Source: Planctomycetota bacterium (GTDB lineage Bacteria; Planctomycetota; Phycisphaerae; Phycisphaerales; Phycisphaeraceae). Taken from it: a stretch of DNA of 39,509 nucleotides. The notes under the pieces are model-generated. The model saw nothing but the letters and a program-made list of their open reading frames with translations. It made no database searches and was not told where the DNA came from. Positions 1-39,509 of this stretch are shown one piece after another (the first letter of the stretch is position 1; every line of letters starts with the position of its first letter). The stretch covers positions 1 through 39,509 of the forward strand of contig JAJRRC010000026.1 of NCBI GenBank assembly GCA_024279865.1, given 5' to 3'. Position numbers and translations under genes: made by a program.

Positions 1-99
1 ATTCATCAGACATTGGGTTACAAGACGCCAGATCAGTATGAAGCAGCGTATTATGCAGCCGACCACGCCCAGGCTTGCAAAGAAAAACAAGTGGCGTAA
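1..99 (+). pseudogene. IS3-family transposase, C-terminal end only
   Basis: Read from base 1 in frame 1, the sequence encodes 32 residues ending in TAA at 97-99. It begins IHQTLGYKTPDQYE, which matches the C-terminal end of the integrase (rve) core of IS3-family OrfB proteins, where an HxxLGYKTPxEY segment closes the domain. Only the tail is in the window, so I cannot tell whether the full gene upstream is intact. No clear terminal inverted repeat could be recognised in 100-239. A 31-bp sequence at 110-140 recurs at 12227-12257 and could belong to the element end or be an independent repeat. The family call is fairly safe; the intact/broken state is unknown. Confidence 0.65.
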
Positions 100-109
100 A
101 ATCAACCCG

Positions 110-140
110 GTTTGGAATCCACTATTCGTGGGCTACCGCA
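110..140 (+). repeat. 31-bp dispersed repeat, copy 1
   Basis: The sequence GTTTGGAATCC-A-CTATTCG and following GTGGGCTACCGCA occurs here and again at 12227-12257 with one mismatch (A versus G at position 12 of the repeat). This copy follows the transposase tail by 10 bp. The flanks on both sides differ between copies, so the conserved block is short and sharply bounded. Confidence 0.7.
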
Positions 141-239
141 GCGATCAGTCAGTTATCACGTACGCAAGCAAACTAAGGGCGGAAAAACTCAATCGTGATC
201 GGTACACAACGCATCTAACTCTAGCAAAGGTTTTTTTAT

Positions 240-1862
240 ATGAATCGTATTTCACATCTTTTTTTCTGTCTTTGTCTGGCAACAGGATTATTCAGCACCA
301 CGGTTCTTGGAGCTGAGCTTCTTAAAAACCAAAATTTCAAATACAGCTTGGCGAACTGGATGTTTCACATTCATAAAGATGTACGTGCCGAACGTTCTGT
401 TTCCAAAGGCATCCTCAATCTGAACATCACAACAGCAGGCCGCTCTGCCCATGTTCAACTGATGCAACGTGTGAATTTGGAAAAAGGGATGCCGTACAAA
501 CTTTCCTTTGAAGCAAGACGTGACAGCGAAAAAGAAGTGCCCACACAAGTTTATTGCATGCAACGAAAAAAGCCTTACCGCAATTGTGGCCTCAGTCAGA
601 CCGTCCAATTTTCACAGACTTGGTCCCGTCACGAGATGACGTTTACAGCCAAGCATATCACTGCAAACAATCAGCCCACCATCCGATTGTTTTTAGGCAA
701 TCAGACGGGATTGGTTCAATTGAGGAATTTTTCGTTGGTCCCCGTATTGGCCCTTAAACAAGCTACGCAAACAGACAAAGGCCAAGCCCTCGCCCCCCCT
801 CAATGGGAAGGCATTTATGCGTTAACCAACAAGGCCTACCCCGTTGAAGTTGATGGCCAAGGGGTCGATTTACTCAACACCCCAGGCTCAGCGGGCGTGA
901 CGTATTATCACACGTGGCGAAAATGCGAACCGACCAAGGGTCAATGGGATCTGAGCAATTTTGAAGACTGGTTTGCCGCAGCTCTCAAAGCCAATCGAAA
1001 ACTAAACATTGCCCTGCTCGCAGGCAGCCATGTGCCTGACTGGGCTTTGGAAGAATCTCAAAGCCCGCCTTATTTGTACCTGCACGTAAAAACCAATAGC
1101 ACCCGTCGCAACTATCTACCTTGGACGATCAAAGATGGCGAGCGGGTTCTCAATGAACCCATGCTTCAAATTTGGCGTCAATCCATTGAGCAGTTTTCAC
1201 AACAAATCCGCAAGAAGCCGGGCTTTGAAAAGACTCTCGGCTATATTGCGATCACCGGCGGACCCTACTCCAATGGTTTAGAAATCATGTGGGGTGTCAA
1301 CAAAATGGCTGACGGCTCGACCTTTGCCTGGGGACCGCAGGAGGATCAATTTCTCATCGCCTATTGGCAACGTTGCGTGGATATTTTCATGGATATCTTC
1401 CCAGACATCCCATTGGGCTTGGCCTTCACCGATGTGTACGGCCGCAACGCCAACGGCTCGCCCCGTCGCAACATAGCCGTCCCCAAAGCCATCATGAACT
1501 ACGCTGTCCAACAAGCAAAACTCAAAAACGTCCAACTCATCGCCCAAGGCTTTTGGATCGGTGCGGGAGCCGGCGACAGCCATTGGGGCAAAAAACACCC
1601 CGACCAACTTCTCCAAAGAAGCAATACTCATGATTATCCCATGCTCCGAGAAACGCATCCGCTTCAGAAAACGCTTCTCTCCTACCGTCCCAACACAACC
1701 ATTGCCTATCAAGGCCCCATGGGGACTTCCACCAAAGACTATCTCACACACATGATCCAATTTGCCCGTGAACGGGGAGCGTTGTTTTTGGAACTCTGGC
1801 ATCATGATTTTGCCAACCCAGAGTATCGAGCAATCCTCCAAGAGAATGCTGTTAAACCATAA
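240..1862 (+). CDS. Secreted glycoside hydrolase-like protein with N-terminal CBM4_9-type module
   Basis: 540 residues. A Sec signal peptide (about 1-24, ending LGA) is followed by a beta-sandwich carbohydrate-binding module (about 26-168) typical of the CBM4/9 family: a NxxFxxxLxNW start, a KLSFEARRD strand and a final LRNFSLV strand. The rest (about 185-540) resembles a clan GH-A TIM barrel of the GH42/GH5 kind: GVTYYHTWRKCEPTKGQWDLSNFEDW matches the usual first strand and helix (W..EP..G.WDF). Candidate acid/base and nucleophile are Glu348 (SNGLEIMW) and Glu518 (LFLELWHHDF); both are guesses from position. It probably acts outside the cytoplasm on plant or algal polysaccharide. The ATG at 240 is preceded by AAAGG at 225-229. 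The next gene shares the binding module. The exact GH family is not certain. Confidence 0.7.
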   Translation: MNRISHLFFCLCLATGLFSTTVLGAELLKNQNFKYSLANWMFHIHKDVRAERSVSKGILNLNITTAGRSAHVQLMQRVNLEKGMPYKLSFEARRDSEKEVPTQVYCMQRKKPYRNCGLSQTVQFSQTWSRHEMTFTAKHITANNQPTIRLFLGNQTGLVQLRNFSLVPVLALKQATQTDKGQALAPPQWEGIYALTNKAYPVEVDGQGVDLLNTPGSAGVTYYHTWRKCEPTKGQWDLSNFEDWFAAALKANRKLNIALLAGSHVPDWALEESQSPPYLYLHVKTNSTRRNYLPWTIKDGERVLNEPMLQIWRQSIEQFSQQIRKKPGFEKTLGYIAITGGPYSNGLEIMWGVNKMADGSTFAWGPQEDQFLIAYWQRCVDIFMDIFPDIPLGLAFTDVYGRNANGSPRRNIAVPKAIMNYAVQQAKLKNVQLIAQGFWIGAGAGDSHWGKKHPDQLLQRSNTHDYPMLRETHPLQKTLLSYRPNTTIAYQGPMGTSTKDYLTHMIQFARERGALFLELWHHDFANPEYRAILQENAVKP

Positions 1863-1882
1863 CTAGCTACAATCAAAAATAA

Positions 1883-1899
1883 TGAGAGGGCCCCTCTCA
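1883..1899 (+). terminator. Possible weak hairpin after the first glycoside hydrolase gene
   Basis: TGAGAGG (1883-1889) and CCTCTCA (1893-1899) form a 7-bp stem with a three-base loop, 20 bp after the stop codon. There is no T-tract after it, so it could be a processing or weak termination site rather than a true intrinsic terminator. Confidence 0.3.
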
Positions 1900-2119
1900 C
1901 TCAAAAGAAGGCTTCGAAAATGCGCCCTTGGGATTGGGCGTGAAATTCAAACGCTTCACAAACAATCGTACGCAGACATGGCCGTTATTGCCTGGCTAAA
2001 TTCGCAGTATGCAAATATGGCTTAAGCAAGGCGAAGGTATTAAACGGCCTCGTTTCGAAAAAAACATGGGCGGTACCACAAACTGATTGCGATAAAAAGC
2101 ATCGCGTAGATAATAAAGC

Positions 2120-4180
2120 ATGCGAAATTTTCAACAACACTTAAAAATGCAAACAATCTGTCATCGCCTTTTCCAAGGTTGGCTCATCATGGGACTGTGC
2201 TGCTTCTCAGCTCTTGCCGCGGAGCATTTTAACAATGCTGATTTCAGCGAGGGGTTCACCAATTGGGGACTCCACGTTCACAAAAGCCTGAAGGTTCAAC
2301 GCAGCATCAAAGACGGCGTGCTGTCCATCCAAATCGACGAAGCGGGCAAACACCAACACGTCCAATTAATTCACAAAGTCAAGCTCGTCGAAGGCCAACA
2401 ATACCGACTTTCTTTTGAAGCCCGACAAGACGGGAAAGAAGTCAAAACAGCCATCGCCTGCTTGCAACTGGGTAAACCCTATAAAAATTATGGGCTAAAC
2501 CAGACCGCCACCTTTTCCAACGCATGGGCACGTCATAGTTTCACCTTTGCCGTCAAAGGTCTCACCCAAGGCCAAACACCCACGATTCGACTTTTTCTAG
2601 GCAACCAAACGTCGGTCCAATTGCGAAACTTTTCACTGGTCGACATTGCGAAGGATGCAAAAAAAACCCGCACCAAATCCGGCGCAGGTGAAGAATACGA
2701 TGGCGTTGCATTAAAACAAAAGCCCATTGTAAAAGCGGATGACCCCAAGGTTTTTTTGAGGGTCCATGAAGGGCAAATTCTTCAACCGGTTCCACCAAAA
2801 TTATTTGGGTTTAATCATAATTGGCTTTGGTCTAATCGGTTGGCCATGGAAAATTCTGATACGGAGAAACCGGTCATTTCACCAGAGTTTCTTAAACTGC
2901 TTAAGGGACTTCCCTTGCCGTTGAATCGCATGTCTGGCTCCATTTCCCAGACGTATCATTGGAAATGGGCCATGGGGCCGATGTCCGAGCGTCAGCCTCA
3001 AAAACTAGTCGGCCACGACACGCTAAGCAAAAAACCTCTTGGCCCGTTGGAATGGGTCGACTCCACGTTACAGATTGATCCGAAGGCCACTTTTTCCTGG
3101 ACGTTTAATCTCAAAACTGAAACGCCCCAAGACCATGCAGACCTTGCAGAACTCATGGTGGGCGATCCCAAAGTCAACGCCAACGGTGGAATGAACTGGG
3201 CTCAAAAGCGTGTGGACTACGGCATCGTCGAACCGATCCCCGTCGTAATCTGGGAACTCGCCAACGAACTGGACTGGGGACGAGGTCGTGATGAATGGCC
3301 TGTGGAGCGATACATCAATTCCTGTCGTGAGGTGATTGCCGCGGTCCGCAGAGTCCACCCGCAGGCTCGCTTTGCCGCCTTTGCTTCGACGGCAGCGTGG
3401 TCGAACGTTCATAAGAAAACCCCAGGCGGCTGGAAGGCTTGGCATCGAAAAGTACTCGAAGAACTAGGCGATCAAATCGACTGGATTGCCTTTCACCCCT
3501 ACTACCATGGCCATCACACAGCCTATGTCGAAAAATACCTTGATACGATTCGTGATGACATTGTTGCCATCACCGGCTCAAACCGTATCAAAGTCTATAT
3601 TTCCGAACACGCTCGCTGGCCTGCAAGACCTAAAAATAAACCTTGGTCAACCACCTGGAAAACCACCCATGATTTAAGTGGTTCTTTGGCTGCGGCAGAA
3701 TTTTTAAACCGCTGTCTGCAACGCCCCGAAATAGAAGCCGCAGCCTATCACAGCTTCTCAGGCGGCCCGTGGGGTGTGTTCTATCGTGACAAACAAAGCG
3801 AACAACTTTACACCACTGGCATCTATGACTTATTTGTCCAACTGGGCCACAGCCTCGGCAAACAAGTCGTGCAAACACAACTTACTGGAACAGCAACCCA
3901 GGACGATTTTACGTTCACCGCCTCAGCGATGACTAGTGACGACCAGAGCCTTCGGTTAATTTTGGTGAATCGCAGTGAATACCCACGAATCATGACATTA
4001 ACCACGGACAAACAATACCGCTCTGCCAAGGCGAGGATTTTCACCGCCTCGAACATGTCAGACTACAACACTGCTCAACAACGCCCCATTGCCACGGCCA
4101 ACTATCCGATGAACTCAGCGGATCTCTCGCAAATTCATGTGCCTGCGCGTTGTATGCTCACGGTGCAGTTGATGCGTTGA
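2120..4180 (+). CDS. Secreted alpha-L-arabinofuranosidase-like glycoside hydrolase (GH51/GH39-like) with CBM4_9-type module
   Basis: 686 residues. A hydrophobic signal segment (about 12-33, ending ALA-AEH) is followed by a carbohydrate-binding module (about 36-175) closely similar to that of the preceding gene. The catalytic part (about 210-600) has clan GH-A hallmarks: WELANELDW with Glu383 as predicted acid/base (the conserved Asn-Glu after strand 4), DWIAFHPYY near strand 6, and VYISEHARWP with Glu496 as predicted nucleophile on strand 7. The beta-sandwich C-terminus (about 600-686) fits GH51-type arabinofuranosidases. ATG 2120 is taken; ATG 2147 would also leave an intact signal peptide. 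The gene is likely regulated together with the upstream hydrolase, although 257 bp separate them. Substrate is inferred, not shown. Confidence 0.75.
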   Translation: MRNFQQHLKMQTICHRLFQGWLIMGLCCFSALAAEHFNNADFSEGFTNWGLHVHKSLKVQRSIKDGVLSIQIDEAGKHQHVQLIHKVKLVEGQQYRLSFEARQDGKEVKTAIACLQLGKPYKNYGLNQTATFSNAWARHSFTFAVKGLTQGQTPTIRLFLGNQTSVQLRNFSLVDIAKDAKKTRTKSGAGEEYDGVALKQKPIVKADDPKVFLRVHEGQILQPVPPKLFGFNHNWLWSNRLAMENSDTEKPVISPEFLKLLKGLPLPLNRMSGSISQTYHWKWAMGPMSERQPQKLVGHDTLSKKPLGPLEWVDSTLQIDPKATFSWTFNLKTETPQDHADLAELMVGDPKVNANGGMNWAQKRVDYGIVEPIPVVIWELANELDWGRGRDEWPVERYINSCREVIAAVRRVHPQARFAAFASTAAWSNVHKKTPGGWKAWHRKVLEELGDQIDWIAFHPYYHGHHTAYVEKYLDTIRDDIVAITGSNRIKVYISEHARWPARPKNKPWSTTWKTTHDLSGSLAAAEFLNRCLQRPEIEAAAYHSFSGGPWGVFYRDKQSEQLYTTGIYDLFVQLGHSLGKQVVQTQLTGTATQDDFTFTASAMTSDDQSLRLILVNRSEYPRIMTLTTDKQYRSAKARIFTASNMSDYNTAQQRPIATANYPMNSADLSQIHVPARCMLTVQLMR

Positions 4181-4360
4181 ATATGGGGGCTTGATTCATT
4201 GTTTCGCCCAAGGGGAATCCGGCCCTGCGGCCCAGAGGCCCTTAGGGCTCGGCGTTGTGATCACCCTCGGTTTGTAAATGGCGCTTCTAAAAACAACCTT
4301 CAAACAAAGCGGAAAGAACGAAACTTCCTGACAAAGAATTCCCTAATTTTTTGTGGAAAT

Positions 4361-4408
4361 CCCAGGGGAAACTTCCGGGGGGCTTCCGGGGGGCTTCCGG
4401 GGGGGGAG
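4361..4408. repeat. CCCCCGGAAG repeat cluster A
   Basis: On the minus strand this reads as three units of CCCCCCGGAAG(C/T) followed by a TTTCCCCTGGGATTTCC-type tail. It abuts the stop codon of the AraC-type gene (TAA at 4410-4412). A similar tail (TGGAAATTCCAGGGG) is found next to the cluster at 21824-21834. Confidence 0.85.
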
Positions 4409-4409
4409 G

Positions 4410-5303
4410 TTAGTCTTGGCGGGCGTAGAGGGTTTGTTGGAATTTTCGAGGTGAGATGCCTTGCACTTTTTTGAATTGGCGTGAAAACGTAAAGGGGTCT
4501 GAGTATCCCAACTCGTAGGCGATTTTTTTGATGCTTTTGCCCCCTTGAGCGAGTAAAGCCTGAGCGCGGTCGATGCGTTGATGAATGCGATATTGGCCTG
4601 GCGACATGCCGACCAATTGTTTGAAGCGTTTGCGAAAATGTTCATAGCTCAAATCACAATGCTTCGCCAAGAGATGATAGTCCACGGGCTGATTGAGGTT
4701 TCGGGTTAACAATTGTCGCGTGGCTTCAATGGCGCGGGCTTGTGGGTCGCCGAGCGATTGCTGTTGGATTCTCTGGGTCATGTGGAATAATAATTGGTGA
4801 GCAAGGAAAAATACTTGGCTGGGTGTTTGGCCGACGGATCGCGTGAGACATTCATAGACTGCTTGGAAGTCGCCGATCACCGAACGATCTACCCCAACGT
4901 CTATGACCGGTCGCGTCAAATCCAGTGTGGTGGACTCTACGAGCAACTGGTAAAAATCCTGATGAAGTGAAATAAAACATTCAGCCCATTGGCCATCAGC
5001 CTGTTGCACCACCGAATGTAATTCATGCGGCGACATACAAATCACATGGCCCGCTCGAACGGCATAAACATTCTTTTGAGAATCCACATATTGCCCTTGC
5101 CCCCGCAAAATGTAAACCATCACAAAAGAAGGATGAACACGCTGGCGATAAGACATGCCCAAATCAGGCTTAAAAGCCAACCCACACCCACCTACCATCC
5201 CTACAGCCCCACTGGTTCCCTGCTGGACCGAGGCGCCCAAGCGACTGCCCGATAACAGGTCCGCCCAATGCCACCCCTCTAAACTAAAAACCAATTCAGA
5301 CAT
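4410..5303 (-). CDS. AraC-family transcriptional regulator with cupin-like sensor domain
   Basis: 297 residues. The N-terminal half (about 40-160) is a cupin-like ligand domain with the pattern MVYILRGQGQYVDSQ...VRAGHVICMSPHELHSV seen in sugar-responsive AraC/XylS proteins. The C-terminal 100 residues carry two helix-turn-helix motifs, the second being SIKKIAYELGYSDPFTFSRQFKK followed by ISPRKF, the standard AraC signature. It is divergent from the Gfo/Idh/MocA-hydroxypyruvate-isomerase operon with 94 bp between starts, so it most likely controls that operon and perhaps the glycoside hydrolases to its left. The ligand is unknown. Confidence 0.88.
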   Translation of the reverse strand: MSELVFSLEGWHWADLLSGSRLGASVQQGTSGAVGMVGGCGLAFKPDLGMSYRQRVHPSFVMVYILRGQGQYVDSQKNVYAVRAGHVICMSPHELHSVVQQADGQWAECFISLHQDFYQLLVESTTLDLTRPVIDVGVDRSVIGDFQAVYECLTRSVGQTPSQVFFLAHQLLFHMTQRIQQQSLGDPQARAIEATRQLLTRNLNQPVDYHLLAKHCDLSYEHFRKRFKQLVGMSPGQYRIHQRIDRAQALLAQGGKSIKKIAYELGYSDPFTFSRQFKKVQGISPRKFQQTLYARQD

Positions 5304-5334
5304 GTTTTTACCAAATTAACGATTCCACAACTCT

Positions 5335-5380
5335 AATCAATAGTTTATCGTTTAATCTGGAATAACCAAATCAACTATTT
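5335..5380. promoter_or_regulatory. Candidate AraC-type half-sites in the divergent promoter
   Basis: AATCAATAGTTT (5335-5346) and AATCAACTATTT (5369-5380) are 12-mers in direct orientation with 9 of 12 positions identical, 34 bp apart start to start. They lie in the 94-bp AT-rich gap between the AraC gene and the oxidoreductase gene. AraC regulators commonly bind direct repeats, so these are plausible operators; this is inference from position and similarity only. Confidence 0.3.
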
Positions 5381-5397
5381 TTACAGAAGGAACTCCT

Positions 5398-6399
5398 ATG
5401 AAAGATCGAATCAAACTAGCCTTCATCGGCTGCGGTGGAATTACCAAAATTCACCTTGACCACGGCCTAGCCAAATTCGACGATGTGGACTTCGTTGGAT
5501 GGTGCGACCCCAACGAAGCCAACAGCCAAGCCCGGCGTGAACAAGCCGGCGGCAAAGGTGAAATCTTCACCGATGTGGGAAAAATGCTTGATGAGACCCA
5601 ACCCGATGCGGTCTATATCATGCTCCCTCCCTTTGCTCATGGCCCCACCGAACAACTGGTCCTCGACCGAAACTTGCCCTTCTTTATCGAAAAGCCGGTT
5701 GCCATCGACATGAAAACCGCAAGCAACATCCTTAAACATGTCAAAGAAAAAAACCTCATCACCTCAGCAGGCTACATGACCCGATACCGCAAAGGTGTCG
5801 CAGCGGTTCGCAAACTGCTCGAAACCCAAAAGCCTGTCCTGATGCACGGCGGATGGCTCGGTGCGGGACCGCCAGAAACGGCCCCTCTGTACAACTGGTG
5901 GGTTCAAAAGGACAAGTCCGGCGGCCAGTTCACCGAACAAGTTTCACACACCATTGACCTCGCTCGATATCTCTTTGGCGATGTCACTGAAGTTTATGCC
6001 GTCGGCGTGAATGATCGGAAACCTCGGCCAGACTTCTTCTCCATCGAAGATGCCCTGATGGTCCAGATGAAATGTGCCAATGGCGCAGCGATCAACCTGT
6101 ACTGCTCCTGCTGCATGAGCATCAAGCCTGAAATCTCCCTGACGGTGTATGGCACCGACATGAAAGCCTCCTTTGTCGAATGGGCTCACGATGCCACCAT
6201 CGAACAACCCGACCAGGAAACGCAAAAAATCGTCGACGAAGAACTCATCTTCAGCATTGAAGACCGAGCTTTTGTCGATGCCATTAAGACAGGCGACCCT
6301 TCCACTATTTTGGCGACCTATGAAGACGGCTACAAAGCACTTCAGATCTCCTGTGCTGCTGACGAATCCATCCGAACCGGACAAGTTGTCAAACTCTAA
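5398..6399 (+). CDS. Gfo/Idh/MocA-family NAD(P)-dependent sugar oxidoreductase
   Basis: 333 residues, the usual length for the family. The Rossmann dinucleotide-binding site is IGCGGITKIHL near residues 9-20, followed by the acidic strand end VGWCDPNE. FIEKPVAIDM carries the conserved Glu-Lys-Pro motif of Gfo/Idh/MocA enzymes. The C-terminal alpha/beta domain contains GGQFTEQVSHTIDLARYLFGD, matching the substrate-binding His region. AAGGA at 5387-5391 gives a good ribosome binding site for ATG 5398. It is followed after 81 bp by a hydroxypyruvate-isomerase-like gene, and the pair probably processes a sugar or inositol derivative. The exact substrate cannot be read from the sequence. Confidence 0.9.
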   Translation: MKDRIKLAFIGCGGITKIHLDHGLAKFDDVDFVGWCDPNEANSQARREQAGGKGEIFTDVGKMLDETQPDAVYIMLPPFAHGPTEQLVLDRNLPFFIEKPVAIDMKTASNILKHVKEKNLITSAGYMTRYRKGVAAVRKLLETQKPVLMHGGWLGAGPPETAPLYNWWVQKDKSGGQFTEQVSHTIDLARYLFGDVTEVYAVGVNDRKPRPDFFSIEDALMVQMKCANGAAINLYCSCCMSIKPEISLTVYGTDMKASFVEWAHDATIEQPDQETQKIVDEELIFSIEDRAFVDAIKTGDPSTILATYEDGYKALQISCAADESIRTGQVVKL

Positions 6400-6480
6400 C
6401 CCAGCGACGAAACAAAATACAAGGCCCTGGTGGACCTTGTGTGCCCTACTTTTTTTAATTTTAATTACGGAAACTTAATC

Positions 6481-7263
6481 ATGCGTATCAAACAATCTTT
6501 TTGCTACCCCCTTTTTCTCGATACCGAAAAACCAGATGTCAACGAACTATTCCAGCGTGCAGCCGCGACCGGCTACAAAGCTGCTGAACTGTGGAAACGA
6601 CCTGATGATTTCGAAGAAATCGTCGCCACCGCCCACAAGCACGGCCTCGTCGTCGCGAGCATGCTGGGACACGGAACTCTGCCCGACGGTCTGAACAACC
6701 CAGAAAACCATGACCGCATCGAAGCAGAACTTATCGAATCCATCGACATTGCTGTCAAAAATCAGGTCCCCGGCCTCATTGCCTTCAGCGGCAACCGCCT
6801 TGATGGACAAAGTGATTATGAAGGTGCCATCGAATGTGCCAAAGGCCTTCGCCGCGTATCAGCCTATGCAGAAAAAAACAACGTCAACATCAACATGGAA
6901 CTGCTTAACTCCAAAGTCAATCATCTTGGTTATCAATGCGACCACAGTGACTGGGGCGCAGCGATGTGCGAAATGGTCAACAGCCCACGCGTGAAACTGC
7001 TCTTTGATATTTATCACATGCAGATCATGGAAGGCGATATCATCCACAACATCCAGAAAATCCTCCCGTACATCGGCCATTTCCACACCGCGGGCAATCC
7101 CGGTCGCAATGACATGAACGATACGCAGGAGATCAACTACGTCGGCATCTGCAAAGCCATTGCCGCCACGGACTATGACCTTTACCTTGGCCATGAGTTC
7201 TTCACCAAGGGTGATCGCACGGATGCTCTACAGGAAGCCTTTGATATTTGTAACCAAGGCTAA
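6481..7263 (+). CDS. Hydroxypyruvate isomerase-like TIM-barrel protein (Hyi family)
   Basis: 260 residues, equal to the known Hyi length. It belongs to the xylose-isomerase-like AP-endonuclease-2 superfamily: the barrel shows VNELFQRAAATGYKAAELW, then NMELLNSKVNH with a metal-ligand Glu, LLFDIYHMQIMEGD, and GHFHTAGNPGRNDMND, with the final metal-ligand Glu in YLGHEF. These match hydroxypyruvate isomerases and related sugar epimerases. I chose ATG 6481 over an upstream in-frame start because the protein then begins at the usual point of the family and GGAAAC lies just before it. It is co-oriented with the oxidoreductase and followed by a perfect terminator. Confidence 0.85.
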   Translation: MRIKQSFCYPLFLDTEKPDVNELFQRAAATGYKAAELWKRPDDFEEIVATAHKHGLVVASMLGHGTLPDGLNNPENHDRIEAELIESIDIAVKNQVPGLIAFSGNRLDGQSDYEGAIECAKGLRRVSAYAEKNNVNINMELLNSKVNHLGYQCDHSDWGAAMCEMVNSPRVKLLFDIYHMQIMEGDIIHNIQKILPYIGHFHTAGNPGRNDMNDTQEINYVGICKAIAATDYDLYLGHEFFTKGDRTDALQEAFDICNQG

Positions 7264-7332
7264 AGCATTTTGCATTTATCTGTCACGTTTGGGAAGAATC
7301 CGACTCTTCGGTAGACCTCAGAATGCGGCTTA

Positions 7333-7370
7333 AAAAATAGCCGCGAGCTGCCATGCTCGCGGCTATTTTT
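7333..7370 (+). terminator. Bidirectional intrinsic terminator between hyi-like gene and rimO
   Basis: A perfect 16-bp inverted repeat (7333-7348 and 7355-7370) with a six-base loop. The stem core is TAGCCGCGAGC with an A-tract on one side and a T-tract on the other, so it can terminate both the rightward sugar operon and the leftward rimO operon, which converge here. Confidence 0.92.
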
Positions 7371-7404
7371 ATACACTTCAATTTTTAATCAATGCCCATT
7401 CATC

Positions 7405-8910
7405 TCAAGCCAACGGCAACGAAATGCGTTTTTCCAATTCCGCCAACGGCTGGGCAATCAAATCATAATCGGCAGTTTCAATCACACGACAACGCACCAA
7501 TTCACCTGGCACCAACGCTTCACGTGATTGAACGTACGTCACACTGTCCACCTGCGGAGCCTGCCCAAAGGTGCGGCCGATGTATTGACCATTCTCTGGG
7601 TCCACTTCATCAATCAAAACATCAAAGACTTGCTGCAGAGCGACCCACGCTTCATTGCGATCAAACACAACTTTTTGCTGAGCCAACATCAAATCTTCAG
7701 TCCTTGCATCAATGACGGCTTGCTCCACCGCATGGGCCTGATGCAACGTACCTGCGGGCGTTCCCGGTTCAGGGGAATAACCAAACACACCCATGGCATC
7801 AAAGCCAAAATCTTCGACAAACTCGACTAGCTCGCGGTGTTGCGTTTCAGTCTCGCCGGGAAAGCCACTGATAAAAGTCGTCCGAATCGCAATGCCAGGC
7901 ACACGGTCACGCAACTTTTGCAACAGCGTTTGAATCAATTGCCGACTCGTCCGCCGACGCATTCGATCTAGCACTTGGTCATTGATGTGCTGCAAAGGCA
8001 TGTCAATGTATTTTAAGACGTTGGGCAATGCCGCCATCGCGTCGATCATCTCATCGGTAAAACAAGAGGGGTAAGCGTACATCAACCGCAGCCACGCACC
8101 GCCCTGCTGACGACTCAGGCGATCCAATTCGCCAAGCAAGCCTGCCAAGCCCGCAGCATAGTTAATATCCTGTCCATAACTGGTGGTGTCTTGCCCGATG
8201 AGGTTCAATTCAAAAACGCCGTCGGCAAAAAGCTCTTGGGCTTCTGATAAAATCGCAGGGACAGGCTTGCTTCTCATTTTTCCACGGATCGAAGGGATGG
8301 TGCAAAACGCACAGTTCTGGTTACAGCCTTCACTCATACGCAAATAAGCATAGTGACGGGGCGTTAACCTCAAACGTGCTGCATCCGATTCAAAATACCC
8401 CCCCCCGGAACCCCCGGAAGTTTCAGACTCGGCTCTCTCTGATCCATATTGTTTGGCATGCTGACGGGCAAGGGTGGCGTTGGCGGAAATGCTGGTATAC
8501 ACCGGCAATTCGATGGCCACGTCTTGTTGCAAAGGGCCCCCGCCACGCACTGCATCGACAATATGATCCCGGTCAGAAACACCAATAATGGCATCGACAC
8601 CCGGACACCATTCCAATATTTTAGCGCGATGGCGTTGCACCAGACAGCCAGCGACGATCACGCGTTGGCAGTTGCCGTCTTGCTTGTATTGTAGCGCGTG
8701 GCGAATTTCCTCAATCGACTCCTCTTTGGAAGCTTCGAGAAAACCACAGGTATTGATCACGATGGCATCGGCTTGGGATTCATCCCCAATGGGGATCAAC
8801 CCATCTTCAGCCAAGAGGCCTAGCATCTTTTCACTGTCGACCAAATTCTTGGGACAGCCAAGGCTCACAAGAGCAATCGTTTCAATCGGCGGGGCAATCG
8901 ATGTCGTCAT
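7405..8910 (-). CDS. rimO: Ribosomal protein S12 (Asp) methylthiotransferase RimO
   Basis: 501 residues from ATG 8910 (a TTG at 8928 would add six residues). RimO adds a methylthio group to the conserved aspartate of ribosomal protein S12. The N-terminal UPF0004 domain has its three cluster cysteines in SLGCPKNLVDSE, INTCGF and VAGCLVQ. The radical SAM motif is GCNQNCAFC (Cys196, 200, 203), and a TRAM domain (DVLIDEVD to the end) closes the protein. It is longer than typical RimO proteins (about 430-470). The excess is a linker between the two first domains that includes a Ser-Gly stretch (SGGSGGGYF, about 165-173) encoded by a CCCCCGGAA repeat. It follows the large lipoprotein gene by 23 bp. 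Confidence 0.95.
   Translation of the reverse strand: MTTSIAPPIETIALVSLGCPKNLVDSEKMLGLLAEDGLIPIGDESQADAIVINTCGFLEASKEESIEEIRHALQYKQDGNCQRVIVAGCLVQRHRAKILEWCPGVDAIIGVSDRDHIVDAVRGGGPLQQDVAIELPVYTSISANATLARQHAKQYGSERAESETSGGSGGGYFESDAARLRLTPRHYAYLRMSEGCNQNCAFCTIPSIRGKMRSKPVPAILSEAQELFADGVFELNLIGQDTTSYGQDINYAAGLAGLLGELDRLSRQQGGAWLRLMYAYPSCFTDEMIDAMAALPNVLKYIDMPLQHINDQVLDRMRRRTSRQLIQTLLQKLRDRVPGIAIRTTFISGFPGETETQHRELVEFVEDFGFDAMGVFGYSPEPGTPAGTLHQAHAVEQAVIDARTEDLMLAQQKVVFDRNEAWVALQQVFDVLIDEVDPENGQYIGRTFGQAPQVDSVTYVQSREALVPGELVRCRVIETADYDLIAQPLAELEKRISLPLA
8398..8427. repeat. CCCCCGGAAG repeat cluster B, inside rimO
   Basis: Plus-strand text is nine C, GGAA, five C, GGAAGTTTCAGA: two units. It lies in frame in the interdomain linker of RimO and encodes SGGSGGG. 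The GGAAGTTTCAGA end is shared with cluster C (10222-10267) and nearly with cluster F (21342-21373), showing a common longer repeat. Confidence 0.85.
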
Positions 8911-8933
8911 GGGAAAAACCGTCTGCAAGGCAT

Positions 8934-10490
8934 TTATTTCAAGTCAATGAAGTCAACCGTTTGGCCAGCGACTTGCACGCCTGCCTGCCATTGGACATTC
9001 ATGTTTTTAAGCTTGGTCACTTCAGATCGCTCCAGTGTGATCACGCTTTGAATCATACGGCTATCACCACCCACGTAAGTCACCGTCTGATGAGGCATCT
9101 GGTCTGCACCAATAGCCCGGTCGGTCAAAATACGCAATTGCTGAGCATGTGTTTGATATTCAATCACAAACAATCGCTTCGAACCCAATCGCAGGCCCGG
9201 ACGGCTTGAAGCACTTTCTTGATCAGCCAACGCTTTTTTAATCGCAGGACGAATCGAACGTTTCGATTTTTTAAGTGCTTTGTGAAGCAAGACCGTCGCT
9301 TCGTCACCAAAGCGCTCTTGAAACAATGTCACACCCATCGCAGAGGGATGATGTTTAAATGTGTCTGTATAAGCCTCTTCAATGGAATCGTCATTGCGAA
9401 TCCAATGATACAGTCGTCGGGCGATAAAAGAACTGTGTTTACCGGTGTATTGTGTCTGATAATTTTTCAAAGCACGGGTGATGCGTTTGTCTGCTGAAAG
9501 CACCGAACGCCGAGCATTAAAAAAGGCTTTGCCTGAATGGTCATAGCCCAGATTGGTCACTGCCGCGGTGAAGGTACGACTCACACGGTGTTGCAAGATT
9601 CGATCTCCCACCACCAGACGGTCAATTCGGTTGTACCGAGTCTGATGCAGGAGCCGTTGAGCGGAATAGGTTGCCTTGCCTGGGTAGGCTCGAAACAAGG
9701 TATCAATCGCCATGGCCCGAAGTGCTGCAGCCTTGGCGTTACGAACCACAGCAAAGAGGCGGCTTTCACCGCCGGTGGGTTTGGTTTTCAGAATAATACG
9801 CATGGCCTCAGCAGCCACGGGAAGACTCACGTCATTGATCTGACGAAGCACGTTCACCGCATCGCCAGCACGCCCGCCACGAATCAGTTCATCCAACGAC
9901 ACAACCGCAGCCAATGGCTTGGGAACTGCTTTGGAACGAATTGGTTTAAAGTTCCGTTCTTTATCGGTTACCGAAAGACTGCTCGCCAAGTAGCCGTCGG
10001 AAGCCACCAAAGATCGGTTGCGTGTAATGAGCGATTGGGAAGAAGGACGACGCTTCACGCCAAGACGTGGCGTGGGCTTGGTAACCTTGGCGATTTTGAC
10101 CGGTTTTGGTTTTGGAGCCGGGGCTACCTTGGCAACTTTAACCACTGGAGCCGCGCCCTTGACCACCGGGGCAACCACTTTCACAGGCTCCACAACGCGA
10201 GGCTTCGGAGCCGACGCAACTGGGGGAACCGGGGGAACCGGGGGAACTTCTGAAACTTCCGGGGGGGCCATTGCCACGGTAGTGGCGGGTTTTTGGGCGG
10301 TGGTGATTGTCTGGCGTGGTGGGATTTTGATACCTGCATGGCTCGCGCGGAATTCCATGTAGGCTCGTTCGGGGCTGCCGCCCGATGCAGAGGGCCTGGG
10401 AGCCGCAGGAGCCGAGCAGCCACTGACAAGCAAGACCGCCAGCGTCAATAGTGAAAAAAGACCACGAAAAAGGATAGAACAACGAAACAT
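8934..10490 (-). CDS. Large hypothetical lipoprotein with Pro/Val/Lys-rich linker
   Basis: 518 residues, unrecognised. A signal peptide with lipobox LVSGC (Cys25) predicts an outer- or inner-membrane lipoprotein. Residues about 60-150 are low complexity: PPVPPVPPV runs, then VVAPVVKGAAPVVKVAKVAPAPKPKPVKIAK, suggesting an extended, basic spacer that could cross the periplasm or touch peptidoglycan. Residues about 200-410 are mostly helical with AxxAM, KAAALRAMAIDTL patterns that could be HEAT-like, and the C-terminal 80 residues look beta-rich. I chose ATG 10488-10490 because AAGGAA precedes it and the signal peptide then starts properly; an upstream in-frame start would spoil the signal. The PPVPPV segment is encoded by repeat cluster C. 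It precedes rimO in the same direction. Confidence 0.7.
   Translation of the reverse strand: MFRCSILFRGLFSLLTLAVLLVSGCSAPAAPRPSASGGSPERAYMEFRASHAGIKIPPRQTITTAQKPATTVAMAPPEVSEVPPVPPVPPVASAPKPRVVEPVKVVAPVVKGAAPVVKVAKVAPAPKPKPVKIAKVTKPTPRLGVKRRPSSQSLITRNRSLVASDGYLASSLSVTDKERNFKPIRSKAVPKPLAAVVSLDELIRGGRAGDAVNVLRQINDVSLPVAAEAMRIILKTKPTGGESRLFAVVRNAKAAALRAMAIDTLFRAYPGKATYSAQRLLHQTRYNRIDRLVVGDRILQHRVSRTFTAAVTNLGYDHSGKAFFNARRSVLSADKRITRALKNYQTQYTGKHSSFIARRLYHWIRNDDSIEEAYTDTFKHHPSAMGVTLFQERFGDEATVLLHKALKKSKRSIRPAIKKALADQESASSRPGLRLGSKRLFVIEYQTHAQQLRILTDRAIGADQMPHQTVTYVGGDSRMIQSVITLERSEVTKLKNMNVQWQAGVQVAGQTVDFIDLK
10222..10267. repeat. CCCCCGGTT/GGAAG repeat cluster C, inside the lipoprotein gene
   Basis: Plus strand: three GGGGGAAC(C) units followed by TTCTGAAACTTCCGGGGGGG. 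On the coding (minus) strand it encodes the Pro-Pro-Val runs. The CTTCTGAAACTTCC centre is an imperfect palindrome shared with clusters B and F. Confidence 0.8.
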
Positions 10491-10602
10491 GGCGATTCCT
10501 TGATAAAGTACGGGATCGGGTATCAGGCCAACCGAATATTTTATCAGAATTGCCACAAGCTAGCACGCAAACTTCAAATGACCATCAGCCCATTGAAAAA
10601 AT

Positions 10603-11313
10603 TCAAAATCGCTTCAACGGCTCAAAGCCCATCTCCATTTGCCCCAACAGCTTGGCATGTTGATACCCCCGCCAAGCCTGCATCCCCATAAAGCCCGCCA
10701 TGAGGATCATATAAATCCGCCCGTTCATGAGCGCCCAAAGGCCCAAGACCCCTGCCGCTGCCATGCCAAACACTGCCACCGCAAACAAACTACGTCGATA
10801 GCCCACCATAAACCAGAGCAACGCCTGGACAATCTGCCCGCCATCCAACGGGTAAATCGGCAGCATGTTGAAAATCAATAAAATCACATTCACATAAGCC
10901 AAGTGCTCCACCACCTGCTGGGTCACCGTCCACTGATCCCCTGGCGTGTCGCCAATCAAGTAAACCCAGGCAATCGCCGAAACCGGAATCAAGAGAACAT
11001 TGACCAACGGCCCAGCCGCAATCGACCACAACACCGCGCCGGGCCGATGTGGCGGCTGCACATAGGCAATCCCGCCAAGCGGAAACAGCGTAATTTTCTC
11101 GGCCCTGCCTCCCACAGATCGGCAAGCAAGCGAGTGGCCAAACTCATGGAGCAAGACAATGCCAAACAAGGCTGGGTATGTCACAAAAAAAGTATATGAC
11201 TCACCATAGAATTGATACATCACCACCGCAGCCAACAACCACGTCCAATGAATGAACACGCTGATGCCAAACAAGGTAAAAAGCCGTACACTGCCAGATT
11301 GATTCGGTCCCAT
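10603..11313 (-). CDS. Site-2 protease-like membrane zinc peptidase (M50 family)
   Basis: 236 residues from ATG 11313. HEFGH (56-60) gives the two zinc histidines and catalytic Glu, and NMLPIYPLDGGQ supplies the third ligand, the standard M50 pair. About five to six hydrophobic segments are visible, the first at FGISVFIHWTWLLAAVVM. Such proteins cut substrates inside the membrane, often anti-sigma factors; no partner is evident here. An open frame runs further upstream to 11541 with an ATG at 11358, but that extension is made of repeat-encoded Pro-Gly residues and overlaps the divergent SDR gene, so I reject it. It heads a leftward cluster with the lipoprotein and rimO. Confidence 0.85.
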   Translation of the reverse strand: MGPNQSGSVRLFTLFGISVFIHWTWLLAAVVMYQFYGESYTFFVTYPALFGIVLLHEFGHSLACRSVGGRAEKITLFPLGGIAYVQPPHRPGAVLWSIAAGPLVNVLLIPVSAIAWVYLIGDTPGDQWTVTQQVVEHLAYVNVILLIFNMLPIYPLDGGQIVQALLWFMVGYRRSLFAVAVFGMAAAGVLGLWALMNGRIYMILMAGFMGMQAWRGYQHAKLLGQMEMGFEPLKRF

Positions 11314-11356
11314 GAGCCGCAGTATAGAGTATCTCCACCAAGAAGGAACCAAAGCC

Positions 11357-12181
11357 ATGACACACCCCCCCGGAAATCCCCCCGGAAATCCCCCCGGAAG
11401 TACCCCCGGAAGTACCCCCGGCAACAATCCCCGCAAAACTCCCGCCCCCCCCCCCGGAACCGCCCCCGGAACCGCCCCCGGCAAGACCCCCGTGGCCATT
11501 GTCACCGGCGCGGGCAGTGGCATTGGACGCGAAACCGCCAAATTACTGGCCTTGGCGGGATATCACACGGTTCTGGTGAGTCGCACGCTTAAAAATCTTC
11601 AGAAGACCGCGAGTCTTATTGAGGGGCCAAGTACCATTCATCCCACGGATTTGAGTTGCCGTTCAAATTGCCAGCAGGTCATTGAGCAAACCCTCGCAAG
11701 GCTCGGCCGTATTGATGCGCTCGCCAACGTCGCAGGATGCGCCCCCAGCGTCACCATCGAAAACATCACCGCAGAACTTTGGCAAAAAAACATCGATACC
11801 AACCTCTCTGCCATTGTGCATCTGACCTCTGCTGCCTGGCCTACCTTTAAACAGCAACAGCAAGGCATCATCGTCAACGTCTCTTCCTTGGCAAGCATCG
11901 ACCCATTCCCCGGATTTAGTATTTATGGAGCCGCCAAGGCAGGCGTGAATCTTTTTACCCTTGTGACTGCAAGAGAGGGCGCATCCCAAGGCATCAAAGC
12001 CGTCACCATCGCCCCTGGTGCGGTGGAAACGGGGATGTTACGAGCTTTGTTTGATGAAAGTGTCATCCCAGCCGACAAAACCCTCCGCCCCCAAGACATC
12101 GGCCAGCTTATTTGTGATTGCATCACAGGCCATAAAACGTTTGAGCCCGGCGAAGTGATTACTGTGCCGAATGAAGGGTAA
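11357..12181 (+). CDS. Short-chain dehydrogenase/reductase with repeat-encoded Pro-Gly N-terminus
   Basis: 274 residues. The Rossmann core begins at residue 46 with VAIVTGAGSGIGRETA (TGxxxGxG), followed by NVAG and the catalytic SSLASIDPFPGFSIYGAAK (Ser, Tyr, Lys), all classical SDR motifs. The preceding 44 residues are PPGNPPGNPPGST-type low complexity encoded by the C-rich repeat array at 11365-11492. AAGGA at 11343-11347 supports ATG 11357; a GTG immediately before VAIVTG could give a short, more typical protein, so the N-terminus is uncertain. Substrate is unknown. It is divergent from the M50 gene with only 43 bp between the chosen starts. Confidence 0.85.
   Translation: MTHPPGNPPGNPPGSTPGSTPGNNPRKTPAPPPGTAPGTAPGKTPVAIVTGAGSGIGRETAKLLALAGYHTVLVSRTLKNLQKTASLIEGPSTIHPTDLSCRSNCQQVIEQTLARLGRIDALANVAGCAPSVTIENITAELWQKNIDTNLSAIVHLTSAAWPTFKQQQQGIIVNVSSLASIDPFPGFSIYGAAKAGVNLFTLVTAREGASQGIKAVTIAPGAVETGMLRALFDESVIPADKTLRPQDIGQLICDCITGHKTFEPGEVITVPNEG
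11365..11492. repeat. CCCCCGGAAGTA repeat array D (largest)
   Basis: Eight CCCCCGG cores in 128 bp with 11-13 bp period: first GGAAAT spacers, then GGAAGTA, then GGCAACAAT, a longer degenerate stretch, and GGAACCG spacers at the end. It is in frame with the SDR gene and leaves long open frames on both strands. The spacer types come in adjacent pairs, as expected if units duplicate locally. Confidence 0.95.
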
Positions 12182-12226
12182 ATCGGTCATGATGGATTCC
12201 TTTCTGCCGGGCATTCTCCCGGTTCT

Positions 12227-12257
12227 GTTTGGAATCCGCTATTCGTGGGCTACCGCA
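12227..12257 (+). repeat. 31-bp dispersed repeat, copy 2
   Basis: Matches 110-140 with one mismatch. It sits about 45 bp after the SDR stop and 115 bp before the small basic protein gene. Neighbouring bases differ from copy 1. Confidence 0.7.
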
Positions 12258-12372
12258 CTGGGCTATTAAAACACCTGAAAAATGAACCCTTTGAACTTTT
12301 TTCTCCGAACAATCGAGATTTGGAGTAAACTGAGGGGCTCTATTCCATCCTCAACAAAGAGAATCCTATTTT

Positions 12373-12588
12373 ATGGCAGCTTCAAAGAAAAAAATCGCAA
12401 AAAGAAAACTGATCAAAAAGTTGGGGAAAACCCGCCCCGCACCGGCCAAACCCGAGCAGCCTTCGCTCCCTAAAAATGCACTTGAAAAGACTTTGCGAGC
12501 TGCCAAGGCCATGAGAGGGCCTAAAAATAGCCCGCTGATGCGAGAAGTTCGGACCAGTTATCGCAGCCGCATGCAAAAACCCAAATAA
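12373..12588 (+). CDS. Small Lys/Arg-rich hypothetical protein
   Basis: 71 residues with a very basic composition: it starts MAASKKKIAKRKLIKKLGK, continues with a Pro/Lys linker, then a helical segment LEKTLRAAKAMRGP and a basic end SYRSRMQKPK. AAAGAGAAT 13-5 bases before the ATG is a fair ribosome binding site. Size and charge suggest RNA or DNA binding (for example ribosome or nucleoid associated), but no family is recognised. The reverse strand is open only as a shadow. Confidence 0.55.
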   Translation: MAASKKKIAKRKLIKKLGKTRPAPAKPEQPSLPKNALEKTLRAAKAMRGPKNSPLMREVRTSYRSRMQKPK

Positions 12589-12791
12589 CTACATAGTCAT
12601 GATTTATAAAAATATTCCAGACCTTGCTTCTGAAATATCGCACGCATGTGGGGCCACGTTAGAATCAAGGTTATCACCTCTACCTCATACCCATGATGAT
12701 TCACGCTTACGCTTGGCCTATTTTTTTGCCCGCAACCTCAGCCTAAGGTACACTAGCTCGTTTTCCCCTATTGCCTAGAGAGCTTCAACCG

Positions 12792-13676
12792 ATGCAACAA
12801 GCCATCAATAAAGCAGCTGTCCTCGTCGAGGCACATGCGTATATCCGCAAATTTGCCGGCCACACGGTCGTCGTCAAGGTCGGTGGGTCCATTATGGATC
12901 AACCAGACGCACTGGCGCGACTCATCGGTGATGTCTGTTTTATGAAGGCTGTGGGCATGCGGCCGATCATCGTGCATGGTGGTGGGAAAAGCATTACCAA
13001 TGCCATGACCGAAGCGGGTCTCGAAGCCCATTTTGTGCAGGGACGACGGTACACCGATCAACGCACGCTGGCGATTGCTGAGCATGTGCTGGTCAACGAT
13101 ATCAATGTGGGGATTGTCGACCAGATCCACAAGCAAGGCTACAAGGCCATGGGACTGCATAGCTTGGGTAGTTGTGCCGCTTTTGCCAAGCGACTTTTTT
13201 TGGATATCCAAGAAGGCGATGAACCTGGCCGCAAGGTAGACATCGGCTTTGTGGGTGAAATTGAGACCATCAATGCAGATCTCCTCAATGCTTTGACGGA
13301 TGCGGATCAGATTCCGGTCATTGCTCCGATTGCTCGGGATCAGGCCGGCGGCAAGCTCAATGTCAATGCCGACAGCGTGGCGGGCCATGTGGCGGCAGCG
13401 GTTCAATCTGAAAAAGTTATTTTGGTTTCTGATACCCATGGCATCCGAATCAGCGAAGATGCGGAGAGCTTTACCTCGCATTTGACCAAGAGTCAGATTG
13501 AAGAGCTGATCGCTCAAGGGGTGGTCGCGGGCGGCATGTTGCCGAAGGTTCAAGCGAGCTTCATTGCCCTTGAAGGCGGCGTTGCCAAGGCCCATATTGT
13601 GGACGGGCGCATCCAGCACTCTTTGCTGCTGGAAATTTATACTGATACTGGCATTGGTACGGAGATCGTACTATGA
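12792..13676 (+). CDS. argB: Acetylglutamate kinase ArgB
   Basis: 294 residues from ATG 12792, with AGAGAG upstream; a TTG at 12771 could add seven. It phosphorylates N-acetylglutamate in arginine biosynthesis. Visible motifs: VVVKVGGSIMD (phosphate-binding Lys), IIVHGGGKSIT (glycine-rich loop, substrate binding), GFVGEIETIN, NVNADSVAGHVAAA, and GVVAGGMLPKVQA near the end, all diagnostic of amino-acid kinases of the NAGK type. No N-terminal arginine-inhibition helix of the long type is obvious beyond about 18 extra residues. The stop overlaps the start of argF by ATGA, so the two are translationally coupled. Confidence 0.95.
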   Translation: MQQAINKAAVLVEAHAYIRKFAGHTVVVKVGGSIMDQPDALARLIGDVCFMKAVGMRPIIVHGGGKSITNAMTEAGLEAHFVQGRRYTDQRTLAIAEHVLVNDINVGIVDQIHKQGYKAMGLHSLGSCAAFAKRLFLDIQEGDEPGRKVDIGFVGEIETINADLLNALTDADQIPVIAPIARDQAGGKLNVNADSVAGHVAAAVQSEKVILVSDTHGIRISEDAESFTSHLTKSQIEELIAQGVVAGGMLPKVQASFIALEGGVAKAHIVDGRIQHSLLLEIYTDTGIGTEIVL

Positions 13677-14596
13677 AACATTTTGTTTCCATTGCAGACA
13701 CCTCGGCTGCTGAACTGAAACACATCCTACAAGTGGCGTTTGACCTGCGGGCTGAGCGACAAGCGGGTAAGGCCAATGACCCGATTTTGCAGGGTAAGAC
13801 TTTGGCGGTCTTTTTTGAGAAGCAGAGCTTGCGCACGCGTGTTAGTTTTGAACAGGCGATGAACGAGCTGGGCGGCCACGCGATTATTCTCGACCAAGGC
13901 AGCATCGGACTGGGGCAGCGTGAATCCGTTCACGATGTGATCAAAGTTCTCAGCGGCATGGTCCATGGCATTGCAGCGCGGGTCTATGAACACCAAAAGC
14001 TTTTGCAGCTTGCAGAGCATGGGTCAATCCCGGTGATCAATGCGTTGTCCGATGAATCGCATCCTTGCCAGGCGATGGCGGATATCATGACTATGATTGA
14101 TGAGTTTGGTCCTGACCTCACTGGCCGCACGTTGGCGTACGTGGGCGATGGGAACAATGTGGCGTTGAGCTTGGCTTCGATTTGTGGCAAGCTTGAGATT
14201 CGGTTCGTCATTGCGAGTCCTCCGGGTTATGAACTGGAACAGGACGTGGTCGACCGGATCATGGCGCAGCAGCCGAACATGGCTTTTGAAATCACCGCAG
14301 ACCCCAAGCAAGCAGTGCATGATGCAGATGCAATCTATACCGACACTTGGATCAGCATGGGACAAGAAGAGCAAACAGCCGCCCGCAAAATCGCGTTTGA
14401 TGGCTTTGCACTCGATGCCGCTCTGTTGCAACATTCGCCGGATCATGCCATTGTCCTGCATTGCCTACCAGCCCATCGAGGCATGGAAATCACCGACGAG
14501 ATCATGGACGGCCCACAAAGTCGCGTCTTCCCACAAGCACACAACCGACTGCACGCCCAAAAAGGCTTGCTTGCCGTCTTGCTAGGTAATCAGTAA
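13673..14596 (+). CDS. argF: Ornithine carbamoyltransferase ArgF
   Basis: 307 residues, the standard length. It makes citrulline from ornithine and carbamoyl phosphate. The carbamoyl-phosphate site is FFEKQSLRTRVSFE (Ser-x-Arg-Thr-Arg), and HPCQAMADIMT and HCLPAHRGMEIT (with the ornithine-binding Cys) are classical. ARVYEHQKL is the usual second carbamoyl-phosphate region. The argB stop and argF start overlap by 4 bp. The Gln before SLRTR replaces the more common Pro or Ser; I do not see evidence for acetyl- or succinylornithine specificity. Confidence 0.93.
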   Translation: MKHFVSIADTSAAELKHILQVAFDLRAERQAGKANDPILQGKTLAVFFEKQSLRTRVSFEQAMNELGGHAIILDQGSIGLGQRESVHDVIKVLSGMVHGIAARVYEHQKLLQLAEHGSIPVINALSDESHPCQAMADIMTMIDEFGPDLTGRTLAYVGDGNNVALSLASICGKLEIRFVIASPPGYELEQDVVDRIMAQQPNMAFEITADPKQAVHDADAIYTDTWISMGQEEQTAARKIAFDGFALDAALLQHSPDHAIVLHCLPAHRGMEITDEIMDGPQSRVFPQAHNRLHAQKGLLAVLLGNQ

Positions 14597-14730
14597 CCCA
14601 ACGACCTGTTGGCTATACCAATCATGTTTAAAACTCGTGCGTTTTGTGATTCACCAAGACTGAATTGACAATACTTTATAAAACTCTCACCGAGCAATTA
14701 AAATACGCAATGCGTTATGATAAGGTTGTT

Positions 14731-15210
14731 ATGACTGAACCTTCCCCGCAAGAAACACCTTCGCCTGATGTGACCAATGCGATCCTCATCGTCACCGGAT
14801 CCCATCTGCGAGCTGAGGTTGCAGACCGCCCGCTGGCTTATGAACTCCAAAGCAATATCGAAACGTGGATGCAGCGTCACGCTCAACATATCGCAGCATT
14901 GATGGACCCTCTGGTTTGCAGCGACATCTGGTACATCAATCAAACATTGCTACACACCCGTCCCACGATCAGTATCGGCGGTCCCGGAGTCAACGGCCTC
15001 AGCGGCTACCTCACCCAACAACTCACCCCTGCGTTGGTGCAAGACGGAACGCAAATCATTCAACTAGATCCTGAATTTGTCGATCTGCGGGCCTGCATCT
15101 GGGGCATGAACCACAAGACCACCGTCGAGGCGGTCAAGTCCTTTACCGAACGCTATCTCGAAAGCTTTCTCACGGCAGCCTTGAATCAGGTCGAACCCCA
15201 CGTTGATTAA
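14731..15210 (+). CDS. Conserved-looking hypothetical protein downstream of argF
   Basis: 159 residues from ATG 14731 (AAGG 10 bases upstream). In-frame upstream starts (TTG 14665, ATG 14710) would add a region with no protein-like character. No signal peptide or membrane segment. It starts with an acidic Pro-rich tail, then ILIVTGSHLRAEVADRPLAYEL, PTISIGGPGVNGLSGYLTQQL and a helical end SFTERYLESFLTAALNQ. GGPGVNGLSGYL resembles a nucleotide- or ligand-binding glycine loop, but I cannot assign a family. It lies 134 bp after argF in the same direction and may be in its transcript. Confidence 0.6.
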   Translation: MTEPSPQETPSPDVTNAILIVTGSHLRAEVADRPLAYELQSNIETWMQRHAQHIAALMDPLVCSDIWYINQTLLHTRPTISIGGPGVNGLSGYLTQQLTPALVQDGTQIIQLDPEFVDLRACIWGMNHKTTVEAVKSFTERYLESFLTAALNQVEPHVD

Positions 15211-15253
15211 AAGCTGACTCAAAATAGTCTACATGAACGAAAATACAAAACGC

Positions 15254-16099
15254 CTATTTCATGGCTGCCATGTAATCGCGCGGAGACGTGCCTGCATATT
15301 TTTTGAATGCTTTGGAAAAATAATTCGGATCGACATAGCCGACGTTGTAAGCAATCTCTGAAATATTCTGCTTTTGAGACGCTAAAAGAATCTTTGCCTT
15401 TTCCATGCGCAGCATGGTCAAGTGTGAAAACATTGAGAAATCGCTTTCCTGACTAAACACATGCGACAAATGGTAAGGACTCACCTTCAGGTGCGTCGCC
15501 ACCTGTTCAAGCGTGATCACTTGGGCCAAATTCGCCCGAAGATACTTCTTGGCTCGATCAGTCAGTGTTTGATACTGCTTGGCATAAGAGGCTTCAGTAG
15601 CGGATTGACTTTCGGCCTCGCCAACTTGGCCTTTCAACAAAGCATCACGCAAAATCAACAGCAAAATAGTCAACACACGCGAACGGGCCACGAGATTGTC
15701 TTCCACACCAAAACCAATAATATCCCTACGCAGTCGCTCGAATAACCCCGCCACATCCGCTCGAGCACGGTCTTCGAGATTGACCGGGTTCTCAAGGGAT
15801 AAAAGCTTGAAATAATCTTCCTCGGCAGACCAGTAAAGAGAAACATAAAAAATGTCCAGACCTTCTTCTAGATCAAACTCATCACGGTGCATGGTAGAAG
15901 AAGGAACAATGAGCGTTTGCCCTTTCTCCGCGGCAATACGCTTGTCTCCAACCACCAGGTCCATCCGTCCCGAAACCACATGTAATAATTCACAGCGATT
16001 GGCCTGATGTTCTTGAATCGCCCAAAAAGGGTCAAATTGCATCAAACCCATCACACGAATGTCTGGGAGCTGCGAGACGAAATGAGAAATTTTCGCCAA
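15254..16099 (-). CDS. AraC-family transcriptional regulator (second in window)
   Basis: 281 residues. The N-terminal cupin-type domain contains CELLHVVSGRMDLVVGDKR and GQTLIVPSSTMHRDEF. The C-terminal DNA-binding domain has VITLEQVATHLKVSPYHLSHVFSQE and then QNISEIAYNVGYVDPNYFSKAFKKYAGTSPRDY, the complete AraC signature. Both flanking genes point the same way and no divergent target is adjacent, so the regulon is unknown; it may respond to a sugar. It shares fold, not close sequence, with the regulator at 4410-5303. Confidence 0.88.
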   Translation of the reverse strand: MAKISHFVSQLPDIRVMGLMQFDPFWAIQEHQANRCELLHVVSGRMDLVVGDKRIAAEKGQTLIVPSSTMHRDEFDLEEGLDIFYVSLYWSAEEDYFKLLSLENPVNLEDRARADVAGLFERLRRDIIGFGVEDNLVARSRVLTILLLILRDALLKGQVGEAESQSATEASYAKQYQTLTDRAKKYLRANLAQVITLEQVATHLKVSPYHLSHVFSQESDFSMFSHLTMLRMEKAKILLASQKQNISEIAYNVGYVDPNYFSKAFKKYAGTSPRDYMAAMK

Positions 16100-16276
16100 T
16101 TGATTTGATAACTTGTCTTTTGAAATGGAACTCTTCCTTGAACAATCATTAAGATGAAATTCACCGCTTCAATAAAAAAAAATATTGCCTATCACCGCTG
16201 ACTCTTTTACCAATATACACCTCTACTATTTTGATTTCAAAAATTCACTCTATCTCACCCCATATCCGTATCCCAA

Positions 16277-17590
16277 TCAATGATAGATCACATCATGATA
16301 AAGCTTCCCATCGGTGTCCTTGTACCAAACCAACGTTGGCACAGGTTGAAGGCCTGGCGCTTTGAGCCTCGGAGGCAAGCCGCGTTGGGAAGGCGTTAAC
16401 ATTTCAAAAAACTGTGGGCCACTGCTTCCGTTGGGCTGATAGCGATACATCGACTCATCTGCCGCGATGTAAACCTGTTCGAGGCTATGGGTTTTGCGCA
16501 TGACCTGATAGCCGACCTGCTGAAGAATGGTCCGCAACGCACGGGTGGTTTTAGGCATCTTCACGCCACTGCGTGAAATCGACCCAAGACCTTGGGCCAA
16601 AAACTTCATACGGTCAATGGCCTCGCTTAATGGGTCTGGTTCAATCTGACTGCTATAACGTTGCCAGGCACGCTGAAAGGACAAAACGAGATTTTCAAAC
16701 GAAACATCCGACCTGGCAAACGCATTGACAAAAGCTTCTTTGCTGGGCGTTTTTTTGCCAACTGCCAGAAGATAATGGGTAAACGCTTGTCGGTATTTTT
16801 TCTGATCTGCATTGATCAGGAAAAAGGTCATCGACCACGCTTGATCATATTGAAGGGCCGCCAACGCGGGCGATTGGCGTACTTGGGTGCTCCACGTCTG
16901 ATCGGACATACTGAGCATCAAATCAAAGGGCAGCGTTTGGCGATCCTTCAACGCTTGGCGAATGGTCCGCACCCGCCGGGCATTGGCGATGTCCAGGTAA
17001 AAATGTTTGCCCACAAGAATGCCATCTTCAAAATACTGAGCGAGCCCTTCATTGACCCAGATGGGTAAATGAGGCCCCATAAAGCGGTAAGCAAACTGGT
17101 GAAACCCTTCATGTTGCAAAACCGAAATCGTCTGCCCCACCGGTCTACCTTCTAGGAACGTAAATAGGCCTTTGGTTTGATCGCTGACGACGAACATGCC
17201 CCCGGAGTTGGTGGCATTGACTTGAAACTGAGCGAGCTGCTGAATGTAGTCCTGCTGTGTCTTGAGCAGATACAGGGCCATGGGCTTATTGGAGCCGTCG
17301 CGTTTAAAGTCTGATTGCTCAAACCGCTTTTGGTATTCATTGAAAATGCGGTCCATATGGCGAGCAAAAAACTTGGCTCGCTGACGACCGGCATTGGTAT
17401 AAACCACATAGTGACGGGTTTTAAACTGGGCCAAACGCCCCGCATAAACCTTCACCCCCCCCGGAAGCACCCCCGGAATGCCCCCCGGCATATCCCCCGG
17501 TAAAAAACCTGGAATCCCCCCGCCAATGCCCAAGGCCAATAGAAAAATCACCCACCAATGGGGTATGGATTTATTTGCCAGCATAGTCAA
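16277..17590 (-). CDS. DUF1570-type secreted or membrane-anchored zinc peptidase (peptidase MA-like)
   Basis: 437 residues. A hydrophobic segment WWVIFLLALGIGGG (12-25) acts as signal or anchor and is followed directly by a Pro-Gly stretch (about 26-45) encoded by repeat cluster E. The core shows LQHEGFHQFAYRF with HExxH (His160-Glu161-His164) and WVNEGLAQYFED (Glu181) as the third ligand, the gluzincin pattern of the MA clan; this arrangement is common in planctomycete DUF1570 proteins. The gene starts inside the 3' end of accD (20-bp overlap), so the two are probably co-transcribed. ATG 17590 and ATG 17584 are equally possible. Substrate unknown. Confidence 0.8.
   Translation of the reverse strand: MTMLANKSIPHWWVIFLLALGIGGGIPGFLPGDMPGGIPGVLPGGVKVYAGRLAQFKTRHYVVYTNAGRQRAKFFARHMDRIFNEYQKRFEQSDFKRDGSNKPMALYLLKTQQDYIQQLAQFQVNATNSGGMFVVSDQTKGLFTFLEGRPVGQTISVLQHEGFHQFAYRFMGPHLPIWVNEGLAQYFEDGILVGKHFYLDIANARRVRTIRQALKDRQTLPFDLMLSMSDQTWSTQVRQSPALAALQYDQAWSMTFFLINADQKKYRQAFTHYLLAVGKKTPSKEAFVNAFARSDVSFENLVLSFQRAWQRYSSQIEPDPLSEAIDRMKFLAQGLGSISRSGVKMPKTTRALRTILQQVGYQVMRKTHSLEQVYIAADESMYRYQPNGSSGPQFFEMLTPSQRGLPPRLKAPGLQPVPTLVWYKDTDGKLYHDVIYH
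17455..17521. repeat. CCCCCGGAAG repeat cluster E, inside the DUF1570 gene
   Basis: Four CCCCCGG cores at 11-15 bp spacing with GGAAGCA, GGAATG, GGCATAT and GGTAAAAAA spacers. In frame on the minus strand it encodes PGFLPGDMPGGIPGVLPGG just after the signal segment. Confidence 0.9.
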
Positions 17591-18509
17591 TCACGCGGCT
17601 AATTTCGCTACGCAAGTCCTTGCGATGAACCACACGGTCCACAAAACCTTTTTCCAACAAATGTTCACTGCGTTGGAAACCGTCAGGCAATTCCTCACGC
17701 ACGGTATTGGCGATCACGCGTGGGCCCGCAAAGCCGATCAAAGCTTTGGGTTCTGCGATAATCACGTCGCCGAGCATGGCAAAGCTGGCCGTCACGCCGC
17801 CGGTCGTGGGATCGACCAGAACGCTGATGAACAACCCGCCCGCGTCATCTAGCCGGGACAACGCAGCAGAGGTTTTAGCCATTTGCATTAAACTGAGGCT
17901 ACCTTCTTGCATTCTCGCTCCGCCTGAGCAACTCACCACGATTAAAGGCAAATCCAACTCAGTGGCGAGTTCGATGCTGCGGGTAATTTTTTCGCCCACC
18001 ACACTGCCCATTGATGCACCGCGAAAACGGAAGTCCATACACGCCAAGACCACGCCACGACCCTTGATAAATCCCTTGCCACAAACCAGAGCATCCGCGT
18101 GTCCTGTTTTTTTACGGTCAGAGGCCAAAGAATCTTTGTAAGGCTTGAGGTCCGAAAAATTCAGTGAATCCACCGGAGCAAGGTTTTCCCACAGCGGTTC
18201 AAAACTGTCTGGGTCACACAATTGCTCAGCCCGCTGATCTGCGTTGATGCGAAGGTGATGTTCACATTCGGTGCAGACGTGGAGGTTCTGTTCGATATTT
18301 TTCTGATAAACCATGGCCGCACAGACCGGGCATCGCATCCAGACACCTTCGGGGATATCAGTCCGCTTGCCGGTTTCGACGACCTGTTCCCAAGTACGCG
18401 TTTTTTCAGCTTTGGAAGATCGCGAAGATTTTTTCGCATTTGAAGATTTTTTAGAAGCCGCTTTCGAAGATTTTTTGGGGCGGGCTTCGGGGGGAGTTTG
18501 TTTAGCCAA
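17571..18509 (-). CDS. accD: Acetyl-CoA carboxylase carboxyltransferase subunit beta AccD
   Basis: 312 residues from a TTG start at 18509 preceded by GCAGGAGG with good spacing. It is the beta half of the carboxyltransferase that makes malonyl-CoA. A zinc ribbon (CPVC ... CTEC) is followed by the crotonase-like domain with GARMQEG, TGGVTASFAMLGD and ALIGFAGPRVI, all diagnostic. The first 40 residues are Lys/Ser-rich (KKSSKAASKKSSNAKKSS), encoded by repeated GAAGATTTTTT on the plus strand. The open frame continues upstream to 18815 but has no SD-supported start and runs through a repeat cluster, so I do not use it. The DUF1570 gene overlaps its end. Confidence 0.95.
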   Translation of the reverse strand: MAKQTPPEARPKKSSKAASKKSSNAKKSSRSSKAEKTRTWEQVVETGKRTDIPEGVWMRCPVCAAMVYQKNIEQNLHVCTECEHHLRINADQRAEQLCDPDSFEPLWENLAPVDSLNFSDLKPYKDSLASDRKKTGHADALVCGKGFIKGRGVVLACMDFRFRGASMGSVVGEKITRSIELATELDLPLIVVSCSGGARMQEGSLSLMQMAKTSAALSRLDDAGGLFISVLVDPTTGGVTASFAMLGDVIIAEPKALIGFAGPRVIANTVREELPDGFQRSEHLLEKGFVDRVVHRKDLRSEISRVIDYAGK

Positions 18510-18882
18510 CGAATCCTCCTGCGGATTGGGCGAAAGACAGTTAAGTAAGAGCCAGGTCAACAAAAAGTGATTATACCCGCACAAGCCCCATTTTGTCAGC
18601 CCCCCGGAAGTAGCCCCCAGAAGTACCCCCCGAAAGTACCTAGGGCCATCGCATCTAAAGTTGTCCCATTTCATGGGATTGGACAAGCATTTTTGACCAC
18701 AAAGGGCCTCAAAAAGAGAAAATCGCCACAAAAAAAACGAAAAGACACGAAAAAAGACATCCGATTTTTTTAACATGAAGACAGAAAATTGTTTGCTGAC
18801 TTTTCGAACCTTCATGCCCTTGTTAGTTTATGAAAGCTGTCCTCATGTGAGTCAACGCTATGAAAAAGAGCTTGGCCGTCGA
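18510..18882. other. 373-bp intergenic region between accD and M19 dipeptidase genes
   Basis: Holds the accD ribosome binding site, the repeat cluster at 18600-18640, and a short inverted repeat TCCCAT-TTC-ATGGGA (18664-18678). The part 18700-18780 is A-rich on the plus strand. I see no small gene; the minus-strand open frame here is an upstream continuation of accD. Confidence 0.6.
18600..18640. repeat. CCCCCGGAAGTA repeat cluster, upstream of accD
   Basis: Three units in plus orientation: one exact (CCCCCCGGAAGTA) and two with single changes (CCCCCAGAAGTA, CCCCCCGAAAGTA). They look like decayed copies of the array at 11365-11492. It lies 91 bp upstream of the accD start. Confidence 0.75.
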
Positions 18883-19947
18883 TCACACGGGTAGAGATTG
18901 TCTTAAAAACCGAGCTGCGTTGCCAAAGAACACGTTGTCAATGTCCTCAGCGATATAACCTCGATTGGCCAAGACTTCTTCCAGTTTGTGAATGTCGTAG
19001 ATGGTATCCAAGTCGCTGGGGCTGCATTCTGTACCAAATCCGCCGTCGAGATCGGACCCGATGGCTGCGTGATCACTGCTGCCTGTCAATTGGCAAAGGT
19101 GGTCAATGTGGTCAGCCACGTCTGAAAGTGAGGCGATCTGTCCTTTGGGCTTGAGCATCCCTGTATACAAGACCACGCCCACGATGCCGCCTCGTTGGGC
19201 GATGCTTTGAATTTGTTCATCGCTGATCTGCCGGTCATTGTCCAGCAAGGCGCGACAGTTGCCATGACTGACAAAAACCGGGCTGCTATACATTTCTGTA
19301 ATCTGGGCAAACGCTTCGTCAGCTGTGTGCGACAGGTCCAGCATCATGCCGACCTCGTCGAGCTGTTTGACCAGTTGCTCACCGGCCTGGGTCAGTGGAC
19401 CGTCGCCGCCGGTTCCCATGGCATAGACACCCTGTCCATAATGCGCCAAGCTCACCGCTCGTAGTCCCAGCTCCCACCAATGTGTCACCTCGTCTAGATG
19501 GACAATCGGGTCCGCCCCCTCCATCGACAAGATATAGCCCAGTTTTTTTCTTGAAAGATTTTCCTGTTGCCAATGGTTCCAATGGGCATCAAATTCGGCA
19601 CGTGTGGTAATTTTCTGGAGGTGGCCTTGGCGTTGCATTTGTTCGTAATAAGCAGCTTGGCCGCGAGCCACGGCATAGGCAATGCTTGGATCGGTGTAGT
19701 CGATTTCTTCACGTGTGAGAGAAATGGTTTGCCGTTGCATCGGCCCCGACCGGGCCAAGACGGTTGCCAAACAAACCGCCGCCCGGGCACGACGCAATTC
19801 CGGAAAACAAACGGTATTGCCTCCGCGATCAGCCTGGTCCATGCCTGCCTCAGCAGCCCGCAATTGAGCAATGGTTTTACGTTGGTCGCGATCAAATGCC
19901 AACGCATTCCAGCTCAAGTCCAAATGTAAATCTATTAATAAACGCAT
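18883..19947 (-). CDS. Membrane dipeptidase-like metallopeptidase (M19 family)
   Basis: 354 residues. Zinc ligands are in IDLHLDLSWN (His8-x-Asp10), SMEGADPI (bridging Glu), and LDLSHTAD ... VFVSHGNCRAL (His). AIGSDLDGGFG is the conserved late motif. These define the renal-dipeptidase/M19 amidohydrolases, which cleave dipeptides, often with D-residues. No signal peptide, so likely cytoplasmic. The ATG at 19947 starts right before the metal motif as usual. It stands alone between accD and a small lipoprotein gene. Confidence 0.9.
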   Translation of the reverse strand: MRLLIDLHLDLSWNALAFDRDQRKTIAQLRAAEAGMDQADRGGNTVCFPELRRARAAVCLATVLARSGPMQRQTISLTREEIDYTDPSIAYAVARGQAAYYEQMQRQGHLQKITTRAEFDAHWNHWQQENLSRKKLGYILSMEGADPIVHLDEVTHWWELGLRAVSLAHYGQGVYAMGTGGDGPLTQAGEQLVKQLDEVGMMLDLSHTADEAFAQITEMYSSPVFVSHGNCRALLDNDRQISDEQIQSIAQRGGIVGVVLYTGMLKPKGQIASLSDVADHIDHLCQLTGSSDHAAIGSDLDGGFGTECSPSDLDTIYDIHKLEEVLANRGYIAEDIDNVFFGNAARFLRQSLPV

Positions 19948-20061
19948 GGAAAAAACTTGCCTTCAAACAATTGTTCGCAGCATCTTTTTCCCATGATACC
20001 GACTCGGACTAAGTCATTTTGCGTTATCACTGACCACTTGCATGATTCTTTGAAAATCAGC

Positions 20062-20080
20062 CGCACGCTTACAGCGTGCG
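20062..20080. repeat. REP-like hairpin, copy 1
   Basis: CGCACGC-TTACA-GCGTGCG, a 7-bp perfect stem. The surrounding block AGCCGCACGC(N5)GCGTGCGCGTC recurs inside the neuC-like gene at 34150-34182. It lies downstream of the small lipoprotein gene and could also act as a weak 3' end stabiliser; no T-tract follows. Confidence 0.6.
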
Positions 20081-20132
20081 CGTCTGCATTGCGATTTGTT
20101 TGACAGGGCCCCAAGCAATCACGCCAATCGCT

Positions 20133-20495
20133 CTAACGCACGATGGTGGTCGTCTGGCGAATACGGGTCCGTTGGTTGTAATGGTTCTGAATTCGGCCGT
20201 TGTAGCTTTGCTGGCGGTCATAGACATCAATGACAATCTGCTCACGCGATGCGGTGCGATAGCCATTGAAAACGCTGGGCTGCTGATCGTTACGCGAAGC
20301 GTACCAAGCCGACTGCGAAGTCACACCCAGCGTCAATGCACGGTGCTGAGGCGTGTACAAAACCCGAGACTGAGTTGCCGCGGGAGAATCGACACAACGA
20401 TAGACCAACGCAGACGAGGCAGTTTCACAACCCACCATGCCCAGCAAAAACAGCAACCCACAACCTAGCCCAATTTGTTTGATCTGCGTCTTCAT
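20133..20495 (-). CDS. Small hypothetical lipoprotein
   Basis: 120 residues from ATG 20495. A signal peptide ends in the lipobox LLGMVGC (Cys23). The mature part is polar with Arg, Gln and Tyr richness (VIDVYDRQQSYNGRIQNHYNQRTRIRQ) and no recognised family. The open frame extends 66 residues upstream but that part is not protein-like and would hide the signal. A terminator-like structure at 20574-20615 lies in its leader (see there), so its expression may be attenuated. Confidence 0.6.
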   Translation of the reverse strand: MKTQIKQIGLGCGLLFLLGMVGCETASSALVYRCVDSPAATQSRVLYTPQHRALTLGVTSQSAWYASRNDQQPSVFNGYRTASREQIVIDVYDRQQSYNGRIQNHYNQRTRIRQTTTIVR

Positions 20496-20573
20496 ACTCA
20501 ACCCAGAGTGCAAAACCCATAGCAAAAAAAACGAATCGTAATCATAAACATATTTAAAAACATATCTTAAAAC

Positions 20574-20615
20574 AAAAAACAACCCTGTCGACCACTCTTC
20601 CAAAAGAGCGGGTTG
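20574..20615 (-). terminator. Terminator-like hairpin in minus-strand leader of the small lipoprotein gene
   Basis: Read on the minus strand: CAACCC (20615-20610), an inner hairpin CTCTT-TTGG-AAGAG, GGGTTG (20585-20580), then six T. This is an intrinsic terminator shape placed about 80 bases before the lipoprotein start with no minus-strand gene upstream. It may end a short RNA or act as an attenuator. Confidence 0.5.
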
Positions 20616-20711
20616 TAGGGCTTGTTGATCTATCACCACACGGCTGTGCTTCTCAAATAGCACTTTAAATCTACTTACAGAATTGAATTCCAAACTTCAG
20701 CTTCTCGCCAA

Positions 20712-20741
20712 TTCGACACTAGAATGATTCTAATGTACAAT
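20712..20741 (+). promoter_or_regulatory. Candidate sigma70-type promoter of the peroxiredoxin gene
   Basis: TTCGAC (20712-20717), 18-bp spacer, TACAAT (20736-20741). The start would fall near 20748, giving a leader of about 65 bases with a hairpin AATCCCA-ATGTT-TGGGATT at 20752-20770. Confidence 0.4.
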
Positions 20742-20811
20742 GCCGAACTCCAATCCCAATGTTTGGGATTAAACAGAATTTACGAAACGCCAAACCCAAG
20801 GAATCAAACCA

Positions 20812-21339
20812 ATGGCAATTCAAGTCGGCACCCCTGCACCAGATTTCAAAGCACAATCTTACTTGGCCAGCTCTGACGAGTTCAAGGAAATTTCCTTGAA
20901 GGATTACGAAGGAAAATGGCTTTGCCTTTACTTTTACCCAATGGACTTCACCTTTGTCTGTCCTACGGAAATCGTTGCCTTTGACAACCTTCTAGGCGAT
21001 TTTCAAGATCGTGAATGCGAACTGCTGACCTGCTCTTGCGATAGCCACTACGTCCACAAGGGTTGGTGTGCTGCCACTGAAAGCCTCAGCAGCCTCAAGC
21101 ACCCCATGCTTGCTGACACCACCAAAAAAGTCAGCGAAGCCTTCGACGTGCTGCTCCCTGAAAAGGGTGTTTCCCTTCGCGGCACATTTCTGATTGATCC
21201 CAACGGCATCGTTCGCTGGGCTTCGGTCAATGACCTGACCGTCGGCCGCAATGTAGACGAAGTCCTCCGCATCCTTGATGCGCTGCAGACCGATGAACTA
21301 TGCCCATGCAACTGGAAAAAGGGTGACGAAACCCTCTAA
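20812..21339 (+). CDS. 2-Cys peroxiredoxin (AhpC/TSA family)
   Basis: 175 residues. The peroxidatic cysteine is Cys50 in DFTFVCPTE. A C-terminal CPCNW (Cys164, Cys166) matches the resolving-cysteine region of typical 2-Cys enzymes such as AhpC (CPANW), with one additional cysteine. GTFLIDPNGIVRW is the family strand near the end. It reduces peroxides in the cytoplasm. AAGGAATC 10 bases before ATG is a good binding site. It is followed by a repeat cluster and a strong terminator, so it is monocistronic. The Rrf2-type regulator is its convergent neighbour. Confidence 0.93.
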   Translation: MAIQVGTPAPDFKAQSYLASSDEFKEISLKDYEGKWLCLYFYPMDFTFVCPTEIVAFDNLLGDFQDRECELLTCSCDSHYVHKGWCAATESLSSLKHPMLADTTKKVSEAFDVLLPEKGVSLRGTFLIDPNGIVRWASVNDLTVGRNVDEVLRILDALQTDELCPCNWKKGDETL

Positions 21340-21341
21340 CT

Positions 21342-21373
21342 CCCCCCCGGCCCCCGGCCCCCGGAATTTTCAG
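21342..21373. repeat. CCCCCGG repeat cluster F
   Basis: Three cores (seven C then GG; CCCCCGG; CCCCCGGAATTTTCAGA) starting two bases after the peroxiredoxin stop codon. The GGAATTTTCAGA end matches clusters B and C. Confidence 0.85.
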
Positions 21374-21439
21374 ACACCAAGTCCTGAAGTTTTCCTTCAA
21401 TATGCAAGCCACACGCTTGTAATGAAAATAGTTTAATAG

Positions 21440-21487
21440 CAACCCTCGCAGCTTTGGACTTCCCGCCGACTGCGAGGGTTGTTTTTT
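21440..21487 (+). terminator. Intrinsic terminator of the peroxiredoxin gene
   Basis: CAACCCTCGCAG (21440-21451) pairs perfectly with CTGCGAGGGTTG (21470-21481), followed by six T. Loop of 18 bases. Confidence 0.92.
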
Positions 21488-21681
21488 GCGTACAGCCATG
21501 TGTAGCGGGCCTGCAACAGGGAAAACAGCATGAACTTGGTTTCCAAAGCGATTGTTGATCATCAAGCCGCGGCACTTGAGGGTGAGGTACTCTAAACAGG
21601 ATTGGTATCAATCCGTCAATTGATGGCTGACGGAGTACGATTGCAAAAAAGCAGGGTTCTTTGACAACATCAAAGGCACGA

Positions 21682-21733
21682 GGGGAAAAACCGGGGAAAA
21701 ACCGGGGGAAAACCGGGGGAAAACCGGGGGGGG
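21682..21733. repeat. GGGGGAAAACC array G (G-quadruplex-like)
   Basis: Plus strand: GGGG-AAAAACC-GGGG-AAAAACC-GGGGG-AAAACC-GGGGG-AAAACC-GGGGGGGG, an 11-bp period. Five runs of four or more G separated by 6-7 bases. Complement core is CCCCCGGTTTT, a variant of the C-rich family. Confidence 0.92.
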
Positions 21734-21823
21734 AACTGGAAAAATCCAAAGCATCACCCAAGCCTAAAGAATCCCCTTTGTCTGGAAATTCCAGGGGCAT
21801 TCAAGGAAAATTCAGAAAAATGC

Positions 21824-21834
21824 TTCCGGGGGTG
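21824..21834. repeat. Single CCCCCGGAAGC unit beside the Rrf2 gene end
   Basis: CTTCCGGGGGT on the plus strand, ending two bases before the Rrf2-type gene's stop codon. TGGAAATTCCAGGGG lies 30-45 bp before it, as at 4355-4370. Confidence 0.6.
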
Positions 21835-21836
21835 GG

Positions 21837-22325
21837 TTATCCTGTGGTGGCTGTTCCACGAACTTGTTTGGATTTGCTTTTGAAGACTGGCAAAGGTTCG
21901 CCGATCATTTCCATTTTCGAGCTTAGTGTTCTAGCCATCATAGAGAGGGTGGTATCTTCGAGGAATGTTTCAATTTCGCCTCGTAGCTCTTTCCATTGAT
22001 CATGTTGAGGGCAGGGCTGAAGGTCATCGCACTTGGCCATGCCGACGACACAGCTTTCAAGGTCTTCTTTGCCATCGACAATCGCGACAATATCAATGAG
22101 TGGGATATCCGCAGCCGGTCTTGCCAGTGCAAATCCGCCGCCTCGTCCTTTGGCACTGACCAACAGGTTGTTACGAACGAGGTCTTGAAAAATTTTCGCG
22201 ACGAAATGCCGAGGCAAGTCTGTCCCTTCACACAATTCGTCCAAAAGTACATAGCCCTCGGGGCGAACCATCGTCAAGCGAGTCAAAGCACGAATCGCGT
22301 AAGCGCATGCGTTCGAATAAATCAT
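21837..22325 (-). CDS. Rrf2-family transcriptional regulator, IscR/NsrR-like with predicted Fe-S cluster
   Basis: 162 residues. A winged helix (about 1-70) carries LPRHFVAKIFQDLVRNNLLVSAKGRGGGFALARP, the Rrf2 signature. Cys92, Cys99 and Cys105 followed by PQH (His108) closely match the [2Fe-2S] ligands of IscR (Cys92, 98, 104, His107), so it likely senses iron-sulfur status, oxidative or nitrosative stress. The tail after about 130 is longer than needed and basic. It is convergent with the peroxiredoxin gene, a plausible but unproved target. Confidence 0.88.
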   Translation of the reverse strand: MIYSNACAYAIRALTRLTMVRPEGYVLLDELCEGTDLPRHFVAKIFQDLVRNNLLVSAKGRGGGFALARPAADIPLIDIVAIVDGKEDLESCVVGMAKCDDLQPCPQHDQWKELRGEIETFLEDTTLSMMARTLSSKMEMIGEPLPVFKSKSKQVRGTATTG

Positions 22326-22474
22326 AATCTATGCAACCTCAAAAATAAATCGTAAAAAATCCATGCGGGATGAATGCAAAAAATGGTTGATCTGCAACAG
22401 TATAACCGAAATTAGAGACACATTGGTAGTTTTATGAGATTTTTGTTTGCAGTAACCATGGAGTTGGCTTCAGA

Positions 22475-23572
22475 ATGGTAAACCCCCTTCAACGTATCGG
22501 CATTCTAACTGGCGGAGGCGATTGTCCGGGCTTAAACGCGGTGATTCGAGCCGTCACCAAAACGGCCTTATATCGCCATAAACTGGAGGTTTTCGGCATT
22601 GAAGACGGTTTTTTGGGCTTGGTCCAAAATCGCATTGCTCCCCTCACCTCTGACAATGTCAGCAATATCCTCACACTCGGCGGAACTGTTCTGGGAACCA
22701 GTAACAAATGTGATCCGACCCGATATCCCATTGAAAACGGGGATGCAGATCCCCAATTTAAGAATGTCACCGACCGCTGCCTTGAGCATATCAAGCACCA
22801 TCAAATTGATGCGTTGGTCGTCATCGGCGGCGACGGGACCATGTCTTGTGCCGCCAATTTCGTACGCATGGGTGTCAACTGCATCGGCGTACCCAAAACC
22901 ATCGACAATGACCTCGAAGGGACCGATGTGACCTTTGGTTTCGCCACAGCCCGATTTATTGCAACTGCTGCTTTGGACAGAATTCATACCACTGCCGCAA
23001 GCCATCACCGCGCCATGATCGTCGAAGTTATGGGCCGAAACGCCGGCTGGATCGCGCTTCACGCAGGCGTTGCCTCGGGCTCAGACATCATCCTGATCCC
23101 TGAAATCCCCTATGACATTGACAAGATATGTGAAGCGGTCCTCGCCCGCTCTCGACATGGCAAGCGTTTTAGCATCTTGTGCATCTCTGAAGGAGCTGCC
23201 CCGCTTAATGGCAAACAAGTGGTCGATCACTATGACCCGACCAGCCCAGACCCCATCCGTCTCGGCGGCGTGGGAAAAGTCATTGCCACCCAAATCGAAG
23301 ATAAAACAGGCATCGAAACCCGAACCACCGTACTCGGACACGTCCAACGCGGTGGAACCCCGGTCCCCGAAGACCGCGTCTTGGCCACGGAATTCGGCCA
23401 CGCAGCCATCGAAGCGCTCATGGCGGGTAAGAAAAATCGACTCATTGTCATGCAAGGACGCACCGTCACCGATACCGATCTTTTGGCCGCAGAAGGCAAA
23501 CAACGCAAAATCCCACTAGACCATCCCCTCGTCAAAGCTGCGAGGGATGTCGGAGTCCAATTTGGAGATTAA
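22475..23572 (+). CDS. 6-phosphofructokinase (phosphofructokinase family, mixed ATP/PPi signature)
   Basis: 365 residues. It phosphorylates fructose 6-phosphate in glycolysis. ILTGGGDCPGLNAVIRA is the N-terminal nucleotide loop, VVIGGDGTMS carries Gly121 at the phosphoryl-donor site (Gly as in ATP enzymes, Asp in PPi enzymes), and GVPKTIDND has Lys141 where bacterial ATP enzymes usually have Gly. VEVMGRNAGWIAL and LGHVQRGGTP are standard. The Gly/Lys pair is the mixed type, so the donor cannot be decided from sequence alone. It is followed by purA after 86 bp. Confidence 0.92.
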   Translation: MVNPLQRIGILTGGGDCPGLNAVIRAVTKTALYRHKLEVFGIEDGFLGLVQNRIAPLTSDNVSNILTLGGTVLGTSNKCDPTRYPIENGDADPQFKNVTDRCLEHIKHHQIDALVVIGGDGTMSCAANFVRMGVNCIGVPKTIDNDLEGTDVTFGFATARFIATAALDRIHTTAASHHRAMIVEVMGRNAGWIALHAGVASGSDIILIPEIPYDIDKICEAVLARSRHGKRFSILCISEGAAPLNGKQVVDHYDPTSPDPIRLGGVGKVIATQIEDKTGIETRTTVLGHVQRGGTPVPEDRVLATEFGHAAIEALMAGKKNRLIVMQGRTVTDTDLLAAEGKQRKIPLDHPLVKAARDVGVQFGD

Positions 23573-23580
23573 CTGCCAAT

Positions 23581-23609
23581 CTGACGGCAAGGGGCAACCA
23601 TGCTACAAT
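23581..23609 (+). promoter_or_regulatory. Candidate sigma70-type promoter of purA
   Basis: CTGACG (23581-23586), 17-bp spacer, TACAAT (23604-23609). It starts 8 bp after the phosphofructokinase stop and would put the start about 40 bases before purA. Confidence 0.45.
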
Positions 23610-23658
23610 GGCCGGTCTAACCCAGTGAACCTGCCAACTACCATGGAACCCTCGCATT

Positions 23659-25032
23659 ATGACAAGCTCACAAACCAGTACGAAACCCGATGCCCTCGCT
23701 AGCCTAAATCTCCAAGGCCAACACAGTGCAGTCATCGGCATCCAATACGGCGACGAAGGCAAAGGACAGATCGTCGACGTCCTCGGAGCCCACTTTGACG
23801 TTGTCGCTCGATACAACGGCGGAGCCAACGCGGGACATACCGTCATCATCGGCGACCAGAAATTTGCCTTGCACCTGATCCCCTCAGGCATCATGTGCCC
23901 CGACGCGCTCAACGTCGTCGGCAACGGCGTGGTCATCGACCCCGCCCAAATCCTTAAAGAAATCGACGGCCTCGTTGAACGCGGCATCGCCATCGGCGAA
24001 AACCTCAAAATCAGTAACCGAGCCCACGTCGTCCTCCCTTACCATAAAGTCCAAGATGTCCTCTACGATCAGGCCATGGCCAAAGCCAAAGGCTCCGAAC
24101 CCATCGGGACCACCGGACGAGGCATCGGTCCCTGCTATGCAGACAAAGCCTTGCGAACCACGGCCGTCCGCATGGGCGAACTGTTGCGAATCGACGAACT
24201 GGAAACCAAAATCCAACGCATCGTCTCAATCAAAAATACCATCCTCGAAGCACTCGCCAAAACCTGCGATCAGCCGTTTGAACAGCTCGACGCCAATGCC
24301 ATCTTTGCAGACCTCAAAGATCAAGCCATCCGATTGGCTCCACACATCACCGATACCAGCGTCTTGCTGCACGATGCCATGGACGATGGTAAAAAGATCC
24401 TCTGTGAAGGCGCCAACGCCACCATGCTGGACATCGACCACGGAACTTATCCGTTTGTCACCTCCAGCAACTGCTCTTCATTGGGCATCTACGCGGGATC
24501 GGGCCTTCCTGGCGGGACCATCAAAAATATCATCGGCATCGTCAAGCTCTACACCAGCCGCGTCGGTGAAGGACCCTTTCCCTCAGAACTACTCAATGAA
24601 ACAGGCGAAACCATCCGCCAGCAAGGTAATGAATTCGGCACCACCACCGGACGACCCCGACGAACCGGCTGGCTGGACCTCGTCTCCGTTCGGTATGCCT
24701 CCAAACTCAGCGGCGTGACCACCTTTGCGTGTACAGGCTTAGCAGTCCTCGCTGGACTCAAAACTATTAAACTCTGTGTCGGCTATCGCCTTGATGGCAA
24801 AGTGATCGACAACACCCTTCCCGCCAATGCCGGTGACTTGGCACGAGCAGAACCCATTTACGAAGAATTCGAAGGCTTCGCCGATCCCATCGGTGAATGC
24901 CAACGATACGAAGACCTTCCCCCACAAGCCAGAGCCTATGTGGAACGTGTGCAGGAACTTTTGGGCACTCGCATTGCCATGGTCTGTGTCGGTCGCCGTC
25001 GGGATCAAATCCTGGTTTGTCCCAATAAATAG
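23659..25032 (+). CDS. purA: Adenylosuccinate synthetase PurA
   Basis: 457 residues. It joins IMP and aspartate on the way to AMP. IGIQYGDEGKGQIVD (GTP-binding loop), ARYNGGANAGHTVI, IGTTGRGIGPCYADKALR and EGANATMLDIDHGTYPFVTSSN are the invariant motifs. About 24 extra N-terminal residues before the first strand (MTSSQTSTKPDALASLNL) exceed the usual start; no better internal ATG exists. The end is 9 bp from the uppS start, so the pair is one operon. Confidence 0.96.
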   Translation: MTSSQTSTKPDALASLNLQGQHSAVIGIQYGDEGKGQIVDVLGAHFDVVARYNGGANAGHTVIIGDQKFALHLIPSGIMCPDALNVVGNGVVIDPAQILKEIDGLVERGIAIGENLKISNRAHVVLPYHKVQDVLYDQAMAKAKGSEPIGTTGRGIGPCYADKALRTTAVRMGELLRIDELETKIQRIVSIKNTILEALAKTCDQPFEQLDANAIFADLKDQAIRLAPHITDTSVLLHDAMDDGKKILCEGANATMLDIDHGTYPFVTSSNCSSLGIYAGSGLPGGTIKNIIGIVKLYTSRVGEGPFPSELLNETGETIRQQGNEFGTTTGRPRRTGWLDLVSVRYASKLSGVTTFACTGLAVLAGLKTIKLCVGYRLDGKVIDNTLPANAGDLARAEPIYEEFEGFADPIGECQRYEDLPPQARAYVERVQELLGTRIAMVCVGRRRDQILVCPNK

Positions 25033-25041
25033 GTTCCATGC

Positions 25042-25899
25042 ATGGTCCAGTCGCAGCTTGAACAATCTGACATCCACGCCCAGCAAACCGCTGAAGCCTA
25101 TGACCAACTGGGATTGCCCCCCAAAGCGATCCCCCGCCATATTGCCATCATCATGGATGGCAATGGACGCTGGGCTCAAAAGCAAGGCAAGCCTCGCCTG
25201 TTCGGCCATCAAGCTGGCGCCAAAGTCGTTCGATCCATCGTCACCGAATGTGCCAGACTCAAACTTGAGGCACTGACCTTGTACAGCTTTTCCACGGACA
25301 ACTGGAAACGACCTGCCGACGAAATCGGCTTTTTGATGGACCTCTATGTTGAATATCTAGCAGCCGAACGCCAGACCCTCATGGATAACAATGTCCGGTT
25401 CATTCAACTTGGACAACGTGAAGGCTTGCCCGGCCCGGTCCTTGAACAACTGGATGAAACCACACGAATCACGGCAAAAAACACAGGGTTGACCCTTTCA
25501 CTCGCTATTAATTACGGTTCTCGAACCGAGATCACCGATGCCACGCGGGCCATTGCTCAAAAAGTGGCTTCTGGCGAAATGTCGCTTGATCAAATTACCG
25601 AACAAACCGTCACGGATCATTTGTACACTGCGGGCTTGCCTGACCCGGACCTGCTGATTCGCACCGCAGGCGAAATGAGACTGAGCAATTATCTGCTCTG
25701 GCAAATCAGCTATGCAGAGCTATACGTCGCGGAAGTTTGCTGGCCTGAATTTGGGGTCCAGACCTTGCGCGAAGCAATTCTCTCTTATGCCAAGCGAAAG
25801 CGTAATTTCGGTGCCATCGCCACCACATTGCCCCTGAAAAACAACGCTTCTCTGAGCCAAAATGCGGACAACAACACATCAAACCAACAGGTCCAATGA
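25042..25899 (+). CDS. uppS: Isoprenyl transferase, undecaprenyl diphosphate synthase UppS
   Basis: 285 residues. It extends farnesyl diphosphate to the cell-wall lipid carrier. IPRHIAIIMDGNGRWAQ has the catalytic Asp; LTLYSFSTDNWKRP and LLIRTAGEMRLSNYLLWQ are family motifs, although the usual RTSGE is RTAGE here. About 30 N-terminal residues and 20 polar C-terminal residues are extra. Its start lies 9 bp after purA. No cdsA-like gene follows, unlike in many bacteria. Confidence 0.94.
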   Translation: MVQSQLEQSDIHAQQTAEAYDQLGLPPKAIPRHIAIIMDGNGRWAQKQGKPRLFGHQAGAKVVRSIVTECARLKLEALTLYSFSTDNWKRPADEIGFLMDLYVEYLAAERQTLMDNNVRFIQLGQREGLPGPVLEQLDETTRITAKNTGLTLSLAINYGSRTEITDATRAIAQKVASGEMSLDQITEQTVTDHLYTAGLPDPDLLIRTAGEMRLSNYLLWQISYAELYVAEVCWPEFGVQTLREAILSYAKRKRNFGAIATTLPLKNNASLSQNADNNTSNQQVQ

Positions 25900-25987
25900 A
25901 ACGCGGTAGAAGAACCCGGTATTCACGATATTCCCCTTCATCTGAAAAACCCTTAAAAATAGACATTCTCTTTTTGGATACCTTACT

Positions 25988-27709
25988 ATGAAATATATAA
26001 TTTTTATCATTGCAATCCTGCTCGTCTTGGCATCCATCGGCACTTGGTCTAGCTTGCCTGACGTCCAAACCACCCGGCCGGTGGTGTATTGGGTCACCGA
26101 TGCAAACCCCGCCCGCGTGGAACAGGTTGCCATCTTTCAACGTTGGCTAAAAAAACACAACTATCCGGACATGGAGTTGCGGGTTGACTCAGCAAACCGA
26201 GATATCGCCAAAATGATTATCCAAGGTGTCTCCGGCGTCGGCGGCGATACCATAGACGTCGCGTCCGGTGCAGGCATGCGGTATTTCCATTCCATGGGTC
26301 TTCTTGAACCAGTCACCGAACAAGCCAAACGACTCGGCTATGGCCTGGATAAAACCTATCCCCCCATCAGACCGGAACTGGCACTTGATGGTGAACAATA
26401 TATGTTTCCGTGCAATGTGTATGCCACCGTTTTTTGGGTCAATAAAAGCACGTTTCAAAAAGCAGGCGTACAGTCTCCTCCCACACGCTGGGATTTTGAA
26501 ACCTTTGAACGGATCGGCAAAGAGTTTGTCAAAAAAACCAATACCCCGGGCGAACGCCGAAGATATTTCATGGCCAATCGGGTAGACCCCATCGTCATGA
26601 TGCGAAGTTTGGGACTCAGTCGTTTTAATGAAACCCTCACCAGCTGCACCTACAATGATCCTCGCTATGCCAAAGCACTCTCGCTGATGCACAAGTGGAC
26701 CTTTGAAGACCATATCCTGCCCACGGCATCGGACGTAGACGCATTTGATACCGATGCAGGCTATGGCGGACCGGCTCTTTATCTGTTTGACAAGGGCAAT
26801 TATGCCATGTTCGGCATGGGACGTTATGCGTTGATTCGCTTGCGAGATCAGCAAAGAGAGCGGCTCGAAAAAAAACTGCCAATGATGGAGCTGGATATTG
26901 TCGAGCAGCCTCACGGCGGATTCCCCAACACCAACACAGGCACCCGTGCCGCGGCGGTGTACGTGGGCTCCCATCAGAAAGACCTCGCGGTTTATTTTCA
27001 AGCGTTTCTCGCCAGCAAAGATTACAACATGCAAGTGGTGCGAGATGCTGATGCGTTGCCCCCCAATCCGATTTACACGCACACACAAGCCTTCTCCAAA
27101 CCGCTGCCGTTGTTGCCGAACCTGACGCTTTTGTTTGAGTATGAGCCATCAGAAAAAACGACCGTCTCGAATTTTCGCATTCGTTTTTATGAAGCACTCG
27201 ACGAAGTGGACCGCGGCAGTCCTTGGTCGGTCACACAATTGCCACGCCCCCCCAAGCCCAAGCATATGGATGATGCACAATACGCAAAAACACTTGCTCT
27301 GTTTGATCAAAAATATGAAGCACTTTTGCCTGTTTATCGCAGTGAATGGGGTTTGCATGAAAAATTCATACAAACGATGGACCACACCGCCATTGCAGCC
27401 GCCAATACGCCCTTTGTGGTTTCCAACGTGGTCGATCGGATTACGCGCAAAGGCATCTCCACTTTTATGAATAATCTTGCCACTGCCGAGCAGACCAGTC
27501 ACAATACGGCACAACAAATCAATGCTGAAATTGAGCGGACTTTGTCTGAAAACCCTAATTTACAAAAACGATATGACCAACTAACTGCTGACCAGGCACA
27601 AATTGACGCGTTACGTCAGGCCGGGAAAAAAGTCCCTGTGCATTTGATCCGCAATCCGTTTTATCGTGCTTATTACCTCGCCCAAGGCTGGTTAGCAGAA
27701 ACACCTTGA
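25988..27709 (+). CDS. Sugar ABC transporter extracellular solute-binding protein, paralogue 1
   Basis: 573 residues. One N-terminal membrane segment (about 3-20) without lipobox cysteine suggests membrane anchoring or cleavage by signal peptidase I. The body is a family-1-type sugar-binding protein: VVYWVTDANPARVEQVAIFQRWLKKH, GVGGDTIDVASGAGMRYFHSMGLLEPV and MFPCNVYATVFWVNKSTFQKAG, WDFETFERIGKEF. The last 60 residues (helical, DQAQIDALRQAGKKVPVHLIRNPF) are an extension shared with the next gene. The ligand is unknown. It is 88 bp after uppS and probably starts a separate transcript. Confidence 0.85.
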   Translation: MKYIIFIIAILLVLASIGTWSSLPDVQTTRPVVYWVTDANPARVEQVAIFQRWLKKHNYPDMELRVDSANRDIAKMIIQGVSGVGGDTIDVASGAGMRYFHSMGLLEPVTEQAKRLGYGLDKTYPPIRPELALDGEQYMFPCNVYATVFWVNKSTFQKAGVQSPPTRWDFETFERIGKEFVKKTNTPGERRRYFMANRVDPIVMMRSLGLSRFNETLTSCTYNDPRYAKALSLMHKWTFEDHILPTASDVDAFDTDAGYGGPALYLFDKGNYAMFGMGRYALIRLRDQQRERLEKKLPMMELDIVEQPHGGFPNTNTGTRAAAVYVGSHQKDLAVYFQAFLASKDYNMQVVRDADALPPNPIYTHTQAFSKPLPLLPNLTLLFEYEPSEKTTVSNFRIRFYEALDEVDRGSPWSVTQLPRPPKPKHMDDAQYAKTLALFDQKYEALLPVYRSEWGLHEKFIQTMDHTAIAAANTPFVVSNVVDRITRKGISTFMNNLATAEQTSHNTAQQINAEIERTLSENPNLQKRYDQLTADQAQIDALRQAGKKVPVHLIRNPFYRAYYLAQGWLAETP

Positions 27710-27841
27710 GGCTTAAAAGATTAATGTAAAAACGATTCCACAAATAACCACGTTATCCATCGGGAGACAAAAACGCTATTATATAACGCTATCTGTTTAC
27801 TCTTATCCCTGTTTTTGCTCATGCTCTAGGTGGAGGACTCC

Positions 27842-29563
27842 GTGAAATATTTGATCGCACTTGTATTTTTCATATTGGTATTAGCATCGGTGACAACTTG
27901 GCTTATGTCGCCAAATGCGCCGACAAGCCGCCCTGTTATTTACTGGGTCACGGGCATGAACTCGGCACGTATGGAACAAGTTGCGATTTTTCAAAACTGG
28001 CTTATTAAGCATGGACACCCAGATATGGAATTGCGGTTGGATACCGCCAACCGCGACCCTTCAAAAATGATCATTCAAGGTGTCTCCGGGGTCGGCGGCG
28101 ATACATGGGATGTCTTCTCCGGAGCGGGCATGCGCTTTTTCCATTCGATGGGACTGCTTGAACCGGTGACCAAGCAAGCCAAAGAACTCAACTACGGCTT
28201 AGATAAAACCTTTCCAGCCCTCGTCCCAGAACTGTCCATCGACGGCGAGCAGTACATGTTCCCCTGTAACGTCACCACCAACCTCTACTGGGTCAACAAA
28301 GCAACCTTCCGAAAATATGGCATGGAACCGCCTTCAGGAACGTGGGACATCGAAACCTTTGAACGCATGGGCAAAGAGTTCACCAAAAAATCCAATCCCC
28401 CCGGCAAACGCCGAAGCTATTTCATCACCAATCGCGTTGACGCCTATGTCCTAGGACGAAGCTTCGGCACCTCCCAGTTCAACGAAACCCTCACCCGAAG
28501 CACACTCAATGCTCGAGGCTATACCAAAGCTTTAGAACTTATTTATAAGTGGACTTACGAGGATCATATCCTGCCCACGGCTGCAGACATGGATGCCTTT
28601 GATTCCGAAGCCGGCGAAGGCGGCCCAGAACTATACCTGTTTGACAAAGGTAATTATGCCACCTTCCTCAAGGGCCGTTGGGTTTTAATTCGCTTGCGGG
28701 AACAGCAGGAAGATCGTTTGCTTCGCAATGAACCACTCATGGAACTCGATGTGGTCCAGTCCATGTATAGCGAATTCCCCAATGCAATTATTGCAACCCG
28801 TGCAGCAGCCGTTTACGCGGGTTCGAAGCACAAAGATTTGGCGGTGTATTTCCAAGCATTTCTAGCTAGTGAAGATTACAACATGCAGATTGTCCGCGAT
28901 GCTGATGCGTTGCCACCCAATCCTATTTACATGGACACAGAAGCTTATTACAAGCCTCTGCCGCTGCTTCCAAATTTGCAATTGATCTTTAAATATCAGC
29001 CTTCGGAAACCGAGAAGATATCAGCATTTCGTATTCAATTTTATGAAGCACTTGACCAAGTCGACCGTGACAAACCTTGGTCGATTTCAGATTTACCCCG
29101 CCCCCCCAAACCTCAGCTCGCATCAGACGCTCAGTACCAAAAGCAGTTGATTGCTTTTGACAAGCAATACAATTTCACCCTCCCGATTTATCTCAATGAA
29201 TGGGGGTTGCATGAGAAATTTTCAAAAGCAACGACGACCATTTCCGTCCCCCCGGAAAACTCGCCGTTTGTGCTTTCAAACGTTGCTTCTCGCATGACGC
29301 GTAAAGCCTATATGGCCATGATGAACCATATCATCACCCCCCAAGAAGCAGCTCAACAGGCAGCCAAGCATGTGAATGCAGAAATAGATCGCAACTTAGC
29401 GGAGCACCCTCAATTGCGTGAACGCTATGAAAAACTTTTGGCTGACCAACAGGAAATTGAAGCCTTACGCAAAGCCGGCAAAAAAGTGCCTTTGCACTTG
29501 ATCCGCAATCCGTTCCATCAAGCTTATTACCGCGACCAAGGCTGGTTGAAGGAGACCCCATGA
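27842..29563 (+). CDS. Sugar ABC transporter extracellular solute-binding protein, paralogue 2
   Basis: 573 residues, highly similar over its whole length to the preceding gene, so a tandem duplication. I chose GTG 27842 (MKYLIALVFFILVLASVTTW), which has GGTGGAGG just upstream and aligns with the start of paralogue 1; GTG 27830 would add four residues. It has the same anchor, binding domain and C-terminal helix. Two isolated CCCCCGG units fall in this gene (near 28398-28404 and 29249-29255), at places where paralogue 1 differs. Its stop overlaps the permease start by ATGA. Confidence 0.86.
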   Translation: MKYLIALVFFILVLASVTTWLMSPNAPTSRPVIYWVTGMNSARMEQVAIFQNWLIKHGHPDMELRLDTANRDPSKMIIQGVSGVGGDTWDVFSGAGMRFFHSMGLLEPVTKQAKELNYGLDKTFPALVPELSIDGEQYMFPCNVTTNLYWVNKATFRKYGMEPPSGTWDIETFERMGKEFTKKSNPPGKRRSYFITNRVDAYVLGRSFGTSQFNETLTRSTLNARGYTKALELIYKWTYEDHILPTAADMDAFDSEAGEGGPELYLFDKGNYATFLKGRWVLIRLREQQEDRLLRNEPLMELDVVQSMYSEFPNAIIATRAAAVYAGSKHKDLAVYFQAFLASEDYNMQIVRDADALPPNPIYMDTEAYYKPLPLLPNLQLIFKYQPSETEKISAFRIQFYEALDQVDRDKPWSISDLPRPPKPQLASDAQYQKQLIAFDKQYNFTLPIYLNEWGLHEKFSKATTTISVPPENSPFVLSNVASRMTRKAYMAMMNHIITPQEAAQQAAKHVNAEIDRNLAEHPQLRERYEKLLADQQEIEALRKAGKKVPLHLIRNPFHQAYYRDQGWLKETP

Positions 29564-31056
29564 CGCATCGAAAACGAACCCTTCGGGAATTAGCCACGGG
29601 CTTAGGATTTCTCCTGCCCAATATTTTAGGCTTCCTGACTTTTACGACCATTCCACTGGTTTTCAGTATGGTGTTGGCGTTTAGTAACTGGGACCTCAAA
29701 CGCCATAACATGTTCAAAGAGGAGTCGATTTCCTTTTTGGGGATTGACAACTTTATCCGTCTCTTTTCAGAACCGGACTTTTGGCAGTACCTCGGCAACA
29801 CCCTGTTTTTCATGATGAACATTCCGTTTGCCATTGGCGGTAGTTTGCTGGCAGCGATTTTGCTCAGCAAAGACCTTGATGGGGGTAGCCGTCGGGCGGG
29901 GCTGTGGTTGTTTGCCTCGGCGGTCATGGTTGCCAGTCTTCTTATGCTGATAGTGGTTGGCATGGGCTCGACAGGCATGACGATTCTCATCTGTGGCCTG
30001 GCGTCGATGTTTCTCGTCGGCGGCACGCTGGGACGAACCTCGGTCTACCGCACCTTGTTTTACTTGCCTCACTTCACCGCAGGCGTTGCGACGTTCATCC
30101 TTTGGAAAAAACTTTACAACCCATACACAGGGCCAATCAACCAAGCCCTTCGCCCCATGTTCGACAAGGTTACAAACGTGGTCGTTTCCACCCCCACGCC
30201 CATGATTCAAGCAGGCTTCTGGGCTGCGATTGCCATTGCCATGGGACTGCTTTTCCTTGGCCTGCGAAAAATGGCCAATCAATGGCGTGATGGTGACCTT
30301 GGGTCCACTGCCATGGTTGTTCCCACAATCTTTTTACTGCTTCCAGCAGCAGTCAGCTTTTACAATGGATGGCTCCCCACTCAAACCGCTTCGTTCGTCA
30401 TCGGCATCTCCGCGGTTTGCCTACTCGTTTGGCATCTCTTTGGCATGGCCTCCAGCGGTCAAGAATTCCCCTGCAAAAAAAGCAATGGTTTTGGCAGTGC
30501 CGCGATGTTGGCTTTGGCCTTTATGGTGCTCCAATTTATTCTCATTGGATTGGGATTAACTGCTTACCACCTCCCAGTCAACGCAGCCGTCGACGGCGGC
30601 CTGCAACCTCCGTTCTGGCTGACAAGTGTTCACTGGGCCAAGCCTGCCATCATGATGATGGGCTTGTGGGGCGCGATTGGCTCGAACAACATGCTGTTGT
30701 ACTTGGCGGCGTTGACCAATGTGCCTGGCGATTTGTATGAAGCGGCCGATATCGACGGAGCTTCACGGTTCCAAAAATTCTGGAATGTGACTTGGCCCCA
30801 GTTGGCTCCCACCACGTTCTTCATTGTCGTGATGAGCATGATTCACGGCCTACAGGGTGGTTTCGAAATGGCAAGAACCATGACCCAAGGTGGACCTGCC
30901 GGGGCGACCACCACTCTGAGTTACTTCATCTATACCGAAGGTTTTGAAACCGGGCGTTTGGGATATTCATCGGCCGTGGCGTGGACTTTGTTCGCCATGG
31001 TCTTTACGATCACGATGTTCAACTGGAAATTTGGAAACCGCTATGTCAACGACTAA
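29560..31056 (+). CDS. Sugar ABC transporter permease (MalF/UgpA type) with extra membrane segments
   Basis: 498 residues, against about 300 for ordinary UgpA-type permeases. Canonical parts are the first segments (15-40, 85-102), YRTLFYLPHFTAGVATFILWKKLYNP (164-188), and the EAA loop EAADIDGASRFQKFWNVTWPQL near 394-415 that contacts the ATPase. Between them are two hydrophobic insertions: about 112-158 (two segments) and about 208-345 (about four segments). The total is therefore near 12 segments. It overlaps the binding-protein gene by 4 bp and the next permease gene by 14 bp. No ATPase gene is in the operon. Confidence 0.88.
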   Translation: MTHRKRTLRELATGLGFLLPNILGFLTFTTIPLVFSMVLAFSNWDLKRHNMFKEESISFLGIDNFIRLFSEPDFWQYLGNTLFFMMNIPFAIGGSLLAAILLSKDLDGGSRRAGLWLFASAVMVASLLMLIVVGMGSTGMTILICGLASMFLVGGTLGRTSVYRTLFYLPHFTAGVATFILWKKLYNPYTGPINQALRPMFDKVTNVVVSTPTPMIQAGFWAAIAIAMGLLFLGLRKMANQWRDGDLGSTAMVVPTIFLLLPAAVSFYNGWLPTQTASFVIGISAVCLLVWHLFGMASSGQEFPCKKSNGFGSAAMLALAFMVLQFILIGLGLTAYHLPVNAAVDGGLQPPFWLTSVHWAKPAIMMMGLWGAIGSNNMLLYLAALTNVPGDLYEAADIDGASRFQKFWNVTWPQLAPTTFFIVVMSMIHGLQGGFEMARTMTQGGPAGATTTLSYFIYTEGFETGRLGYSSAVAWTLFAMVFTITMFNWKFGNRYVND

Positions 31057-31891
31057 AACATACCGCCCTGGATTGGGCCGCAAATTCTATTCGTCGGCCA
31101 TGCTACATGTGGTCCTCACCCTCATGAGCTTGGGCTTGGCCCTTCCATTTGCATGGATGCTATTGACGAGCTTCAAACCCTTGGTCGAAGTTCAGTCTGA
31201 TAGCTGGATCCCGGTGCGTTGGCAGCCCAGCAATTACATTGAAGTTTTCAATGTGATTCCTTTCGCCAAGTTCTATTGGAACAGTTTGTTCGTGGCCAGT
31301 TGGGTAACGTTCCTGCAGGTGATGACCAGTTCATTGGCAGCCTTTAGTTTTTCGAGACTGCAATGGCCCGGCCGAGACAAAGTCTTTGCCCTTTATCTCT
31401 GCACCATGATGTTGCCTGGGTTGGTCATGATGATCCCCAACTTTCAGATCATGATTTCTCTAGAACTTGTTGATACCTACACGGGCTTGATTCTACCTGC
31501 TGCCTTCTCTGCGTTCGGCACCTTCCTGCTTCGCCAATTTATGTTGACGATCCCGGCGAGCCTTGATGAATCAGCCCAGATTGACGGTGCGAGCAAGTGG
31601 CGTTTGTATTGGGACATCATTTTGCCGTTGGCGCGACCCGGCTTGATCACGTTGACCATTTTTACCTTCATGGGCAACTACAACAGTTTCTTCTGGCCGT
31701 TGGTGATGATTAAGAGTGTGGAAAAATACACGCTCCCAGTTGGCCTTTTGTTCTTTGATTCTTCACGTGGTCAATCGACCCATCTGCTGATGGCAGCGGT
31801 CGCCATGTCGGTGATCCCGATGATTTTGCTGTTCTTGCTTCTTCAGAAACAGTTGGTCAAAGGCATTCAGATGGGCGCAGTGAAGGGTTAA
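31043..31891 (+). CDS. Sugar ABC transporter permease (MalG/UgpE type)
   Basis: 282 residues from ATG 31043, which lies within the end of the previous gene; a longer in-frame upstream part is only its shadow. LALPFAWMLLTSFKPLVEV is the typical first segment and TSFKP signature; ESAQIDGASKWRLYWDIILPLARPGL is the EAA loop; six hydrophobic segments are visible. It completes the membrane pore with the preceding permease. An ATPase of the MsmK/UgpC kind must be encoded elsewhere, as is common for such operons. Confidence 0.92.
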   Translation: MSTTKTYRPGLGRKFYSSAMLHVVLTLMSLGLALPFAWMLLTSFKPLVEVQSDSWIPVRWQPSNYIEVFNVIPFAKFYWNSLFVASWVTFLQVMTSSLAAFSFSRLQWPGRDKVFALYLCTMMLPGLVMMIPNFQIMISLELVDTYTGLILPAAFSAFGTFLLRQFMLTIPASLDESAQIDGASKWRLYWDIILPLARPGLITLTIFTFMGNYNSFFWPLVMIKSVEKYTLPVGLLFFDSSRGQSTHLLMAAVAMSVIPMILLFLLLQKQLVKGIQMGAVKG

Positions 31892-31906
31892 TGGTTAAAC
31901 TAGGCC

Positions 31907-32839
31907 ATGCGCCAATTTTTCCATGGATTCATTTTATGTTTTTGGGTAGGCTGCCAGGCTTCTTCGCCTCAGTCGATCCCTCAACAAGTTGAGTTAATTC
32001 AAAAAACCACGCTGCCGATGCAGTTGGTGAGTTACCTGCCCATTGTGGATGTCATGATCAATGGGCAAGGGCCTTTTCATCTGATTCTTGATACAGGCAG
32101 TGCCATGGTGGTGCTTCGCCCGGCCGTGGCGAAAGCGTTACAACTCCCCCCTGGCGCAGTCCCTGGCACAGAATTCGCAAGATCCGCCAAAGGGGTTCGG
32201 ACCGTTGGGTTTGGGCATATCCAAAATTTACAATTGGGCGACGCGACCTTTAGAAACCTTGATGCCAAGCTCGTGGATATTCCGCAAGATTACCTTGGCC
32301 CCAGCATACGCATTGATGGTCTACTGGGTTTGCGTCTGTTTGATAACTTGCTGTTGAGCATTGACTATCCTGGTCGTCAACTCATTTTAGACCCCGCAGG
32401 TTCACTACACGCAGAGGAGCCTCACGTCATGACAGCCATTTTACAGGATGCGGAGCATTTGGTTTTAACCTTGTCGACGGGCTCTGGCACGTTGGATTGC
32501 ATTTTGGATACCGGAACAAGCATGGGACTTTTTCTGCTTCACGAAGATGCCCAGAATCTTCGCTTTTCCCATGGCCCGATCCCCGCCAGCTCGACTGCCA
32601 CTCCCAACGGCCAACTCTCGATGAGCGTGGGGCGATTGGCGGACCCACTGACCCTTGGGGGCCACCACTTGCCCAAACAAGCTGCCTACATTCAGCCCAG
32701 TTCGTATCCCCTGATCTCCCAGTCGGACCTTCAGCCTTTATTTGGCAAACCCTACTCTCTGCTAGGCGGACAAATCCTCAAGAACTTTGTGGTCAGCATT
32801 GACCAGCGAGCTTGCCTGGTTCGATTTGAACGCAATTAA
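31907..32839 (+). CDS. Retropepsin-like aspartic protease lipoprotein
   Basis: 310 residues. A short signal peptide with FWVGC (Cys16) predicts a lipoprotein. It carries two Asp-Thr-Gly motifs, FHLILDTGSAMVVL (Asp62) and DCILDTGTSMGLFL (Asp201), each followed by a hydrophobic flap-like strand, so it looks like a single-chain, two-lobed clan AA protease. It starts 15 bp after the permease stop and so may be co-transcribed. A partial paralogue follows. Whether it is active is untested. Confidence 0.8.
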   Translation: MRQFFHGFILCFWVGCQASSPQSIPQQVELIQKTTLPMQLVSYLPIVDVMINGQGPFHLILDTGSAMVVLRPAVAKALQLPPGAVPGTEFARSAKGVRTVGFGHIQNLQLGDATFRNLDAKLVDIPQDYLGPSIRIDGLLGLRLFDNLLLSIDYPGRQLILDPAGSLHAEEPHVMTAILQDAEHLVLTLSTGSGTLDCILDTGTSMGLFLLHEDAQNLRFSHGPIPASSTATPNGQLSMSVGRLADPLTLGGHHLPKQAAYIQPSSYPLISQSDLQPLFGKPYSLLGGQILKNFVVSIDQRACLVRFERN

Positions 32840-32930
32840 AATCCCCCCGTTGATGAACATCCTTTAAGCAGGTAATACCTCTTCCCACGGAGTCTGCTCT
32901 TGTGTATATCTTCAAGAGGGCAATCATACG

Positions 32931-33275
32931 GTGAGTCGAATAATCTGCGGGATGATGCTTTGTTTCTTGGTCAGCTGTCAAACCTATTGGCCTCAAACCG
33001 TACCGAAGCAGACCCTACTACCTCAAAAAACAACCATTCCCATCCAGTTCTACGACCATCGCCCAGTGGTCAACCTCATGATCAATGGAAAAGGTCCTTT
33101 TCAGATAATCCTTGATACCAGCAGCGTGGCCATGGCACTGCGCCCATCAGTTGCTCGGCAATTGGAACTGCCACCTCGGTATCAAGGCCGACTAGGCGGC
33201 AAAATGTTGCAGCATTTTATTCTGACCATCGACCAACGAACGCAACTGGTACAACTGATGCCCAATGGGCAATAG
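32931..33275 (+). pseudogene. Internally deleted paralogue of the retropepsin-like gene
   Basis: 114 residues, from GTG 32931. The first 80 residues match the start of the preceding protein (KTTIPIQFYDHRPVVNLMINGKGPFQIILDT versus KTTLPMQLVSYLPIVDVMINGQGPFHLILDT), then at LELPP it jumps to LGGKMLQHFILTIDQRTQLVQL, equivalent to LGGQILKNFVVSIDQRACLVRF at the end of the full protein. About 196 residues, including the second catalytic motif, are absent and the first motif is Asp-Thr-Ser. It is in frame, so it may still be translated as a small lipoprotein (VSCQ lipobox), but it cannot be a functional two-motif protease. Confidence 0.75.
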
Positions 33276-33279
33276 CACT

Positions 33280-34404
33280 CTAGTACGCATTGCATTTTCC
33301 CAATGGAATCTGATTCAAATTGAGCTTGGCAAGATAGGCTGCGATCTGTTTGCCTGTATCACCCTGCCCATAAGGGTGGACCCTTGCTCGCGGGGGATTT
33401 GCGAGAGCTTGCTTCACCGCTCGTCCAATGGCTGCGAGTGTTTCCTCGCAATCAATGACATTGGCGGGACGTTGACGACCCCATTGACGTGGGCCGATGT
33501 TCACCACGGGCACGCCGCCGGGACGTGCTGCAGCAGCTTCGATCAAGCCCGCGCTGGAGTTGCCGACCAACACACTGCACCCCTTGAGCAAACCCACAAA
33601 CCGGTCTCGTGGCAAATGCTCAATTAGCTTGACCGACGATTCTTTGATCGCTTGTTCAATGCCCCGATAGCCCGGATCATGGTTGGACCCCAGGACCACG
33701 CACCGCATGAACTTGGTGGCCTTGAGAATGTTTTTCATCACACGCTGTTCCACGGCATCGGTTCGACCGCAAGAATGATGCAAAACAATCGCGTAAGGTT
33801 CAACCCTCTCCTTGACAGGGGGGATGGCTGCCAACCCATCCAATGAAGAGGAGCCCACGTTCCAGATATGGTCGGGGTTTTCACCCAGACGAATGAGACG
33901 TTGACGGCTTTGCGTCGTTGCTGCAAAGTGCAAATGTGAGAGCTTGCTAATCGCGTGACGCATGGCATCGTCAGCCACGCCTTGAGCGCGGTCCCCGCCA
34001 TGCAGATGAGCAATGTGACCAAACTGTCCCACACCCGCAGCACATGCCGCGGCAAAGGCTTCAATGCGATCCCCCAACACCAATACCACGTCCGGTGTCA
34101 GTTTTAACAAGGCTTGAGTGATGCCTGTGATCCCGCGTCCCAAGGCGGCCGCGTCTTCGGACGCGCACGCAGTTTGCGTGCGGCTATTGCTGGCGATCTT
34201 TTTTTGCATGATCACTTTGGCATCGATGCGAATGCCTGCTGCTTTGATATCTTTAGCCGTGTTTTGAACCCAGTGCAAACCGGTAACGATTGTGCGTAGT
34301 TGTAATTGGTGGTGGGCTTCAATGGCACGCATCACTGGCAATAACAGGCCGAACTCAGCCCGCGTACCGGTCACCACCACGATATGACGTTGGGCCGAGG
34401 TCAT
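33280..34404 (-). CDS. neuC: UDP-N-acetylglucosamine 2-epimerase (hydrolysing), NeuC-like
   Basis: 374 residues. It would release ManNAc or a related sugar from a UDP-sugar for sialic-acid-like (nonulosonate) synthesis. VVTGTRAEFGLLLPVMRAI is the N-terminal UDP-sugar loop, LVLGDRIEAFAAACAA carries the conserved Asp-Arg, AHLHGGDRAQGVADDAMRHAISKLSHLHFA matches the catalytic His region, and GNSSAGLIEAAA is the C-terminal UDP site. A tandem hairpin sequence (34150-34182) is embedded in the reading frame as NSRTQTACASEDAA. The start overlaps the neuA-like stop by 4 bp. NeuC versus LegG cannot be separated here. Confidence 0.88.
   Translation of the reverse strand: MTSAQRHIVVVTGTRAEFGLLLPVMRAIEAHHQLQLRTIVTGLHWVQNTAKDIKAAGIRIDAKVIMQKKIASNSRTQTACASEDAAALGRGITGITQALLKLTPDVVLVLGDRIEAFAAACAAGVGQFGHIAHLHGGDRAQGVADDAMRHAISKLSHLHFAATTQSRQRLIRLGENPDHIWNVGSSSLDGLAAIPPVKERVEPYAIVLHHSCGRTDAVEQRVMKNILKATKFMRCVVLGSNHDPGYRGIEQAIKESSVKLIEHLPRDRFVGLLKGCSVLVGNSSAGLIEAAAARPGGVPVVNIGPRQWGRQRPANVIDCEETLAAIGRAVKQALANPPRARVHPYGQGDTGKQIAAYLAKLNLNQIPLGKCNAY
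34150..34182. repeat. REP-like double hairpin inside the neuC-like gene (copy 2)
   Basis: CGCGTC-TTCG-GACGCG (34150-34165, a UUCG-type loop) is directly joined to CGCACGC-AGTTT-GCGTGCG (34164-34182). On the minus strand the block AGCCGCACGC(N5)GCGTGCGCGTC matches 20060-20083 except in the loop. It is in frame with the gene. Confidence 0.6.
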
Positions 34405-35126
34405 GCCTTGGATTGCTTTTTGTTGAGGGCCAGCACGGATTGAGCGAACATGAAATCCAGTTCGTCATCAATGTCAATCACATCCGTCGGCCGGGTCACG
34501 ATGGCTTTGCGATTCTCACCTAAAAACTGATGCGGATGAGCAGGGTCCACATCAAATAAACTCTCCCGCGTCACCGCCAACACGCCGCTGTTCAGCATGT
34601 AAACCGGCGGCAAATCCTGACGACGAAAAATTTCATTGGGCTCATAAGCCGTCAAGACATCACCATGCACACCGGACAATTTCCGCATCCACAACGGGTG
34701 CATTTTCCCCACGTTGTAGACCGTCTGCACGCTGTCCGCTTCGGTCTCAATTAACTTGGTCAAAGCCCGGTCCGTTAAGTTCTCCGGACGCAAAGCAACG
34801 TTGGCGTAGAGAATGGCCACGTACTGACATTTTTTTTGTGGATGTTCTTTTTCCCATGCACTGACACCATGACGAACTGCTGCGTCAATGGTGACCTGAT
34901 CGCCTGCAAGTTCTTGGGGACGGTCATAAGTATGAATCCCATAAGCTTTGCCCACTTGTAAAATGTCAGGCCCATCGGACGTTAAAACCACCGCGTCAGG
35001 CTTCACCGAGCCCAGTGCATGTTCAATCGTCCAAGCCACCAACGGCTTGCCCTCGAGCAGCCGCATGTTCTTGTTCTTGAGCCCTTTGCTACCAGCACGG
35101 GCAATAATGACAGCTAAAATCGACAT
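34401..35126 (-). CDS. neuA: Acylneuraminate cytidylyltransferase-like protein (NeuA/LegF/PseF)
   Basis: 241 residues from ATG 35126; TTG 35141 (AAGGG 9 bases upstream) would add five. It activates a nonulosonic acid as its CMP-sugar. ILAVIIARAGSKGLKNKN is the nucleotide-binding start, GKPLVAWTIEHAL and VVLTSDGPDILQVG follow, then the VTIDAAVRHGVSAW and ILYANVALRPE motifs, and HQFLGENRKAIVTRPTDVIDIDDELDFMFAQ the C-terminal part, all of the NeuA family. It overlaps neuC by 4 bp. The exact sugar is unknown. Confidence 0.88.
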   Translation of the reverse strand: MSILAVIIARAGSKGLKNKNMRLLEGKPLVAWTIEHALGSVKPDAVVLTSDGPDILQVGKAYGIHTYDRPQELAGDQVTIDAAVRHGVSAWEKEHPQKKCQYVAILYANVALRPENLTDRALTKLIETEADSVQTVYNVGKMHPLWMRKLSGVHGDVLTAYEPNEIFRRQDLPPVYMLNSGVLAVTRESLFDVDPAHPHQFLGENRKAIVTRPTDVIDIDDELDFMFAQSVLALNKKQSKA

Positions 35127-35153
35127 GATGCTAAAACCCAATGCCTAAAACCC

Positions 35154-36860
35154 TTAAGGACGATGCCACTGCGTGCAACTGGCGCACAACGCATGCGTGT
35201 CCCATTGTTCTTGTCGGTGCGATTCACTTATTTTCTTCGCGTTTTCCCAAGCTTCTGCCAAATGATCTGAATTTCCCAAAGAAGACCTGCACAACCAGTC
35301 CTGGTCGCACAAAGCAACCTCCCCTGTACTCAAAATGGTCAGCCGACGATCCAACTGACGACAAGCTCGCCTCCTAGGCGGCTGCATCGGCACAGGACTC
35401 AACGCAGGCATTAACCCACAACCCGTTGTCGCCGGCTCAATCATGGCGTGATTGGTGTAGTGCATCCAACGATCAAAAAATGTTTCCATGTCCTTGAGCG
35501 TGTCTGCCGTCTTCACCAAACCAGGCACAATCCAAGGCACCCCCGGAAGTCCAGATCCGTCAACCCCACCAACACGACCATCGCTACCTGCTGGAGAAAC
35601 CTGCAGGTCAATGGATTGCTCTAAACCCATTTCCCGGGAGGATTGCCAGCGTCGGTTACGATCATTGAGAAATCCTTGCACGCGATCAGTCACGAGCTTA
35701 AAGCCGTTTTCATGAGTCGGCTTCATCATTTTTTCGTAGGTTGCGGCAGTGTCTGCATTGATCCGAACACAGACCACATCCACAGGCAATTCCAGCAAAC
35801 GACTGGCCGTCTGAGGCTCAATCAAAAAGTCTGAAACGATCCCAATTCCAAACACGCCACAGTCAGCGGCCAGTTGGACGATTTGATCCCATTGGGGATG
35901 TAGCAGTGCATCGCCGAGGCCGCCAAACATGACCACGGTTTCGGAATTGAGCTGGTGGAAAATTTTCTCTGCCGTCGCCAAGGTCATTGGTTCGCGGTCC
36001 AGTGAGACATAGTGTTGAGGCAACAGTGGACCTGCTGCATCGCGTTGAGGCGTTAATTCCACAGTCACTTCATCGGGCATGGGAGGATTGTCAGGCTGTG
36101 GGATTTGAGACACGATCTGAACAGCAGAAGCATTCACATCCACTGCTTGAATCAAATGGATGCTACGTTGGGTATCGTAAATGAGCCGTTGGGTACATTG
36201 ACGTACTTCAGGGTCGATAGAGACACACAGATCTCGACCGATGGGGTCCGCCTGGGGATATTTGGGGTTGTATGCGAGCATACTGCCGAAGCTGGAACTT
36301 TCGTTTTCGACGAGTTGTTCTAGTAGCGGGCGAGCCACGACGATTCCGCTCAGGCCCGGAGGCGCTTGCGTAAAAGTCATCTGCAACGCATCGGGATATT
36401 CGAGATGTCGTTGAATTAAATTTTCGCCATAGGTGGGATCAACCAACGGCCAATCGCCGCCAACGATCAACGCGGCAGACGCATGGTTGGCTTTGACTGC
36501 CTCTAAAATCGGAGCTGCTGGAAGCAATTCATCGTAACAGGTCGCCCCTCCCAGTCCGCCACGCCAAGCATGACGGGCCCACTTGCGAGCGATTTGCCGC
36601 ATCGGTGTCATCGCGTCGACCAGTTTGTTTTCCACAGAATGAAACACGACTGGTTTTTTATGAGAATGCTGAACCAAAGACGCTGCGTCCTGATCTTTTT
36701 GATGCAACACCACGATGCTGCTCAAAGCTTTGATCTGGGACAAACGGCCAAGCGTACAATCCAAGACCGACCGACCGTTTAAATCGTCAGCCACACGCGA
36801 AGGCAAACCTAGCCTTGCGTGTTCCAAATCTGTGATGACCACTGCGATCACTTGACTCAT
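35154..36860 (-). CDS. Fusion of a nucleotidyltransferase-like domain and a degenerate radical SAM/SPASM-like domain
   Basis: 568 residues. The first 230 are a GT-A-type nucleotidyltransferase (VIAVVITDLEHARLGLPSRV, ALIVGGDWPLVDP 130-142). Residues about 265-470 resemble a radical SAM barrel: VTVELTPQRDAAGPLLP (265-281) is the first strand and loop, DREPMTLATAEKIFHQL the next helix, and MFGGLGDALLHP (311-322) the GGEPLLHP-type strand. The positions expected to hold the three cluster Cys are Arg273, Gly277 and Leu280. A SPASM-like end keeps ACRQL, VALCDQDW, SLGN and CASC (Cys500, 518, 559, 562). The start overlaps the Maf gene by 4 bp. A Gly-rich insert (426-443) contains one CCCCCGGAAG unit. 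Role is unknown, probably in glycan assembly. Confidence 0.7.
   Translation of the reverse strand: MSQVIAVVITDLEHARLGLPSRVADDLNGRSVLDCTLGRLSQIKALSSIVVLHQKDQDAASLVQHSHKKPVVFHSVENKLVDAMTPMRQIARKWARHAWRGGLGGATCYDELLPAAPILEAVKANHASAALIVGGDWPLVDPTYGENLIQRHLEYPDALQMTFTQAPPGLSGIVVARPLLEQLVENESSSFGSMLAYNPKYPQADPIGRDLCVSIDPEVRQCTQRLIYDTQRSIHLIQAVDVNASAVQIVSQIPQPDNPPMPDEVTVELTPQRDAAGPLLPQHYVSLDREPMTLATAEKIFHQLNSETVVMFGGLGDALLHPQWDQIVQLAADCGVFGIGIVSDFLIEPQTASRLLELPVDVVCVRINADTAATYEKMMKPTHENGFKLVTDRVQGFLNDRNRRWQSSREMGLEQSIDLQVSPAGSDGRVGGVDGSGLPGVPWIVPGLVKTADTLKDMETFFDRWMHYTNHAMIEPATTGCGLMPALSPVPMQPPRRRACRQLDRRLTILSTGEVALCDQDWLCRSSLGNSDHLAEAWENAKKISESHRQEQWDTHALCASCTQWHRP
35540..35550. repeat. Single CCCCCGGAAGT unit in the fusion gene
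   Basis: One exact core in the Gly-rich segment (encodes LPGV on the minus strand). It is a short match and may be chance, but the same peptide pattern (LPG) appears in the larger arrays. Confidence 0.45.
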
Positions 36861-38761
36861 GAGACGGTTTCCAAAATCTGTTTGCGTTGTTGATCGACTC
36901 GTTGCTTGGCATCACGAAAAATTTGCAAAACTTCGTCACAAGCCTCAATGAGCCAGCGAATATTGTCCGCATCTCGGTCGATTTGCTGGCGTTGTGTGGC
37001 CAAGGCATCGTTTTCATCATTGTGACGAATGGCCCGGTCTGCTCGAGCGCGTTTAAACGCACCAATGGTGTTCAGCTCATTGACGATGCCAAAGGTTTCG
37101 GACAGTCCATCCACGCGACGTTTGTGTTTTTCAATCTGATCGTGAATGCGGCAAGCTTTGTCGTAATTCTTCTGATGCTTCTTCATCTGCATCAAGAGAG
37201 GCACCGTCTTGCGACTCACCTCTCGAAGTTCGTGAACTTCATCTAAACGTTGTTGTAATAATTTTGCCACGTCTTCTAAACGCTCTGAATCAAAACCCTC
37301 TTCTGCTCGCGGAAACGCAGGGACCACACAGGTGGCATGTTTTTCCAATCCCTCGGCTAGCGTCATGCGTGTGGTGTGTTCTTTGGGCAATCCGCCTTCG
37401 GTACAGTCGAGGACCAATTGAGGAGCCTTGATAAAATCTCGTTCAAATTGTTTGAGATAGGTCATCATCTGCTCGTCGGTGTAAATGGATTTGCCATGAA
37501 TATCTTCTTGACGATCCAGATGCAGGCGATGTCGCACGATGCGTTGCCACTCCATCATTTCCAGAGTATTGAAGGCATTGAGTTCGGTGGCCCAGACATC
37601 ATGGATCGCGGTCCCCGGGCAATAGTACAGGCCGTCGGAGAAACCCATGTCCTGACCGATGAGCATGATCGGGTCACAGCCCACATGTTGCGCCAGGTAA
37701 AAAGACAAGTGCGCGACCGTCGCGCCGGATCGGATGGCGGTGATGGGTCGGGCGAACTTGCCTAACATGCGATCTAAAAATGGATTATTTGAAACACGGA
37801 TGGGGCCTGGAAAACTATCAAGGATCGCTTGATTGGCTTTGGGCTCAGCGACAAGGGTCACATTTTCCATCGGAGGCAAGTTTTCATAAAAACGGCTAGA
37901 AATTTCGTGATAGTCCAAAGCCGTCACAAAATCCGGTTCAATCCCACGGTCGAGCAACGGTTTGAGTGTGGTTTGAGCGGTAATCAAAACGATCTTTTTG
38001 CGGATCGCAGGGTCCCGTAACAGATCAATGTTTTTAGCCAGGCTCGGCCCTGCGCCCACGCACACAGCAGGATAGCCCTTGGCAACATTGTGCAGTTCGT
38101 TGGTCGTTGCCCCGGCTGCGTAATAAGCAATGTTCAAACAATTGTTGCGAATCGTGCGTGATGAATTGACCAAAGCGGTCGCCACGTTGGTTCGAAAAAA
38201 TGCGAGCACTTCGGTCACCATACTGCCAAAGGCGGTCAACTCCTGGCCGTTGGTTTGCCGACTGGCTGGATGGGTGATCAAGACGGTTCCCTGGGTCATG
38301 ATGCCGCCGAAGCCTTCGATGCGGCCGAGCAATCCGCCGCGGTCGATGGTGTCGTCAGCAATAATCACATTGGCTTTGCCTAGCCAGGCGGTGTGGTCAA
38401 TTTTTTCCAGCACCGCTCGCAGCAGGGACACATTGGGTTCGTACACAATGACAAGGCAATGTTCATGCCCCATCATCTTGACCGCATGGGCAATGTGATA
38501 CCCCAATCCCAAGCCCAGCAAAACCACCGCTGCGTGACGGGTTGGGTCAATTTCGGAAATGAGTTTGTCTGCCTCGCCAGCAGGATCATACCGGCTCGCC
38601 AGGGTGCGTTTGTTCCAACTCGCTGTCAGTGGGCCGGACTTGGACTCAGACCAGACCAACTCGGCCGGCTCAGTCTGTTCAATCCGCTTGGCCAACTGGG
38701 GCTCGGTGCGGCGAAGCTGCGCTAGATTAGCGCGCAAAATATCTGTCGTGGATTCAGTCAT
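36857..38761 (-). CDS. Motility-associated glycosyltransferase, Maf family (flagellin glycosylation)
   Basis: 634 residues. The central domain (about 225-420) is the Maf/DUF115 domain: YPAVCVGAGPSLAKNIDLL, IVLITAQTTLKPLLDRGIEPDFVTALDYHE, SGATVAHLSFYLAQHVGCDPIMLIGQDMGFS. The N-terminal part (about 1-200) contains VLLGLGLGYHIAHAV and LVIVYEPNVSLLRAVLE; the C-terminal 120 residues are coiled-coil-like helices. Maf proteins transfer pseudaminic or legionaminic acid to flagellin. It heads the minus-strand operon with the fusion protein, NeuA-like and NeuC-like genes, each overlapping or nearly so. No flagellin gene is in view. Confidence 0.85.
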   Translation of the reverse strand: MTESTTDILRANLAQLRRTEPQLAKRIEQTEPAELVWSESKSGPLTASWNKRTLASRYDPAGEADKLISEIDPTRHAAVVLLGLGLGYHIAHAVKMMGHEHCLVIVYEPNVSLLRAVLEKIDHTAWLGKANVIIADDTIDRGGLLGRIEGFGGIMTQGTVLITHPASRQTNGQELTAFGSMVTEVLAFFRTNVATALVNSSRTIRNNCLNIAYYAAGATTNELHNVAKGYPAVCVGAGPSLAKNIDLLRDPAIRKKIVLITAQTTLKPLLDRGIEPDFVTALDYHEISSRFYENLPPMENVTLVAEPKANQAILDSFPGPIRVSNNPFLDRMLGKFARPITAIRSGATVAHLSFYLAQHVGCDPIMLIGQDMGFSDGLYYCPGTAIHDVWATELNAFNTLEMMEWQRIVRHRLHLDRQEDIHGKSIYTDEQMMTYLKQFERDFIKAPQLVLDCTEGGLPKEHTTRMTLAEGLEKHATCVVPAFPRAEEGFDSERLEDVAKLLQQRLDEVHELREVSRKTVPLLMQMKKHQKNYDKACRIHDQIEKHKRRVDGLSETFGIVNELNTIGAFKRARADRAIRHNDENDALATQRQQIDRDADNIRWLIEACDEVLQIFRDAKQRVDQQRKQILETVS

Positions 38762-38805
38762 ACGTCTGACAATGTTATCGGAACACTCCCAGCGTAACCT
38801 TGAAT

Positions 38806-38900
38806 CCCCCCCCCCGGAATTTCCCCCAGAAGTTTCCCTTGGGAATTCTCTCGCCCTTGGTCATCTTTCGAGAAAGTTCCCTTGGGGATGTCTTGTCCCC
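38806..38900. repeat. Degenerate CCCCCGGAAG repeat cluster H, upstream of the Maf gene
   Basis: Ten C then GGAATTT, CCCCCAGAAGTTT, CCCTTGGGAATT, then AGTTCCCTTGGGGATG and TGTCCCC. Only the first unit is close to consensus; the others share its CCC-(GG/AG)AAGTTT spacing, so this seems an older cluster. Confidence 0.65.
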
Positions 38901-39021
38901 TAAAAAAGAAACTCTTGGCCGTCTCCCCTTATTTTTTTCACCCCACATTGCAATTCGAAATCAAATTAACACTCTGATAAAAAAATTGGAACTTAAGAAG
39001 TTGATCGGAGAGCATATTCAC

Positions 39022-39414
39022 ATGGCATTGTTAGATAATATTCAAGCTAAAATTGCACCTCGGCAATATGAATTTTCGAAACATGCAGTAGACCAGATGA
39101 TCTTATGTGACATTCAAGTGGCTGAATTGGAATCGGCCCTAATTAAGCCAAAGCGAAATAATCGAAGATTACCCCGAGGACAAATACGGCCCAAGCTGCC
39201 TCATTCTGGGATTCACCCATGCCAAACTGCACTTCACGTTCAGTGCAGTTATCCAACAAGGCCACTGATCAAGATTTGGGGACCACCTCTCGAAACCGTG
39301 GAACATATTCAAGCTGTCATCAAAAACGGTAAAAAAACACCAAGGGGCACTTTGAATTATTCCCTTTCACAAGTTCTTGAGACCTTACGAAGGGTCACAA
39401 AATGTTTGCCCTGA
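39022..39414 (+). pseudogene. DUF4258-family gene with compensating frameshifts
   Basis: From ATG 39022 (CGGAGAG upstream) the protein starts MALLDNIQAKIAPRQYEFSK then HAVDQMILCDIQVAELESAL, the N-terminal half of DUF4258 proteins. At about 39150 the homology moves to the next frame (SEIIEDYPEDKYGPSCLILG, FTHAK), and at about 39225 it returns to the first frame (TALHVQCSYPTRPLIKI). All three pieces together give the full family pattern. After LIKI the family's usual tail is not seen. DUF4258 proteins are often found in toxin-antitoxin-like pairs, but no partner is recognisable. Two sequencing errors would give the same picture. Confidence 0.65.
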
Positions 39415-39509
39415 ATAAACGGCCCGACCTTGTTGTGATTGCAGCCTCAGTAGAGACTTTTGAAGCAGATGTTTTCTATGTTGAGTGGCTTATGGACCAC
39501 ACATGGAGA
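39402..39509 (+). CDS. Unrecognised open frame running off the window end
   Basis: ATG 39402 opens 36 codons (MFALNKRPDLVVIAASVETF, then EADVFYVEWLMDHTWR) with no stop before the window end. Its start overlaps the previous frame's end by 13 bp. The acidic, hydrophobic composition is protein-like, but the piece is too short to identify. Confidence 0.3.
   Translation, partial: MFALNKRPDLVVIAASVETFEADVFYVEWLMDHTWR

Follow-up and report, generated by a model that had tools for sequence, protein, structure and literature searches.

A Maf-linked radical-SAM/Twitch protein of planctomycetes without its radical-cluster cysteines, and the apparent recurrent loss of the same site among its spirochete relatives

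Results

Gene content of the locus

The window, that is the whole stretch of 39,509 nucleotides analysed from a Planctomycetota bacterium (contig JAJRRC010000026.1), carries a tight series of genes in which a Maf gene is followed by the gene of a 568-aa protein, then by those of a PseF/NeuA-like synthetase and a NeuC epimerase (Table 1). The Maf gene and the 568-aa gene overlap by 4 nt, and no MptE-like match was found by Pfam in the 568-aa product, hereafter the window protein. Since NeuB-type matches and five flagellin matches lie elsewhere in the same genome, it is reasonable to read the operon as devoted to nonulosonate and flagellin; the flagellin glycosylation setting put forward in the initial annotation agrees with this nonulosonate/Maf operon.

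Table 1. Genes and protein features of the locus, with their positions in the window.
Feature	Position	Strand	Basis
Maf flagellin glycosyltransferase (MptE-like + Maf N-terminal domain), upstream gene	36857..38761	-	PF01973 E=1.2e-35, PF20157 E=1.7e-7
Protein under study, 568 aa + stop	35154..36860	-	Cytidylyltransferase-fold + radical-SAM-fold + Twitch domain, radical-cluster cysteines missing
Cytidylyltransferase-like domain, residues 1-256, degenerate triphosphate loop ITDLEHARLGLPSR, WRGG at 99-102	36093..36860	-	6oew structural match
Radical-SAM-type barrel, BtrN-like, residues 257-495	35376..36092	-	4m7t structural match
Former CxxxCxxC loop ELTPQRDAAGPLLPQ, residues 268-282, now R273/G277/L280	36015..36059	-	Profile alignment to BtrN; order-wide alignment
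GGLGDALLHP, residues 313-322, equivalent of the SAM-binding GGE(P) strand	35895..35924	-	Alignment with BtrN and relatives
Twitch/SPASM end, residues 496-568	35157..35375	-	PF13186 26 bits vs gathering score 21.5; four Cys invariant in 55 sequences
Twitch cysteines C500, C518, C559, C562	35361-35363, 35307-35309, 35184-35186, 35175-35177	-	
CMP-sugar synthetase, PseF/NeuA-like, next operon gene	34401..35141	-	PF02348 E=7.5e-15; PseF model E=3.1e-25, below cut-off
NeuC-type UDP-N-acetylglucosamine 2-epimerase, gene after the CMP-sugar synthetase	33280..34404	-	TIGR03568 296 bits, above cut-off

Fold of the window protein

The AlphaFold2 model built from a 55-sequence alignment had a mean pLDDT of 93.3 and a pTM of 0.93, with a low-confidence stretch at residues 420-433. 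The best structural match of residues 257-568 was BtrN (PDB 4m7t), the radical SAM/Twitch dehydrogenase of butirosin biosynthesis (Z 22.3, rmsd 2.4, 227 aligned residues), and the other leading matches of the barrel included DesII, BlsE, SuiB, anSME and MoaA, some of these enzymes acting on sugars. The radical SAM barrel that the initial annotation had proposed, and wished to see checked by structure prediction, is therefore what the model contains, together with the Twitch end. Residues 1-265 matched the cytidylyltransferase of Leptospira borgpetersenii (6oew; Z 21.8, rmsd 2.6, 214 aligned residues), and KdsB-type enzymes matched the same fold with a Z of about 16. A phmmer search of the single protein against PDB sequences gave only three matches (E 0.56-0.96); the 55-sequence profile was thus needed, and it recovered BtrN (E=4.6e-14) and 6oew (E=4e-4) among the sequences of solved structures. 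The only match in PHROGs was a group without function (E=0.05), and a scan of viral contigs with one homologue gave no matches.

The N-terminal half resembles 6oew and the KdsB-type CMP-Kdo synthetases in fold. However, the ARMGSTRLPGK-type triphosphate-binding loop of such enzymes is not conserved in the family, as judged from the profile alignment to 6oew, and the window protein does not match PF02348 at E<=1. This half may therefore not be an active nucleotidyltransferase, so that the nucleotidyltransferase assignment made at the outset holds for the fold and is doubtful for the activity. GDWPLVDP of the window protein corresponds to GDCPLID of 6oew. In an alignment with 17 diverse planctomycete members the WRGG motif, P168-G169 and R225 were invariant, and the GDxP aspartate was kept in only one of the eight aligned members from outside the order.

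The radical-cluster ligands are missing and the Twitch cysteines are kept

When the profile of the 55 relatives was aligned with BtrN, the alignment was gapless from the Glu preceding the loop to the third cysteine, and the Cys-x3-Cys-x2-Cys-Pro of BtrN fell on R273-x3-G277-x2-L280-P281 of the window protein. The ligands of the radical cluster of BtrN are given as C16, C20 and C23 (PMC9012708). The window protein has no cysteine at all between residues 262 and 292 and does not match PF04055 at E<=1; by its sequence, it lacks the canonical ligands of the radical-SAM cluster. Downstream of the loop, GGLGD, a putative SAM-binding strand, aligns with YGE of BtrN, and G313 and G316 are among the nine residues invariant across the 55-sequence alignment.

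The C-terminal end gave a different picture. The PF13186 SPASM match spans residues 500-563, and the spacing C500-X12-G513-X4-C518 followed by C559-X2-C562 agrees with the CX9-15GX4C then CX2C motif given for SPASM domains (PMC6231123). BtrN has a four-cysteine auxiliary site like this one (PMC6231123, PMC9012708) and, as described in the latter source, it retains its auxiliary [4Fe-4S] cluster when the radical-cluster cysteines are mutated. Unlike the window protein, BtrN possesses its radical-cluster ligands, is an active enzyme and was solved as a 270-residue chain without a nucleotidyltransferase domain. The four Twitch cysteines of the window protein could also hold zinc. The initial annotation had read the loop as a gapless equivalent of the cysteine loop with Arg, Gly and Leu at the three positions, the GGLGDALLHP strand and the four-cysteine end as preserved, and the protein as having lost the radical cluster and kept the auxiliary one. 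As far as ligands are concerned, all these points stand; the profile search that it called for succeeded for PF13186, above its gathering score, and failed for PF04055.

The emptied loop is common to the order, and fusion to Maf goes with loss of the Twitch cysteines

The gene was found in 51 of the 61 planctomycete genomes searched in the order. We aligned 48 members, that is the window protein and 47 others (one gene, in G024, is split over contigs, and those of G048 and G056 were left out). The loop is present in 43 of them, its region being lost in five. Position 273 is Arg in all 43 and position 277 is Gly in 38, and cysteine occurs at none of the three positions in any of them; the absence of the cysteines is therefore more than chance. 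The initial annotation had named homologues with cysteines elsewhere in the loop as evidence against its reading. Seven of the 43 members do have a single cysteine within residues 262-292; the places differ, no member has three, and the cluster is not restored in this way. Among genera of the family the ORFs are full-length and about 34-51% identical.

In the 33 order members encoded apart from Maf, all four Twitch cysteines are present in 26, three in four, and none or one in three. In contrast, none of the 15 members fused to Maf has the four. All 15 long proteins aligned carry Maf and the window protein family in one ORF, and the five of them scanned with Pfam gave the expected MptE-like domain. 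These fusions occur in four families of the order (f2-f5) and may stem from few events. In five of the six f2 genomes (G037, G042, G046, G050 and G054) the nucleotidyltransferase part is kept and little is left of the barrel. A 1200-aa ORF in G003 was considered as a further fusion and rejected, as there is no Maf inside; it was counted among the separate proteins. The long N-terminal extensions of several planctomycete ORFs probably reflect wrong start sites set by mechanical ORF calling.

The search was extended to named genomes, where the best 80 of 108 confirmed loci were read. The planctomycete branch accounts for 58 of these 80 loci (L101-L158), all full-length or nearly so, including L155, which is titled only 'bacterium'. 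No CxxxCxxC was found anywhere in the protein at these 58 loci, and with the window protein added the loop cysteines are missing in all 59 members and the four Twitch cysteines present in 57; the two exceptions are L158, which ends at a contig edge, and L150, which lost the cysteines. A Maf homologue lies at 51 of the 58 loci, mostly with a 4-nt overlap with the gene.

Spirochete relatives have the same architecture, with and without the radical-cluster site

The initial annotation knew of no described family with this architecture. There is one: the NCBIfam family TIGR04321, 'spiro-SPASM', of the Spirochaetota has the same three parts and a Twitch-type four-cysteine end, and the window protein aligns over its full length with spirochete members in the same domain order. 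As this family already has a name there, the architecture itself is known. With 97.5 bits the window protein stays below the cut-off of 250, which none of 149 genomes of the phylum Planctomycetota reached. In 247 spirochete genomes, a match at E<=1e-25 was found in 214 and a match above the cut-off in 201; three of the best 80 of 108 loci from the named genomes are also spirochete proteins above it. The hypothetical protein TPASS_0285 of Treponema pallidum, which may belong to the same family, is listed as a SPASM iron-sulfur protein (PMC4403809).

We read 73 spirochete members, a non-random set made of the 30 best-scoring, 40 taken down the list and the three from the named genomes. The homologues still carrying CxxxCxxC that had been asked for were found here: the motif is present in the aligned loop of 31 of the 73 (Cys+), compared with none of the 59 members of the planctomycete branch (from the best 80 of 108 loci, plus the window protein), and is missing in 42 (Cys-), ten of which still have one of the three cysteines. 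One further apparent CxxxCxxC, at residue 496 of L220, lies outside the loop. The four Twitch cysteines are present in all 31 Cys+ and in 41 of the 42 Cys- members. PF04055 was matched by both Cys+ members scanned (E about 1e-11), and also by the Cys-less member L164 (E=7.4e-16, model positions 21-164).

A maximum-likelihood tree of 94 members was computed by a quick method without bootstrap, the loop columns being excluded; four of its rows are long-branched and 55 have a letter make-up unlike the rest. The 21 planctomycete rows form one clade beside the spirochetes (SH-aLRT 100), and Cys+ and Cys- spirochete members are interleaved. The state of the loop requires at least 10 changes on this tree, six of them forced by the starred branches alone. 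Parsimony is blind to whether such changes are gains or losses; since the motif characterises the superfamily and all eight ordinary radical SAM/SPASM proteins aligned alongside the family carry it, losses are the natural reading. Relatives in other bacteria thus seem to have lost the radical-cluster site many times over. Two old paralogues would be another way to obtain this pattern, and they are unlikely given the interleaving and the single match (E<=1e-25) in 211 of the 214 matched spirochete genomes. Oxygen as the driver of the loss was also considered and rejected: in the same 247 genomes, a heme-copper oxidase (PF00115, E<=1e-20) was found in 12 of the 31 Cys+ and 6 of the 42 Cys- genomes, a difference opposite to loss in aerobes (Fisher p=0.03, a test that ignores the relatedness of the genomes).

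Within the spirochete set, we then compared conservation between the Cys+ proteins (31) and the Cys- proteins (42) using weighted columns. Of the 71 columns conserved at >=0.7 in Cys+, 67 have the same commonest residue in Cys-, and in 45 of these 67 it reaches >=0.8. The columns that differ are those of the three loop cysteines (down to 0.08, 0.07 and 0.04) and of the aromatic between the last two, which goes from Phe at 0.72 in Cys+ to 0.12 in Cys-, where Tyr takes its place at 0.68. In the planctomycete branch the commonest residue agrees at only 32 of the 71 columns, and the window protein has the same residue at 28; this branch has thus undergone far more change than the Cys- spirochetes. 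It has retained the four Twitch cysteines, G316, H321-P322, Y375, R497, G513 and W538. It does not have Gln404, Lys433, Asp448, Trp458 and His459 (L160 numbering), which are presumably pocket residues; the pocket may therefore serve another ligand. As for the gene neighbourhood, a cluster with an SpsF-like cytidylyltransferase, which often carries or is followed by a methyltransferase domain, was found at 35 of 43 spirochete loci, namely at 22 of the 24 with a Cys+ member and 13 of the 19 with a Cys- member, so that the spirochete protein kept its company when the cluster was lost.

Presence of the family tracks that of Maf better than that of flagellin

Maf (PF01973) was found in all 51 planctomycete genomes of the order that have the gene and was missing in nine of the ten that do not. 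Six of these ten genomes without the gene are 51-88% complete (G002, G013, G017, G019, G031 and G033). In G036, the one genome with Maf and without the gene, Maf lies about 500 bases from a contig end. Flagellin was found in 49 of the 51 genomes with the gene compared with 5 of the 10 without; the two that have the gene but lack flagellin are G043 and G055, whose Maf matches are weak (7e-11 and 2e-5) and lie inside fused proteins.

Among the 247 spirochete genomes, flagellin and MptE-like/Maf were both present in all 214 that have the family. The 33 others, a few of them identified by their absence from the match lists, comprise 7 with neither, 16 with flagellin only and 10 with both, Maf being missing in 23. 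The family is thus missing in all 16 spirochete genomes that have flagellin and no Maf, meaning that it follows Maf more closely than flagellin. All these co-occurrence counts ignore the relatedness of the genomes. At the spirochete loci read, Maf is not a neighbour of the family gene. Maf is a separate protein and a genetic partner: its gene is a neighbour in planctomycetes, it occurs together with the family in both phyla, and in some families the two are fused; co-occurrence and fusion show partnership, not mechanism.

Discussion

We consider it probable that the window protein is a catalytically reduced descendant of the spiro-SPASM lineage, made of radical-SAM/Twitch and cytidylyltransferase-like parts and kept as a non-radical partner of Maf. 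As its sequence shows, the canonical ligands of the radical-SAM cluster are gone. The constraint on the Twitch cysteines and other core positions argues that one auxiliary [4Fe-4S] cluster is probably still held, as in BtrN, and we infer that the protein performs no radical chemistry. Its operon, the co-occurrence and the fusions suggest that it acts with Maf, binding and presenting the CMP-nonulosonate, the glycan product or flagellin. The sugar-binding or scaffold function suggested in the initial annotation would be in keeping with this. The degenerate triphosphate loop favours binding over catalysis for the nucleotidyltransferase half as well. The auxiliary cluster would be mainly a structural or docking element, because it is absent where the protein has joined the Maf chain. 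Maf1 of Aeromonas is described as binding flagellin directly, even without pseudaminic acid, and as acting in the cytoplasm (PMC4065374), and a presenting subunit would therefore act there.

A bolder version, which we put forward tentatively, is that the core role of spiro-SPASM proteins was never radical. The nucleotide-sugar or flagellin would be held in a joint cytidylyltransferase/barrel pocket and handed to Maf, and the radical chemistry would be an option dropped independently by about ten lineages. In the order, the emptied loop, typically E-L-T-P-x-R-x3-G-P-x2-P-Q, would have become a motif with a fixed Arg, and the protein an obligate companion of Maf, fused to it in some families; the auxiliary cluster would then have been shed, as would most of the barrel in one family. 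If this were true, every stage between a radical enzyme and a glycosyltransferase subunit would be represented in the series.

The main rival reading is that of an enzyme that has kept its use of SAM and works without radicals: the barrel would bind SAM or a sugar nucleotide and modify the glycan or flagellin, for example by methyl transfer or by redox chemistry via the auxiliary cluster. The retained GxGE/D strand would also fit a SAM-binding protein with non-radical chemistry, the GxGEP strand, a T-x-G turn and the loop aromatic (as Tyr) are conserved in the Cys- spirochetes, and several of the closest structures are sugar or aminocyclitol enzymes (BtrN, DesII and BlsE). There is also a precedent, since Salmonella FliB is described as a flagellin methyltransferase, SAM-dependent and with a [4Fe-4S] cluster, that does without the canonical motif (PMC8598068), so that such an enzyme is not absurd. 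In that description the motif of FliB is CX4CX3CC, and no resemblance of the protein to known structures is reported; it is therefore an analogy only. On the other hand, no common residue has replaced the loop cysteines, the first being Arg throughout the order and varied in spirochetes, and few of the presumed pocket residues are shared by the window protein. We thus regard this rival as rather unlikely.

It is less probable still that the nucleotidyltransferase is the working enzyme, with the radical-SAM/Twitch half serving it only for regulation or docking. The invariant residues of the N-terminal half, the GDWPLVDP stretch kept like that of the Leptospira enzyme and the f2 proteins, in which this half outlives most of the barrel, are in its favour. 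Against it stand the replaced triphosphate loop, the poor conservation of the GDxP aspartate outside the order and the adjoining CMP-sugar synthetase gene.

Two other explanations appear very improbable. A radical-SAM enzyme working with other ligands or with a cluster supplied by a partner would account for the retained fold and GGE-like strand, and in ThiC, also a radical SAM enzyme, the cysteines are arranged differently; but the three positions are devoid of cysteine throughout the loop-bearing members of the order and the lone cysteines nearby are scattered. A decaying gene without present function, although other families of the order first lose Twitch cysteines and in the end the greater part of the barrel, is at odds with the full-length and diverged ORFs, the nine invariant residues, the conserved operon position and the co-occurrence with Maf.

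Given a named family, three points are new: the radical-cluster site seems to have been lost recurrently, a planctomycete branch lies below the TIGR04321 cut-off, and some members are fused to Maf. No account of these was found in the titles and abstract openings of the papers listed in the literature searches. Radical SAM enzymes are defined by their cluster, and here its ligands seem to have disappeared some ten times, with constraint maintained on the remainder of the protein and on a second cluster site within it. This constitutes a natural experiment on what radical SAM folds do without the radical, and the presence of Cys+ and Cys- relatives in one phylum makes the question directly testable. 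The data also point to a companion of Maf that has been overlooked in two phyla, where flagellin glycosylation may need an additional component.

Maf and spiro-SPASM proteins outside the window

Among the 247 spirochete genomes searched, 16 small ones (about 0.9-1.8 Mb; for instance G282, G307 and G340) carry flagellin, and neither the MptE-like/Maf protein nor the spiro-SPASM family was found in them. The two are thus jointly absent from a flagellated spirochete lineage. Two planctomycete genomes, G043 (locus L040) and G055 (L042), are without flagellin, yet they retain a fused Maf-type protein, whose MptE-like match is weak (7e-11 and 2e-5, respectively). These fusions may be in decay or put to another use without flagella.

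In 24 of 43 spirochete loci (such as L225, L226 and L240), a gene assigned, from the scan of one representative, to SurA-like peptidyl-prolyl isomerases lies immediately upstream of the spiro-SPASM gene. Pfam searches of the adjoining ORFs at L239, L256 and L222 returned nothing at the threshold tabulated below, and the last may be a mechanical ORF only.

Tandem ORFs and repeat arrays of the window

The putative solute-binding-type pair is in tandem, with clear mutual similarity, immediately before the ABC sugar permease-type ORFs. Arrays with a CCCCCGGAA-like core (unit length 7-13 bases) are scattered over 7 places.

Coordinates of the ORFs and repeat arrays
Feature	Position	Basis
ORF adjoining spiro-SPASM gene, about 300-390 aa	L239:7184-8095	no Pfam match at E<=0.001
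Same	L256:4621-5727	same
Same	L222:3852-5012	same
Solute-binding-type protein, 573 aa	window 25988-27709	named by eye from sequence
Solute-binding-type protein, 577 aa	window 27830-29563	same
ABC sugar permease-type ORF	window 29560-31056	same
ABC sugar permease-type ORF	within window 30944-31891	same
Short array, CCCCCGGAA-like core	window 4372-4404	
Same	window 10218-10247	
Same	window 11366-11492	
Same	window 17457-17500	
Same	window 18600-18640	
Same	window 21344-21364	
Same	window 38811-38838	

A pattern search for two-unit CCCCCGGAA-type repeats gave 227 matches in the window's genome versus 0 for the reversed control. Since its relatives hold far fewer (51 in G001, 23 in G002, 15 in G006 and 0-6 per genome in the 17 others searched), the arrays are a lineage-specific expansion, some of it within ORFs, where it translates as PGNPPG-like repeats.
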